53,736 nt of DNA from Rhizobium sp. Q54 (GTDB lineage Bacteria; Pseudomonadota; Alphaproteobacteria; Rhizobiales; Aestuariivirgaceae): contig CAMDBX010000019.1 of the NCBI GenBank assembly GCA_945889445.1, positions 1-53,736 on the forward strand. The letters are read 5' to 3'. The translations under genes and the position numbers were made by a program. The notes beneath the pieces are model-generated. The model did not search any database, was not told where the DNA came from, and saw only the letters and a list, made by a program, of their open reading frames with translations. Below, one piece after another: positions 1-53,736 of the stretch; positions within the stretch are counted from its first letter, which is position 1; every line of letters starts with the position of its first letter.

Positions 1-1046
1 TGCTGACCGGCCGCGAAAAGGGCAAGACACGCGACGACATCCTCGCGCGTGTTGCAGCGGGTGAAACCTCTCTCGTCGTTGGCACCCATGCGCTGTTCCA
101 GGAGCATGTGGTGTTTCACGACCTCGGCCTCGTCGTCATTGACGAGCAACACCGTTTCGGCGTTCACCAGCGCCTGGCGCTACAGGCCAAGGCAGGTGGC
201 GCCACCGACCTCCTCGTGATGACGGCAACGCCCATTCCGCGCACTCTGGCGCTCACCGTCTATGGCGACATGGACGTTTCCAAGCTTATGGAGAAGCCTG
301 CGGGGCGCCTGCCAATCGACACTCGCGTCATTCCGCTGGCGCGCATGGACGAGGTGATCGAGGGTCTCGAACGCAGTATGGCTCATGGCAACCGTGCCTA
401 TTGGGTCTGCCCTCTGGTGGAGGAGAGCGAACAGGTGGACCTTGCCGCCGCAACGGAGCGCTTCCTGCAGCTCTCCTCCAGGTTCAAGGGCCAGGTTGGC
501 CTGGTACATGGCCGGATGAAGGGCCCGGACAAGGACCGGGTGATGCAGGAGTTCAAGGACGGCACACTGTCAGTGCTCGTCTCGACAACGGTCATCGAGG
601 TGGGCGTTGACGTGCCCGAGGCAACCGCCATCGTGATCGAGAATGCCGAACGCTTCGGGCTGGCGCAGCTGCACCAGTTGCGCGGGCGGGTGGGGCGCGG
701 CACCGGCAAGTCAACCTGCCTGCTGCTTTATCAGGAGCCGCTCGGAGAGACGGCCAAGGCGCGCCTGTCCATCATGCGCGAGACGGAGGACGGTTTCCGC
801 ATCGCCGAGGAAGACCTGCGACTGAGGGGAGCGGGCGAAATGCTGGGAACCCGGCAGTCGGGCCTGCCGCTGTTCCGCATGGCGGATATCTCCACCGATG
901 GCGACCTGCTGCAGGCGGCGCGCGATGACGCGCAACTGGTGCTCAACAAGGATGCCAAGCTCACCGGTGCGCGCGGCGAGGCGCTGCGCGTACTGCTCTA
1001 CCTGTTCGAGCGGGACGAGGCGATCAGGCTCCTGTCGGCAGGCTGA
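1..1046 (+). CDS. recG: ATP-dependent DNA helicase RecG, C-terminal part (5' truncated by window edge)
   Basis: The open frame enters from the left edge (first full codon at base 3) and runs to TGA at 1044-1046. It holds the second half of a RecG-type superfamily 2 helicase: the DEQH Walker B box (IDEQHRFG), the TATPIPRTLAL motif III, the VIEVGVDVP segment and the QLRGRVGRG motif VI. The C-terminal RecG wedge-helicase tail follows (LRLRGAGEMLGTRQSG). RecG remodels stalled replication forks and Holliday junctions. Mfd shares these helicase motifs, but the GEMLGTRQSG tail and the stop soon after it fit RecG. The last 23 bases overlap the convergent DUF502 gene. Confidence 0.93.
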   Translation, partial: LTGREKGKTRDDILARVAAGETSLVVGTHALFQEHVVFHDLGLVVIDEQHRFGVHQRLALQAKAGGATDLLVMTATPIPRTLALTVYGDMDVSKLMEKPAGRLPIDTRVIPLARMDEVIEGLERSMAHGNRAYWVCPLVEESEQVDLAAATERFLQLSSRFKGQVGLVHGRMKGPDKDRVMQEFKDGTLSVLVSTTVIEVGVDVPEATAIVIENAERFGLAQLHQLRGRVGRGTGKSTCLLLYQEPLGETAKARLSIMRETEDGFRIAEEDLRLRGAGEMLGTRQSGLPLFRMADISTDGDLLQAARDDAQLVLNKDAKLTGARGEALRVLLYLFERDEAIRLLSAG

Positions 1047-1761
1047 CCGCGCCGGCAATCTTTGCCTCCTGTTCCGGCGCAAGCGGCCGGTCGGGAAACA
1101 CGAGACCCATGGAGATGACAAGCTTCAACCCGTCCTCGACAGTCATGTCGATGATCTTCACGTCTGCAACATCGACGAAGAAAACATAGCCCGAGGTCGG
1201 GTTCGGGGTGGTCGACATGTAGACGGCAAACATCGGCCTTCCGGGCTCGAGACCAATCTGCCCGCCGTCAACCTCGCGCGACACGAACGCGATGGACCAC
1301 GTTCCCCGCCGCGGCCACTCGACCAGGCACACATTGCGAAATGAGGCGCCCTTTTGCGAAAACAGCGTCTCGAAGATCTGCTTCGACCCCTTGTAGATCG
1401 AGCGTACGACGGGCATCGAATTGAGGATCTTGTCCCAAATCGCGATCATGGTGCGGCCCGCGAGATTGGCCGCCATGAAACCGATAAGCGTGATGGCAAT
1501 GAGCGCGAAGATCAACCCGAAGCCCGGAACGCGGATGGGGAGGTAGGAATCCGGGTTATAGGCCGCCGGCAGGAACGGCTTCACCCAGGCGTCGAACATC
1601 GTGACGAACCAATAGGTGGCCCACACCGTAATGGCGATGGGAGCTGTGATGACGAGACCGGTGAAAAAATAGGCGCGCAGCTTTCCGAAAACCGAGCTGT
1701 GCGCCTTGATTTCGACGTCAACCGCCTTCACTTGAGAACTTGGATCAACTGGATCTGGCAT
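1024..1761 (-). CDS. DUF502 family inner-membrane protein
   Basis: About 245 residues. Two hydrophobic segments lie in the N-terminal half (around FFTGLVITAPIAITVWATYW and LIFALIAITLIGFMAANLAG). A soluble domain follows with the family-typical stretches NSMPVVRSIYKG and TTPNPTSGYVFFV. The biochemical role of DUF502 is unknown. The frame could begin at 1761, 1779 or 1815, and none has a clear ribosome-binding site. I chose 1761 because it is the most internal start and leaves room for a promoter before the divergent gene at 1816. It overlaps the recG end tail to tail, and a DUF502 gene beside recG is common in alphaproteobacteria. Confidence 0.82.
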   Translation of the reverse strand: MPDPVDPSSQVKAVDVEIKAHSSVFGKLRAYFFTGLVITAPIAITVWATYWFVTMFDAWVKPFLPAAYNPDSYLPIRVPGFGLIFALIAITLIGFMAANLAGRTMIAIWDKILNSMPVVRSIYKGSKQIFETLFSQKGASFRNVCLVEWPRRGTWSIAFVSREVDGGQIGLEPGRPMFAVYMSTTPNPTSGYVFFVDVADVKIIDMTVEDGLKLVISMGLVFPDRPLAPEQEAKIAGAVSLPTGA

Positions 1762-1815
1762 GGGACTGACAATTGACATGAATCGGGCCGCAATCACAAG
1801 CCCGGCCGGTGCCAC

Positions 1816-2196
1816 ATGGTGAAGGCGCTCCGCCGCCCGATCCTGCTTGCAACGGGCTGGCTGAGCGTGGCTCTGGGTATCGTGGGCATCATCCTGCCCC
1901 TGCTGCCCACGACACCGTTTCTCCTGGTCGCCGTCTGGGCCTTCTCGCGCTCATCGCCCGAACTGGCCGAGAAGATCCGTTCCCATCGCCTCGCCGGCCA
2001 CTATGTTCGAGACTGGGAGGACGCCGGCGTCATCCCAACTGGGGCCAAACTCCTCGCTGTCGTCATGATGACGGCGACGTTCGGTTACTTGCATTTCGGG
2101 GTCGGTGCGCCGGCCTGGGTCCAGATCACCGCGGGGCTAACGATGGCCGGCGCCGCCGGTTTCGTGCTGTCGCGACCCGGCCGCCGAACTAGCTAG
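1816..2196 (+). CDS. DUF454 (YbaN-like) small membrane protein
   Basis: 126 residues. The N-terminal stretch matches the YbaN/DUF454 family pattern: GWLSVALGIVGIILPLLPTT, then PFLLVAVWAFSRSSPE, then an HRLAGHYVRDWED-like segment. Three to four transmembrane helices are visible, near residues 10-45 and 77-120. Function is unknown for the family. It is divergent from the DUF502 gene. The two candidate ATGs are adjacent if the longest DUF502 start is used, which is one reason the shorter one is preferred. Confidence 0.8.
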   Translation: MVKALRRPILLATGWLSVALGIVGIILPLLPTTPFLLVAVWAFSRSSPELAEKIRSHRLAGHYVRDWEDAGVIPTGAKLLAVVMMTATFGYLHFGVGAPAWVQITAGLTMAGAAGFVLSRPGRRTS

Positions 2197-2303
2197 CACG
2201 TCCGCCCCCCCCCGTTAACCTTAGCTAACGACGCCACGGCCGCAACGCTAGGCCCGAGCGCCCCGATCCTGTAAACTCAGCATCTGGACAGGATGGAGAC
2301 ACC

Positions 2304-2870
2304 ATGATGAAAGCAATCCTTGCAGCGGCACTGGTTCTGGGCACGGCTTCCCTCCCATCCTCCGCGGCGACTGTCCGCGATTGGCGCTGGCTGAACGGCA
2401 CGACATGGTATGTGCCCACGAACGGTCTGCCTGCCTACATCTATGCGCCTGAGCAAAACCAGTTGATCCCGGTTCAGGACCAGACCGTCTACACCATCAC
2501 CGGCTACCGCAACGGCTACTTCTGGGGCCGCACCGCGTCAAAGCTTGGCGACAACGCAATCACCTGCATGTCCCTCGTTGGCTCCGTCACCCCTGAGGGC
2601 AAGATCTATCTGACCTTCACGAGCTACCCCTATGTTGATGGATCTTCCGAGACGACGATCGGAGTGGGCAACATGGTGGTGAAGGGGAGGCAGTGGACCA
2701 TGGCCAACCAGATGTCCACCGGCTCGACCTCCGCACAGGTGGGTCACTGGGCCTACATGGTGCAGACCCGGCCAAACCAGGCATCATGGCAGTCTCTGCC
2801 GGGCGTCAACATGTCCGTTCCGGACTTCATGGAACCATGCATGAATTCGGCACCGAACACGCCGGGTTGA
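2304..2870 (+). CDS. secreted protein of unknown function
   Basis: 188 residues. The signal peptide is clear: MMKAILAAALVLGTASLPSSAA, cleavage probably after SAA near residue 22. The mature part is rich in Tyr, Trp, Thr and Gly (WLNGTTWYVPTNGLPAYIYA, TITGYRNGYFWG), which suggests a periplasmic beta-rich fold. Two cysteines are near residues 93 and 179. I recognise no family. GGATGGAGACACC before the ATG contains GGAG at good spacing. It stands alone, with short non-coding DNA on both sides. Confidence 0.7.
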   Translation: MMKAILAAALVLGTASLPSSAATVRDWRWLNGTTWYVPTNGLPAYIYAPEQNQLIPVQDQTVYTITGYRNGYFWGRTASKLGDNAITCMSLVGSVTPEGKIYLTFTSYPYVDGSSETTIGVGNMVVKGRQWTMANQMSTGSTSAQVGHWAYMVQTRPNQASWQSLPGVNMSVPDFMEPCMNSAPNTPG

Positions 2871-3021
2871 ACTCCGCCCACAAGCCAGCAAGGCAAATCG
2901 ATATTTGCCTGAGACGGCGATGTGAAGCGGACGGCCTCGGCCGACCGAGCGGTACAATGCCTTCGACGTTGTCATCGAGGAACAGGTCGAAAGGGCGCGC
3001 TAACCAGAGCGACGCGCGAGA

Positions 3022-3906
3022 CTAATCTCCCGCCGACTTGACCTTGCCTACGGGGTAGCGATCTTCCCACACCTTGGCGCGAGCCTCCGCCTCGATGCGT
3101 TCGTCGGCGCCGACACTCGCCTCGATCTGCTCGGCGCGGGCGAAGATCTCGGGATTTTCCTCAGGCTGCGCGGACTCGCGGGCGAGGATGTACCACATCA
3201 CGGCGCGGGTACGGTCGGCATTCACGATCTGGCCAGACCAATAAAGGTCGCCAAGATAAGCCTCGGCCGGGGCGTATCGTTTGCGGGCGGCAGCCATGAG
3301 CCATTTCAGGCCCTGCTGCGGATTCTTCTTCACGCCCTCTCCCTTGATGCTCATGACGCCCAGGGCATATTGCGCGGCGGGATGACCATAGGCTGTGGCG
3401 ATCTTGAGGTAGCTCTGCGCGGCGGCCTTGGGGTCCGGCTGCAGGCCAGCATTGACGGCGCCGCGGCGCTGGTAGTCGGCCAGCCTGACCATGGCATCGA
3501 CTGTGATCCTGACGCGGTTTGGATCACTTTCCTCAGGATCATAGTGCTCTGCCACGCGCGAGTAGTAGCTGTGGGCCATCGCATCGTTGCGGGGCACTCC
3601 AACGCCCTCGCTGTACATGTGGCCCAGATACCAGTCAGCCACGATGTTGCCGTCGTCGGAGGCGCGGCGGAACAGCTTCAAGGCACGCGGATACTCGCCG
3701 CTCTTGTAGGCGCGCTTGGCCTTCTTGAGGTCGTCGGTCCAGAACGGAATGGAAAACTCGGGAAGATGAATGTCGGGCGCAGCCGGAAGGTATGAGTAGA
3801 ACTCGGCCAGCGGCCCCTGCTCGTCATCGTCGGCGGCGGCGGACGGAACCAGCATCATCATCAGTGCGCAGGCGGCAAGAACGACGTGCCGGATGCCCCA
3901 CGGCAT
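3022..3906 (-). CDS. secreted Sel1-like TPR repeat protein
   Basis: 294 residues from the ATG at 3906. That start is preferred over 3942 because GGGGAG lies about 7 bases upstream and a signal peptide follows at once (MPWGIRHVVLAACALMMMLVPSAAA). The body contains Sel1-type repeats: A..LF..A...G...A...LG.MY..G.G.P.N, then AAQYALGVMSIKGEGVKKNPQQGLKWLMAAA, then a third copy around AYLGDLYWSG. Sel1 repeats are protein-interaction modules, often in envelope or signalling proteins. The partner cannot be told from sequence. It is monocistronic, with 369 bases of non-coding DNA on its promoter side. Confidence 0.82.
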   Translation of the reverse strand: MPWGIRHVVLAACALMMMLVPSAAADDDEQGPLAEFYSYLPAAPDIHLPEFSIPFWTDDLKKAKRAYKSGEYPRALKLFRRASDDGNIVADWYLGHMYSEGVGVPRNDAMAHSYYSRVAEHYDPEESDPNRVRITVDAMVRLADYQRRGAVNAGLQPDPKAAAQSYLKIATAYGHPAAQYALGVMSIKGEGVKKNPQQGLKWLMAAARKRYAPAEAYLGDLYWSGQIVNADRTRAVMWYILARESAQPEENPEIFARAEQIEASVGADERIEAEARAKVWEDRYPVGKVKSAGD

Positions 3907-4275
3907 CCGCCACTCCCCGCTCAGAGCCACCAAGGTCATCACGATTCTTCAGGCCTCCCCGGCATGCTTCGCCGGACCGAAGCTCAGGCTGTGAAATGGA
4001 AGACCCATGATGTTGACGCCACTCTTTCAATCGTTGCGCAGAGCACACATAAGGGAAAGCAGGACGCGCTGAACACACCCGCACGGTTTTGGCCCCGTGC
4101 GATGGTCCGGCTTGCTCCTGCCCTGAGCCCCTCTCTGCTGCACAATGGAATCTCTTCCCCCGCACAATGTGTACGCTAGGCGGCAATTTGGGCGGATAAA
4201 AGGTTGAGATTCTGGCGGAAATGGACACAAGGCACAAATCGATACGCTGTTGCATCCGGGCAACAGCGGATACCG
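3907..4275. other. intergenic region, 369 bases, no gene seen
   Basis: The stretch lies between the start of the Sel1 protein and the end of the Fe-S flavoprotein, both on the minus strand. It must hold the Sel1 promoter, though no convincing -35/-10 pair stands out. At its right end is a hairpin described separately. Open frames crossing it lack ribosome-binding sites and resemble nothing known. Confidence 0.5.
4245..4268 (-). terminator. hairpin just after the flavoprotein stop
   Basis: Perfect 9-base arms (CGCTGTTGC at 4245-4253 and GCAACAGCG at 4260-4268) around a 6-base loop begin 8 bases beyond the stop codon of the minus-strand flavoprotein gene. No T-tract follows, so it may be a weak terminator or an mRNA 3'-end stabiliser. 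Confidence 0.45.
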
Positions 4276-6222
4276 CTAAACCGCCAGTCCCGCCAGCATC
4301 CCCTCATAGACCGCCTCTTCTGCGGTACGCGGGCTCAGCGCGTCGCCCGCCAATTCATAGGGGATGGCGAGTTCCTCCAGTACCGCGACCAACCCATCTT
4401 CCTGCAGGTTGGGGGTATTGAGGACGATGGTGTCGACGTCCTCCATCACCACCGCCTCGCGCGAGGGGGTGTGGATGAAATAGGCCGTCCGCCCGTCGCC
4501 GCCATAAAGCCTCAGCCAGGGGTGCACCTCGACGCCCAGACGGTGGAGCCGTGCCACCTGCTCAAACCGGACATAGGTCTGGATCGAGGCAGATGCGCAA
4601 TGATGGTTGACCGCAAGCCGGACGCTGGCGCCCTCAGCGGCCAGCTTCTCGGCAATGCCGGAGCCGCCCCAGTCACCCATCCAGTCATAGACCACCACCT
4701 TCTGACCGGTGGTGGCGCGGCCCGCGAGAATGTCAGCGACGTGGACCATTTGGGCGACCTCGCCCTCGAAGGGTGGGGCATGGGGCTTCGAGCCCGCGGC
4801 AAGGATCACCACGTCCGGCTTCTCGGCGAGCAGTAGCTGCCGCGTCACTTCACTCCTGCGGTGGATGGTGGCACCGTGGCGCTCCGCCTCGGCGGTCAGA
4901 TTGGTGATGATGCCGCCGAATTCGGAGCGCTTGGGCAACAGCTGGGCCAACCGGGCCTGGCCGCCCGTCTGGGTCTCCCGCTCGTGAAGGTGGACCTCGT
5001 GGCCGCGCTCTGCCGCCACAGCGGCCGCCTTGAGGCCGGCAGGCCCGCCGCCCACCACGATCACCTTCTTGCGCAAGGTTGCGCGAGGCTTCTCGGCATA
5101 GTCAAGTTCGCGCCCGGTTTCCGGGTACTGGATGCAGGATATCGGCAGCCCGAGCTGGAAGTGGCCTATGCAGGCCTGGTTGCAGCCGATGCAGGCGCGA
5201 ATGTCATCCGTCCTCCCTGCCTTGGCCTTGTTGGCCATTTCGGGGTCGGCGATCATGGCGCGGGTCATGCCGCACATGTCGGCGGAGCCAGAGGCCAGCA
5301 CCTGCTCGGCAATCTGCGGCTGGTTGATGCGGCCAGCGACGAACACGGCCTTGCCAGTGACCTGCTTTACCTTTTGCGCGAAGGGAGCAACGTAAGCTGT
5401 TGAATTTGCCATGGAAGGTACAATGTGGGTTGCACCGGAGGCTGTCGCCGATGTGCCGGCGATGACGTTCAGGTAGTCCAGTTCAGGCACCAGGGCACGG
5501 GCGATGGTAACCGAATCCTCTTCCACCATGCCGTCCTCGTCGTGCTCGTCGCCGGACATGCGCATGCCGACGATGAACTCTGCGGGAACCTGGGCGCGAA
5601 TGGCCGCAACCGCCTCGCGGGTGAAGCGCATCCGGTTGTCGAAGGAGCCGCCGTACTTGTCCTCGCGCCGGTTGACCTTCGGGTTCATGAACTGCGCCGG
5701 CAGGTAGCCATGGCTCGCCACGATCTCCACACCGTCGGCGCCGGCCTCCGCCATGCGGCGCGCGGCCTGCGCAAAGCCATCGACGATTTCGCCGATCATC
5801 GATTGCGACATCTCGCGCGGGATGACCTTGAACCGCTCGGAAGGCGTCTGTGAGGGCGCGAAAGCCGGTTGCACCACGCCATTGGGCCTTCCCAGCAGCT
5901 CGCGGCCAGGATGGAACAACTGCACGAAGACCTTTGTTCCCTCTTGGTGGATAGCATCGACCAACCGGGTGAACGGCTTGATGCAGTCATCCGAGGTGCC
6001 CATCAGAAGCGCCTCGGTGTAGCGCGAGGTTTCATGAACCCCAACCACTTGAATGACGATCAAGCCTGCTCCGCCCTTTGCCCGGGCGCGCTGGTAGGCA
6101 ATGAGCGCATCGGACGGCAGGCCGCCCTCCGGCAGGTAGGTGTCATGACCCGTCGAAAAGATTCGATTGCGGATCTCGGTGGACTTCAGGGTGAAGGGCG
6201 AAAAGAGGTGAGGAAACTGCAT
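4276..6222 (-). CDS. Fe-S flavoprotein, NADH:flavin oxidoreductase / 2,4-dienoyl-CoA reductase family
   Basis: 648 residues, the full length of the two-part family that includes 2,4-dienoyl-CoA reductase, trimethylamine dehydrogenase and N-methylproline demethylase. Residues 1-340 form an FMN-binding TIM barrel (VQLFHPGRE near 100, VEIVASHGYLPAQFMNP near 166-181, KYGGSFDNRMRF near 189). A 4Fe-4S site follows with Cys344, Cys347, Cys351 and Cys363. Next is an FAD-binding Rossmann motif, VIVVGGGPAGLKAA, at 387-400, and a second nucleotide-binding half. It probably moves electrons between NAD(P)H and an organic substrate. The substrate cannot be deduced, so the FadH name is not assigned. It is the only gene of its unit, with a hairpin after the stop. 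Confidence 0.85.
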   Translation of the reverse strand: MQFPHLFSPFTLKSTEIRNRIFSTGHDTYLPEGGLPSDALIAYQRARAKGGAGLIVIQVVGVHETSRYTEALLMGTSDDCIKPFTRLVDAIHQEGTKVFVQLFHPGRELLGRPNGVVQPAFAPSQTPSERFKVIPREMSQSMIGEIVDGFAQAARRMAEAGADGVEIVASHGYLPAQFMNPKVNRREDKYGGSFDNRMRFTREAVAAIRAQVPAEFIVGMRMSGDEHDEDGMVEEDSVTIARALVPELDYLNVIAGTSATASGATHIVPSMANSTAYVAPFAQKVKQVTGKAVFVAGRINQPQIAEQVLASGSADMCGMTRAMIADPEMANKAKAGRTDDIRACIGCNQACIGHFQLGLPISCIQYPETGRELDYAEKPRATLRKKVIVVGGGPAGLKAAAVAAERGHEVHLHERETQTGGQARLAQLLPKRSEFGGIITNLTAEAERHGATIHRRSEVTRQLLLAEKPDVVILAAGSKPHAPPFEGEVAQMVHVADILAGRATTGQKVVVYDWMGDWGGSGIAEKLAAEGASVRLAVNHHCASASIQTYVRFEQVARLHRLGVEVHPWLRLYGGDGRTAYFIHTPSREAVVMEDVDTIVLNTPNLQEDGLVAVLEELAIPYELAGDALSPRTAEEAVYEGMLAGLAV

Positions 6223-6261
6223 GGGAGCATTCTAGACAGCAGCAGCGCCCAACGTCGACCC

Positions 6262-6546
6262 TTAGATGGAGCGTTCCTCGTATGCGATGAACCACTCGAC
6301 CATTTCCGTCCACATCGTCTCGACGAGCGCCGGATCAACGTTGTGGGCGCGGGCCAGAACCCGCACATGGTCGATGACCTGCCGCACCCGGGCGTCATCG
6401 CGCGCTGGCAAGCCATCGCGCTTCTTAACCGTAACCGCCTTCTCAACCCAGCGCTGGCGCTCGGCCAGCGTCTTGATCAGGCTCTCATCGATGCGGTCGA
6501 TCTCCTTGCGGATCTCGCTCATGGTCAGTTGCGGGGTCTTGTTCAT
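6262..6546 (-). CDS. chorismate mutase, AroQ (type II) family
   Basis: 94 residues, all helical, with the AroQ layout: IRKEIDRIDESLIKTLAERQRWVEKAV, then RDDARVRQVIDHV, then a C-terminal helix with ETMWTEMVEWFIAYE. The conserved basic and acidic positions of the chorismate-binding pocket (Arg13, the Lys in VTVKKRDG, the Arg in ARVRQ) appear present. The reaction is chorismate to prephenate, at the head of Phe/Tyr synthesis. The sequence is also like PchB-type isochorismate pyruvate lyases, which share this fold, but no siderophore genes are nearby. It ends 39 bases before the flavoprotein start and begins 31 bases after the comEC end on the same strand. Confidence 0.82.
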   Translation of the reverse strand: MNKTPQLTMSEIRKEIDRIDESLIKTLAERQRWVEKAVTVKKRDGLPARDDARVRQVIDHVRVLARAHNVDPALVETMWTEMVEWFIAYEERSI

Positions 6547-6577
6547 GGGCGCGTCTTGCTCCGAACCGGGCCGGCAG

Positions 6578-8731
6578 TCAATCGGTTGAGCGTCGGGGTT
6601 CGGGTTTCACCACCCAGGGCCTTTGCCCCTGCTCACCCCGTGCCGTTCTGATCTCTGGGCCGGCCCCGCCGAGATAGACTGCATGGGCACCCGAGCGCCA
6701 GAGATCGAAGCGGTCGATGCGCAGCGGCACGCCGCGGCAGGCGCCGCGAAGCGGAAAATCGGCGATCAGGATGTCGGCCCCGCGACAGTCGAACATGGAT
6801 TCCTCGAGGCCCACCAGGTAGACGACGCGGCGGCCCTTCACCTCAGCCGAGCAACGGCCCTCCACGCAGATCCATCCTGCGCGCTTGGCCGCGTCCCCGG
6901 GGCTCTCCTCCTCGCCATTGGCTTGCAGCCATTTCTCAACGGCAAAGCGGCCCCGACGCGGCTGGGCTGGCACGAGGTGGCCTGCCTCATCGCGCAGCGC
7001 CACGTTCTGACCGGTTGCTTCGATCAGCAGGTCGGCAAGCGGCGCCGGGCTGAGCATCAGCAACCCGCCAATGGCCATTACCGCGAATCCGCCCAGGCGA
7101 AGCGGCCCCGCCAGCAGGCACAGCAGCATGAGGCCAACCGCCATAGTGATCACGGCAGCCAACTGCGGCCGGGCAATCACCTCATCGGCTCCGGGCAGTG
7201 ATGCCACCCAGTTCGAGATGACGATGACCAGTTCCAGCCCCTTGCCCATCACCACAAGGGGCATTTGCTCCAGCCCGAAGGGCATCAGCAGTACCGACAC
7301 GATCGCAAACGGCATCACCATGCCGCCCACCACGGGAATGGCCAGCCCATTGGCCAGCACGCCATAGGGCGACACGCGGCCGAAGTGATAGGCAGCGGCA
7401 AGCGACGATGTGGTCCCCGCGATCAGCGAGGTCATGAGGCTTGCCGCGAAGGCGGCAAGGCCCCAGGCCAACAGCCGCCACGCCCAGTGGCGTTGCATGG
7501 CCTGTGCGGAGATGCCCCTGCTCACCCGGTAGCGCGCCCATGCCTCATAGAAGGCAACGAGGCCCAGAACGGCAAGGAAGGACATCTGGAAGCTCGCTTC
7601 GATGGCGGCTTGCGGGTCGAGCACAAGGATGACCACGGCTGCCAGCGCCAGGTTGCGCGCCGAGAGCGCCGGACGGTCGACGATGACCGCAAAAAACACG
7701 ATGGCGACCATGATGAAGGACCGAAGGGTGGCCACACCGCCCTCGGCGAGCAGCATGTAGAAGAGCGCCATGAGCAGCGCCGCCATGGCAGCCCATTTGC
7801 GGATCGGAAAACGCAAGGCCAGAGCCGGAACGAACGCCAATGCGGCGCGCACCGCCCAGAACACCCCGCCCGCGACAAGCCACATGTGAAGACCAGAAAT
7901 CGACAGAATGTGAAAGAGGCCGGACATCAGAAGACTCTTGTTGATCTCCGCCGGAATGGTGCTGCGCTCGCCGGTGATCAGCGCCTCTGCAAAGGAGGCA
8001 TAAGGCTCATTGAGCGCGGCGTGAATACGCGCACCCATGGCGCTCCGCAGAGCCGTGAGACGCGCCTCAAGAGGTGCCGCGCGCTGCGGCAGTTCCAGCA
8101 GCGTGATGGCCGCTGACGTGACCCGTCCGGTTCCGCCGACGCCGTCGAACCAGAGCTTGCGGCCATAGTCAAAGCCGCCGGGCGTCACGGGAGAGGGAAG
8201 CGGCGCAAGCCGCGCCTTGAGGGCAATGCGCGCGCCGGCAGGTGTCGCACCCGCCTTCTCCGGCAGCGACAGGCGCAGCAGCCTTGGCAGGCGCGCTGCG
8301 TCGACACCCTCGATCTGGTCGGGCGCAAGGATCATCACCAGTCGCGTGCGCGAACTGCGTTCGACGGAGACTGCCCGCCCCGTCACCAATACCTCTCCGG
8401 TCGTTGCCGACAGCAGTGGCGTGGCGGCCCGCCCGGCCTGGAATCCCGCGAGGGCAAATCCAAAGAGGACAATGCCCGCCAGCAACAGCGGGCCCGTAGA
8501 CCGACCGAGCCACACCAGCAGCGCGGCGAGCGCGGCGGCAGTGGCCAACAGCAGCGGTTGCGGCTCGGACGGCAACGCGAAGTAGAGCCCGATTCCGGCG
8601 GCAAGTGCCTGGGCACACCACAGAAATCTGCGGCCCTGCTGGTCTGCCAGGACGCGCCGCAGGGGCGCCGCAAGCCACGCCGTGCGGGTGGCGTCCTCCA
8701 CTCCCGCATCATCCAGCATGGTGACGGACAT
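6578..8731 (-). CDS. comEC: ComEC/Rec2 family DNA-uptake channel protein
   Basis: 717 residues from the ATG at 8731, chosen because AAGGGGAG lies just upstream. The open frame extends to 8788 but without such a site. An N-terminal hydrophobic and OB-like DUF4131 part (near 55-225) is followed by the competence domain. That domain carries the signature around [18 protein letters not shown] and [16 protein letters not shown] near residues 265-305, then many transmembrane helices. The C-terminus is a short soluble tail ([20 protein letters not shown]) and lacks a full metallo-beta-lactamase domain, as is usual in this group. ComEC carries single-stranded DNA across the inner membrane, though no other competence genes are in view. 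It is divergent from gltX. Confidence 0.9.
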
Positions 8732-8828
8732 GGCACTCCCCTTACAGGCCGCGCGGTGGTGTGCTAAGCGGCGGCTCGCATTACGCAATCACCTTCCCTT
8801 ACGTCAGTCAATACGGAGAACGGCGCCC

Positions 8829-10253
8829 ATGTCATCGCCAGTCGTCACCCGCTTCGCCCCCTCGCCCACGGGCTACCTGCACATCGGCGGCGGTCGCACG
8901 GCGCTGTTCAATTGGGCCTATGCCCAGCACACCGGCGGAAAAATGCTTCTGCGGATTGAGGATACGGATCGCGAGCGCTCGACGGCGGAGGCCATCGACG
9001 CGATCATCGAGGGCCTGACCTGGCTGGGCCTCGACTGGGCAGGCGAGCCGGTTTCGCAGTTCGGGCGGGCCGACCGGCACCGGCAGGTGGCGGAGGAATT
9101 GCTGGCGCAGGGCAAGGCCTATCGCTGCTACTGCACTCCGCAAGACCTTGAGGAAATGCGGGCCAGGGCCGAAGCCGAGAAGCGGCCGATCCGCTATGAC
9201 GGGACCTGGCGCGACCGCGACCCCTCTGAGGCGCCGGCGGGTATGAAACCGGCCATCCGGTTCAAGGCCCCGCAGGAGGGAGAGACCGTTGTCGAGGATG
9301 CGGTTCAGGGCCGCGTTGTCATTCCGAACAAGGACTTGGACGACTTGATCATCCTGCGCTCGGATGGCAATCCGACCTACAATCTGTCGGTGGTGGTGGA
9401 CGATCACGACATGGGCGTCACCCACATCATCCGTGGCGTGGACCACCTGACAAACGCCGCCCGGCAGACGCAGATCTACATGGCGATGGGCTGGCGGGTG
9501 CCGCACATGAGCCATATACCGTTGATCCATGGGCCGGACGGTGCAAAGCTTTCCAAGCGGCATGGGGCTCTCGGCGTCGAGGCCTACCGCGCCATGGGCT
9601 ATCTCCCTGAAGCAATGAGGAATTATCTTGCTCGCCTGAGCTGGAGCCATGGCGACGAGGAGATCTTCTCGACCGAGCAGATGGTGGAGTGGTTCGACCT
9701 TGATGCCATAGGCAAGTCGGCGGCGCGGTTTGACTTTGCCAAGCTGGAGAACCTGAACGGTCATTACATACGCCACATGCCGGACGATAAGCTGTTGATG
9801 GCATTCGTTGATTTCCTTCCGCACGCCGAAGGCGGCAAGGCGATGAAGGCAAAGATCGACGAGGCGATGATGGCCAAGCTGCTGCGGGCCCTTCCGGGTC
9901 TGAAAGAGCGGGCCAAGACATTGATTGAATTGAAGAATGGCGCGCAGTTCCTGTTCGCGGAAAGGCCGCTGCCGATGGACGACAAGGCGCGGCAGATCAT
10001 CAAGGATGGTGGCGCGCCGGTGCTCGCAAGCGTGATCCCCGTGCTTGAGCAGATTGTGAACTGGCAGGCACATGATATTGAAACAGAAGTGAAACTTCAT
10101 GCCGAGGCACAGGGCCTGAAGCTTGGCAAGGTGGCGCAGCCGCTGCGTGCCGCGCTGACCGGCACCTCGACCTCGCCCGGCATCTTTGACGTGCTGGAAG
10201 TGCTGGGACGCGATGAATCACTGGCGCGGTTGCGAGACCAGGCGTCGTCCTGA
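8829..10253 (+). CDS. gltX: glutamyl-tRNA synthetase
   Basis: 474 residues. This class I aminoacyl-tRNA synthetase charges tRNA-Glu in the cytoplasm (tRNA-Gln as well if this is the non-discriminating form). The HIGH-type motif is [19 protein letters not shown] at the N-terminus and the KMSKS-type motif is KLSKRHGA near residue 240. The GIRHED-like piece reads [10 protein letters not shown]. The start at 8829 is set by GGAG about 9 bases upstream and by the conserved first residues [15 protein letters not shown]. The frame is open further upstream (to 8682), but that part overlaps comEC. The pair gltX-gltA on one strand is conserved in alphaproteobacteria. Confidence 0.97.
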
Positions 10254-10441
10254 CGCAACATTTCTGTGGCATACTTGATTGCTGCCGGTGTGCAAAACCG
10301 TTGTTGCCGTTGCACGCAGGCTGTCGTTCGGAATGCAACAGACTCGTGTTGTGGCGGTTGCCAAAATGCATGTTGCAGTAGCATCGCAATGGATGATCAG
10401 CAGGCATGCTGGAAGTCGACCAAAGCATCAGGTCAGTGTCG

Positions 10442-10470
10442 TTGACCTTTCTATGGTGCGGTGCAATAGT
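10442..10470 (+). promoter_or_regulatory. putative gltA promoter
   Basis: TTGACC at 10442-10447 and AATAGT at 10465-10470 are separated by 17 bases, a good sigma-70-type pair. Transcription would begin about 30 bases before the gltA ATG. Upstream, in 10280-10400, are several TGTTGC/GCAACA words, including a CAACA-N6-TGTTG inverted repeat, which may be regulator sites. Confidence 0.5.
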
Positions 10471-10505
10471 TCGTCACGAGAAAAAGACAGACATGGGAGC
10501 CCACA

Positions 10506-11807
10506 ATGGCTGACGATCCGAAGAAGGCAGTCCTCGAACTCGCTGGAAACAAGGTCGAGATGCCGGTGAAATCCGGCACCATCGGGCCGGACGTGGTGGA
10601 CATCACCAAGCTCTATGCCCAGACCGGGGCCTTCACCTTCGACCCGGGCTTCACCTCCACCGCCTCCTGCGAATCCAAGATCACCTACATCGATGGCGAC
10701 GAGGGCGTGCTGCTGTACCGCGGCTACCCCATCGAGCAGCTGGCCGAGCACGGTGACTTCCTGGAGACCTGCTACCTGCTCTATTACGGTGAACTCCCCA
10801 CCCCCTCGCAGCGCAAGGAGTTCGAGAAGAACATCACCTACCACACCATGGTGCACGAGCAGATGACCCGGTTCTACCAGGGCTTCCGCCGCGACGCGCA
10901 CCCGATGGCGGTGATGGTGGCGGTGGTTGGCGCCATGTCCGCCTTCTACCATGACTCCACCGACATCAACGACCCGCGCCAGCGCGAGATCGCCTCGCAC
11001 CGGATGATCGCCAAGCTGCCGACGATTGCGGCGATGGCCTTCAAGTATCACATCGGCCAGCCCTTCGTTTACCCGCAGAACAGCCTGTCCTACGCGGCCA
11101 ACTTCCTGCGCATGTGCTTTGCCGTGCCGTGCGAGGAATATGTCGTGAACCCGATCCTGGCGCGCGCCATGGACCGGATCTTCATCCTGCACGCCGACCA
11201 TGAGCAGAACGCGTCCACCTCCACGGTCCGCCTCGCAGGCTCCTCAGGTGCCAACCCGTTTGCCTGCATCGCGGCGGGCATCGCCTGCCTGTGGGGCCCG
11301 GCACATGGCGGCGCCAACGAGGCGGCACTGGAAATGCTGCAGCAGATCGGCGACCCGGCCAAGGTTCCGGAATTCATCTCGAAGGTGAAGGACAAGACCT
11401 CGCACATCCGGCTGATGGGCTTTGGCCACCGCGTCTACAAGAACTATGACCCGCGCGCCAAGATCATGCAGAAGACGGCGCACGAGGTTCTGACCGAACT
11501 CGGCATCAAGGACGACCCGCTGCTGGAAGTGGCGCGCGTGCTGGAGCAGGCCGCCCTTTCGGACCCCTACTTCATCGAGCGCAAGCTTTACCCGAACGTC
11601 GACTTCTATTCGGGCATCATCCTGCGCGCCCTCGGCTTCCCCACCTCGATGTTCACCGTGCTGTTCGCGCTGGCGCGCACGGTGGGCTGGATTTCGCAGT
11701 GGAAGGAAATGATCGAGGACCCGGGCCAGAAGATCGGCCGCCCGCGCCAGCTTTACACCGGCGCGCCGAAGCGGGATTACGTGCCGCTGACGATGCGCGG
11801 CAAGTAA
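10506..11807 (+). CDS. gltA: citrate synthase
   Basis: 433 residues, the length of the type II (hexameric, Gram-negative) enzyme. It condenses oxaloacetate with acetyl-CoA to enter the TCA cycle. The catalytic triad is visible: His267 in [12 protein letters not shown], His308 in [14 protein letters not shown] and Asp366 in PNVDFYSG. The oxaloacetate-binding [10 protein letters not shown] segment lies near 229. GGGAG 9 bases upstream supports the ATG. The gene has its own promoter and a strong terminator hairpin 23 bases after the stop, so it is transcribed alone. Confidence 0.98.
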
Positions 11808-11830
11808 CGCTTCGCATTCCAAGACTTCAG

Positions 11831-11858
11831 AATGCCCGGTCGAGAGGCCGGGCATTTT
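11831..11858 (+). terminator. gltA rho-independent terminator
   Basis: Nine-base perfect arms AATGCCCGG (11831-11839) and CCGGGCATT (11848-11856) surround an 8-base loop and are followed by TT, a break, then TTT. The hairpin begins 23 bases after the gltA stop. Confidence 0.75.
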
Positions 11859-11916
11859 GGTTTGGCAGGGAGCCGCAATGGCCAGAGTTCAGTGTGGAGA
11901 GAGGCGTATTCCTGTT

Positions 11917-12058
11917 CCCCCTCACCTTGCGCGGACTTGATCCGCGCATCCCTTTTGCCGGCGCGCAAAAAGACCCCCGGATCCGGCCCGGGGGAGGTGA
12001 GTTTTCAAGGATTTTATCGTGACAAAAAGCTGGCTTCCGGTTTTCGCCGGGATGACGG
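11917..12058. repeat. dispersed intergenic palindromic repeat, copy 1
   Basis: A composite element with CCTCACCTTGCGCGGACTTG near its left end, GGGGGAGGTGAG as the inverted partner near the middle, and a GCCGGGATGACGG-like tail. The same words recur at 13570, 22179, 24473, 27393 and 53575. This fills most of the 374-base gap between gltA and the lipase gene. Confidence 0.7.
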
Positions 12059-12181
12059 CAATGATTGGGGGGCTTGTTCAGCAGAGGACGCCCACAAGAC
12101 CTGATTTTTCACGGTCTGGCCCGGCAAAGCAGCCAGTTGTATACTGATCGCGAGATTGAAACCTGTTTCAAGGAGTTCGCC

Positions 12182-13472
12182 ATGAAAACCTCGCGCGTTC
12201 TGATCGCTGCACTTTCACTGCTTGCGAGCACAGGCGGCAGATGTGGCTTTGCCGCCCTTCTATCAGGGGCTTGCAGCCATCTCAGCCGAGCAGCCGCTGG
12301 GCACGGTGGTGGCGAAGGAAGCGGTGGCAACGCAGATCCCGGGGGCAGAAGCCTGGCGCATCGCCTATGTCTCATCCGACGCGATGGAGCGGAAGACGCT
12401 GTCCTCCGCGCTGGTGATCGCTCCGACGGCTGACATGCCCGCCAGCGGTCGGCCCATCGTCAGCTGGGCGCATGGCACCACCGGCATCGCACAGAACTGC
12501 GGGCCCTCGCAGGTGTTCGACCCAGCGCAGGACCTGAACGAGTACAACCTGATCGGCGGCACATCGTGGACGGACTTCGGCATTCCCGCCGCGACCCAGT
12601 TCATCGAGGACGGCTATGTGCTGATCGCCACCGACTACCAGGGCCTCGGCGCCGGTGGTACCCACCAATATGCGAACGCCGCCACCAATGCCCGCGACCT
12701 CATCAACGCGGCGCGCGCCGTGGGCAGCATGGGCCTGTCGGGCAGCAACCGGAAGGTCGTGGCCAACGGCTGGTCGCAGGGCGGCGGCGCAGTTATCGCC
12801 GCCGCGAGCCTGAAGGACTACATCGCGGCCAAGGGCACGGCCTTCGACGGCGTCGATTTCGTGGGCTTCGTGGCGCTTGCCCCCCAGGACGTCGAGGTGC
12901 TGATACCCGCCGGAGCGGACAGCGACGCAGCCGCCGCCGAAAAAATGATTGCCGGGCTGGGGCAATCCTTCTCCGACAACGTCTTCAACTTCGCGCATTT
13001 CGCCATGGCCATGTGGGCGATGCCGGCGGCCTACCCTGAACTCCAGCTCACCGACATCTTCACCGCGGATGGCGCCAAGACCCTCACCGAAATCTTCAGC
13101 AAGAAATGCATGCATGCGGGCGCCGACACGCTGAGCTTCAACTTCGGCGACACGTACAAGACCCTGCTGAAACCGCAGACCAGCAACGCCCAGGCCTGGG
13201 TGGAGCGACTGCGCGATGCGAGTGTCAGCAAGGAACCGCCCATCGCGCCCGTGGTGATCTATTTTGGCAACAAGGACGTGACCAATCCCCCGATCATGGG
13301 ACAACTCTACCAGACGCAGAAATGTGCCATTGGGGGCAACGTCGCGCGCGTGCAGCTGCCGGGCGACCAGAACCACTTCACCACGCCGCCGGTCTCACAG
13401 CCCTTGTATGTGCCATGGGTTGCTGACCGCTTTGCGGGCAAGCCCTTGGAGAACGGCTGCCCCGCGCAGTAG
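12182..13472 (+). pseudogene. secretory lipase / alpha-beta hydrolase, frameshifted within its signal peptide
   Basis: The body, read from about 12234 to 13472, is a secretory-lipase-type alpha/beta hydrolase. It has a nucleophile elbow GWSQGGGA near residue 200, the preceding SWAHGTTG motif, and a late catalytic His in GDQNHFTTPP. The proper start is the ATG at 12182, with AAGGAG 7 bases upstream, followed by a classic signal sequence MKTSRVLIAALSLLAS. That frame does not continue into the body. One extra base near 12230-12237 (in ACAGGCGGCAG) separates the two. Removing it would give LLASTAADVALPPF, a normal signal-peptide cleavage region. In the body's own frame a stop at 12201 and a TTG at 12222 leave only a leaderless form. 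This is either a real frameshift (inactive or cytoplasmic product) or a base-call error. Confidence 0.78.
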
Positions 13473-13569
13473 AGGGTTCACGCCCACCTGACAAAATGAT
13501 CGGTACACGGACGACACCTTCCGGCAAATCCCAGAGTATTTCGGGGATGGATGCACGCTCCTCTTCCCC

Positions 13570-13649
13570 TTCACCCTGCCCGGGCTTGATCCGCGCTACC
13601 TTTGCAGCTGCATGAAAACGGACCCCCGGGTCAAGCCCGGGCAGGTGAA
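13570..13649. repeat. dispersed intergenic palindromic repeat, copy 2
   Basis: An 80-base element with near-perfect inverted ends: TTCACCCTGCCCGGGCTTGA on the left and TCAAGCCCGGGCAGGTGAA on the right, with a non-paired centre. It lies in the 283-base gap between the convergent lipase and fabZ genes, where it could act as a bidirectional terminator. Confidence 0.75.
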
Positions 13650-13755
13650 TTCAACGAGGTCTCCCATATCGCAGGAGCCTCATTCCCAACCTTGTAGAGG
13701 AAGGCAGCCTGAGGAGTGGGAAGCGGGAGCAACGGCGCCTAACGGAGGTTGAGGC

Positions 13756-14232
13756 TCAGGCGCCGCGCTCGTTCATCAGCATGGCGCCGATTTCGGCTTC
13801 GGCAACCTTCTTGCCGTCGACCATGGCCTCGGCCCAGTACTTCCAAACCGGGGGGCGCTTGTTGGACAGCTTGACGTGGAAATGCACCGTGTCGCCCGGC
13901 ACCACGGGCTTGCGGAAGCGGGCCTTGTCGATCGACATGAAGAAGACGAGCTTGCCGGCGTGCTCATCACCCAAATGGTTGAGCACAAGGGCGCCTGCGG
14001 CCTGCGCCATCGCTTCCACCAGCAGCACCCCCGGCATCACCGGGCGGCCGGGAAAGTGGCCCTGGAAGAACGGCTCGTTCATGGTGACGTTCTTGAGGGC
14101 GACACCGCTGTCCTCGCCGTTCATGTCATACATGCGGTCGATAAGCAGAAACGGATAGCGGTGCGGCAGGAGCTGCATGATCCGCTGGATATCCGCCGTC
14201 TGCAGTTCAGGCGCTGCCGTTACCTCGGTCAT
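13756..14232 (-). CDS. fabZ: 3-hydroxyacyl-[acyl-carrier-protein] dehydratase FabZ
   Basis: 158 residues from the ATG at 14232 (GGGAGAG upstream). It is a hot-dog-fold dehydratase that removes water from 3-hydroxyacyl-ACP in fatty-acid elongation. The catalytic His59 is in FFQGHFPGRPVMPGVL and Glu73 in LLVEAMAQAAG. The HRYPFLLIDR motif at 24-33 is typical of FabZ rather than FabA. It is 76 bases downstream of bamA on the same strand. In many relatives lpxD lies between bamA and fabZ and lpxA follows fabZ. Neither is here. Confidence 0.96.
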   Translation of the reverse strand: MTEVTAAPELQTADIQRIMQLLPHRYPFLLIDRMYDMNGEDSGVALKNVTMNEPFFQGHFPGRPVMPGVLLVEAMAQAAGALVLNHLGDEHAGKLVFFMSIDKARFRKPVVPGDTVHFHVKLSNKRPPVWKYWAEAMVDGKKVAEAEIGAMLMNERGA

Positions 14233-14308
14233 TCTGCGGTCTCTCCCAAAAAGTTGCGGACGGCCATTGGCCGCCCGCTTGTGTCTTAAGCCGCTGCGGT
14301 GCGCCCGT

Positions 14309-16684
14309 CTAGAAGGCGGTGCCAACCGAGAAGCGGAACCACTCCGTCTTGTCGTAGTCCGCCTTGAGCACCGGGTAGGCAGCCTCGAAGCGCAGCGGAC
14401 CGAAGGGCGAAGCCCAGATCACGCCGGCGCCGACGGACAGACGGAACGCCGCCGTATCGTAGCTTTTGCAGTCTTTGGCGTAGTCGCCCGTGCCACCATT
14501 GGCGTTGTTGCCGTAGGAACAATCGCCCTGGCCTGCCAGCACCGTGTCGACGCCGGAGTCGAACACTGTACCGAAGTCACTGAATACCTCACCCATGATG
14601 CCCCACTGCTCCGGCAGGCCGAGCGGGAAGGTCATCTCAACCGTGCCGATGGCGTAGGTCTGGCCGCCGACGGCATCCGTGTCGCCGTCATTGCCGCGCT
14701 GGCGCGGACCAACGCCCGACGTGGCGAAGCCACGGAAGGTGTCGGCACCCTTGAAGAAGCGGTCCTGTACGCGAAGATCGTTATCGAAGGGAATGATCTG
14801 GCCGGCGTTGCCCTCGATTTTCAGCACCACAGCCTCTTCGTAAACGGGCACGAAGTACCAGGCGTGAGCCTCGACCTTGGCATAGTGGGCGTCACCGCCG
14901 AGACCGGCGATGTCAGCCTCGAGTTGTCCGCGGAAGCCGTTGGTCGGCCGCAGCGGGTTGTCAAGATTGTCCCATGTGTAAGTGCCGCCAACCACCGACT
15001 TGGTGTACTGGCCCGAGGACTCGATGATGGCCGGCGCTGCATCGGACTTGCTGATGCCGTCGACGTCGCGCCAGGTGAAGCCATATTTGAAGCTGACGCC
15101 GCTGTTTTCGTCAAGGCGGAAGCCGGTGCGCAGCGCGAAGCCAAGCATCTGGCTGTTGTAGTTCGACTCTTCCTGGTTATCCACATTGGTGGCGAACACG
15201 TCGAAGCCAGCGGCAATCGGCATGCCGAGGAAATAGGGGTTGGTGAAGCTGAAGGTGACGTTCTGGCGATACCAGCTGCCTGAGGTGTCGACCTTCACGT
15301 CGTAACCCCTGCCGAGGAAGTTGCGCTCCTGCAGCGAGATCGAGCCGACGATCACTTCGGTGGTGGAGTAACCGATCGAGAAGTTGACCGAACCCGTGGA
15401 CTTCTCCTGCACCTGGACGACCAGTACTACGCGGTCGGGGGCGGAACCTTCCTGCTCGAGGAAGTCGATCTTGTCGAAGAAGTCGAGGCCGGTCAGCCTG
15501 CGTCGCGCACGCTCGACGACCACGCGGTTGAATGCGTCACCCTCATAGAGGTTCAGTTCGCGACGAATGACCTCGTCCTCGGTGCGGTAGTTGCCGACGA
15601 TGTCGATGCGCTCAATGTAGATGCGCGGGCCTTCGACGATGTTGTATGTGATGTTGAGTGTCTTGTTGCCTGCGTCACGCTCGACGTTGGGGTTGACGCG
15701 CGCAAAGACGAAACCCTGCCGCGCCGCCTCAAGAGTGAGGCGCTCAACCGACCGGTCGACCCTGGTGGCGTCATAGTAATCACCCACGCCGGTCTTGACC
15801 GTGGCGATCAGGTCGGCCGAGTCCATCTGCTGATCGCCGATGTTGACCGCCACGTCGGCGATCTTGTAACGCGGGCCTTCCTCGATGGTGTAGGTGACGA
15901 TGAAGCCATCACCCTTCTCGTTGAGCACGGCCTCGGCGGAGACCACGCGCACATCGGCAAAGCCGTTGCGCAGGTAATAGCGGCGCAGCAGTTCCTTGTC
16001 GTATTCGATGCGGTCGGCATCGTAATTGTCGTTGCGGTTGAAGAACCGCCACCAGCTGTATTGCTGGGTGCCGATAACGCCTTTCAGGTTGCTGGCGCTG
16101 AAGGCATTGTTGCCGACGAAGTTGATCTGCTTGACCTTGGTCTCGTCGCCTTCGGTGATCTGGAAGACCAGATCGACACGGTTCTCCGACAGGCGAATGA
16201 TTTGCGGGGCGACCTTGACCGAGTAATAACCGGCAGCGCGGTACACCGCGATGATGCGGTTGACGTCGCTCAGGACCTTGGCGCGCGTGAACATCATGCG
16301 TTCGCGCAGCTCGACTTCCTTGACGAGGTCAGTGTCCTTGACGTTGGTGTTGCCCTCGAAGTTCACCTGATTGATCATCGGGTTTTCTTCGACGCGCACG
16401 ACCAGCGTGCTGCCGCGGCGGGTGATCTGGACGTCGGAGAACAGGCCGGTCTGGAACAGCGCCTTCACCGAGGCATCAAGCTTCTCGGGCGAGGCATTCT
16501 GACCGGGCGAGACCTGGACGTAGGCGAGGATGGTATCATTCTCGATGCGCTGGTTGCCCTCGACGACAATCGAGGACACCGTCTCGGCATAGGCGGACGT
16601 GACCGCAAGGCCCGGCGCGGCAAGGGGCGCTAGAACACTCAGTACGCAAGCAAGAAAAGCAACAACAACAAACTTATAACGCAT
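14309..16684 (-). CDS. bamA: outer-membrane protein assembly factor BamA
   Basis: About 791 residues. A signal peptide (MRYKFVVVAFLACVLSVLAPLAAP, to about residue 35) is followed by five POTRA-type repeats (SIVVEGNQRIENDTILAYV, then NQVNFEGNTNVKDTDL, and so on). A C-terminal Omp85 beta-barrel ends in Phe, the usual outer-membrane insertion signal. BamA folds and inserts barrel proteins. The ATG at 16684 is chosen because the signal peptide starts there. The frame is open to 16798 but that extension overlaps rseP and is not membrane-like. It lies immediately downstream of rseP, as in most alphaproteobacteria. Confidence 0.96.
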   Translation of the reverse strand: MRYKFVVVAFLACVLSVLAPLAAPGLAVTSAYAETVSSIVVEGNQRIENDTILAYVQVSPGQNASPEKLDASVKALFQTGLFSDVQITRRGSTLVVRVEENPMINQVNFEGNTNVKDTDLVKEVELRERMMFTRAKVLSDVNRIIAVYRAAGYYSVKVAPQIIRLSENRVDLVFQITEGDETKVKQINFVGNNAFSASNLKGVIGTQQYSWWRFFNRNDNYDADRIEYDKELLRRYYLRNGFADVRVVSAEAVLNEKGDGFIVTYTIEEGPRYKIADVAVNIGDQQMDSADLIATVKTGVGDYYDATRVDRSVERLTLEAARQGFVFARVNPNVERDAGNKTLNITYNIVEGPRIYIERIDIVGNYRTEDEVIRRELNLYEGDAFNRVVVERARRRLTGLDFFDKIDFLEQEGSAPDRVVLVVQVQEKSTGSVNFSIGYSTTEVIVGSISLQERNFLGRGYDVKVDTSGSWYRQNVTFSFTNPYFLGMPIAAGFDVFATNVDNQEESNYNSQMLGFALRTGFRLDENSGVSFKYGFTWRDVDGISKSDAAPAIIESSGQYTKSVVGGTYTWDNLDNPLRPTNGFRGQLEADIAGLGGDAHYAKVEAHAWYFVPVYEEAVVLKIEGNAGQIIPFDNDLRVQDRFFKGADTFRGFATSGVGPRQRGNDGDTDAVGGQTYAIGTVEMTFPLGLPEQWGIMGEVFSDFGTVFDSGVDTVLAGQGDCSYGNNANGGTGDYAKDCKSYDTAAFRLSVGAGVIWASPFGPLRFEAAYPVLKADYDKTEWFRFSVGTAF

Positions 16685-16787
16685 CAATTGGCCATTTCCG
16701 CTCGCGCGCCGCCCCATTCGAATCCAAGTCGCCGGGGAGGGTTTTAACCACCCAGCGGCGCATTGCAATTGAAACTTCCCCACGAAC

Positions 16788-17936
16788 TCACCCACCAAAC
16801 ATAACCGTCGCCACCCGTAACAGGTCGTTCCAGGTGCCGACTACCATCAGCATGATCACCAGCGAGAAGCCGATCCGGAATCCCCATTCCTGAGCGTTCT
16901 CGCCGAGTGGCCTGCCCCGAACCGCTTCGATGGCATAGTAAACCAAGTGTCCACCATCGAGCATAGGGATTGGAAAAAGGTTAAGGAGGCCGATACTGAC
17001 CGACAAAAAGGCAATGACCGCAACGAATTGCGAGAATCCCATGGAGGCCGCGTCACCCGCCGCCTTGGCCATTGCGATGGGCCCGCCCAGCTGGTCGGCG
17101 CTTTCCCTGCCGGTGACCAGCTTGCCGAGGTAGCGGAAGGTCGAGTCGACGATGAACCAGGTGCGCTGCACACCCGTCTCAAAGGCCTTAACCGGCCCCA
17201 TGCGCTCATAGTTGATGGGCCCCTGGGGGTCGCGCTTCACGCCGAGCATGCCGAGGCGGACCTTTCCGCCGAAATTGTCAGGCTCCTCGCGCAGCTGGGG
17301 AGTCACCTCCAGGTTGATCTTCTCACCATTGCGAAGAATCACAACGGGCAGCGGCTCTCCGGCCCGGCTCATCACTGCCTGCTGCAGGCCGGTGAAATCC
17401 TCGATCTCGGTGCCATCCACCGAGACGATGACGTCGCCCTTGAGGATGCCCGCCTGCTCCGCCGCACTGCCCGGCAGCACTTCGTCGATGCGGGGTTCGA
17501 TCACCGGGCGGCCAACGAACATGAAGGCCAGGGTGAAGATGGCGATGGCGAGGATGAAATTGGCGATGGGCCCGGCAGCCACGACGGCGGCCCGCTGCCA
17601 CAGCGGCTTGCCATGGAAATTGCCTGGCTCGCTCTTGGCGCGCTGCAGCGCTTCGGCATCGGGCATGCTGGCGGCATTGGCGTCGCCGCGGAAGCGCACG
17701 TAGCCGCCGAGCGGGATCCACGCCACCTTCCAGCGGGTGCCGTGGCGGTCGTACCAGCCGAAGATCTCGCGCCCGAAGCCGATGGAGAAGGCCTCGACAT
17801 CGACCCCGCACCAGCGCGCCACAAGGAAGTGCCCGAGCTCGTGAATGAACACGATCACGGTCAACGCCACGAGGAATGGCAGTGCATAGAACACGCCAGT
17901 GCTCAGCGGCAGGTGCAGCACGTCAGTCAGGTTCAT
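16788..17936 (-). CDS. rseP: RIP metalloprotease RseP (site-2 protease)
   Basis: 382 residues. The zinc site HELGH (His32, Glu33, His36) lies within the first transmembrane helix. A single PDZ domain is near residues 125-205 (EVLPGSAAEQAGILKGDVIVSVDGTEI), and a C-terminal membrane segment has the FPIPMLDGGHL motif that supplies the third zinc ligand. RseP cleaves membrane-anchored anti-sigma factors and leftover signal peptides. GGGGAAG upstream supports the start. It lies 111 bases after cdsA, a position that in some relatives holds dxr. Confidence 0.95.
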   Translation of the reverse strand: MNLTDVLHLPLSTGVFYALPFLVALTVIVFIHELGHFLVARWCGVDVEAFSIGFGREIFGWYDRHGTRWKVAWIPLGGYVRFRGDANAASMPDAEALQRAKSEPGNFHGKPLWQRAAVVAAGPIANFILAIAIFTLAFMFVGRPVIEPRIDEVLPGSAAEQAGILKGDVIVSVDGTEIEDFTGLQQAVMSRAGEPLPVVILRNGEKINLEVTPQLREEPDNFGGKVRLGMLGVKRDPQGPINYERMGPVKAFETGVQRTWFIVDSTFRYLGKLVTGRESADQLGGPIAMAKAAGDAASMGFSQFVAVIAFLSVSIGLLNLFPIPMLDGGHLVYYAIEAVRGRPLGENAQEWGFRIGFSLVIMLMVVGTWNDLLRVATVMFGG

Positions 17937-18047
17937 TCCACACTTCCCCGGCCCGCTGAGGGGCCATTGTTATCAACGGTCATGCCCACGCGCAGCACAA
18001 GGGGCTAAACGACGTGAAAAATACGGCCAGATTTCGGCCAAGAGGGG

Positions 18048-18896
18048 TTACCAGATCAGGATTCCGGCCCCCGCGTGCTCGATCCCGGCGCGCAGCGCCC
18101 CGATCAGGGCGGCAACGGTGGCCACCGCCACCAGCCCGTCCACCCGGTCGATGACGCCGCCATGCCCCGGAATCAGCCTTCCCGAGTCCTTGACGCCATA
18201 GCGGCGCTTCATGGCGGACTTGAACAGGTCGCCCCCCTGCTCCACCACGGCCAGCAGGGCTGCGACGATCAGCAGCAGCCAGAGGCCGGGCACACCCAGC
18301 GCCATCCCCACGCCCAGCGCGGCGACGGCACTGCCGACCATGGCGCCGCCCATGCCAGCCCAGGTCTTCTTGGGGCTGATGCGCGGAGCAAGCTTCGGAC
18401 CGCCGATGATTCGACCTGCGAAATAGGCCAGCGTATCGGCCGCCCAGACCATGAGCATGACCAGCACGATGGCGGCAACGCCATAGCCCGGGTCATCGCG
18501 CAGGACCACGAGGGCGATGGGCGGCAGCGATACGTAAGGCACACCGAGATAGCGCCACACCGGACCGCCCGGCGCCTCGCGCCATGCAGCGGCGGCGGAG
18601 ACGACCGTCAGAACGGCAATGGCGAGAAGCCCGCCAGCCAGCCCGATGTCGAGCGGCAGCAGGGCCCCGCACATGGCGCCCGCCGCATGCAGCGCAAACT
18701 GCAGCGGATTGTCCTTGTGGACCATGTTCACCCACTCCTGCGCCATGAGGATGCCGATCAGCGCCACGAACAGATGAAACCAGATGCCACCCGCCCAGAC
18801 ATCGGCCAGGACCGCCGGGATCAGCACCGCGGCGGAAGCTGCCCTAACACCAAGATCACCCCATTTGGCCGTTTGGGCTGGCGGCTCTGCAGCCAT
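18048..18896 (-). CDS. cdsA: phosphatidate cytidylyltransferase
   Basis: 282 residues from the ATG at 18896. The CdsA signature is complete: SAMKRRYGVKDSGRLIPGHG followed by GVIDRVD near the C-terminus. About eight hydrophobic helices precede it. The enzyme makes CDP-diacylglycerol from phosphatidate and CTP at the inner membrane, the precursor of all major phospholipids. Its ATG shares one base with the uppS stop (TGATG arrangement), so translation is probably coupled. The longer frame to 19034 lies inside uppS and is discarded. Confidence 0.95.
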   Translation of the reverse strand: MAAEPPAQTAKWGDLGVRAASAAVLIPAVLADVWAGGIWFHLFVALIGILMAQEWVNMVHKDNPLQFALHAAGAMCGALLPLDIGLAGGLLAIAVLTVVSAAAAWREAPGGPVWRYLGVPYVSLPPIALVVLRDDPGYGVAAIVLVMLMVWAADTLAYFAGRIIGGPKLAPRISPKKTWAGMGGAMVGSAVAALGVGMALGVPGLWLLLIVAALLAVVEQGGDLFKSAMKRRYGVKDSGRLIPGHGGVIDRVDGLVAVATVAALIGALRAGIEHAGAGILIW

Positions 18897-19630
18897 CAGG
18901 CGGTCTGCGCCTTGAGCCCGCCGAAGCGCCGGTCGCGCATGCGGAAGGTCTCGATGGCGCGGGCGAGGCTGTGGGCGTCGAACTCTGGCCAGTATTCCGG
19001 CTGGAACACGAACTCGGTGTAGGCGCATTGCCATAGCAGGTAGTTGGAGATGCGCTGCTCGCCGCCGGTGCGGATGAGGAGGTCCGGGTCGGGCAGGCCG
19101 GCCGTATCGAGATGGGCACCGATCACTGCGGGGGTGATGTCGGCCGCCGCGAGCGTGCCGTCGGCCACCTGCCGGGCAATGGCCTGCACCGCGCGGGTGA
19201 TTTCCTGGCGGCTGCCGTAGTTGAAGGCGATGACAAGCTTGAGCGCAGTGTTGTGGCGCGTCAGCGCCTCTGCTTCCTCGAACATGGTACGCAGCGACAG
19301 CTCCAGCCCGTCACGATCGCCGATGATCATGATGCGGACGTTGGACTTGTGCAGGTCGGCCACGTCGGTGCGGATGAAGCGGCGGAGCAGCTCGAGCAGG
19401 AATCGCACTTCGGCCTGCGGCCTGGCCCAGTTCTCGGTGCTGAAGGAGTAGAGGGTGAGGACGGAGATGCCCATGTCGGCGGCGGCGCGCACGGTGCGGC
19501 GGAGCGCCTCGACGCCCTGGCGGTGGCCCGCCGAACGCGGTAGCCCGCGTTGCGTGGCCCAGCGACCGTTGCCATCCATGATGATGGCGACGTGGCGGGG
19601 CATGCAATCAGGCGCGGCTCTGTCTGACAT
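18896..19630 (-). CDS. uppS: undecaprenyl diphosphate synthase (isoprenyl transferase)
   Basis: 244 residues. This cis-prenyltransferase makes the C55 lipid carrier for peptidoglycan and surface polysaccharides. The catalytic Asp19 lies in IIMDGNGRW, followed by GHRQGVEALRR. LYSFSTENWARP and the C-terminal RTGGEQRISNYLLWQCAYTE complete the family motifs. It is 15 bases downstream of frr and fused to cdsA by a one-base overlap. The start at 19630 has a weak AAGGT site. A later ATG (codon 10) would remove a non-conserved stretch. Confidence 0.96.
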   Translation of the reverse strand: MSDRAAPDCMPRHVAIIMDGNGRWATQRGLPRSAGHRQGVEALRRTVRAAADMGISVLTLYSFSTENWARPQAEVRFLLELLRRFIRTDVADLHKSNVRIMIIGDRDGLELSLRTMFEEAEALTRHNTALKLVIAFNYGSRQEITRAVQAIARQVADGTLAAADITPAVIGAHLDTAGLPDPDLLIRTGGEQRISNYLLWQCAYTEFVFQPEYWPEFDAHSLARAIETFRMRDRRFGGLKAQTA

Positions 19631-19645
19631 GGATGCAGTCCGACC

Positions 19646-20212
19646 TTAGACCTGCATGATTTCTTGTTCCTTGTGCTTCAGCACCTGCTCGATGTCCTTG
19701 ATCGTTTCATCGGTCATCTTCTGCACGTCGTCAGCCTTCTTCTTGTGGTCATCTTCGCTGATGAGGTGGGCCTTCTCGAGCTGCTTCAGCAGGTCCATGC
19801 CATCGCGGCGGACGTTGCGCGCGGCGACGCGGGCCTTTTCGGCATAGGTGTGGGCGACCTTGACCAGCTCCTTGCGGCGGTCCTGCGTCAGGTCGGGCAT
19901 GCGAAGCCTGATCACCTGGCCCTCGGTCTGCGGGTTGAGGCCGAGGTTGGAGGCGCGGATGGCCTTTTCGACCGCGATCACGAGGCCACGGTCCCACACG
20001 CTGATCTGCAGCAGGCGGGGCTCCGGCACCGAGACGGAGGCAACCTGGGCCAGCGGCATGTTGGCGCCATAGGCATCGACCTGGATCGGGTCGAGCAGGC
20101 TCGAGGACGCGCGGCCGGTGCGCAATCCGCCGAAATCGTGCTTCAGCGCGTCAACCGCGCCGACCATGCGGCGCTTGATGTCCTGGGCGTCGAAATTCTG
20201 GGGCTGGGCCAT
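19646..20212 (-). CDS. frr: ribosome recycling factor
   Basis: 188 residues from the ATG at 20212, with GAAGGA 9 bases upstream. The family core [21 protein letters not shown] and the later [20 protein letters not shown] and [12 protein letters not shown] segments are all present. RRF, with EF-G, splits the post-termination ribosome. It follows pyrH by 4 bases, which indicates one operon pyrH-frr-uppS-cdsA-rseP-bamA-fabZ. Confidence 0.97.
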
Positions 20213-20216
20213 GGCT

Positions 20217-20936
20217 TCAATCCTTCGTGACAGTGGTAAACAGCCCGCCGCCGCTGACCACTTCGAGCACGGCGCCGGGCTTCCTGATGGAGAAGACAAC
20301 TACCGGAATCCCGTTGTCCCGCGCAAGGGCAATGGCGGCAGGATCCATGATGCGCAGGTCATTGGCCAGGATCTCGTTGAAGGTGATCCTGTCGAAGCGG
20401 CGGGCGGAGGGATCAGTCTTGGGATCGGCGGAATAGACGCCGTCGACACTGGTTCCCTTGAAAAGCGCGTCACAGTTGAGTTCCGCCGCCCGGAGTGCCG
20501 CCCCGGTGTCGGTGGTAAAGAATGGCAGGCCGGTGCCAGCCGCACAGATGATGACCCGCCCCGCATCGAGGTGGTGAATGCCCTTGGCGCGCGAATAGGT
20601 TTCGCAGACAGTGGGCATGGCGATGGCCGAGAGCACCCGGGCGTCCATGCCCTTGTGGGTCAGAACCCCCTGCATGGCCAGCGCATTCATGACGGTGGCC
20701 ATGATGCCCATGTGGTCGGCCGAGACCCGGTCCATGCCCTTGGCCGCCCCGGCAAGGCCGCGGAAGATGTTGCCCCCGCCGATCACGAGGGCCAGTTGCA
20801 CGCCGGTGGCGGCAACCTCCAGAACCTCGTCGGCGAGGCGGCTCACTGTATCAAGGTCGATGCCATAAGGCTGGTTGCCCATCAGGACTTCGCCCGAGAG
20901 CTTCAGGAGGATGCGCTTGTATTTGGGGGAGGACAT
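20217..20936 (-). CDS. pyrH: uridylate kinase
   Basis: 239 residues. This amino-acid-kinase-fold enzyme phosphorylates UMP to UDP. Motifs are [14 protein letters not shown] at the N-terminus, IGGGNIFRG near 51, [15 protein letters not shown] near 72 and [20 protein letters not shown] near 130. In most alphaproteobacteria it directly follows tsf. Here a hydrolase gene and about 440 bases of non-coding DNA separate the two. Confidence 0.97.
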
Positions 20937-21022
20937 GCTGGAACGGCCCGCTTTTGTGGAACGTCACTCTAGAAGAGCGGGACCGATTCGTCACAAGGCA
21001 GCGGCCCCCCTCCCCAGCCCGT

Positions 21023-22069
21023 TCAGGGCGCCGGAGCCAAGAACTTGAAAGGCTCGGCGGCCTTGAATTCCTTGGACACTTCGCCGGCGAGGATCGGCTT
21101 TCCCTGCAGGTCCAGCTTCAGCGACGGCGCACCGAGTTTCAGGTCGAGCTTGCCCAGATCGACCCAGAATATGGACGGATTGTGGACGCTCTCGAAGAAA
21201 TAACGGTTGGCACTCAGGTCCGCGGCGGTGCGCCAGCGGGTGGCGGCGATGTTGGGAGCCTTGGGGTCCTGGATGCCCAGCGGCACGGAAATGGCGCGGG
21301 TGAGTGACATGACTTCCGCCACGGCGGCATCCTCCGCCTGGCCCGGAGGAACGGCATTGAGCATCCAGCTCATGCGCGCGAAGCGATCGGCGGCGCGGCT
21401 GGTGCCGGGCAGGAAGTTGGCCCCGCCGACGCTGTCCCAGTAGGTCGAGATCGCCAGCTGCTGGTCGAAGGAGGGCGAGTTTGTCATCACGTTGTAATGC
21501 TTGCCGTGATGGATGCGGAGTTTGCCGCCGATGTATTCGAAGATCGCCGAGTCACCGGTCTTGTCGGCAAGCGCCAAGTGGCCCGTGGCCGCATGGCCGT
21601 CAGGCAGCACCGGCGCCACGAGGGCGAAGGGCTCCTTCGCGAGCGCGTCAACGGCTTCGGCAACGGTCCCATAATTGTCGAGCACGTATTGCAGCCAGGC
21701 ACCGACCGAGAGCAGCGGCTTGCCGGACGTCTTGTAGTCACCATAGTCGCTCTCGGCGAGATAGAGCACATTGCCAGCAAGCCCGGCGTCGTTGACGCCG
21801 TCAACCGTCGCGATGTTGTAGAAGCCGGAGATGACCGAGCCGTATTTCGAGGTCCAGCCGATGGAGGCCTCGCCCACGCCGCCGTCGCGCTTCAGGCCAG
21901 CCGGGAAGGCCCACAGGTCCGTGCCGGTTTCCGTTGCCCAATCCATGGTGCGGCCGACGAAGTGGCTGCTGCCAGCGCCCTCGTAGACGATGCGGGTGCA
22001 GGCATCCGCCGCGGGGATGATGACAGCAGCCGTGGCAAGGGCGATTATGGCGGTGAGCGTCCTGCGCAT
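21023..22069 (-). CDS. secreted linear amide C-N hydrolase (choloylglycine hydrolase / penicillin V acylase family)
   Basis: 348 residues from the ATG at 22069 (CAGGAG 7 bases upstream). The signal sequence MRRTLTAIIALATAAVIIPA is followed by ADACTRIVYEG. Signal cleavage after ADA would expose Cys24 as the N-terminal nucleophile of an Ntn hydrolase. The GRTMDW motif, with the family Arg-Asp pair, follows at the expected distance. Members hydrolyse linear amides such as penicillin V, conjugated bile salts or N-acyl homoserine lactones. The substrate here is unknown. It stands between tsf and pyrH on their strand, behind the tsf terminator, so it probably has its own promoter in the 22.1-22.4 kb gap. 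Confidence 0.88.
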   Translation of the reverse strand: MRRTLTAIIALATAAVIIPAADACTRIVYEGAGSSHFVGRTMDWATETGTDLWAFPAGLKRDGGVGEASIGWTSKYGSVISGFYNIATVDGVNDAGLAGNVLYLAESDYGDYKTSGKPLLSVGAWLQYVLDNYGTVAEAVDALAKEPFALVAPVLPDGHAATGHLALADKTGDSAIFEYIGGKLRIHHGKHYNVMTNSPSFDQQLAISTYWDSVGGANFLPGTSRAADRFARMSWMLNAVPPGQAEDAAVAEVMSLTRAISVPLGIQDPKAPNIAATRWRTAADLSANRYFFESVHNPSIFWVDLGKLDLKLGAPSLKLDLQGKPILAGEVSKEFKAAEPFKFLAPAP

Positions 22070-22178
22070 TATGAACTCCTGTGGTTGTGGGATGGATGCT
22101 AGCCAAAATTCTGTGTGCTGTACACCGCGCAGCATTCATCCATGGACGATGGATGCGGCGTCCTTGTGACACTGCCCC

Positions 22179-22218
22179 TCACCTCGCCCGGACTCGACCC
22201 GGGCGTTCTCCTAGGTGA
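22179..22218. repeat. dispersed intergenic palindromic repeat, copy 3 (short form)
   Basis: TCACCT at 22179-22184 and AGGTGA at 22213-22218 form the inverted ends of a 40-base element. The centre, CGCCCGGACTCGACCCGGGC, matches the left half of the copies at 13570 and 27393. Confidence 0.65.
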
Positions 22219-22287
22219 CCGGATCAAGCAATATTTGATTTCGGGTTGGCTGGACCTCGGCATGCTGATGTGCTGGCCCATCGCCAT

Positions 22288-22441
22288 CTCCCGCAGCGCG
22301 GGAGAGGAAGGGGCCCCAGCGAAGCTGGGGAAGGTGAGGGACAGCGATCTCAGTCACATGTGTTGCCCTCGCCTCCCCTCATCTCCCCCTTTGCGTGCCG
22401 CAACGGGTCCCCTCTTCTCCCGCTGAAGGAGCGGGAGAAGA
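22288..22441. repeat. pair of CTCCCGC-type inverted repeats
   Basis: A CTCCCGC-AGC-GCGGGAG palindrome lies at 22288-22304. A longer one with 12-base perfect arms (TCTTCTCCCGCT and AGCGGGAGAAGA) lies at 22413-22441. A related GGGAGAGGGG/CCCCTCCCCC element recurs at 47.98 kb. These look like a second family of intergenic palindromes. Confidence 0.6.
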
Positions 22442-22453
22442 CGTGAGGGCCAT

Positions 22454-22489
22454 CAAAAAAGCAAAGAGGCCCCGTTTCCGGGGCCTCTT
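22454..22489 (-). terminator. tsf rho-independent terminator
   Basis: Eleven-base perfect arms (AAGAGGCCCCG at 22464-22474 and its complement at 22479-22489) enclose a 4-base loop. On the minus strand a run of six T follows (22455-22460). It lies 24 bases past the tsf stop and separates rpsB-tsf from the downstream hydrolase and pyrH. Confidence 0.9.
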
Positions 22490-22512
22490 GCGATGCGTTC
22501 GATGTGAGTGGC

Positions 22513-23436
22513 TCAGTTGCCGCCGGACATCTTGGCGACTTCGGCGGCGAAGTCGTCTTCCTTCTTTTCGATGCCTTCGCCCAGCTGCATGCGCACGAAG
22601 CCGATGAGCTTCACGTCCGCGCCGGCGGCCTTGCCGGCTTCGGCGAGGGCCTGCGTCACGGTCTTGGCGCCGTCATGCACATAGGCCTGCTCGAGCAGGC
22701 AGTTTTCCTTGGCGAAGGTCTTGAGGCCCGAGGCCACGATCTTCTCCAGCACGTTGGCGGGCTTGCCGGCGTTCTTTTCCTCGAGGATCGCGGATTCACG
22801 TGCCAGCACGTCGGTGGGCACCTGATCCAGCGCAAGGGCGACCGGGTTGGTGGCGGCGACGTGCATGGCGAGCATGCGGCCGAACTCGGCGAGGGACGCC
22901 TTGTTGCCGGTCGACTCGAGGGCCACGATCACGCCAATCTTGCCCATGCCGGGGGCGATCTGGTTGTGGACGTAAGAGGCGATGACGCCGTCCTTGACGG
23001 TGAGCACCGCGGTGCGGCGCACCGTCATGTTCTCGCCGATGGCGGCGACCATCTCGGCCACGTATTCGGCAACGGCATGCGCCGAGCCCGGGACCTTCAT
23101 GGTCTTGAGGATCTCGGTTTCGCCATTGGCCTTGAGCGCCAGCTTCGAGATCTCGGCGACCATGGCCTGGAACTTCTCGTTGCGGGCGACGAAGTCGGTT
23201 TCCGAGTTCACTTCGACGACGGCACCGGTGGTGCCCTCGACGGCGACGGCCACGAGGCCCTCGGCGGCGACGCGCGTCGACTTCTTGGCGGCCTTCGCGA
23301 GGCCCTTGGCGCGCAGCCAGTCAATGGCGGCTTCCATGTCGCCGTTGGTGGCGGCAAGAGCTGCCTTGCAATCCATCATGCCCACGCCGGTCTTCTCGCG
23401 CAGGTCCTTCACCATTGCAGCCGTGATGTCGGCCAT
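22513..23436 (-). CDS. tsf: elongation factor Ts
   Basis: 307 residues. The N-terminal UBA-like module contains LREKTGVGMMDCKAAL, the EF-Ts signature. The second signature, VEVNSETDFVARNEKF, follows near residue 75. EF-Ts exchanges nucleotide on EF-Tu. It follows rpsB by 89 bases on the same strand and ends at a strong terminator. Confidence 0.98.
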   Translation of the reverse strand: MADITAAMVKDLREKTGVGMMDCKAALAATNGDMEAAIDWLRAKGLAKAAKKSTRVAAEGLVAVAVEGTTGAVVEVNSETDFVARNEKFQAMVAEISKLALKANGETEILKTMKVPGSAHAVAEYVAEMVAAIGENMTVRRTAVLTVKDGVIASYVHNQIAPGMGKIGVIVALESTGNKASLAEFGRMLAMHVAATNPVALALDQVPTDVLARESAILEEKNAGKPANVLEKIVASGLKTFAKENCLLEQAYVHDGAKTVTQALAEAGKAAGADVKLIGFVRMQLGEGIEKKEDDFAAEVAKMSGGN

Positions 23437-23525
23437 GTTTCACCTCATGTGATTTTAAAGAGCTTGAGGCCCGCCGTGTTCATGCGGCAGGCCCCGTGTC
23501 GATTGCGTGACGGTCGAGGGCCCGC

Positions 23526-24284
23526 TTATTCGACGGCGGGCAGTTCCTCGGCCATGGGCTCCTCGGCGGCGCCGACGTCAATGCCCGAGCCCGTCTGGGC
23601 GAGCGAGATGCCCTCGATGCAAGCGCGGCTGACGAGGTCGCAGTAGAGGGCGACGGCGCGGCCCGCGTCATCATTGCCCGGAATCGGGTAGGTGACGCCG
23701 GCCGGGTCCGAGTTGGTGTCGATGACGGCGATCACCGGAATGCCAAGACGGTTGGCTTCCTTGATGGCGATCTGTTCCTTGTTGGTGTCGATCACGAACA
23801 GCAGGTCGGGAACGCCGCCCATGTCCTTGATGCCGCCCAGCGACTTGTCGAGCTTTTCCTTGGTGCGGGTCATCTCGAGCATCTCACGCTTGGTGAGGCC
23901 CGACTGCTCCTTGCCGAGAACGTCGTCGGTGGTGCGCAGCGTCTTGATCGAGTGCGAAATGGTCTTCCAGTTGGTGAGCGTGCCGCCGAGCCAGCGGGAG
24001 TTCACGTAGTACTGGGCCGAGCGCTTGGCGGAGTCAGCCACCAGCTCGGACGCCGAACGCTTGGTGCCGACGAACAGAACGCGGCCGCCCTTGGCCACCG
24101 TCTCCGCCACGGCGACGAGCGCGGTGTGGAGCAGCGGGACGGTCTGCGACAGGTCGATGATATGGATGCCGTTGCGGCTGCCATAGATGTAGTTGCGCAT
24201 CTTCGGGTTCCAGCGGTGGGTCTGGTGGCCGAAGTGGACGCCAGCTTCGAGCAGCTGACGCATGGTGAAATCAGGAATGGCCAT
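23526..24284 (-). CDS. rpsB: 30S ribosomal protein S2
   Basis: 252 residues, starting [20 protein letters not shown], then [11 protein letters not shown] and the S2 signature around [20 protein letters not shown] short acidic tail ([12 protein letters not shown]) is typical of alphaproteobacterial S2. It is the first gene of rpsB-tsf. The roughly 150 bases upstream contain GC-rich inverted words (GTTACCCCGGCACCGG and relatives), which may form a leader involved in autoregulation. That is inference only. Confidence 0.98.
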
Positions 24285-24472
24285 GAGCCTTTTGAATCCT
24301 TTTCCGGTTGATCCGCCGCGGAGTGAGTGACCGGGTTACCCCGGCACCGGATGGATCTGGCACTATGTGGAGGCGAACCTCGTGTGCCGGAGCCGTACTC
24401 CGCGTGTGAGTTGCTACTTAACGGGGCGGGCTATAGCCGAGTGACGTGGCAAAGGCAAGGGACGGCAGGGCC

Positions 24473-24571
24473 CCTCCCCCAGGCCCGTCAACCCGGCGCA
24501 GGCCGGGGTCCGGATCTTGATGCCAACCCACTGGAAATTAGCCTGAATCCTGGCTTTCTCCGGGATGACGG
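24473..24571. repeat. dispersed intergenic palindromic repeat, copy 4
   Basis: It carries CCCAGGCCCGTCAACCCGG on the left and TCCGGGATGACGG on the right, matching the tail of copy 1 (12.04 kb). It lies between the rpsB promoter region and the stop of the methyltransferase gene. Confidence 0.55.
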
Positions 24572-24573
24572 AC

Positions 24574-25230
24574 CTATCCCTTTCGGGCCATGGTCAGCCC
24601 GTCGCAGATGGGCACGAGGCAGATCTCGACCCTGGCATCGCTGACCAGCTTGGTGTTGAGCGCCCGGATGGCGGCGGTATCAGCATCCTGCTTTGCGGGG
24701 TCTGCAACGTCGCCGTCCCACAGGGTGTTGTCGACGAGGACGAGACCGCCGGGGCGCAGCAGTTTCAGCGACCCCTCATAATAGGCGTCGTAGCCCGCCT
24801 TGTCGGCGTCGATGAAGGCGAGGTCGAAGGTTCCGGCTTCCCCTGCGGCGAGGCAGCGGTCGATCACCGCCAAGCCGCCGTCGAGGTAAAGGTCGATCCG
24901 GTCTGCAACGCCTGCCTTCGCCCAGTAGCGCCGCGCGATGTCGGTGTATGTCTTCGAGACATCCGCACAGGTGATGCGGGTGGCCCCCGCCAGCGCCAGG
25001 CTGAGGGAGGAGTAGCCGGTGAAGGTGCCGAACTCGATCACCCGCCTGGCGCCCATGAGCTTGACGATGAGCCTCATGAAGGCGCCCTGCTCCGGTCCGA
25101 TTTGCATGGCGGCGTCACCCCCGAGCGTCGCCGTCTCGGCCCGCAGTTCGGCGAGGATGGCGGGCTCGCGGCAGGCGTGGGCCACGTAATAGGTTTCAAG
25201 CGCGCCGGTGAGGCCGATGGTCTTTCCCAT
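24574..25230 (-). CDS. SAM-dependent O-methyltransferase (catechol/caffeoyl-CoA type, family 3)
   Basis: 218 residues from the ATG at 25230 (ACGGAGTG upstream). Rossmann-type SAM binding is visible in [16 protein letters not shown] near residue 60, TCADVSKTY near 85, and the metal-site [19 protein letters not shown] and [12 protein letters not shown]. These acidic residues coordinate a divalent metal in family-3 O-methyltransferases. The acceptor is unknown and is probably a small catechol-like molecule. It follows a 69-residue membrane protein gene by 4 bases, suggesting a two-gene unit. Confidence 0.88.
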
Positions 25231-25234
25231 GCAT

Positions 25235-25444
25235 TCACTCCGTTTGCTGTGCTCGAACAGGCGCCGCGCCGCGCACGAAGCGCTGGAAGAGCCAGCCGAT
25301 GCCGAAGAGGCAGAAGCCCAGCCCCACGAAACTGAGGATGCGCAGCAGGCCCGCGATGTTCGACATGTCACCGATGAACACCTTGAGCGCGACGAGCGCC
25401 AGCACGAAGGAGCCAACGGCGACCAGAAAGGCGAATCCGTCCAT
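25235..25444 (-). CDS. small two-helix membrane protein resembling the C-terminal end of DUF2339 proteins
   Basis: 69 residues from the ATG at 25444, chosen for the GAGGGAG site. A further ATG at 25459 has none. Two transmembrane helices are visible ([20 protein letters not shown], and [21 protein letters not shown]). The second half, [20 protein letters not shown], resembles the last pair of helices of large DUF2339 membrane proteins. It may therefore be a stand-alone family member or a relic of one. It is 4 bases upstream of the methyltransferase and divergent from lipB. Confidence 0.6.
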
Positions 25445-25510
25445 GCCACTCTCCCTCAAGCGTGCAGATTACACGGTTGCGGGCGAAGTCCGAAACTGGG
25501 AAAAGCGGCC

Positions 25511-26176
25511 ATGGCTGCACGCGACGATATACGCCTGACGCTCACATCGGCAGACGAGGTCGTGTGGGAGATCACCGAGGGGCTGATCCCCTACCCGGAT
25601 GCGATGGCGCGCATGGACGCCCATGTCGACGCGATCGCCAGGGGCACGGAGCAAGAGCGCGTCTGGCTGCTGGAGCATCCGCCACTTTATACGGCGGGCA
25701 CCTCGGCAAATGAGGACGACCTCGTCGAGCGCGAGCGCTTCCCGGTGTTCAAGACCGGGCGCGGCGGGCAATACACCTATCATGGCCCAGGCCAGCGCGT
25801 GGCCTATGTGATGCTCGATCTGAAGCGCCGGGGCGGCGACGTGCGGGCCTTCGTGGCGGCACTTGAACAGTGGGTCATCGATACGCTGGACCAGTTCAAC
25901 GTGAAGGGCGAGCGGCGCGAGGACCGGGTGGGCGTGTGGGTGCGGCGGGGGGCACGCGAGGACAAGATCGCCGCCATCGGCATCCGCGTGCGCCACTGGG
26001 TGACGTTCCACGGCATCTCGATCAACGTCGAACCCGACCTCACGCATTTCGGCGGCATCGTGCCCTGCGGCATCCGCGAGCATGGGGTGACGAGCCTTGT
26101 CGACCTTGGCCTGCCGGTGACGATGGCCGACCTCGACGTGGCGCTGAAGAAGACCTTCGCGCCGATCTTCGGCTGA
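25511..26176 (+). CDS. lipB: octanoyl-[ACP]:protein N-octanoyltransferase
   Basis: 221 residues from the ATG at 25511. It transfers octanoyl from ACP to lipoyl domains. Lys152 ([10 protein letters not shown]) and Cys186 ([12 protein letters not shown]) are the catalytic pair, at the family spacing. [20 protein letters not shown] near residues 83-102 forms the acyl pocket. The frame is open to 25208, but that part overlaps two genes on the other strand. LipB supplies lipoate for 2-oxoacid dehydrogenase complexes, including the E2 at 43.6 kb. Confidence 0.96.
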
Positions 26177-26178
26177 GC

Positions 26179-26640
26179 CTACTGCGGCTGACCTTCGGGC
26201 TGCTGGTCCTCCGGCGCCTGGCCGGGCACGGGCGGGGGCGCCGACTTCATCGGCGGCAGGCCCATTTCCTTGCGCATCTGGTTGATGAAGGGGCTGCAGG
26301 CGCCGCGCTCGAGATAGCCGTTGAAGGCAACGAAGGGTGTGGCGTCGCGGGACTCCGGCTGATCGCGGTAGAAGACGTTGATCGCCTGTGCCACCATCGC
26401 ACCCTTCAGCTGCAGGCCGATGCCGCAGGCACGAAGCCCCATGGCGCGGGCCGCGGTGTACTTGTTGTCGGCGGTGACCACCGTCATCACGTCGAAGATG
26501 GCCATGGCATAGGCTGCCTGACCATCCGGGCCGAGGCGCTGCCAGTCGGCGAAGTTCTTGATGAAGTCGGCGCGGGCCGGAACGGAGAGCGACAGGACGG
26601 CGAGAACGGCGAGGACGAAGCGGCGCATGCGGGACTCCAT
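26179..26640 (-). CDS. secreted protein of unknown function
   Basis: About 153 residues from the ATG at 26640 (GGCGGAGG upstream). The ATG four codons later is also possible. Signal peptide MRRFVLAVLAVLSLSVPARA. The mature part has Cys in RACGIGLQLKG and ERGACSPFINQMRKEMG, probably one disulfide, and a Pro/Gln-rich tail (PPPVPGQAPEDQQPEGQPQ). The layout recalls small Rap1a/Tai-like periplasmic proteins, but I cannot confirm that family. It is convergent with lipB, with only 2 bases between the two stops. Confidence 0.65.
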   Translation of the reverse strand: MESRMRRFVLAVLAVLSLSVPARADFIKNFADWQRLGPDGQAAYAMAIFDVMTVVTADNKYTAARAMGLRACGIGLQLKGAMVAQAINVFYRDQPESRDATPFVAFNGYLERGACSPFINQMRKEMGLPPMKSAPPPVPGQAPEDQQPEGQPQ

Positions 26641-26689
26641 GAATCCTCCGCCTCTTACGTCCCAACCCAACAGCTGTCCAACGCCAAGC

Positions 26690-26719
26690 TTGAATTTGTC
26701 ACATTTTCTGTTACATAAT
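26690..26719 (+). promoter_or_regulatory. putative promoter of the glutathione S-transferase gene
   Basis: TTGAAT at 26690-26695 and CATAAT at 26714-26719 with an 18-base spacer, in an AT-rich patch unlike its surroundings. The start codon follows 40 bases later. Confidence 0.4.
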
Positions 26720-26759
26720 AGCGAAGACCGAGGCGTAACCATTCAACAGGATAGCACAC

Positions 26760-27365
26760 ATGAAGCTCTATTATTCCCCCGGCGCCTGCTCGCTTGCGCC
26801 CCACATCGTGCTGAACGAGCTGGGCCAGCCCTATGACCTCGAGAAGGTGGACCTCGGCGCCAAGAAAACCGAGACGGGCGCCAACTTCCTCGACGTGAAC
26901 GACAAGGGCTATGTGCCCACGCTCGACCTCGGGTCCGGTGAGGTCCTCACCGAGGTCTCCACCATCCTCCAGTACCTGGTGGACAAGGCGAAGAACACCG
27001 ACCTGCTGCCGGCCTTCGGTTCGATGGACCGCTACCGTGCCATGGAGTCGTTGAACTTCGTGGCCTCCGAACTGCACAAGGGCATCGGCGGGCTGTTCAA
27101 CCCGTCCATGCCTGAGGACGGCAAGGCCGCCATCAAGGACCGTCTGACGCGCCGCTTCGCATGGCTCGACGCGCAACTGGCAAAGAAGCCGTACCTGCTG
27201 GGCGACACCTACTCCGTGGCCGACGCCTATGCCTTCACCGTGCTCGGCTGGACCAAGCACGTCGGCATCGACCTCTCACCCTATGCGCATGTGGTGGCCT
27301 ACATGGACCGCGTGGGCCAACGCCCGGCGGTGCAGGCGGCGCTGAAGAAGGAAGGGCTGGCTTAG
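26760..27365 (+). CDS. glutathione S-transferase (beta-class-like)
   Basis: 201 residues. The thioredoxin-like N-terminal domain begins MKLYYSPGACSLAPHIVLNE, with the Cys10 position typical of bacterial beta GSTs, and includes the glutathione-contacting VPTLDLGSGEVLTEVSTI. The all-helical C-terminal domain holds the conserved DTYSVADAYAFTVLGW. It would conjugate glutathione to electrophiles or reduce disulfides. It is transcribed alone and followed by a palindromic repeat. Confidence 0.9.
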   Translation: MKLYYSPGACSLAPHIVLNELGQPYDLEKVDLGAKKTETGANFLDVNDKGYVPTLDLGSGEVLTEVSTILQYLVDKAKNTDLLPAFGSMDRYRAMESLNFVASELHKGIGGLFNPSMPEDGKAAIKDRLTRRFAWLDAQLAKKPYLLGDTYSVADAYAFTVLGWTKHVGIDLSPYAHVVAYMDRVGQRPAVQAALKKEGLA

Positions 27366-27392
27366 GGAGCCTGATTGCGCACACCCATCCAA

Positions 27393-27485
27393 TCACCTCG
27401 CCCGGGCTTGACCCGGGCGTCCCTTATTTTGGATGACCAAAGAAGATGCCCCGGTCAAGCAACTGCCGATGACGGGATGGGGTGA
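27393..27485. repeat. dispersed intergenic palindromic repeat, copy 5
   Basis: It begins TCACCTCGCCCGGGCTTGAC and ends with GGATGGGGTGA, with CCCCGGTCAAGC as the inverted internal partner. It lies between the convergent GST and acylphosphatase genes. Confidence 0.7.
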
Positions 27486-27501
27486 CGGACCGACGTCGCT
27501 T

Positions 27502-27783
27502 TCACACCGTCGGCCACACATCGAAGCTGCGCCAATCGCCCGGCGGGTGCTGCTCGCTCCTCACGTCGCGCACCAGTGACATGCGCGGGCCACGGTGGCA
27601 GGCGACGATCATGGACTTGACGTCCTCTTCCTCGCCGCAGAACACCGCCTCCACGCTGCCGTCGCTGCGGTTTCTCACCCAACCCTTGAGGCTGCGAGCC
27701 TTCGCCTCGCGTTCGACATAGGCGCGGAAGCCCACGCCCTGTACCCGGCCCTCCATGATGACATGAAGGGCCGTGATGCTCAT
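27502..27783 (-). CDS. acyP: acylphosphatase
   Basis: 93 residues, full family length. The signature EGRVQGVGFRAYV includes the phosphate-binding Arg20, and the catalytic Asn38 lies in GWVRNRSDGSVE. It hydrolyses carboxyl-phosphate bonds such as acetyl phosphate or carbamoyl phosphate. Its ATG overlaps the stop of the carboxylase gene by 4 bases (ATGA), so the two are almost surely co-translated. Carboxyphosphate is an intermediate of biotin carboxylases, which makes the pairing suggestive but unproven. Confidence 0.93.
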   Translation of the reverse strand: MSITALHVIMEGRVQGVGFRAYVEREAKARSLKGWVRNRSDGSVEAVFCGEEEDVKSMIVACHRGPRMSLVRDVRSEQHPPGDWRSFDVWPTV

Positions 27784-29750
27784 GCGAATTCCATGATGAC
27801 AGCGTCGACCTGCAGGCTGTCGCCCTGCTTGGCGTTGATGGCCTTGACGGTGACGTCACGCTCGGCGCGCAGGATGTTCTCCATCTTCATTGCCTCGACG
27901 ATGGCCAGCGGCTCGCCCGCCTTGACCTCCTGGCCAACCACCGCCGGAATGGCGATGACGAGGCCCGGCATCGGGCACAGCAGCTTCTTCGATGTATCGG
28001 CCGCTACCTTTTCCGGCATCAGCCTGGCAAGCTCTGCCTCACGCTCGGTATAGACGTGGGCGTCCAGCACCACGCCGCGATAGGACAGCTTGTAACCATT
28101 GAGGATGCGCTTCACCTGGACGGTGACGTTGCCGTCGCCCAGATCGGCGGCGAAAACCGGTTGTCCCGGCACCCATCCACAGCCGTCGGCCAGCCTGTCC
28201 GTGTCTGCCGAGATGGTGACGGGGATGAACTCCTTGCCGAGCTTCACGATGCGCGCGGTGGCGAAGGTGACGCCATTGCCGACCATCTGGCCGTTGATGA
28301 GGCGCTTCCTGCGGTTCTCGACATGGTCGAGCACGGTTGCCACCTTGGCCATCGTCGACTTGATCTCCGCGGTGATCTCATGGCCGGTAAATCCGCCCGG
28401 GAACTCCTCGGCAATGAAGCCGGTGGACAGCGCGCCCGATTGCCAGCGCGGATTTTCCATGATGGCGGAGAGAAAGGGAATGTTGTGTTGGATGCCATCG
28501 ATGTGGAAGGCGTCCAGCGCCTCGGCCATCTTGCCGATTGCGGCGCTGCGGGTGGGCGCATGGGTGCAGAGCTTGGCGATCATCGGATCGTAGTAGATCG
28601 AGATCTCGCCGCCCTCGAAGACACCCGTATCGTTGCGCACGGTGATGCCATCGGCCATCTGCTCCGCCGGCGGACGATATTTCACCAGCCGGCCCGTCGA
28701 GGGCAGGAAGTTGCGGTAGGGATCTTCCGCATAGATGCGGCTTTCGACGGCCCAGCCCTTCAGCTTCACGTCCGACTGCCTGATCTTCAGCTCTTCGCCG
28801 GCGGCCACGCGGATCATCTGCTCCACGAGGTCGATGCCGGTGATCAGTTCGGTGACGGGGTGTTCCACCTGCAGGCGGGTATTCATCTCGAGAAAAAAGA
28901 AGGAGCGGTCCTGTCCGGCCACGAACTCGACTGTGCCAGCCGAGTCATAATTCACGGCCCTGGCGAGGGCCACGGCCTGCTCGCCCATGGCTTTCCGGGT
29001 CTTCTCGTCGAGGAGCGGTGAGGGTGCTTCCTCGATGACCTTCTGGTTACGGCGCTGGATCGAGCATTCACGCTCGCCCAGATAGATGATGTTGCCATGC
29101 TTGTCGCCCAGAACCTGAATCTCGATATGGCGCGGGTTGACGATGAACTTCTCGATGAACACGCGGTCGTCGCCGAAGGAAGACTTGGCCTCGGACTTGG
29201 CGCGGGTGAAGCCTTCCTTCACCTCGCCTTCGGAATAGGCGATGCGCATGCCCTTGCCGCCGCCACCGGCGGAAGCCTTGATCATGACGGGGTAGCCGAT
29301 CTCGCCCGCGATCCTCACGGCCTCATCCGCGTCCTCGATGATGCCCATGTAGCCGGGCACGGTGGACACATGTGCCGCGGCGGCGGCCTTCTTGGATTCG
29401 ATCTTGTCGCCCATCGCGTCGATGGCGCCCGGATTGGGACCGATGAAGGTAATGCCGGCAGCAGCCAGCGCCTTGGGGAAGGCGGAGCGTTCGGACAGGA
29501 AGCCATAGCCCGGATGCACGGCCTCGGCGCCGGTCTTCTGGCAAGCCTCCACGATCTTCTCGATCAGCAGGTAGGACTGGGCGGCGGCGGGCGGGCCGAT
29601 GTGCACCTTCTCGTCGGCCATTTCCACATGGAGGGCGCGCGCGTCGGCGTCGGAATAGACCGCCACGGTCCTGATACCCATGCGGCGGGCGGTCTTGATG
29701 ACGCGGCAGGCGATTTCGCCGCGATTGGCGATGAGAATCTTCTTGAACAT
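27780..29750 (-). CDS. pccA: propionyl-CoA (acetyl/propionyl-CoA) carboxylase, biotin carboxylase + biotinyl subunit
   Basis: 656 residues. Biotin carboxylase domains begin MFKKILIANRGEIACRVIKT. The ATP-grasp Gly-rich loop KASAGGGGKGMRIA is near residue 160, and EMNTRLQVEHPVTE is near 290. After a linker comes a biotinyl domain whose modified residue is Lys622 in EAMKMEN. A fused biotinyl domain, the length and the C-terminal NAKQGDSLQVDAVIMEFA match the alpha subunit of propionyl-CoA carboxylase better than AccC, which is shorter. It would make (S)-methylmalonyl-CoA together with a separate beta subunit that is not in the window. A methylmalonyl-CoA decarboxylase lies at 36.7 kb. Confidence 0.9.
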   Translation of the reverse strand: MFKKILIANRGEIACRVIKTARRMGIRTVAVYSDADARALHVEMADEKVHIGPPAAAQSYLLIEKIVEACQKTGAEAVHPGYGFLSERSAFPKALAAAGITFIGPNPGAIDAMGDKIESKKAAAAAHVSTVPGYMGIIEDADEAVRIAGEIGYPVMIKASAGGGGKGMRIAYSEGEVKEGFTRAKSEAKSSFGDDRVFIEKFIVNPRHIEIQVLGDKHGNIIYLGERECSIQRRNQKVIEEAPSPLLDEKTRKAMGEQAVALARAVNYDSAGTVEFVAGQDRSFFFLEMNTRLQVEHPVTELITGIDLVEQMIRVAAGEELKIRQSDVKLKGWAVESRIYAEDPYRNFLPSTGRLVKYRPPAEQMADGITVRNDTGVFEGGEISIYYDPMIAKLCTHAPTRSAAIGKMAEALDAFHIDGIQHNIPFLSAIMENPRWQSGALSTGFIAEEFPGGFTGHEITAEIKSTMAKVATVLDHVENRRKRLINGQMVGNGVTFATARIVKLGKEFIPVTISADTDRLADGCGWVPGQPVFAADLGDGNVTVQVKRILNGYKLSYRGVVLDAHVYTEREAELARLMPEKVAADTSKKLLCPMPGLVIAIPAVVGQEVKAGEPLAIVEAMKMENILRAERDVTVKAINAKQGDSLQVDAVIMEFA

Positions 29751-29880
29751 GGTACCCCGGAATTGGCTTTTCGGGACAAGGTTCTAGACCGGACCGGTCA
29801 CCCCGGCAATCACACCAAAGGCGAGCCCTGCCCGCAAACTTTCCCTGCCTTTTTCCGGTTCCTGCGCTATAGGCGGCGGA

Positions 29881-30585
29881 ATGAGCGATCCAAATGACAT
29901 CATCTACGGCGTCCACCCCGTCGCCGAGGCGCTGAAGAACAAGCGCCGCAAGATCTATTCCCTGAAGGCGTCCAAGAACGCCGCCGATCGGCTGGCAGCC
30001 GAAATCGCCGAGCGCGGCGTCGTGCCCGAGATCGTCCACCCCCGCGACCTCGACAAGAAACTGGGTGCCGAAGCGGTGCACCAGGGCCTGCTGATGGAGG
30101 CCAAGCCGCTGGACCAGCCGCGCCTCGACCAGATCGAGAAATCCGGCATCGTGGTGCTGCTCGACCAGGTGACGGACCCGCACAATGTGGGCGCCATCCT
30201 GCGCACCTGTGCGGCCTTCAACGTCACCGCGCTTGTGGCCACCGCGCGCCACAGCCCGGAGGCTTCCGCCGTGCTGTTCAAGTCGGCCTCGGGCGCCTTC
30301 GAGCACGTGCCCTTCGTGAAGGTCACCAACCTGTCGCGCGCCATGGCGGAGTTGAAGGACTACGGCTTCCGCATCCTCGGCCTCGACAGCGACGCGCCGG
30401 AGGATATTTCCGCCGTCGACCGCGCGCCGCCCGTCGCCATCGTGCTGGGGGCAGAAGGCAAGGGCCTGCGCAAGCTGACGCGTGACAGCTGCGACCATCT
30501 CGTGCGGCTCGACATGAATGGCCCGATCCGCAGCCTCAACGTCTCCAACGCCTGCGCGGTAACGCTCTACGCCCTGACGCGCTGA
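29881..30585 (+). CDS. rlmB: 23S rRNA 2'-O-ribose methyltransferase, SpoU/TrmH family (RlmB-like)
   Basis: 234 residues. The N-terminal RNA-binding part starts with IYGVHPVAEALKN. The C-terminal SPOUT domain has all three knot motifs: LDQVTDPHNVGAILRTCAAF, AIVLGAEGKGLRKLT, and MNGPIRSLNVSNACAVTLY. It methylates a ribose of the 23S rRNA, most likely the RlmB site. TrmH-like activity on tRNA is less likely given the N-terminal domain. It is divergent from the carboxylase gene. Confidence 0.9.
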   Translation: MSDPNDIIYGVHPVAEALKNKRRKIYSLKASKNAADRLAAEIAERGVVPEIVHPRDLDKKLGAEAVHQGLLMEAKPLDQPRLDQIEKSGIVVLLDQVTDPHNVGAILRTCAAFNVTALVATARHSPEASAVLFKSASGAFEHVPFVKVTNLSRAMAELKDYGFRILGLDSDAPEDISAVDRAPPVAIVLGAEGKGLRKLTRDSCDHLVRLDMNGPIRSLNVSNACAVTLYALTR

Positions 30586-30600
30586 GACCCGGAGTTGCCC

Positions 30601-30738
30601 ATGGAGAACAAGGAAGGCGGAATCGGGCTGCTCGGCGCCCTGTCGATCGGCGTCGGCGGCATCGTGGTCGCGGCGCTGGCCATCGAAGGCTTCTCGCGCT
30701 GGATCGACGCCCGCGCCCGTCGCCACGCCGCCAGTTAG
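30601..30738 (+). CDS. 45-residue membrane-anchored small protein
   Basis: ATG at 30601 follows CGGAGTTGCCC, with GGAG at good spacing, 15 bases after the rlmB stop. The product has one transmembrane helix (IGLLGALSIGVGGIVVAALA) and a basic tail (RWIDARARRHAAS). No family is recognised. The ribosome-binding site, the close spacing and the ordinary codon use argue for a real gene co-transcribed with rlmB. Its stop overlaps the convergent Cache-domain gene by 4 bases. Confidence 0.5.
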   Translation: MENKEGGIGLLGALSIGVGGIVVAALAIEGFSRWIDARARRHAAS

Positions 30739-31208
30739 CGGATGTAGAAGCCCGCGATGAACACGAGGTCCTTGTGCAGCACGGCCCAGGACTTCTTCTG
30801 GCCCAGCTTGCCGGTGCTCGGGTCGGGCCATTCATAGTCGAACCAGCCGCCCGCTTCCGTCGCCTCGGCACTCATGATGACGCCAAACTTCTTGCCCGTG
30901 GGATCGGCGATCGTGTCGAGCAGCACGCCATCAAGTTTGGGGTTCGCGGCATGGGCCAGCACCTTGCCCTCAGGCCCGCGCGACTGCACGACAATGTAGA
31001 TTTCGCCGTCCTGGAAGCCAGAGGCCTTGCCCGCACTGAAGGTCGCCAAAGCGGCCTCGCCCTTCTCGTCGTAGAGCGCAATGGCCTTGGCCACCATCGC
31101 CTTGGCCTGCTCCTCGGTGCCGGCCAGGGCGGGTTTGCAGAAACCCGCGAGCGCCAGAGCGGCCGCCACGCTTGTTCCCAGCGCCTGCCTGCGGTTCAAC
31201 GTCGTCAT
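30735..31208 (-). CDS. secreted Cache-domain protein
   Basis: 157 residues. The leader MTTLNRRQALGTSVAAALAL carries an RR pair and may be a Tat-type signal, with cleavage near AGFCKPALA. The mature part matches a single Cache-type (sCache_2) periplasmic sensor domain: EQAKAMVAKAIALYDEKGEAAL, GEIYIVVQSRGPEGKVLAHAA, and WFDYEWPDPSTGKLGQKKSW. Free-standing Cache proteins are thought to bind small ligands. No signalling partner is adjacent. Confidence 0.78.
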   Translation of the reverse strand: MTTLNRRQALGTSVAAALALAGFCKPALAGTEEQAKAMVAKAIALYDEKGEAALATFSAGKASGFQDGEIYIVVQSRGPEGKVLAHAANPKLDGVLLDTIADPTGKKFGVIMSAEATEAGGWFDYEWPDPSTGKLGQKKSWAVLHKDLVFIAGFYIR

Positions 31209-31309
31209 TCTGCACTCCCATCCGAAACTTTAATGGACGAGGTTAGCACGGCGCTGGAGGACCCCGCACTCCGTAGAACCCACGACCCCGGCCGCATGGT
31301 TCTTCCCTG

Positions 31310-31337
31310 TTGCAACGGGGGGCCAAAGCGTTCTAAC
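31310..31337 (+). promoter_or_regulatory. possible promoter of the tRNA-Thr gene
   Basis: TTGCAA at 31310-31315 and TCTAAC at 31332-31337 with a 16-base spacer lie about 43 bases before the tRNA 5' end. The match to consensus is moderate. Confidence 0.35.
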
Positions 31338-31379
31338 CACGGGGCCGGTGCCGGCTTACTTCGGGCGGCGCCCGCAGAT

Positions 31380-31454
31380 GCCGGATTAGCTCAGCGGTAG
31401 AGCAGCGGTTTTGTAAACCGAAGGTCGGGGGTTCAATCCCCTCATCCGGCACCA
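31380..31454 (+). tRNA. tRNA-Thr (anticodon TGT), CCA encoded
   Basis: The cloverleaf can be drawn by eye. The acceptor stem pairs GCCGGAT with ATCCGGC. The D-arm is GCTC-AGCGGTA-GAGC. The anticodon loop is TTTGTAA, with TGT in the middle. The T-arm has loop TTCAATC and a stem with one G-T pair, followed by discriminator A and CCA. Anticodon TGT reads ACN threonine codons. Confidence 0.96.
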
Positions 31455-31483
31455 TTCCCCGCACAGACGTCAGACGTCAGACG

Positions 31484-32239
31484 TCATAGCCCGAGGCCAT
31501 TGATCTCCACGCTCTTCGCGCCATCGAGGCCATCGGCGGCGAACGCACCGGCCACCGGCGCCTCGGAACTCCAGCCCGAGAAGTCGACGGCGGCGCTAGC
31601 CGCGACGCCGCCCGCGGCGCCGAACCACGTTCCGGTGGTGCGGGCCGGAAGGCCGATGCTGCGGTCGATCCACACTTCGCCGGTGAAAGCGCCGCCCATC
31701 ACGGAAGCGAGCGTGGTCTGCTCCGCCTGTCCGGGCGCGCCCTCGGCAATGGGGGTCACGGACGTAATGCCGCCGAAGAAATCCTTGCCCGCGTCATCGC
31801 CCAGAAGGCCGAGGAAGGGGATGAAGACCCCCGGAACAGCGAAGGCCGCCCCCTTCTCCCGGGCGAGTTTCAGAACGGTTTTGGCCGCCAGCGACAGGCT
31901 GTAGAGCGTCGCCTGGCCGTCACTGATCAGGAGGCGTACGTCCGGTTCGCCGCCGCCGCCGAAGGTCGCAAAGAGACGACCGGGCCGCTCGAACACCACG
32001 CTGGCGCGGCTGCCCAGCGTCCTCAGCCGGTCGGCGGCAACCGAGGCGCCATAGCTCGCCTGCACCGTGAAGGACAGCGCGCGGGCCGCCTGCAGCGCCG
32101 CGATCATGTCGTTGACGGCGCCAGCACCATCCGGCGCCGCGGCCCAGGCCCGTGGAACGCCCAGCAGGGCGGCGGCGCCCAGCCCTGCCAGCATGCCGCC
32201 AAATGCACGGCGATCCGCCGCGAAACTCTTCACCATCAT
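31484..32239 (-). CDS. DUF2092-like secreted lipoprotein-carrier-fold protein
   Basis: 251 residues, with GGAGGG upstream of the first of two adjacent ATGs. The leader has an RR pair (AADRRAFGGMLAGLGAAALL) and a cleavage region near PRAWAAAP. The body shows the DUF2092 pattern: ALSFTVQASYGAS, an ASVVFERPGRLFATFGG segment, and GEVWIDRSIGLPAR. The fold is related to LolA-type lipid-binding beta sheets, but no ligand is known. It begins 122 bases downstream of the LysM pseudogene, on the same strand. Confidence 0.72.
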   Translation of the reverse strand: MMVKSFAADRRAFGGMLAGLGAAALLGVPRAWAAAPDGAGAVNDMIAALQAARALSFTVQASYGASVAADRLRTLGSRASVVFERPGRLFATFGGGGEPDVRLLISDGQATLYSLSLAAKTVLKLAREKGAAFAVPGVFIPFLGLLGDDAGKDFFGGITSVTPIAEGAPGQAEQTTLASVMGGAFTGEVWIDRSIGLPARTTGTWFGAAGGVAASAAVDFSGWSSEAPVAGAFAADGLDGAKSVEINGLGL

Positions 32240-32361
32240 GCCCTCCGCTGAAAGATGAAGCGCGAGCCTAATGCAGCCCGTGCGGGGAGGTCACGCTTTC
32301 TTTGGCCCATTACGGGCAAAGCCCCGGGGGCGACATGGCCTCCCCCGGGTATTCAGATGTC

Positions 32362-32799
32362 TCAGCCCAGGTCCGGAATGCGCGGCACCTGGCCGGGATA
32401 GATCTTGTCCGGTTGGGGTAGCATGGGCTTGTTGGCCTCGAAGATCACCGCATGCTTGGCGCGCGACTTGTAGAAGTGCTCGGACATCTTCCAGAGGTTG
32501 TCGCCCTTCTTGACGGTTTAGAACACCGGCTCCTTGGCGTCGGGAACCACGACCTCGGCCTCGACCTTGGAGATGCCGTGGGTGTTGCCGATGGCGATGA
32601 TGGCCTTCTCGATGATCTCCTGGCTCTACACGTCGCCGCGGATGATCGCCTTGTCGCCCTTCACCTCGACGCTCAACTTCTCGGTGCCAAGGCTGTGCGA
32701 GACCAGCTCCTTCTTCAGCGCCTCGGCGCTGGGGGCCTCGTCCTTGCCGCCGATGCCAATCGCCTTGCCGGCCGGCTTTATGAAATCAAAAATGCCGAT
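32362..32799 (-). pseudogene. BON-LysM peptidoglycan-binding protein (Kbp/YgaU-like), inactivated by two stops and loss of the start codon
   Basis: Reading the minus strand from 32799 to the stop at 32362 gives a continuous alignment-like product. It starts IGIFDFIKPAGKAIG, continues with a BON domain (KGDKAIIRGDV-stop-SQEIIEKA) and ends with a LysM domain (TVKKGDNLWKMSEHFYKS ... IYPGQVPRIPDLG). In-frame stops are TAG at 32626-32628, where Gln is expected, and TAA at 32518-32520, where Tyr of VFYTVKKGD is expected. The expected ATG is ATC at 32797-32799, although AAGGAG sits at the right distance upstream and a TAG blocks any earlier start. No indels are visible. Such proteins bind peptidoglycan or potassium. 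Confidence 0.88.
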
Positions 32800-33247
32800 T
32801 TCCTGTCTCCTTGCCTATGATCAGAATGTTGCGGGTCGTATCTGTCCGATTGGCCCAGGCGATGTCCGGATCAAAGCACTACTCTTGCACGATGGATGAC
32901 GCAGACGGATCAGGACTGCCGTGTTTCCATGGAGCCAGGCACCCAGCAAGTTGCCGGTCGCACGCCCTGGGCCTCAGTGCAGAATGAAGACCGGCAAGGA
33001 CCCTTCCTGTCATGGCCCAACCAACCTCGGAACCGGAAAATCGATCCCGCGCTGATTGTAGTCCGGCACATTCGGGCGTCTATCAGCGCATACGATCCGT
33101 AAAGCATATACCTTTTATAAGTAATTGACCGCAAAGTCGGTTCTTGTTATGAATTCGATTGCAACTCATGTTTGCTGTTTGGCGACAAGCAGGCCGATCC
33201 AGATTACTGCCCCCTTCGCCGAACGCAGATAACCAGCGGACGGCGGT
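32800..33247. other. intergenic region, 448 bases
   Basis: It lies between the lost start of the LysM pseudogene and tadE. The only feature I can support is the promoter at its right end. Nothing coding is seen. The long in-frame extension upstream of the tadG frame is an artefact of tadE being read in a second frame. Confidence 0.55.
33125..33153 (+). promoter_or_regulatory. putative promoter of tadE-tadG
   Basis: TTGACC at 33125-33130 and TATGAA at 33148-33153 with an exact 17-base spacer, in an AT-rich patch. This is one of the best sigma-70-type pairs in the window. The untranslated leader to tadE would be about 87 bases. Confidence 0.55.
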
Positions 33248-33727
33248 ATGACTGTACTGAAGAAGAAACCGAACCTGGCAGCGCTGCGCAACGACACTCG
33301 CGGCTCGGTACTCGTCGAGGCCGCGCTGATCATGCCGCTGGTCGTTCTGTTCATCGCCGGCATCGCGGACTATGGCGTCACACTCTACCAGTATCACACG
33401 CTGTCGACTGCAAACGGGGCAGCTGTCCGCCAGTTGATCGTCAGCCGCGGGTTCACCAACCCCTATACGGGCGTTCTTTCGGAGTATTCCACCTGGGCTC
33501 CGAACCTCACCGTAACGGGCAGCCAGATCACAGTGAAGGTGGCGAATTCCGGGGGCACGCTGACGACCTGCACAGACAGCACAAACCCGACCTGCAAGAC
33601 CTTGCTGGATGGTGCCGCAGGAAAGCAGGCCACCGTTTCAATCAACTATCCCTGCACGACGACATTCATCCCGAGCATGGCCAGCCCCTGCCCCATCAAG
33701 ATCACAGCAAGTGGAATGGTCGAGTGA
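33248..33727 (+). CDS. tadE: TadE-like pseudopilin
   Basis: 159 residues. A short basic N-terminus (MTVLKKKPNLAALRNDTRGS) leads into the TadE signature VLVEAALIMPLVVLFIAGIA, a hydrophobic pilin-like helix with the conserved Glu. The C-terminal half is Thr/Ser-rich and contains four Cys (CTDSTNPTC, PCTTTF, PCPIK). TadE-type proteins are processed prepilins linked to Flp pili. Its stop and the tadG start share one base (TGATG), so the two are translationally coupled. No tadA, tadB, tadC, cpaA or flp gene is in the window. Confidence 0.85.
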   Translation: MTVLKKKPNLAALRNDTRGSVLVEAALIMPLVVLFIAGIADYGVTLYQYHTLSTANGAAVRQLIVSRGFTNPYTGVLSEYSTWAPNLTVTGSQITVKVANSGGTLTTCTDSTNPTCKTLLDGAAGKQATVSINYPCTTTFIPSMASPCPIKITASGMVE

Positions 33728-35508
33728 TGATCAGGATGATGAGGTCTCTATTCCGCTTCCGCAAGGACGACTCCGGGGTGGCGCTCCTTTACGTCACGAT
33801 GACCCTGCCCGTCCTGATCGCCCTCACGTCGTTCGCCGTTGATCTCGGATATGTGTGGTACGTGAAGACACGCCTGCAAGTCGCTGCCGACATGGGTGCC
33901 CTGGCGGGGGCATCGAAGCTCTACACGGACAATGCAACGGCCGTCAGCAATCTTGCCAAGGAATATGTGGACTACAACCTCTCCGACCTGACATCCGGAG
34001 GGAGGATCACGGCGACCCGGGCGCCGGAAATCAAATGCCTCCAGACCATCACGAACATGGGGCTGACTTGTTCAAGCCTGAGCGGCGGAAACTCGCTGAA
34101 GGTGACGGTCACCGCACAGGCGCCCCTGTTCTTCGCAAGTGCGCTCGGCTTCAACACGATAGCCTTGTCGGCCAATTCGATGGTATCCGGAGGTGGTTCC
34201 TCCCCGCCTCCGCTCAACGTGGCAATCGTCCTCGACGCCACCGCTTCGATGGCCCAGTCACTGGGCACCACTTGCGGGTCTCTTTCAAATCCGAAGAAAA
34301 TCGAGTGCGCAACTCTCGCGGCGAAAACGCTGGTGTCGAAGCTCTGGGCGTCGGTCGACCAGGTCGCGCTCTATGCCTATCCCTCGTTTGAGACGACCAG
34401 CAAGGATATCATTTCCTGCAAAGCTGGCGCCACGGGATCGGCCAAATGGCTCAACTACGCGACCGCCAGCAGTCCGAATTACCAGCTGATCGGTTTCAAC
34501 AACACCTACACGGACTCGGGCACCCCCCCAGGGGGCCTGGACATAACCAACGCTCTGGTGAAGGCGCTGGGCAAGAATGCCACGACCGCCCCGAAAAGTG
34601 ACGCCACAACCTGCAACGGTTTGAACAGCGCGGCAATCGGCATCGGAACATCCATCGCCGATGCCATATTGCAGGCACAGAAAGACCTGGTGGCTGCAAA
34701 TGCTGCATTGGTTGCTGCTGGCCAGCCCCCGAGGCAGAACGTCATGATCGTCCTCAGTGACGGCGACGCCAACGGCAACAGCAGATCTCTTGTGGGGCCA
34801 AGCTCACCTGATGCATTCAGGGACGGAACCGACATCTACGGGCTCACCTCTTCGAGCTGGGTCATCGATGTCCACCGGATGATGGGCCAGTGCCAGGCTG
34901 CCGTGGCGGCGGCAGATGCGGCGGCTGCGGCGGTGCCCAAGGGAACATGGGTCTACTCGGTTGCCTTCGCTGCATCTAACGCGGCCAAGGGTTCCTGCTT
35001 CACAGACAGGCCGGTGACGACCGTCACGAAGACTGCCACTTCCACACCAGCCCTGACAGCCGCCGATAACGTCGTCACGACAAGGTCTTGCACCAGCAGC
35101 AACAAGTGCAAGGCGATCGCGTCCGCGCCAAGTACGATCGTCACGTCGAAGATCAACACCCCGGTATCATCAACGTCGCAGGTCGCGGTCACGACATGGG
35201 GAAAAACTGTCGTGACCACATGCACCAGATCCGACGGCAGCACTAGTGGCACCTGCACGACGACATTGACCCCCTCAAAGGTCCAGACCGACACCTATAA
35301 TCTGACCAGGTACGACACGACCGCCTGCAAGACCATGCAGGACATCGCGTCAGACGCTTCCAAGTTCTACTCGACGGATGGCGGCAGCTCGAGTAACGGC
35401 AAGTGCCCATCGACCGCGAACCCGAATTTCACCGACCTCGTCAAGATCTTCAACAACGTCGCGGCGAGCATCATGAAGAAGCGGCGCATCCCCAGCACCA
35501 CGAATTGA
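33727..35508 (+). CDS. tadG: TadG-like protein with von Willebrand A domain
   Basis: 593 residues. The N-terminal helix has the Tad motif (DDSGVALLYVTMTLPVLIAL), followed by the TadG-typical TRLQVAADMGALAGASKL. A vWA domain starts near residue 165 with NVAIVLDATASM, giving a metal-site DxTxS at 170-174, and continues with MIVLSDGDANGN near 340. After it comes a long Thr/Ser/Val-rich stretch (roughly residues 420-520) with several Cys and low complexity, then NLTRYDTTACKTMQDIASDA. Such proteins act at the cell surface in Flp-pilus assembly or adhesion. The low-complexity insert is unusual for the family. Confidence 0.87.
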   Translation: MIRMMRSLFRFRKDDSGVALLYVTMTLPVLIALTSFAVDLGYVWYVKTRLQVAADMGALAGASKLYTDNATAVSNLAKEYVDYNLSDLTSGGRITATRAPEIKCLQTITNMGLTCSSLSGGNSLKVTVTAQAPLFFASALGFNTIALSANSMVSGGGSSPPPLNVAIVLDATASMAQSLGTTCGSLSNPKKIECATLAAKTLVSKLWASVDQVALYAYPSFETTSKDIISCKAGATGSAKWLNYATASSPNYQLIGFNNTYTDSGTPPGGLDITNALVKALGKNATTAPKSDATTCNGLNSAAIGIGTSIADAILQAQKDLVAANAALVAAGQPPRQNVMIVLSDGDANGNSRSLVGPSSPDAFRDGTDIYGLTSSSWVIDVHRMMGQCQAAVAAADAAAAAVPKGTWVYSVAFAASNAAKGSCFTDRPVTTVTKTATSTPALTAADNVVTTRSCTSSNKCKAIASAPSTIVTSKINTPVSSTSQVAVTTWGKTVVTTCTRSDGSTSGTCTTTLTPSKVQTDTYNLTRYDTTACKTMQDIASDASKFYSTDGGSSSNGKCPSTANPNFTDLVKIFNNVAASIMKKRRIPSTTN

Positions 35509-35602
35509 TTGGGTGGCGTGCTGACAACGTCTGTGCTGTGTCCCATGCAGTAGATTTGGGTACGGATCTTATCTCGTTGAAGGTGGATTGAAACCAAGAG
35601 CC

Positions 35603-35779
35603 ATGAACGAAGAAGGGATACTGCTGCTTTCCACCGTCATGGAGATGCTTTTCGTCTTCAGCATTCTTCTCGCCCTCATCGTCCTGTGGATCAACGCCCG
35701 GGCAAAACGGACATCAAAACTGAAGGATGGCAGTGGGTCGCGGCTGAGCGGCCTGACCGATGACCGCCGCCGAGAGTAG
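35603..35779 (+). CDS. 58-residue single-helix membrane protein
   Basis: ATG at 35603, with only a weak AAGAG site. An earlier TTG at 35588 is possible. One transmembrane helix (VMEMLFVFSILLALIVLWIN) is followed by a basic, charged tail (ARAKRTSKLKDGSG ... DDRRRE). No family is recognised. It lies 94 bases after tadG on the same strand and could be part of that unit. Confidence 0.4.
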   Translation: MNEEGILLLSTVMEMLFVFSILLALIVLWINARAKRTSKLKDGSGSRLSGLTDDRRRE

Positions 35780-35839
35780 CACCGACGGCAGTTCCAGGCA
35801 GTCGGCGTGCCCCCGGGGCCTTCGCCACGGAATACTTGC

Positions 35840-36637
35840 TCAGACGTTTCTTGCCACCGCCGCGATGGTCCGCTTCGGTCCCAGGCTGGTGTCGCCGCCG
35901 AAGGGATTGTCGATGATGATGTCGAGGGCGAAGATGATGCCCAGCGCGCTCATCTGGATGAACAGCACCTGCATGGCGTAGCGCGACATCTTGTGCCGCC
36001 CGGCGAGGACGCAGGCGGAAAGGATGAACAGCGCGATCATCAGCCACACCACGTCCGGGATGGTGTTGACCGAGGCTGAAAAGCGGTAGACACGCGACTC
36101 CTCAACTTTTTCAAGATGGTTGCTGAGGTCGCCACCGAGATTGGGGTTGACGCTCCTGACGATGGGCTGCAGCCGCCGGACTTCCGACCAGAGCGCCTCG
36201 AGATAGCGCTCGGAAACGGGCGACAACGACTGCGGGCGCTGCGCCAGGCGCGGCCACTCGTCCTGCGCCACGCTGCCCACATAGCTGCGCAGCAACTTCT
36301 GGCCCTGCGCGCCATCAGCGCCGATGCTGGCCAGCTCGCGGTCCAGCCGGGTGATCGACAAGGCCTCCTGGGTGATCTGGCGGTCGGCATTGCCGAAGCT
36401 CGCCAGCTCGTTGGTGGTGATCAGCGCCATCAGGAAGGCGATGAGCGCGAGGATGGAGCTGTGGACGCCATCTCCTGCATCGCGCGAGGGGTCCCTGTCG
36501 CCCGCCATGCGCGTCCACCACAACCAGTGCGCCAACCGGGCGATGAGCACGCCACCCGCGCCGAACAGGATTGCGCAGCCCACCATGATGAGCAGGTCCG
36601 GAACCTGAAGCGAGATGTTGTAGAGAAAATCGATCAC
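35840..36637 (-). CDS. DUF4239 membrane protein
   Basis: 265 residues with two N-terminal helices (LLIMVGCAILFGAGGVLIA, SSILALIAFLMALITTNEL) and two C-terminal ones (VVWLMIALFILSACVLAG, VLFIQMSALGIIFALDII). The central helical segment includes REL..IG and LWSEVRRLQP. This is the DUF4239 layout, which resembles bestrophin-like proteins. A transport role is plausible but not shown. It is followed upstream on the same strand by the methylmalonyl-CoA decarboxylase gene (12 bases between frames). Confidence 0.75.
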   Translation of the reverse strand: MIDFLYNISLQVPDLLIMVGCAILFGAGGVLIARLAHWLWWTRMAGDRDPSRDAGDGVHSSILALIAFLMALITTNELASFGNADRQITQEALSITRLDRELASIGADGAQGQKLLRSYVGSVAQDEWPRLAQRPQSLSPVSERYLEALWSEVRRLQPIVRSVNPNLGGDLSNHLEKVEESRVYRFSASVNTIPDVVWLMIALFILSACVLAGRHKMSRYAMQVLFIQMSALGIIFALDIIIDNPFGGDTSLGPKRTIAAVARNV

Positions 36638-36649
36638 GTGAGTTCCCCC

Positions 36650-37444
36650 TCAACGCCCGGTGAATTGCGGCGCACGCTTCTCGCGGAAGGCGGCGATGCC
36701 CTCACGGAAATCCGCACTGTCATAGACCATGCGGCGCATGTCCTGCAGCCGCTCGAAGGTTTGCGCGGCGATCGGCACCTCGTCGCTCAGCACACGCAGC
36801 TGTTCCTTGATCACCGCCATGGCGAGCGGCGCCTTGGCTGCCATCCGCCGTGCGAGGTCGCCGGTGAAGGCATCGATCTCGCCCGCGGGAACCAGCCAGT
36901 TGATGATGCCCCATTCCAGCGCCTGTGCCGCCCCCGCCGGGGCCGCGGTGAAGAACAATTCCTTGATGACGTTGAGCCGCAGCCTGCCCATGAAATGCAA
37001 CAAGCCGGTGGTGTTGTAGGGCACGCCGAGATTGACCGGCGTGATGGCGAAGCTGGCAGACGGGTCCGCCACCACGAGATCGCAGCTCAGCACCAGGTCG
37101 AATGCACCGCCCCACACCGAGCCCGACACCTTGGCGATCACCGGGCCGGGAAAGCGCCGGATGGCACGCAGCGTATGCTCCAGCGGATCGGCGTAGCGCA
37201 GCGGGTCCAGCCCGCCCACCGGCAACTCGCCGATGTCATGGCCGGAGGACCACACCTTCGCGCCCGGCTCTGCCTGAATGATGGCCACGCGCACGTCTTG
37301 CGTCTGGAAGTCCAGCAGGGCCGTGGAGATCGCATCCATCATGCCATGGCTCAGCGCATTGCGCCTGGCAGCACTGGTCAGCGTGATGGTGCCGATGGCA
37401 TCCGCCACGCCGCTGGCGATGAATTGCTGCGCCTCTGCACTCAT
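36650..37444 (-). CDS. scpB: methylmalonyl-CoA decarboxylase, crotonase superfamily
   Basis: 264 residues from the ATG at 37444 (GGGGAG upstream), the family length. The protein follows the E. coli ScpB (YgfG) pattern closely: KVWSSGHDIGELP, GSVWGGAFDLVLSCDLVVA, TPVNLGVPYNTTGL, APLAMAVIKEQLRVL, and ERLQDMRRMVYDS. It would convert methylmalonyl-CoA to propionyl-CoA and CO2. General enoyl-CoA hydratases lack the SVWGGAF and TPVNLGVPYN pair. It reverses the net reaction of the carboxylase at 27.8-29.7 kb, so the two may run in different conditions. Confidence 0.87.
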   Translation of the reverse strand: MSAEAQQFIASGVADAIGTITLTSAARRNALSHGMMDAISTALLDFQTQDVRVAIIQAEPGAKVWSSGHDIGELPVGGLDPLRYADPLEHTLRAIRRFPGPVIAKVSGSVWGGAFDLVLSCDLVVADPSASFAITPVNLGVPYNTTGLLHFMGRLRLNVIKELFFTAAPAGAAQALEWGIINWLVPAGEIDAFTGDLARRMAAKAPLAMAVIKEQLRVLSDEVPIAAQTFERLQDMRRMVYDSADFREGIAAFREKRAPQFTGR

Positions 37445-37566
37445 GCCGTCACTCCCCTGCCCCCGTGGCGGGGCGCCGCCGTTGCGCAAGCTTAGGACAG
37501 CAAGGACAGGATACGTTTGACAGACGTCAAACGGCGCAATCCCCCGGCGGTTGCCGGGGCCGCCCC

Positions 37567-38787
37567 CTAGCGTGCGGCGATCTGGCCTGCCACATGCTCG
37601 GCATCCACCCAGACGCCCCAGATGAACGCCGAAGCGCGGCGGGAAAGCCAGGGAAGACCAAGGAAATAAAGGCCCGGTGCCCTGGTCGAGACGCCACGCT
37701 CATGCGCCGGCCGCCCCTTGTCGTCGAAGGCATCGAACTTGATCCAGCCGAAGTCCAGCGCATAGCCCGTCGACCAGATGATCGAGGTGACGCCGGCCTG
37801 CTTCAGGTCGAGCGACAGGATGGGGTTCAGCGCGCAGTCCGGCATGGCGACGAGCGTTCGGGCATCTGGCTCCGTGGGAAAGTCCAGCTTGTTGGCAGCG
37901 ATGTAAGCGTCCGCCTCATCCAGCACGGAGATGTAATTGGCGTCACCACGCTCGATGTTGGCCTTGAGGTCCGGTCCGAAACTCATCCTGCCATCGGCGA
38001 AGCCATCCGTGCGCCCGACCAGCGTGATGCCGCGATGCGCGAGGCGGCGGAAGTCGACCGTGTGGCCGCCATGTGCGCCGCTCACCGCAATGGTCACATG
38101 CTCCATGCCGGGCGCGATGGTCTTGGCGTCCCACTTGCCAAGGGCACCCAGCCACCAGACGAAGTCCTTGCCGCGATAGGCACGCGGCGGACGGTCATGC
38201 GGGCCAACCGAGAGATAGACCTTGCGGCCTGCCCGCTGCAGCTCATCGGCGATCTGCGCACCCGATGAGCCCGCGCCCACCACCAGAACCGCGCCAGGTG
38301 GCAGCTGCGCCGGATTGACGTAGTTCGCCGAATGAATCTGCAGGATGCCCTCGGTGTCCGGCACCATCACCGGACGCAACGGCTTCTGGAAGGGCCCGGT
38401 GGCCGCCACCACGTTCTTCGCTTCGATCACGCCATTGGCCGTCTCGGCACGGAACGTGCCATCGGCACTGCGGTGAAGGGCTGTCACCTCGACGCCCGTG
38501 CGGATCGGCGAGTTGTTCTGCTTCGCATAGTCCTCGAGATACTGGACGATCTCGTCACGCGTGGCGAAGGCATCGCCATCGCACTTGAATGCAAGATCGG
38601 GGAAACGGTCATGCCAGGCCGGGCCATTGGCCACCAGCGAGTCCCAGCGCTCGGCCCGCCAACGCTCGGCTATGCGCCTGCGCTCGACAAGCAGGTGCTG
38701 CTTGCCCAGCTTTCCCAGGTGCCTGCTGACGGCAAGCCCTGCCTGACCGCCACCAATGATGAGCGTCTCGACCTTCTCGACCGCCAT
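37567..38787 (-). CDS. flavin-containing monooxygenase (CzcO-like FAD/NAD(P) oxidoreductase)
   Basis: 406 residues from the ATG at 38787 (GGAAGGA upstream). The FAD-binding Rossmann motif is ETLIIGGGQAGLAVSRHLG at the N-terminus. The NADPH-binding motif is LVVGAGSSGAQIADEL near residue 165, with an FMO-like segment between (ENVVAATGPFQKP-type). It probably hydroxylates or N/S-oxygenates a small substrate. It lies 106 bases downstream of the ABC ATPase gene on the same strand and may share its transcript. Whether it serves the catabolic locus is unclear. Confidence 0.83.
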   Translation of the reverse strand: MAVEKVETLIIGGGQAGLAVSRHLGKLGKQHLLVERRRIAERWRAERWDSLVANGPAWHDRFPDLAFKCDGDAFATRDEIVQYLEDYAKQNNSPIRTGVEVTALHRSADGTFRAETANGVIEAKNVVAATGPFQKPLRPVMVPDTEGILQIHSANYVNPAQLPPGAVLVVGAGSSGAQIADELQRAGRKVYLSVGPHDRPPRAYRGKDFVWWLGALGKWDAKTIAPGMEHVTIAVSGAHGGHTVDFRRLAHRGITLVGRTDGFADGRMSFGPDLKANIERGDANYISVLDEADAYIAANKLDFPTEPDARTLVAMPDCALNPILSLDLKQAGVTSIIWSTGYALDFGWIKFDAFDDKGRPAHERGVSTRAPGLYFLGLPWLSRRASAFIWGVWVDAEHVAGQIAAR

Positions 38788-38892
38788 GCCCCGTCCTTCC
38801 ACGTCAACAGATCGGAATCCGTTTTACTGGAGTTGGGCGTGACCGGGTAAGACCATTTCGCCGCAGTCGGGAGCGTGCTCAGTTGCCCGTAA

Positions 38893-39942
38893 TCAGATCC
38901 TCGCGCCGCTGGCCGCATCGAACAGGTAGCAGCGTGAGGTGTCGAAGGTCAGGCCGATCGGGGTTTCCAGTTCCTGCCGGAAGCTTCTTGCCCCCTTCGC
39001 CACCACCATCTGGTCGCCCGCCAGCGCCGACACCAGCGTCTGGTCACCCGTCGGCTCCAGCGAATAGAGGCTGGAATTGAGGTTGCCATGCCCCGGCTGT
39101 GACACGGAGATGTCCTCCGGCCGGATGCCAAGGATCACGCCCGCGCGGCTGCCTTTGCCGACGCCCTCGACGCGGGTCGAGGGGCCGAAGAAGGTGCCGT
39201 TCTCCAGATCACCCTTCAGCAGGTTCATTGGCGGTGAGCCGATGAAGCCCGCCACGAAGACATTGGCCGGGTTGTTGTAGACTTCGTCGGGCGTTCCCAG
39301 CTGCTGGATCTTGCCCTTGCTCATGATGGCGATCCGGTCGGCCAGCGTCATGGCCTCGATCTGGTCATGCGTCACGTAGATCGTCGTCGTCTCCAGCCGG
39401 CGCTGGATATGCTTCAGCTGCGCGCGCATGGTGAGGCGCAGCTTGGCATCCAGGTTAGAGAGCGGCTCGTCCATCAGGAACACGCGCGGGTGGCGCACAA
39501 CGGCGCGGGCCAGTGCCGCACGCTGGCGCTGGCCGCCGGACAGGGCGCGCGGCTTGCGATCGAGCAGGTCGCCCAGCTCAACGATGGCCGCAGCCTCGCG
39601 CACCAGCTGGTCGTGCCTGTCCTTCGGCACGCCACGCATGCGCAGCGGAAAGCGGATGTTCTCGTAGATCGTCATGTTGGGGTAGAGCGCGTAGGACTGG
39701 AACACCATGGCCACGTCCCGGTCGCGTGCGTCGACGTCATTGACCGTATCGCCGTCGATCAGGATCTCGCCGCCGGTCGGGTCTTCCAGCCCGGCAATCA
39801 TCCGCATGGTGGTGGTCTTGCCGCAGCCCGAGGGGCCGAGGAACACCATGAACTCCTTGTCCCGTATCTCGAGGTCGATCGCATCCACCCCGACCACCGG
39901 GCCCCAGGCCTTGCTGATCTTGTTCAGGCTGATCGATGCCAT
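38893..39942 (-). CDS. sugar ABC transporter ATP-binding protein (MalK/UgpC type)
   Basis: 349 residues from the ATG at 39942. Walker A GPSGCGKTT is at 36-44, the Q-loop is in VFQSYALYPNMTIYENI, the signature is LSGGQRQRAALARA, Walker B is VFLMDEPLSNLDAKLR, and the switch His is in YVTHDQIEAMTLA. The C-terminal TOBE regulatory domain (PPMNLLKGDLENG, GIRPEDISVSQ) identifies the CUT1 subfamily. It energises import of a sugar or polyol. The matching permeases and binding protein lie at 46.2-49.6 kb. This gene is instead divergent from the DRL-E1-E2-kinase operon and shares its regulatory region. Confidence 0.93.
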   Translation of the reverse strand: MASISLNKISKAWGPVVGVDAIDLEIRDKEFMVFLGPSGCGKTTTMRMIAGLEDPTGGEILIDGDTVNDVDARDRDVAMVFQSYALYPNMTIYENIRFPLRMRGVPKDRHDQLVREAAAIVELGDLLDRKPRALSGGQRQRAALARAVVRHPRVFLMDEPLSNLDAKLRLTMRAQLKHIQRRLETTTIYVTHDQIEAMTLADRIAIMSKGKIQQLGTPDEVYNNPANVFVAGFIGSPPMNLLKGDLENGTFFGPSTRVEGVGKGSRAGVILGIRPEDISVSQPGHGNLNSSLYSLEPTGDQTLVSALAGDQMVVAKGARSFRQELETPIGLTFDTSRCYLFDAASGARI

Positions 39943-40082
39943 GCGCTGCGACGCTCCCGATTTTTGCCAAGTGTTACACATCCGACACTAAATGCAAGAT
40001 CACGGAGTGATTGTTTCGTAATTAGCCGTAAAGCACAGCGTCCGGAAGTGCCGCCAAAGTTGGGATTTCCAACTTCTCGCAG

Positions 40083-40109
40083 GCGCAAACTGCTTTCGCA
40101 TCTGCGAAA
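40083..40109. promoter_or_regulatory. candidate operator: composite GCGCAAA-N4-TTTCGCA with a perfect inverted repeat
   Basis: GCGCAAA at 40083-40089 and TTTCGCA at 40094-40100. The latter is the left arm of a perfect 7-2-7 inverted repeat whose right arm TGCGAAA is at 40103-40109. The same two words recur in the same order at 49861-49876, in front of the SorC regulator gene. This is a candidate binding site for that regulator. Confidence 0.5.
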
Positions 40110-40114
40110 TGGGT

Positions 40115-40131
40115 TTGTTTCGGCCAAACAA
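40115..40131. promoter_or_regulatory. second inverted repeat in the divergent control region
   Basis: TTGTTT-CGGCC-AAACAA, perfect 6-base arms, lies 7 bases upstream of the -35 element of the plus-strand operon. It could bind the same or another regulator. Confidence 0.4.
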
Positions 40132-40137
40132 TACTTA

Positions 40138-40168
40138 TTGACACATCGCTGCCCAAAAGTATCCTATT
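40138..40168 (+). promoter_or_regulatory. putative promoter of the DRL-E1-E2-kinase operon
   Basis: A consensus TTGACA lies at 40138-40143. The -10 is either TATCCT (40160-40165, 16-base spacer) or TCCTAT (40162-40167, 18-base spacer). The DRL-like start codon follows at 40196, with AGGAG in between. Confidence 0.5.
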
Positions 40169-40195
40169 GTAGATAGCCTACTTCAGGAGCCCCGC

Positions 40196-41551
40196 ATGCC
40201 GGCAGACACGATCTCGCGCACACCGCGCCGCATCGGCCCGGCGACAGGCCTTGCTGCCGACCTCGCACGCCGCCTCGATGACACCGGCCGACCGATCCGC
40301 GTTGGCCTTATCGGGTCCGGCGAAATGGGCACCGACATCGTTACCCAATGCCAGCAGATGACCGGCATCACGGTGGCTGCCATTGCCGAGATCAACCTTG
40401 CGGCGGCGCGCAAGGCGCTGAGCATCTCCGGACGCCCCGATGACGCGGTGATGGAGGCCGCCACGGCCTCGGCCTTCGCCTCAACCCTGGAAGCCGGCAA
40501 GACGGCCATCACGCAGGATGCGCTGCTCGTCTGCACCTCGCCCCACATCGACGTGGTGATCGACGCCACCGGCAAGCCGGCCGTTGGCGCCGAGATCGGC
40601 CTCACCGCCATGGAACATGGCAAGCACCTCGTCATGATGAACGTCGAGGCCGACGTCACCATCGGTGCCTATCTGGCCCGCGAGGCGAAGCGGCTGGGCG
40701 TCGTCTACACGCTGGGTGCGGGCGATGAGCCCTCCTCCACCATGGAGCTCATCAATTTCGTCACTGGCCTCGGCTACCCCATCGTCGCGGCCGGCAAGGG
40801 CAAGAACAATCCGCTGAACATCGACGCCACGCCCGACGCCTACATGGACGAGGCCAAGCGCCGCAACATGAACCCGCGCATGCTGGTGGAGTTCGTCGAC
40901 GGTTCCAAGACCATGGTGGAAATGGCGGCCATCGCCAATGCCACTGGCCTTGTCCCCGACTGTCCCGGCATGCACGGCCCGGCCGCCACCCTCGACCAGC
41001 TGGAAAAGGTGCTGTGCCCCAAGGCAGACGGCGGCGTGCTGTCGCGCAAGGGCGTCGTCGACTACTCAATCGGTAAGGGCGTGGCACCGGGCGTGTTCGT
41101 CATCGCCGAGATGGCGCACCCCCGCGTGCGTGAGCGCATGCACGACCTGAAGCTTGGCCCCGGCCCCTACTACACCTTCTACCGGCCCTATCACCTGACC
41201 AGCCTCGAAGTGCCGCTCTCCTGCGCCCGCGCGGTGCTTTACCACGCGGCCGACATGGTGCCGCTCGACGTGCCCTCGGCCGAAGTCTGCGCGGTGGCCA
41301 AGAAGGACCTCGTCCCTGGCGAGCGGCTGGATGCCATCGGCGAGTACACCTATCGCGCCTGGATCATGACGGTGGCGGATGCCATCCGCGACCGAGCCGT
41401 TCCCTGCGGGTTGCTCGAGAACGGCAAGACCACGAAGCCCATCCGCAAGGGCGAACTCCTCACCTACGACAACTGTGCGGTGGATGGTTCCGCCCGCATC
41501 GTGGCGCTGCGCCAGCGCCAGGACGACATGCTGAAAGGCTCGATGACATGA
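40196..41551 (+). CDS. DRL-like NAD(P)-dependent oxidoreductase with SAF domain
   Basis: 451 residues, with AGGAG 8 bases before the ATG. The Rossmann motif IRVGLIGSGEMGTDIV lies at residues 35-49. The middle includes DVVIDATGKPAVGAEIGL and GAGDEPSSTMELINFV. A C-terminal SAF-type region (near 360-440) includes AKKDLVPGERLDAIGEYTYR and GLLENGKTTKPIRKGELLTY. From memory this is the family of homoserine-dehydrogenase-like proteins to which DRL of Brucella abortus belongs. DRL is an alternative to DXR that converts 1-deoxyxylulose 5-phosphate to methylerythritol 4-phosphate. Family members may have other sugar-phosphate substrates. Its stop overlaps the E1-alpha ATG by 4 bases (ATGA). The operon context argues for a catabolic role. 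Confidence 0.8.
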   Translation: MPADTISRTPRRIGPATGLAADLARRLDDTGRPIRVGLIGSGEMGTDIVTQCQQMTGITVAAIAEINLAAARKALSISGRPDDAVMEAATASAFASTLEAGKTAITQDALLVCTSPHIDVVIDATGKPAVGAEIGLTAMEHGKHLVMMNVEADVTIGAYLAREAKRLGVVYTLGAGDEPSSTMELINFVTGLGYPIVAAGKGKNNPLNIDATPDAYMDEAKRRNMNPRMLVEFVDGSKTMVEMAAIANATGLVPDCPGMHGPAATLDQLEKVLCPKADGGVLSRKGVVDYSIGKGVAPGVFVIAEMAHPRVRERMHDLKLGPGPYYTFYRPYHLTSLEVPLSCARAVLYHAADMVPLDVPSAEVCAVAKKDLVPGERLDAIGEYTYRAWIMTVADAIRDRAVPCGLLENGKTTKPIRKGELLTYDNCAVDGSARIVALRQRQDDMLKGSMT

Positions 41552-42564
41552 ACGCCGTGGGCAAGATCAAGCCGAATGCCCGGCCCTTCTACCAAAAATA
41601 CACGGCCTCCCAGCTGAAGGATGCCCTTCGCAAGATGTACCTGATCCGCCGCTTCGAGGAAGGCGCGGAAGAGGCCTACATGCGCGGGCTGATCCACGGC
41701 ACCATGCACCTTTCGATCGGCCAGGAAGGCTCTGCCGTCGGCGCCACCATGGCCTTGCGCAACACCGATTACATCACCTCCACCCATCGCGGCCACGGCC
41801 ACTGCATCGGCAAGGGGGCGGACCCCAAGCTGATGTTCGCGGAATTCTTCGGCAAGGAAGAAGGCTACTGCCGGGGCCGTGGCGGCTCCATGCACATCGC
41901 CGACGTCTCGACCGGAAACCTCGGCGCCAATGGCATCGTCGGCGGCGGGCTGCCAATTGCGGTGGGTGCCGCACTCGCCATCAAGAAGCAGAAGCGCGAC
42001 GACGTTGCCATGTGCTTCTTCGGTGACGGTGCTTCGAACGAGGGCGCCTTCCACGAGGCACTCAACATGGCTTCGGTCTGGAAACTGCCCGTGGTCTTCG
42101 TTTGCGAGAACAACAAGTACGGGATGTCGGTTTCAACAGAGCGTTCCATGGCGGTGGCCAACGTGGCGGACCGTGCCGCGGCCTATGCCATGCCCGGCGT
42201 CATCGTCGACGGCAATGCCATCGCCGATGTCGAGGAGGCGATCGCCGAGGCCATCGCGCGGGCCAGGCGTGGCGAAGGGCCGACGCTCGTCGAATGCAAG
42301 ACCTACCGCACCCGCGGCCATTCCCGCTCCGACCGCAACCGCTACCGCACCAAGGAAGAGATCGAGGAGTGGAAGGCACGTGACCCCATTCCGCATTTCG
42401 AAGCGGAACTGATGGCCCACGGCCTCGCGACCGCGGCGGAGGTCACCGCCATCCGCGAATCCGCCGAGGCCGAGATCGCGGCCGGCATCGAATTCGCCCG
42501 CCTCGGCACCGATCCCAACCCCAGTGAAGTGACGCGCGACGTCTACTCCAACGAGGCGGCGTGA
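41548..42564 (+). CDS. 2-oxoacid/acetoin dehydrogenase E1 component, alpha subunit
   Basis: 338 residues. The thiamine-diphosphate motif runs from GDG at 159-161 ([17 protein letters not shown]) to the NN at 188-189 ([12 protein letters not shown]). [12 protein letters not shown] and [20 protein letters not shown] are shared by pyruvate and acetoin dehydrogenases. The regulatory phosphorylation-loop sequence reads [10 protein letters not shown]. It decarboxylates or cleaves a keto substrate to an acyl group on TPP. The carbohydrate-catabolic neighbours favour an acetoin-type or specialised substrate over housekeeping pyruvate. It is translationally coupled on both sides (ATGA with DRL, TGATG with E1-beta). 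Confidence 0.9.
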
Positions 42565-43556
42565 TGAGCGTGCGCGAACTGACCTACGCGCAGGCGATCC
42601 AGGAAGCGCTCGCCCAGGCGATGGATGCCGATCCCTCGGTCTTCCTGATGGGCGAGGACATCGGCGTCTATGGTGGCGCCTTCCAGGTGACGGGCGATCT
42701 CGTGCACCGCTATGGCGAAGACCGGGTGATGGACGCGCCGATTTCCGAACTCGGCCAGGCCGGTGTGGCGGTCGGTGCGGCACTCGCCGGCTGCAGGCCG
42801 GTGCTGGAATTCCAGTTCTCGGACTTCGCCACGCTGGCCATGGAGCAGATCGTCAACCAGGCGGCCAAGCTGCGCTTCATGCTCGGCGGCAAGGTGAACG
42901 TGCCCCTCGTCATGCGCTTCCCTGCCGGGTCCGGCACTGGGGCCGCAGCACAGCATTCGCAGTCGCTCGATGCGTGGCTGGCGCACGTCCCCGGCCTCAA
43001 GGTCATACAGCCATCAACGCCCGCTGACGTGAAGGGCATGCTGCTTGCGGCCATCGACGATCCGGATCCCGTCATGGTCTTCGAGCACAAGCTGCTTTAC
43101 AAGATGAAGGGCGAGGTTCCGGAGGAGCCCTACCGCATCCCCATCGGCAAGGCACATGTGGCACGCGAGGGCCGTGACGTGACCGTGGTCGCCACCTCCA
43201 TCATGGTGCACAAGTCGCTCGAAGCCGCCGCAACACTCGCTTCCGAAGGCATCGACGTTGAAGTGATCGACCTGCGCACGCTCCGCCCCATCGACACCGC
43301 GACCATCATCGACAGCGTGAAGAAGACCTCCCGCCTCGCCTGCGTCTATGAGGGCGTGAAGACGCTCGGCATCGGCGCCGAGATCAGCGCCCGCATCGCC
43401 GAGAGCGAGGCCTTCGACTATCTCGACGCGCCAATCCTGCGTCTGGGCGGGGCCGAGTCTCCCATCCCCTACAATCCGGAACTCGAGAAGGCCGCAGTGC
43501 CGCAGGTGCCGGGCATCATCGAGGGGCTTCGCAACCTCGTCCGCGGGCGCATGTAG
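42564..43556 (+). CDS. 2-oxoacid/acetoin dehydrogenase E1 component, beta subunit
   Basis: 330 residues from the ATG at 42564, sharing one base with the E1-alpha stop. Motifs: [40 protein letters not shown], and the C-terminal transketolase-like [19 protein letters not shown]. It forms the alpha2-beta2 E1 with the preceding gene. Unlike many housekeeping pyruvate dehydrogenase beta subunits of alphaproteobacteria, it has no fused N-terminal lipoyl domain. Confidence 0.91.
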
Positions 43557-43557
43557 C

Positions 43558-44805
43558 ATGGCCGTCGAAGTCATCCTTCCGCGCGTCGACATGGACATGG
43601 CGACGGGCAAGATCTCCAAGTGGCACCACAAGGACGGCGACAAGGTCGCCAAGGGTGCGGCCCTGTTCGAGATCGAGACCGACAAGGCGGCCATGGAGAT
43701 CGATGCCCCGGCCGACGGCATCCTGCGCAACATCATCGTCACCGAAGGCAGCAGCGCGCCGGTCGGCTCTGCGGTTGCGTGGATCTATGCCGAGGGCGAG
43801 GCGGTCACGGTACCCGCGCCCGCGGCCAAACCGGTGGCCGCATCGACTGCTCGTGCTGAAGTGCCTTCAGTTGCCCCGCCATCTGCGTCATCACCGGTTG
43901 CCAATGGCGAGGCGCCGCGTGCCACGCCGCTCGCCCGCCGCCTTGCACGCCAGGCAGGCCTGTCGATTGCGTCCATCGCCGGATCAGGCCCGCGCGGTCG
44001 CATCACCGCCGCTGACGTGCGCAGCGCCGGCGAGGCGAAGCCCTTGCCGCCGCCCGCCCCCGCGATCAGCAGTGACGGAGTCCAGAAGCTCTACGCTCCC
44101 GGCAGCTTCGACGTCATCCCCGTCGACGGCATGCGCCGCACCATCGCGGCGCGGCTGACGGAGTCGAAGCAGACCGTTCCGCATTTCTATCTCTCCGTCA
44201 CCTGCACCCTCACCACGCTCATGGCCACGCGCGAGCGGCTGAACGCATCCGCACCCAAGGGTGAAGACGGCAAGCCGCTGTGGAAGCTGTCGATCAACGA
44301 CTTCATCATCAAGGCCATGGGTGCTGCGCTCCAGAAGGTGCCCGCCGCCAATGTCACCTGGGCCGGGGACGCGATCCTGCAGCACCGGTCGAGCGACGTG
44401 GGCGTCGCGGTGGCCGTCGAGGGCGGACTCTTCACCCCGGTGATCCGCCACGTGGAAGGCAAGACGCTGACCGCCATCTCCGCCGAGATGAAGGAGCTGG
44501 CTTCCAAGGCCCGCGCCCGCAAGCTGGTGCCCTCCGAGTATCAGGGCGGCACAACCGCCATCTCGAACCTCGGCATGTACGGGATCGAGCAGTTCACCGC
44601 CATCATCAACCCGCCACAGGCGACGATCCTCGCCGTGGGTGCCGCCTTGGAGCGCTTCGTGCCGGTCAACGGCCAGCCGGTATTGGCCAGCCAGATGGTC
44701 TGCACCCTGTCCTGCGATCACCGCGCGATCGATGGCGCGGTGGGCGCGGAGTTGCTGCACGCCTTCCGGCAGCTTATTGAAGAACCACTGCTGATGCTGG
44801 CCTGA
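43558..44805 (+). CDS. dihydrolipoamide acyltransferase (E2)
   Basis: 415 residues in the standard order. One lipoyl domain (1-80) has lipoylated Lys43 in EIETDKAAME. A Pro/Ala linker follows. The E3/E1-binding domain near 120-160 reads ATPLARRLARQAGLSIASIA, then GPRGRITAADV. The trimer-forming catalytic domain ends with His388 and Asp392 in CDHRAIDGAVG. It moves the acyl group from E1 to CoA. It starts 2 bases after the E1-beta stop. No E3 (lipoamide dehydrogenase) gene is nearby, so the complex must borrow a general one. Confidence 0.92.
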   Translation: MAVEVILPRVDMDMATGKISKWHHKDGDKVAKGAALFEIETDKAAMEIDAPADGILRNIIVTEGSSAPVGSAVAWIYAEGEAVTVPAPAAKPVAASTARAEVPSVAPPSASSPVANGEAPRATPLARRLARQAGLSIASIAGSGPRGRITAADVRSAGEAKPLPPPAPAISSDGVQKLYAPGSFDVIPVDGMRRTIAARLTESKQTVPHFYLSVTCTLTTLMATRERLNASAPKGEDGKPLWKLSINDFIIKAMGAALQKVPAANVTWAGDAILQHRSSDVGVAVAVEGGLFTPVIRHVEGKTLTAISAEMKELASKARARKLVPSEYQGGTTAISNLGMYGIEQFTAIINPPQATILAVGAALERFVPVNGQPVLASQMVCTLSCDHRAIDGAVGAELLHAFRQLIEEPLLMLA

Positions 44806-44836
44806 AGACCGGCACGGCCGATCAAGGGAGGTTTCC

Positions 44837-45784
44837 GTGCCGCGCTACGATTATGTCTCCATGGGCTTCTACACCTATGACTGCCTCGGCTGGCCTTTCA
44901 CCGAAGTGCCACCCGGCGGCGGCACGGTGTTCATCGATGAACTCACCCTCGCGGTCTCAGGTGCCGGCGGCACCGCGGCCATCGCCGCCGCCAAGATGGG
45001 GCTCAACACGCTGGCGCTGGCCGGGGTTGGCGAAGACCTGATGGGCGACTGGGTGCTGCAGCGGCTCCAGCATTTCGGTGTCGACACATGGGGTGTTCAG
45101 CACCAGCCCGGCTGGAAAACCTCCTCCTCCATCGTCACCACCCGCGCTGATGGCTCGCGCCCCGCCCTCCACATGAAGGGCGCCACCTCGAACTTCTTCG
45201 TCACCGACGAGATGATCCCGCGCGCGGTGGACACCAAAGTTTTCCACGCCGGCGGCGTGGGCCTCATGGATGCGATGGACAAGGGCCAGACCGCTGTCGT
45301 CATGAAGGCCGCCAAGGCCAATGGCGCCACCACCACGGTGGACGTCTTCGCCGGTTCTCCGAAGGACCTCCCGGCCATTGCGCGGGTGCTGCCCTACACC
45401 GACTATTTCATGCCCTCGATCGAGGAGGCACAGGCGCTTTGCGGCCTCTCGGACCATGGCGACACCGCAAGATTCTTCCTCGACATGGGTGTGACGGCCT
45501 GCGTGCTGACGCTCGGCGGCGACGGCGCCTATTATCATGACAGCCACGGCGTGGAATTCCGTGTGCCAGCCTTTGACATCATCGTGAAATGCACCTGCGG
45601 CTGCGGCGATGCCTTCAATGCAGGCTTCGCCGTGGCACTGGTGCACGGCTTCGACATGGAAAAGGCGGTGCGTTTCGCACAGGCGACGTCGGCGCTCAAC
45701 GCCACGGGCCTTGGCTCCCAGGCGGGCGTGAAGGATTTCCAACACACGCTGGCCTTCATGAACGAAACCCTGACCAAGGGGTGA
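44837..45784 (+). CDS. PfkB-family carbohydrate kinase
   Basis: 315 residues from the GTG at 44837, which follows a strong GGGAGG. The ribokinase fold is shown by SGAGGTAAIAAAKMGLNTLALAGVGED at the substrate-binding side and by the C-terminal signature CTCGCGDAFNAGFAVAL. Asp258 there is the catalytic base. The anion-hole GAGD is GCGD here, and two more Cys lie within three residues, which is unusual. It would phosphorylate a sugar or polyol. It is 31 bases downstream of E2, the last gene of the operon. Confidence 0.9.
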   Translation: MPRYDYVSMGFYTYDCLGWPFTEVPPGGGTVFIDELTLAVSGAGGTAAIAAAKMGLNTLALAGVGEDLMGDWVLQRLQHFGVDTWGVQHQPGWKTSSSIVTTRADGSRPALHMKGATSNFFVTDEMIPRAVDTKVFHAGGVGLMDAMDKGQTAVVMKAAKANGATTTVDVFAGSPKDLPAIARVLPYTDYFMPSIEEAQALCGLSDHGDTARFFLDMGVTACVLTLGGDGAYYHDSHGVEFRVPAFDIIVKCTCGCGDAFNAGFAVALVHGFDMEKAVRFAQATSALNATGLGSQAGVKDFQHTLAFMNETLTKG

Positions 45785-45938
45785 GCCCTGTTTGCAGGTT
45801 CAGGTCGTCTCCCGCTCTTTCAGCAGAAGGAGATCAGTGCTTCCTCTTCGCTCCCGACATGTCCATGCTTGCAATGGAGCGAAGGCTTCTCTACTCCGGG
45901 ACGATGTCCAACCAACCTACTTTGTGCAATGGGGCAAC

Positions 45939-46181
45939 ATGACCGATTCTTCACCCCCCGACAGGCTGAGCGCTGATCCCTCGAGCAAGTTCCACAATCC
46001 AACAGAGCTTGAACGCGGGATCCACGTGTTTCTCGATGGGAAGGAATACTTCGACGTCGAAGAATACTGCACGTCCGAGGGCTGGGTCCGTCTCCCGGCT
46101 GGAAAAGCGAGAACGCGCACCGGTCGTCCCGTCACGATCACCAAGCGCGGTGAAGTGACGGTTCGCTACGAAGACCTTTGA
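45939..46181 (+). CDS. DUF3297 family protein
   Basis: 80 residues from the ATG at 45939. It follows the short DUF3297 pattern: PDRLSADPSSKFHNP, LERGIHVFLDGKE, VEEYCTSEGWVRLPAGKARTR, and PVTITKRGEVTVRYED. The family is widespread in proteobacteria and of unknown function. The longer frame from 45792 lacks a ribosome-binding site. It does not look connected with the catabolic genes on either side. Confidence 0.85.
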   Translation: MTDSSPPDRLSADPSSKFHNPTELERGIHVFLDGKEYFDVEEYCTSEGWVRLPAGKARTRTGRPVTITKRGEVTVRYEDL

Positions 46182-46227
46182 ACGAGGCCCGGACAAAAGG
46201 CTAGCACCCGCGGAGCGAGGCCCTCGC

Positions 46228-47055
46228 CTACCCCTTCACCGCGCCCATGGTGAGCCCGCGTGACAGGTGGTTCTGGATCAGGATCACCAGCAGGAGTGCG
46301 GGGAAGAAGGCAAGGAAAGCCACCAGCGCAATGGCGTTGTAGATGATGCCATCGGAACCACCCGAGAAATTGGCCAGTGCCACCGACAGCGGATAGGCGT
46401 TCTTGCTGGCGATGATCAGCGTGAACAGATACTCGTTCATGGCGAAGATCGCCGCGATCACCGCCGCCGTGATGATGCCGGGCAGGCCCATGGGGATGAT
46501 GATCGACCACAGGATGCGGAGGTCCGAGGCGCCGTCGGTGCGCGCCGCATCCTCGATCTCGTGCGGAATGTCGATCATGTAGGAGCGGATGATCCACACG
46601 ACGATGGAGAGGTTCATCGCGGCATAGACCAGCATCAGCGCCCACACCGTGTCGAGCAGGCCCATCGCCCGGAACAGGAAGAAAATGGGAATAGCCACCG
46701 CCGCCGGCGCCATCATCTTGGTGGAGAGGATGTAGAAGCCGATGTCGTCGCGGCCGCGATACTGGTAGCGCGCCAGCGAGTAGGCGGCGGGAATGCCGAG
46801 CACCAGGCAGATGATCACGCTCCCGGTCACCGAGATCACGGAGTTCATGAAATAGTGCATGATCGGCCACTCGGCCCAGATCTTGGCCCAGGTCTCTATC
46901 GAAATCGTGGGGAAGTAGATCGGCTGCGGCGCGATGATCTCGTTGCGGGGCCTGAGCGCGATGGTGGCGAAGAAGATGATCGGCAGCACGCAGAACAAAC
47001 CCCACACCGAGAGCAGGATGGTGCGGCCGGCCGAGAAGCGGGAGCCATCCGACAT
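46228..47055 (-). CDS. carbohydrate ABC transporter permease (MalG type)
   Basis: 275 residues from the ATG at 47055. Six transmembrane helices and the EAA loop (EIEDAARTDGASDLRILWSI, then PMGLPGIITA) that docks on the ATPase are present. Its start shares one base with the stop of the upstream permease (TGATG). The open frame extends upstream to 47439 inside that gene and is discarded. It is the last gene of the binding protein-permease-permease unit. Confidence 0.93.
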   Translation of the reverse strand: MSDGSRFSAGRTILLSVWGLFCVLPIIFFATIALRPRNEIIAPQPIYFPTISIETWAKIWAEWPIMHYFMNSVISVTGSVIICLVLGIPAAYSLARYQYRGRDDIGFYILSTKMMAPAAVAIPIFFLFRAMGLLDTVWALMLVYAAMNLSIVVWIIRSYMIDIPHEIEDAARTDGASDLRILWSIIIPMGLPGIITAAVIAAIFAMNEYLFTLIIASKNAYPLSVALANFSGGSDGIIYNAIALVAFLAFFPALLLVILIQNHLSRGLTMGAVKG

Positions 47056-47966
47056 CAGTCCCTCCCCGACCTGAAAAAGCGCCGCACGAAGGACTGGGCC
47101 AGGATGATCGTCAGCACCAGCACCACCACCGAGGCCGCCGACGCGTAGCCGAACTCGAAGCTCTTGAAGCCGGTGCGGTAGATGAAATAGCTCACCGTCT
47201 CGGTGTTTCCGCCGGGCGAGCCTTGCGTGATGATGTGGGGCGAGGCGAACATGGTGAGGATGTCGATGCCGCGCAGCACCAGCGCGATGGCGATCACCGG
47301 GCGCATCAGCGGCAGCGAGATCGAGAAGAAGATTTGCCGCCAGCGCGCGCCATCCAGCCGGGCCGCCTCCTCGATCTCCTTGTCCTGGCCCTGCAGTGCT
47401 GCCACGAAGATGATGAACAGGAAAGGCACCCACTGCCACACGTCTGTCACCACCAGAACGCCGCGGGCAAGCCAGGTGGAACCCATGAAGTCGATGTTGG
47501 AGTCAACGAGCCCGATCCGCATGAGAAGGTCGCTGATCACCCGTCCATCGTTGAACAGAAGCTTCCAGAGATAGGCGACGGCCGACGGCATGAACAGCAT
47601 CGGCAGCAGGAACAGGATGCGCCAGCCGCGCACCAGCGGGTCGCGGTAGACCAGGGCAGCCAGCGTCATGGCGATCACGAATTCGACGGCGAGTGTGATG
47701 CCGCCGATGATCAGCGTGTTGGTCAGGCTGTGCCAGAAGGTCTCGTCGCGGAACAGGTCGACATAGTTCTGGAAGCCGATGAATTCGAGCTTGAAGCGCC
47801 CCTGGTAGAAACTCCGCCAAAGCGCGAAAATGCCGGGATAGAGCGTGATGGCCAACAGGTAGACGACCGCTGGCGCCACCAGCAGGTAAGGAAAGGCCTT
47901 GCGCCGGAACGGGCTGCGGCGCCGTGCCATGCGCAAGGTGGAGGTGGGGAGGACGGCGTCAGTCAT
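47055..47966 (-). CDS. carbohydrate ABC transporter permease (MalF type)
   Basis: 303 residues. The first helix follows a basic N-terminus (RMARRRSPFRRKAFPYLLVA, then LLAITLYPGIFALWRSFYQG). The EAA loop reads EIEEAARLDGARWRQIFFSI, then SLPLMRPVIAIAL. It forms the membrane heterodimer with the MalG-type partner. It begins 72 bases after the binding-protein stop, with a hairpin between. Confidence 0.93.
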   Translation of the reverse strand: MTDAVLPTSTLRMARRRSPFRRKAFPYLLVAPAVVYLLAITLYPGIFALWRSFYQGRFKLEFIGFQNYVDLFRDETFWHSLTNTLIIGGITLAVEFVIAMTLAALVYRDPLVRGWRILFLLPMLFMPSAVAYLWKLLFNDGRVISDLLMRIGLVDSNIDFMGSTWLARGVLVVTDVWQWVPFLFIIFVAALQGQDKEIEEAARLDGARWRQIFFSISLPLMRPVIAIALVLRGIDILTMFASPHIITQGSPGGNTETVSYFIYRTGFKSFEFGYASAASVVVLVLTIILAQSFVRRFFRSGRD

Positions 47967-47981
47967 GGAACCTGCTGTGAC

Positions 47982-48025
47982 AAAAAACCCCTCCCCCGCT
48001 CACAGGGAGCGAAACGGGAGAGGGG
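47982..48025 (-). terminator. terminator-like hairpin between binding protein and permeases
   Basis: On the minus strand CCCCTCTCCCG (48015-48025) pairs with CGGGGGAGGGG (47988-47998) with one mismatch, followed by six T (47982-47987). It probably lets most transcripts stop after the binding protein, giving more of it than of the permeases. It is related to the palindromes near 22.3-22.4 kb. Confidence 0.65.
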
Positions 48026-48038
48026 CCGGAGAGGCGTG

Positions 48039-49613
48039 TCAGAACGGTAGCGGCTTACCCCTGCCCACCCACATGCCGGGGGCGGTTGCCGCAAAGTTCA
48101 TCGGATCCTTGCCCTGGTAGAAGCCGTTCTTGGTCATGATGTCCTTGACCTTGACGGCGGCCTCGTCCAGCGCGGCTTTGGGCTGCATCTCGCCCACCAC
48201 CACCTTGTTGATCAGGAAGCCGATCTCCTGGTCGATCTGGAAGCCGTTGGGCAGGCGCGGTGCACACCATGCGTAGTTCAGTTCCTCGCCCCACACCTTG
48301 GCAGGCTGTGAGACTTCCTGCAGCTTGGCGTTGCTGAGAACCGACTTGTAGCCCGGCGCCACGCCATTGGCGTTGGCCTCGTTCATCGCCATGATCGAGG
48401 CGGTGGTGAGGTAGGCCAGCATCAGGAAGGCGGCTTCCGGTTCCGGCGACGAGGCCGTGACGCAGGACGTCGAACCGGCGATGTTCGGCGGCGCGAAGTT
48501 GCCGCCCTTGACGCGCGGTTCGAAGATGGTGAGCACGTCGTCGCCGATCTTCGACTGGTCGGGGCGCGTGGCCTGCGTGCCCGAATCCTGCCAGGAGATG
48601 TTGCAGGCGATCTGGCCGCCGAGCCATGCGGCGCGGTTGGTTGGCCAGTCGGCTGCGGCCACGCCTTCAATGGCGTGCTTCGACAGTGCCACGATGGTCT
48701 CGAGGCCCTTCACGCCGGCGTCGCCGTTGAAGATAGGCTCCCAGTTCTCGTTGAAGAGTTCGAGGCCATACTGTGCTGCAATGTGCTGCCAGGTATAGGT
48801 GGCCCAGAAGCCGCGGCCGCACATCATGCCGATGCCGTTCACACCCTTCTCGGCCTTGTTCAGTTCCGGCGCGATGCGGATCATGTCGTCGTAGGTCTCG
48901 ATCGACTTCACGCGGTCAGCGTCGATGCCGATCTTCTTGAAGATCGACGGCCGGATGTGGACCATCTGGATGTCGCAGTCGAAGGGAATGCCGAGAATGC
49001 CCTTGTCCGCCCAGTGGCCGTAGTTCAGCTGATAGGTCTCGTAGAAGTCGTCGAAGGGAACGCCCCACTTGGCGACATATTCATCCAATGGCTTCAGGAA
49101 GCCTTGTGCCGCGAAGTCGCCGAGCCAGGGCGAGAAGAACTGGATGGCGTCGAAACCGGCGTTGCCGGAGAGGAACTCGGCCACCACCTTGTCGTACATG
49201 GAGTCATCGGGGATGGCGACGAGCTCGATCTTGATGCCCGAAAGCTGCGCGAATGGTTCGATCTGATCCTGCGCGGATTCACGGTCGGCCGCGCCGATGG
49301 CGAAACGCACCGTCTTGCCGGCATGTTCCTTGCGCACCGCCTCCCAGTCGACGTTGCGGATCCAATCCTTCTTGGGATCCCACAGCTCGTCATTGTCGCC
49401 GAGCTTGTACTGCTCGCGATATTCCTTCTTCACCATGTTGCCGACGTTGATCTTGGCCAGCACGTCAGCCGGGTTCGGCAGGTTCTGCGCGGAGGCGCGG
49501 CGGATGTTGACCAGCGGCACGGCACCCGTGCCGACGGCAAGGGCAGCACCGACTGCGGCGGTGGACTTCAAGAGCGAGCGGCGGGTGATCAGACCCGACT
49601 TGGTGATCGGCAT
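48039..49613 (-). CDS. Tat-exported ABC transporter substrate-binding protein (sugar type)
   Basis: About 524 codons from the ATG at 49613 (GGAGGAC upstream). The leader ITRRSLLKSTAAVGAALAVG has the twin-arginine motif, so export is probably folded via Tat. The mature protein has the family-1 binding-protein pattern: YDKVVAEFLSGNAGFDAIQF, then GILGIPFDCDIQMVHIRPSI, then NGIGMMCGRGFWATYTW. It is larger than a usual maltose-binding protein (about 400 residues) and has an extra N-terminal stretch after the signal (KINVGNMVKKEYREQYKLGD). It is divergent from the SorC regulator. Confidence 0.9.
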   Translation of the reverse strand: MPITKSGLITRRSLLKSTAAVGAALAVGTGAVPLVNIRRASAQNLPNPADVLAKINVGNMVKKEYREQYKLGDNDELWDPKKDWIRNVDWEAVRKEHAGKTVRFAIGAADRESAQDQIEPFAQLSGIKIELVAIPDDSMYDKVVAEFLSGNAGFDAIQFFSPWLGDFAAQGFLKPLDEYVAKWGVPFDDFYETYQLNYGHWADKGILGIPFDCDIQMVHIRPSIFKKIGIDADRVKSIETYDDMIRIAPELNKAEKGVNGIGMMCGRGFWATYTWQHIAAQYGLELFNENWEPIFNGDAGVKGLETIVALSKHAIEGVAAADWPTNRAAWLGGQIACNISWQDSGTQATRPDQSKIGDDVLTIFEPRVKGGNFAPPNIAGSTSCVTASSPEPEAAFLMLAYLTTASIMAMNEANANGVAPGYKSVLSNAKLQEVSQPAKVWGEELNYAWCAPRLPNGFQIDQEIGFLINKVVVGEMQPKAALDEAAVKVKDIMTKNGFYQGKDPMNFAATAPGMWVGRGKPLPF

Positions 49614-50062
49614 GCGGTTGTCCTCCATGGGGTTCGGCCTGTGTCGTTGCATCCAAGCCTCGCCGCAGGCCGGCGGTGGGCGGGATCAGTCAGCGATGAC
49701 GGGACGTATGAGAGGGGCAATGGCCTGCCGCGATCCGCGGCGGCAGCGAACGAAACGACGACTGTCAGCAAGGGCAGCATGTTCGTTCCTCCCTGGGCAC
49801 CTTCCCGTTCTGATGCGGGATCGGCGCACATGTAATTCATGTACTAAACAACATTGCGATGCGCAAATGTTTCGCAATGACGCGCTGCAACAAGGTCTCG
49901 CATCGCAAAATCTACGGATAAATTACGCCAAAACGGCGGCTTGGATGACCTTCGATCATGGCTTCCGTTGCCCTCCCAACATCTGCAACAAAAGTGCAGG
50001 CTTGCCCGATTTAGTATCCTCGGCCACAATGGGAAGACGCAATCGCCAGTGGGTTCAGCAAG
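49614..50062. other. divergent control region between transporter and SorC regulator, 449 bases
   Basis: It holds the promoters of the binding-protein operon (minus) and the regulator (plus). An AT-rich patch near 49830-49930 contains at least four TTGCGA/TCGCAAA-type words, listed separately. No coding sequence is seen. Confidence 0.55.
49854..49876. promoter_or_regulatory. candidate SorC operator: inverted repeat plus GCGCAAA-N2-TTTCGCA
   Basis: TTGCG-ATG-CGCAA (49854-49866) is a perfect short inverted repeat. It overlaps GCGCAAA (49861-49867), which is followed after 2 bases by TTTCGCA (49870-49876). A further CATCGCAAAA is at 49901-49910. The GCGCAAA/TTTCGCA pair matches the element at 40083-40100. 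Confidence 0.5.
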
Positions 50063-51052
50063 TTGGAGAAGGCACAGTCCCGCAAGAGCCGGACCCTCCC
50101 CCCTGAGCGGGGTGCGGGCCGCATCGCCCGCAACCGCATGCGCATCGCCTGGATGTATTACGTCGAGGGCCTCACCCAGAACGAGATTGCCGACCGGCTC
50201 GGCATCGGTCGCGTCACGGTGGTGCGCAACATCAACGAGGCGATCAAGCAGCGCGAGGTGAAGATCTGGATCGAGGGCGAGGTCACCGATTGCTTCGAAT
50301 TGGAGGGCGAACTCAAGAAGGCCTTCGGTTTCAAGGATGCCGTGGTCGTGCCGGAACCGGTGAACCCCGAGAACATTCGCAAATCGATTGGTGTCGCTGC
50401 GGGCATGTATGTCTCCGACACGCTGGAAGACGACATGACGGTGGGCGTGGGCTGGGGCGCCACACTCTACGAGTCGCTCGCAACACTGGCGCCGCGCGAC
50501 CTCGAGAACCTGCAGGTCATCTCGCTCTTGGGCGGCATCGTGCAGGCCCGCAAGTTCAATCCGGCGGAATTCGCCTGGCAATTCGCCCGCATCATGGGGG
50601 CGGACTGCTACCTGTTCCAGGCGCCCGCCGTGGTCGATTCACCTGAAACCCGCGAGGCGCTGATCGAGCGCTGCGGGCTGAAGGACATCTTCCGCCGCGC
50701 CGAGCGGCTGGACTTGGCCATCCTCAGCGTCGGCACCATGGCGCCCTCCTCCACCGCCTTCCGCTTCAACCTGATCAGCGACGAGGAGCGCGCCGAACTC
50801 TTGAAGCTCGGTGCGGTGGGCGACATGCTGTTCAACTTCTATGACCGCGAGGGGCGGCTGGTGGACCACCCGGTCAACCGCCGCATCATGTCGCTGCCGA
50901 TCGCGCAGCTGCGCAGCGTGCCCACCCGCGTCATCGCGTCTGGCGGCAACGACAAGGTGGACTGCCTCCTGGGCGCCATCCGGCTCGCGGACTGCAACGT
51001 CCTCATCACCAATGAGGCGACGGCCCGCGAGCTTCTGCTGCGGAAGCCTTAG
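50063..51052 (+). CDS. SorC-family transcriptional regulator
   Basis: About 329 residues. The helix-turn-helix is near residues 26-65 (RIAWMYYVEGLTQNEIADRL, then GIGRVTVVRNINEAIKQREV). The C-terminal sugar-binding domain, related to sugar-phosphate isomerases, has MTVGVGWGATLYESLATL, then VISLLGGIVQ, and VGTMAPSSTAF. SorC regulators respond to phosphorylated sugars or polyols (examples: DeoR of Bacillus, LsrR, EryD). The longest frame begins at a TTG without a clear ribosome-binding site. The next in-frame ATG (50138) would cut close to the DNA-binding helices, so the TTG is kept with reservation. Divergent from the transporter, it probably controls it. Confidence 0.88.
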   Translation: MEKAQSRKSRTLPPERGAGRIARNRMRIAWMYYVEGLTQNEIADRLGIGRVTVVRNINEAIKQREVKIWIEGEVTDCFELEGELKKAFGFKDAVVVPEPVNPENIRKSIGVAAGMYVSDTLEDDMTVGVGWGATLYESLATLAPRDLENLQVISLLGGIVQARKFNPAEFAWQFARIMGADCYLFQAPAVVDSPETREALIERCGLKDIFRRAERLDLAILSVGTMAPSSTAFRFNLISDEERAELLKLGAVGDMLFNFYDREGRLVDHPVNRRIMSLPIAQLRSVPTRVIASGGNDKVDCLLGAIRLADCNVLITNEATARELLLRKP

Positions 51053-51612
51053 GCGCCGCGCACCTTCATGAAGTTCTCGGCGGCGCCCTTGAGCTTCCAG
51101 CCGAAGACCAGCAGCACAAGGCCCACCAGCACCGCCGTGGCGGCGATCACCCAGATGATGCTGATGGCGGCCGTGGCAGGGTAGAACACGATCAGCAGGC
51201 CGAGGCCCGCGCCGATGAGACCCGACAGCGCCAGCAGCCCCGGCTGCTCGATCTCCTTCCACATCACCAGCGCGCCGATGAGCTGCAGGAGGCCCGCCGC
51301 GATGTTCCAGAAGCCGATGAGGAGAACCACATATTTGGTGGCGAAGTCAGGGGCCAGCAGGCAGACGAGGCCCGCCACGATGCCCACGAGGGCCGTGAGC
51401 AGGCTGGTCACCGAGGTGCCCTGTTCACGCCCCCGCATCACGCCCCACAGGCCGAGAAGACCATCCACCAGCGCATAGATGCCGAACAGTGTCACCACCA
51501 CGGCCAGCGTTACCCCGGGATAGACGAAGGCCAGGATGCCGAAGATCAGGCTCGCCAGCCCGCGCAGCAGGATGGTCCGCCACATCGCGGTAAAGAATTC
51601 GCGCATCGCCAT
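51049..51612 (-). CDS. HdeD/DUF308 family membrane protein
   Basis: 187 residues with six transmembrane helices in three tandem helix pairs. The first reads LLRGLASLIFGILAFVYPGV, then TLAVVVTLFGIYALVDGLLG. A repeat of the pattern starts at SLLTALVGIVAGLVCLLAPD. This is the HdeD-type DUF308 layout, linked to acid resistance in E. coli but of unknown role here. Its stop overlaps the convergent regulator gene by 4 bases. Confidence 0.85.
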   Translation of the reverse strand: MAMREFFTAMWRTILLRGLASLIFGILAFVYPGVTLAVVVTLFGIYALVDGLLGLWGVMRGREQGTSVTSLLTALVGIVAGLVCLLAPDFATKYVVLLIGFWNIAAGLLQLIGALVMWKEIEQPGLLALSGLIGAGLGLLIVFYPATAAISIIWVIAATAVLVGLVLLVFGWKLKGAAENFMKVRGA

Positions 51613-51682
51613 GTCAATCTCCCCCGGTTTCGCTAGACTGCGCCAAGCCTAGCACACCCCGTCCTGAATCTGGGAGAGCGGA

Positions 51683-52618
51683 TTGGACACGCAGACCCAC
51701 GCCAAATACGAACAGCTGATCGAGCGCACCAGGCTCCTCCCGGCGGCGCCGACGGTGGTCGTGCACCCCTGCGATGAGACCTCGCTGCTGGGGGCGGTGG
51801 AAGCCGCCGGGCTGGGCATCATCGTTCCGATCCTGGTCGGCCCCCGCCGCAAGATCGAGGCGGTGGCGCAGAAGGCCGGGGCCGACATCTCGGGCTTCCG
51901 TCTTGTCGATGCCCCCCACAGCCACGCCTCGGCGGCACAGGCGGTGGAGCTGATCCGGGCGGGCGAAGGCGCGCTTCTCATGAAGGGCAGCCTCCACACC
52001 GAGGAACTGATGCACGAGGTCACCTCCTCGGCCACCGGGCTTCGCACCGCGCGGCGCATCAGCCATGTCTTCGTGATGGATGTGCCGACCTACGCCGAGC
52101 CGCTGTTCATCACCGATGCCGCCATCAACATCTTCCCGGACCTCGATACCAAGGTCGACATCGTGCAGAACGCCATCGACCTGCATGTGCAGATCGGCCT
52201 CGGCATGCCGCGCGTCGCCATCCTCTCGGCGGTGGAGACGGTGACCACCAAGATCCCCTCGACGATCGAGGCCGCCGCCCTGTGCAAGATGGCCGAACGC
52301 GGCCAGATCACCGGCGGGCTGGTGGATGGCCCGCTGGCCTTCGACAACGCCATCGACCGGCAAGCGGCGCGCATCAAGAACATCCGTGGCGAGGTGGCCG
52401 GCCGGGCCCAGATCCTGGTGGTCCCGGACCTCGAGGCCGGCAACATGCTGGCCAAGAACCTTACCTTCCTCGCCGGGGCGGATGCGGCGGGCATCGTGGT
52501 GGGCGCCCGGGTACCGATCGTGCTGACCTCGCGGGCCGATTCCGTGCGGGCCCGCATGGCTTCCTGCGCCATCGCAGCCCTTTACGCACAGTCACGCCCG
52601 GCGATCCCCGGCGAATAG
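51683..52618 (+). CDS. phosphate acetyl/butyryltransferase
   Basis: 311 residues, TTG start with GGGAGAG 7 bases upstream. This is the phosphotransacetylase/phosphotransbutyrylase fold: EGALLMKGSLHTEELMHEVT, then RISHVFVMDVPTYAEPLFIT, GLVDGPLAFDNAID, and VVPDLEAGNMLAKNLTFLAG. It interconverts acyl-CoA and acyl phosphate. Some relatives carry an N-terminal hydratase domain, absent here. No acetate or butyrate kinase gene is adjacent. As an acyl-CoA user it fits downstream of the E1-E2 complex, but co-regulation is unproven. Confidence 0.87.
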   Translation: MDTQTHAKYEQLIERTRLLPAAPTVVVHPCDETSLLGAVEAAGLGIIVPILVGPRRKIEAVAQKAGADISGFRLVDAPHSHASAAQAVELIRAGEGALLMKGSLHTEELMHEVTSSATGLRTARRISHVFVMDVPTYAEPLFITDAAINIFPDLDTKVDIVQNAIDLHVQIGLGMPRVAILSAVETVTTKIPSTIEAAALCKMAERGQITGGLVDGPLAFDNAIDRQAARIKNIRGEVAGRAQILVVPDLEAGNMLAKNLTFLAGADAAGIVVGARVPIVLTSRADSVRARMASCAIAALYAQSRPAIPGE

Positions 52619-52848
52619 GGCACCCGGGCCGACAAAGCTGAGCTTTTTGCTTGACACTCTTGCCCGTCAGGTTCATTTCCGGGGGATGGCGCGGATACCG
52701 CTCCATTCTCACACAGGAACCCGAAACCCAATGCCAAGCGACAGTCATAGTCGATCGACCATGCCGTTACTGGCACGCGCGGGTATCTGAGTTTTCCTCG
52801 GTTCACCCCCGCCACCCGGTAACGGCTGGTCGGTAAGAGGTGAACCAA

Positions 52849-53043
52849 ATGACATTCAAGTCTCTCTTCACGTTCCGCAAGACCGCCGTACGGGGCGGTC
52901 AAAACGACGACGCCGGGATGATCGTCATCCTGATGATGGCGCTCGTCTTCGTTCCCATCGTCGTGGCACATGCCTCGATGATGATGCCGGAGGCTCCCGG
53001 CACCCAGATTGCCGCCGCCTTCAGCGCCCTGCTGAAGACCTTC
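52849..53043 (+). CDS. small membrane protein of unknown function
   Basis: About 65 residues. AAGAGGTG lies upstream of the ATG at 52849 at good spacing. A GTG at 52840 is within that site. A basic N-terminus (MTFKSLFTFRKTAVRGGQND) precedes one hydrophobic helix (MIVILMMALVFVPIVVAHAS) with a Met-rich end (MMMPEA), then a short tail. No family is recognised. A strong terminator follows, supporting a real gene. The 230 bases upstream hold a TTGACA at 52652-52657 but no good -10. Confidence 0.5.
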
Positions 53044-53051
53044 TGAGACCC

Positions 53052-53080
53052 AAGGCCCTGCGCTCCGGCGCGGGGCCTTT
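53052..53080. terminator. bidirectional terminator between the small membrane protein and cytochrome c genes
   Basis: AAGGCCC (53052-53058) and GGGCCTT (53073-53079), with inner GCGC/GCGC pairing, form an interrupted stem, followed by TTTCT on the plus strand. It lies between convergent stops. Confidence 0.7.
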
Positions 53081-53509
53081 CTACTTCGCCTGCAGGCTCT
53101 CGATATAGTCGATGAGATTGTCGACGCGCCGCTTGACCGAGGCCTCGTCGCCCTCGGCGCCACCCAGTTCCTCAGCCGACTCCACCTTGAACCACACGCC
53201 CCACACCGGCATCTCGCGCTCGCCATGGCCGGGAACCGGATCGCGCCCGTCGATCATGCGGGCCAGCCTGTCACGCGGGAACTCGCGGTAGCGCGCGGTC
53301 AGGGTCGTCAGATTCGGCGGCTTGAGGGTGAGGTTGAAGGCCTTGGGGCCGTTGCCCTTGCCATTCTCGCCATGGCAGCTGGCGCAATACATGTTGAAGT
53401 CATGCTCGCCGGAAACCCCTGCATTGGGGTCGACATCCTGCTGGGCATGGAGTGTGTCGGCTGAGAAGAGAAGAAAGGCAGCGGCAAGAACGGCATATGT
53501 GCTCCGCAT
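53081..53509 (-). CDS. periplasmic c-type cytochrome
   Basis: About 142 residues from the ATG at 53509 (GAGGTG upstream). An in-frame GTG at 53518 is less likely. Signal peptide MRSTYAVLAAAFLLFSADTLHA. The haem site CASCH lies at 42-46 (YCASCHGENGKGNGPKA), with a probable axial Met100 in EREMPVWG. This is a class I monohaem cytochrome of the kind that passes electrons to oxidases or dehydrogenases. No partner gene is in view. Confidence 0.88.
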   Translation of the reverse strand: MRSTYAVLAAAFLLFSADTLHAQQDVDPNAGVSGEHDFNMYCASCHGENGKGNGPKAFNLTLKPPNLTTLTARYREFPRDRLARMIDGRDPVPGHGEREMPVWGVWFKVESAEELGGAEGDEASVKRRVDNLIDYIESLQAK

Positions 53510-53573
53510 GGCGGTCACCTCATGAATTACGCCCGTTCCCCGTGGTTGAGCTTAGCGTGCTCTCTCATTGGCG

Positions 53574-53735
53574 TCATCCCGGCGAAAGCCGGGATGTGGA
53601 TTCACATTTGAAGTGCAACAGCTGCTGGCAAAAGACCTCGGCTGGGGTTCTGTAGTCAAGGCACTTTCTGGGGGTGTTGTTGTAGAGGGCGATGAGGGCA
53701 TTGAAGTCCTCTTGGGTCAGGGATGCGAGATCTGT
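53574..53735 (-). mobile_element. IS30-type transposase, C-terminal fragment (continues beyond the window)
   Basis: The minus-strand frame enters from the right edge and reads TDLASLTQEDFNALIALYNN, then TPRKCLDYRTPAEVF and CQQLLHFKCES, then a stop at 53574-53576. The NN.PRK.L.YRTP.EVF motif is the conserved end of IS30-family DDE transposases. The element's terminal inverted repeat is probably within GGATTCACATTTGAAGTGC (53598-53616), so the last codons before the stop would be flanking DNA. Confidence 0.8.
53575..53596. repeat. perfect palindrome at the IS end (dispersed repeat tail)
   Basis: CATCCCGGC (53575-53583) and GCCGGGATG (53588-53596) with a GAAA loop. The words match the GCCGGGATGACGG tail of the copies at 12.04 and 24.56 kb, so the IS seems to have landed in or beside one of these repeats. 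Confidence 0.65.
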
Positions 53736-53736
53736 C

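What the first reader, a model, noticed from the sequence alone, without database searches (positions are those of the whole stretch)
38893..52618. Split catabolic locus: DRL-like oxidoreductase, acetoin-type E1/E2, PfkB kinase, CUT1 importer, SorC regulator, phosphotransacetylase
Seen: one tightly coupled operon (40196-45784) with ATGA/TGATG overlaps, an ABC importer split around it, a SorC regulator and a phosphotransacetylase. Known: SorC regulators sense phosphorylated sugars, PfkB enzymes phosphorylate sugars or polyols, and acetoin-type E1 cleaves CH3-CO-CHOH compounds on TPP. DRL of Brucella acts on 1-deoxyxylulose 5-phosphate/methylerythritol 4-phosphate. Inference: a deoxy- or methyl-branched sugar or polyol is imported and phosphorylated, converted by the DRL-like enzyme to a 1-deoxyketose phosphate, and cleaved by E1/E2 to acetyl-CoA plus a triose phosphate. 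The logic parallels AI-2 breakdown by Lsr. I know of no described pathway with this set.
Basis: partly seen in the sequence, partly recalled or inferred. Interest (0 to 1): 0.8.

Follow-up and report, generated by a model that had tools for sequence, protein, structure and literature searches.

The report
Predicted operon for eating methylerythritol
These genes look like a bacterial pathway, not described in the papers we could search, that imports 2-C-methyl-D-erythritol (a small branched sugar alcohol made by plants and microbes) and breaks it down by running the first committed step of isoprenoid synthesis backwards, then cutting the product into acetyl-CoA and a three-carbon sugar.

Summary
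The core (DRL, E1 alpha, E1 beta, E2) is a conserved unit in alpha- and beta-proteobacteria: E1 follows DRL in 59 of 78 loci, and 32 of 33 plasmid E1 alpha genes of this type sit beside DRL. DRL matches Brucella DXR-II at 26 of 29 family positions compared. E1 is a clade apart from PDH and acetoin dehydrogenase, with Phe61 changed to Thr in 74 of 74. In relatives a glucitol PTS replaces the ABC importer plus kinase; [quoted passage not shown] Of 40 genomes, unlinked DRL occurs in 25 of 27 without DXR-I and 0 of 13 with it; E1-linked DRL occurs in both groups. Best reading: methylerythritol is phosphorylated to MEP, oxidised by DRL in reverse to DXP, and cleaved by E1/E2/E3 to acetyl-CoA plus glyceraldehyde 3-phosphate. 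It would explain why some bacteria carry DXR-II besides DXR-I and suggests that Brucella's isoprenoid enzyme has catabolic ancestry.

The parts
38893..39981 (-). ABC importer ATPase (CUT1, UgpC/MalK-like)
   Evidence: Kept next to DRL in window-type loci.
40196..41551 (+). DRL / DXR-II-family oxidoreductase; proposed MEP to DXP (reverse of the isoprenoid step)
   Evidence: PF21135 2e-69; 3upl 1.2e-179; 26 of 29 compared positions as in Brucella DRL, among them K191, K193, T229, H250, R320, G121; V351, D205 and I310 differ.
41548..42564 (+). E1 alpha, TPP-dependent; proposed DXP-cleaving
   Evidence: PF00676 1.6e-89; linked E1 alpha clade, support 87/98; human PDH Phe61 position is Thr in 74 of 74 linked.
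42561..43556 (+). E1 beta (GTG start at 42561, or ATG at 42564)
   Evidence: PF02779/PF02780; linked E1 beta clade, support 100/99; Priestia then C. difficile are its nearest outgroups, support 87/89 and 85/55.
43558..44805 (+). E2 dihydrolipoamide acyltransferase (PDH-type catalytic domain)
   Evidence: PF00198, lipoyl and E3-binding domains; an alpha/beta-hydrolase (AcoC-like) E2 stands in its place in other lineages.
44837..45784 (+). PfkB-family kinase; proposed methylerythritol 4-kinase
   Evidence: PF00294 6.1e-37; none of 22 NCBIfam models matched reaches its cut-off; PTS instead in many relatives.
46228..47055 (-). ABC importer permease 2
   Evidence: window-type relatives keep it at 72-96% identity.
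47055..47966 (-). ABC importer permease 1
   Evidence: PF00528.
48039..49652 (-). Extracellular solute-binding protein with TAT-type signal
   Evidence: PF01547 9.8e-32, PF10518; only distant solved relatives, best 1.2e-17.
50063..51052 (+). SorC-family (sugar-binding) transcriptional regulator
   Evidence: PF04198 1.3e-61; SorC in 25 of 35 E1-linked loci with full flanks.
51683..52618 (+). Phosphate acetyl/butyryltransferase-family enzyme; doubtful part of the system
   Evidence: PF01515 1.9e-41, NF008852 over cut-off; matched beside the set only in L009 of 80 loci, most of which end too soon to show it.

Best explanation
A catabolic pathway for 2-C-methyl-D-erythritol (ME). The ABC importer takes ME up; [quoted passage not shown] the TPP-dependent E1 binds DXP, which has a CH3-CO-CHOH head, and cleaves C2-C3, releasing D-glyceraldehyde 3-phosphate and leaving a two-carbon unit that E2 passes to CoA as acetyl-CoA, with E3 reoxidising the lipoyl group (E3 is in the operon in some relatives; it is not in this one and I did not search for it in the genome). 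SorC probably senses MEP or DXP. Shown here: gene content, conserved linkage, residue conservation, E1 phylogeny, exchange of ABC + kinase for polyol PTS, genome distribution against DXR-I. Inferred: substrate, direction of DRL, E1 cleavage of DXP, SorC ligand.
For: (1) Linkage: E1 alpha adjacent to DRL in 59 of 78 loci, from Rhizobiales to Paraburkholderia, Burkholderia and Variovorax; in reverse, 32 of 33 plasmid E1 alpha places have DRL next to them by coordinates. (2) Import plus phosphorylation swapped as a unit: of 35 E1-linked loci with full flanks, 20 have a glucitol PTS (4 of these also a galactitol PTS), 8 have CUT1 + PfkB, none has both, 7 have neither pair; of 15 loci without adjacent E1, 1 has either (L026, with E1 a few kb away); Fisher p 1.5e-6, relatedness not corrected. 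(3) The sorbitol PTS of Salmonella is reported to transport ME (title of Testa et al. 2004 in reference lists). (4) DRL with a SorC-type regulator and a glucitol PTS in 5 of 5 Firmicutes DRL records that I opened (with 117, 66 with 87, 79 with 93, 85 with 93); Priestia has PTS, E1/E2/E3, SorC and DRL in one cluster. (5) K191, K193, T229 and R320 kept in all 65 linked DRLs tabulated (L044 was left out), numbering from PMC3847144. (6) E1 alpha Phe61 (in 2 PDH and 3 acetoin-type rows) is Thr in 74 of 74 linked plus Priestia and C. difficile; own clade. (7) 13 of 13 genomes with DXR-I carry a linked DRL and 0 an unlinked DXR-II-type one; 25 of 27 without DXR-I carry an unlinked one; p 9e-9, relatedness not corrected. 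(8) PMC3847144 states that M. loti and O. anthropi encode additional functional DXR-II paralogs; related genomes here have one linked and one unlinked copy.
Against: No activity, growth or ligand data. The DXR equilibrium favours MEP (recalled), so the pathway relies on pull by E1. The PfkB is not matched to any curated function, and E1 beta passes a PDH model. In 7 of 35 linked loci neither full import pair was within about 10 kb (one, L016, has PfkB alone), nor in 2 of 8 linked plasmid loci. In window-type loci L018, L021, L022, L024 and L025 DRL stands with PfkB and no E1 beside it. Listeria, Enterococcus and Ligilactobacillus records have DRL + PTS without E1, so another fate of the DRL product must exist there. 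Of 17 plasmid DRL records opened, 4 (H7, H37, H43, H50) show neither E1 nor polyol PTS. Rhizobium SSA_523 has this E1/E2 with a galactitol PTS and no DRL nearby. In 2 of 27 DXR-I-less genomes, and in the window's own genome where a C51 copy in another sugar cluster is the only other DXR-II-type candidate, a catabolically placed DRL may also serve isoprenoid synthesis. A suspected counterpart of the DXS residue R478 in E1 beta could not be settled.
Confidence: 0.62

Rival explanations
1. Same chemistry on a different branched or 1-deoxy polyol (a 2-methyltetrol isomer, a 1-deoxypentitol) that yields another 1-deoxyketose phosphate for E1/E2.
For: Gene logic is the same; PTS types vary (glucitol, galactitol); the C51-type DRL in the same genome lies in another sugar cluster.
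Against: The 65 linked DRLs tabulated keep K191, K193, T229 and R320, and the paper's DXR-II clade contains tested MEP-forming enzymes; the sorbitol PTS is reported to carry ME (title only).
Confidence: 0.17
2. 1-Deoxy-D-xylulose salvage: the kinase or PTS makes DXP, E1/E2 burns it and DRL shunts part of it to MEP for isoprenoids.
For: DXP is the E1 substrate in either case; the genome lacks DXR-I but has DXS and IspG.
Against: Linked DRL is present in 13 of 13 genomes that have DXR-I, where a shunt is not needed; glucitol/galactitol PTS families carry polyols rather than ketoses (family knowledge).
Confidence: 0.1
3. Anabolic module: E1 acts like DXP synthase (pyruvate + glyceraldehyde 3-phosphate to DXP) and DRL makes MEP, a private entry to isoprenoids.
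For: E. coli aceE mutants rescue loss of DXS (PMC3424233, abstract); E1 + DRL mirror DXS + DXR.
Against: E2, and E3 in Rhizobium, Sinorhizobium and Shinella, make an oxidative acyl-CoA complex; sugar importers and SorC go with it; the own genome already has DXS.
Confidence: 0.05
4. E1/E2 is simply a spare pyruvate dehydrogenase; DRL and importer serve an unrelated sugar.
For: E1 alpha and E2 score close to PDH models and E1 beta passes one.
Against: E1 is outside the PDH clade and has Thr at the PDH Phe61 position in 74 of 74; the own genome has a separate PDH-clade E1 (C16) and acetoin-clade E1 (C95); linkage to DRL in 32 of 33 plasmid records.
Confidence: 0.05

Closest known systems
DXR-II / DRL of Brucella (isoprenoid synthesis)
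   Same: Same family; 277 of 428 residues identical; 26 of 29 compared positions kept, among them the substrate contacts K191, K193, T229.
   Different: Here in an operon with E1/E2, a kinase, an importer and SorC; proposed to run in reverse; linked copies occur in genomes that already have DXR-I.
Acetoin dehydrogenase complex (AcoABC)
   Same: TPP E1 that would cleave CH3-CO-CHOH-R; THRGHGH motif in 74 of 74 linked E1 alpha; AcoC-like E2 in some relatives.
   Different: E1 outside the acetoin rows in the trees; Phe61 position Thr; the genuine acetoin operons compared carry butanediol dehydrogenase, the scanned window proteins do not.
Lsr autoinducer-2 breakdown
   Same: Import, phosphorylation, SorC-type regulator, acetyl-CoA plus triose phosphate logic (recalled).
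   Different: No LsrF/LsrG-like match among the ten window proteins scanned; different cleavage enzyme.
Sorbitol/glucitol PTS operon
   Same: GutM, SrlA/E/B and HPr-EI genes beside the DRL operon in relatives.
   Different: The window uses CUT1 + PfkB instead; DRL stands where a sorbitol-6-phosphate dehydrogenase would be expected (recalled; its absence was not searched for).

Membership tests
DXR-II | Falls with tested DXR-II enzymes, not with DLO1/DLO2 | tested here: met
   Groups with Brucella DRL, the only tested enzyme in the tree, apart from rows L131, L148, L149, which are DLO-like by identity and residues.
DXR-II | K191, K193, T229, R320, H250, G121 (Brucella numbering) | tested here: met
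   All six identical in P0002 (residues from PMC3847144).
DXR-II | V351 (conserved in most DXR-II) | tested here: not met
   Ser in P0002; Ser/Thr/Ala in 12 of 12 window-type, Val in 38 of 43 of the Rhizobiales linked group. The paper calls it conserved in most, so it is not strictly defining. D205 and I310, two further listed sites, also differ.
DXR-II | Makes MEP from DXP | not testable with these tools
   Needs enzyme assay or complementation in a laboratory E. coli strain.
Pyruvate dehydrogenase E1 | Clusters with PDH E1; Phe61 in alpha, Gln88 in beta | tested here: not met
   Outside the pair human PDH + own C16; Thr in 74 of 74 and Leu in 73 of 73.
Pyruvate dehydrogenase E1 | Passes curated PDH models | tested here: inconclusive
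   E1 alpha below TIGR03182 cut-off, E1 beta above the NF006667 subfamily cut-off.
Acetoin dehydrogenase | Clusters with acetoin E1 | tested here: not met
   L173, L174 and own C95 group apart in the E1 alpha tree; in the E1 beta tree also outside the linked clade, but deep forks are weak.
Acetoin dehydrogenase | THRGHGH motif in E1 alpha (motif read off the alignment here) | tested here: met
   74 of 74 linked, also L173, L174, C95; absent in the two PDH rows.
Lsr AI-2 pathway | LsrF/LsrG processing enzymes (recalled) | tested here: not met
   No such match among the ten window proteins scanned.
SorC regulator | Sugar-bind domain PF04198 | tested here: met
   1.3e-61.

The most novel reading that the evidence does not exclude
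The alternative isoprenoid enzyme DXR-II arose as a catabolic enzyme for 2-C-methylerythritol: an ME-eating operon (polyol PTS or ABC + kinase, DRL, DXP-cleaving E1/E2/E3, SorC) is the ancestral setting, and lineages such as Brucella and Mesorhizobium that lost DXR-I recruited a copy for biosynthesis; the Brucella-type locus still keeps a HAD phosphatase 54-59% identical to that of 13 of 14 E1-linked loci that carry one. This would also be a bacterial route for using plant methylerythritol and perhaps isoprene-derived 2-methyltetrols.
Probability: 0.4. Interest if true: 0.88.

Novelty: new variant of a known kind. Interest (0 to 1): 0.78.

Why it matters
It offers an answer to a puzzle visible in PMC3847144: why DXR-II occurs in bacteria that already have DXR-I or lack the rest of the MEP pathway. 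It predicts a catabolic use of an isoprenoid enzyme in reverse, a new substrate class for E1/E2 complexes, and a sink for methylerythritol, which accumulates in plants together with its glucosides (PMC11192765, passages). The 2-methyltetrols of isoprene aerosol (titles in a search listing only) are a further possible substrate. It also warns that a DXR-II match inside a catabolic operon does not imply isoprenoid synthesis.

Tried and rejected
Class-wide sampling (385 genomes) was little use for linkage: only 4 of 385 genomes (5 places, 2 of them in the own genome) had hits at 50% identity or more, the rest 34-41% (probably DLO). I suspected that E1 beta K181 equals DXS R478 (a residue for glyceraldehyde-3-phosphate binding, PMC11908136 passages). 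By eye on the sequences, without gaps, R478 falls on K177 instead, which two of three acetoin rows seem to share, so I make no claim. A conserved unknown 200-aa family (c11) beside many clusters looked like a hidden part, but its copy in the own genome lies in an unrelated locus, so it is not counted. The phosphotransacetylase as a pathway step was set aside: 1 match in 80 loci, none in five window-type loci with room beyond SorC, though most loci end too soon to tell.

Literature: the ten searches gave no description of ME catabolism or of DRL with E1/E2 in the titles and abstract openings listed. Several listings were capped (20 of 30, 20 of 403, 10 of 6,057, 10 of 28, 8 of 219, 8 of 692), and only open-licence PMC papers are held. 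Papers seen: PMC3847144 abstract and sections 5-7; PMC3424233 abstract; PMC3994034, PMC2874528, PMC12323621, PMC11908136 and PMC11192765 passages; Testa et al. 2004 title only, in reference lists; Sangari et al. 2010 not held, known by recall.

Choices that affect counts: the 40 genomes were picked by me from the 80 loci (mostly isolates with long contigs); completeness is not told for them. In one search the DRL_cat hits of 200 bits or less (in G009, G010, G013, G022, G032, G035) were left out as DLO-type; two of these loci, L148 and L149, were checked, the others were not. The unlinked copy of G039 (L147) runs into a contig end and was classed by its place in the tree. For G001, G003 and G004 the unlinked copy is the C51 type, which lies in another sugar cluster. 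E1 trees were thinned to every fourth linked row (39 of 88 and 40 of 88 rows); the PDH and acetoin controls are 2 and 3 rows. Long branches limit the deep order there. The DRL tree is a quick one, rooted at the midpoint. Whether other HAD genes of those genomes are as similar as the neighbour of DRL was not tested.
Full report
What is there. The window (contig C19 of a 4.9 Mb Aestuariivirga-like genome; nearest DRL matches are Aestuariivirga at 91-93%) holds a five-gene operon, DRL-E1 alpha-E1 beta-E2-PfkB (40196-45784), a CUT1 importer split around it, a SorC regulator and a phosphotransacetylase-family gene.

Is it a unit? Among the 80 closest DRL loci, E1 alpha lies directly downstream of DRL in 59 of the 78 that have at least 900 bases there. 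The hosts are alpha-proteobacteria (Aestuariivirga, Taklimakanibacter, Rhizobium, Ensifer, Mesorhizobium, Nitratireductor, Ochrobactrum/Brucella relatives) and beta-proteobacteria (Paraburkholderia, Burkholderia, Variovorax, Xenophilus). The reverse test is as strong: of 33 plasmid records with an E1 alpha like this one, 32 have DRL immediately beside it by coordinates (which lists 50 of 90 DRL records); the exception is Rhizobium SSA_523, where no DRL lies within 9 kb. Of the 90 plasmid records with a DRL-family hit I opened 17: 8 have adjacent E1, Priestia has E1 in the same cluster, 4 further Firmicutes have a glucitol PTS without E1, and 4 (H7, H37, H43, H50) have neither. Not all window-type loci keep E1 at DRL: L018, L021, L022, L024 and L025 have DRL and PfkB without it, and in L026 E1/E2 lie a few kb away.

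What goes with the unit. In 35 E1-linked loci with full flanks, 20 have a glucitol PTS (4 of them also a galactitol PTS), 8 have the CUT1 importer with the PfkB kinase, none has both, and 7 have neither pair within the stretch (L016 has PfkB alone); SorC is present in 25. Of 15 full-flank loci without adjacent E1, one has such a pair (L026). Fisher p = 1.5e-6; related genomes are not independent, so the p-value overstates. Of 8 linked plasmid loci, 4 have the glucitol PTS, 2 CUT1 + PfkB and 2 neither. Pfam and NCBIfam identify GutM, EIIC, EIIB, EIIA, an HPr-EI fusion and galactitol-type EIIA/B/C. E3 (lpdA) follows E2 in Sinorhizobium Rm41, Rhizobium N324 and Shinella. Firmicutes show the same company: Priestia aryabhattai has a glucitol PTS, E1/E2/E3, two SorC genes, DRL and an FGGY kinase in one cluster; Listeria innocua and monocytogenes, Enterococcus raffinosus and Ligilactobacillus have DRL with a glucitol PTS and a SorC-family regulator but no E1 found. 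ABC + kinase and PTS do the same job: they deliver a phosphorylated compound. [quoted passage not shown] The polyol whose phosphate a DXR-type enzyme is known to use is that one.

DRL. PMC3847144 (abstract, sections 5-7 read) defines DXR-II against DLO1/DLO2, names K191, K193 and T229 as fosmidomycin/substrate contacts and R320 as a dimer-interface residue, and discusses G121, H250 and V351 as diagnostic. Of 29 positions compared, the window protein has the Brucella residue at 26; V351 (Ser), D205 (Ala) and I310 (Leu) differ. The 65 linked DRLs tabulated keep K191, K193, T229 and R320. In the tree the Brucella DRL joins a large Rhizobiales clade (49 rows, support 98; 43 of them linked), not the unlinked Mesorhizobium/Nitratireductor copies. 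The same paper says M. loti MAFF303099 and O. [quoted passage not shown] I could not examine those two strains, but related genomes carry one linked and one unlinked copy, so the linked type was probably among those tested. This is inference.

Two roles. In 40 genomes chosen from the 80 loci, I searched DRL_cat and DXR-I. Of 13 with DXR-I, 13 have a linked DRL and 0 an unlinked DXR-II-type copy; of 27 without DXR-I, 20 have a linked and 25 an unlinked one (p 9e-9, relatedness not corrected). Weaker DLO-scoring hits were left out; three of the 25 unlinked copies are of the C51 type described next and one was classed by the tree (see Tried and rejected). Unlinked DRL thus tracks loss of DXR-I (biosynthesis); linked DRL does not (another role). 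In the two exceptions (G036, G037) only the linked type was found. The own genome has DXS and IspG, no DXR-I and three DRL_cat genes: the window copy, a C51 copy in another sugar cluster, and a C148 copy of DLO type (34% to Brucella DRL). So the window or C51 enzyme must also supply MEP, or isoprenoid synthesis uses something not found; this is open.

E1/E2. The linked E1 forms its own clade (support 87/98 for alpha, 100/99 for beta), apart from PDH (human, own C16) and from acetoin dehydrogenase (two plasmid operons with butanediol dehydrogenase, own C95); deep order is uncertain because of long branches. The PDH/acetoin active-site Phe61 of E1 alpha is Thr in all 74 linked sequences and in Priestia and C. 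difficile; a His two residues before is shared too; PDH Gln88 of E1 beta is Leu in 73 of 73 linked. This fits a substrate larger than pyruvate or acetoin. The THRGHGH motif is acetoin-like (74 of 74). Against this, E1 beta passes a PDH subfamily model. E2 is PDH-type here and AcoC-like (alpha/beta hydrolase) in others.

Mechanism and evolution. ME in, phosphorylation to MEP, DRL in reverse to DXP, E1 cleavage of CH3-CO-CHOH-R to enzyme-bound acetyl plus glyceraldehyde 3-phosphate, E2 to acetyl-CoA, E3 to NADH. The DXR reaction is reversible but favours MEP (recalled), so oxidative cleavage would pull it. The Brucella-type DRL locus keeps a HAD phosphatase that is 54-59% identical to that in 13 of the 14 E1-linked loci with this family and 51% to the other (L087); for comparison the L135 copy is 63-66% identical to those of the other genera except L087 (51%) and the Brucella type (59%). 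Two further genomes show the same HAD beside a Brucella-type DRL. This is a possible relic of a catabolic origin.

Judgement. Open: substrate, direction, and why Listeria-type loci lack E1. The ten literature searches showed no such pathway in the rows they listed.

Noticed in passing
L130 (own genome contig C51:1-12000): A second DXR-II-like DRL (57% to the window's) sits in a different sugar cluster: two FGGY kinases, a class II aldolase (its L133 relative is fuculose-phosphate-aldolase-like), CUT1 importer, and an iron-ADH-family gene.
   Followed up: partly
L160 (Pararhizobium A13 plasmid, 8536-15190): A DRL 57% identical to the window's, with an FGGY kinase, SorC and what looks like a ribose-type ABC importer.
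   Followed up: no
L172 (Roseateles XES5 plasmid): SorC, ribose-type ABC, E1 alpha/beta, AcoC-like E2, FGGY kinase and two SDR genes, no DRL annotated: perhaps a sister pathway that also uses an E1/E2 complex on a sugar.
   Followed up: no
L169/L171 (C. difficile record): An E1/E2/E3 operon whose E1 beta is 58% identical to the window's lies with SorC, a galactitol-type PTS, a class II aldolase and lipoate ligase, next to ispD-ispF; no DRL annotated in the stretch.
   Followed up: partly
c11 family, e.g. L087:2384-2995; own genome C4:77572-78153: A ~200-aa family without Pfam match (motif near FGxEPNW; 32 in the set compared) lies beside many DRL-E1 clusters, but the own copy is in an unrelated locus.
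   Followed up: partly
L142/L143 upstream of DRL: HAD phosphatase beside the Brucella-type DRL is 54-59% identical to the HAD gene of 13 of 14 E1-linked loci that carry one.
   Followed up: yes
window 51049-51612(-): DUF308 membrane protein between SorC and the phosphotransacetylase; seen there also in L009.
   Followed up: no
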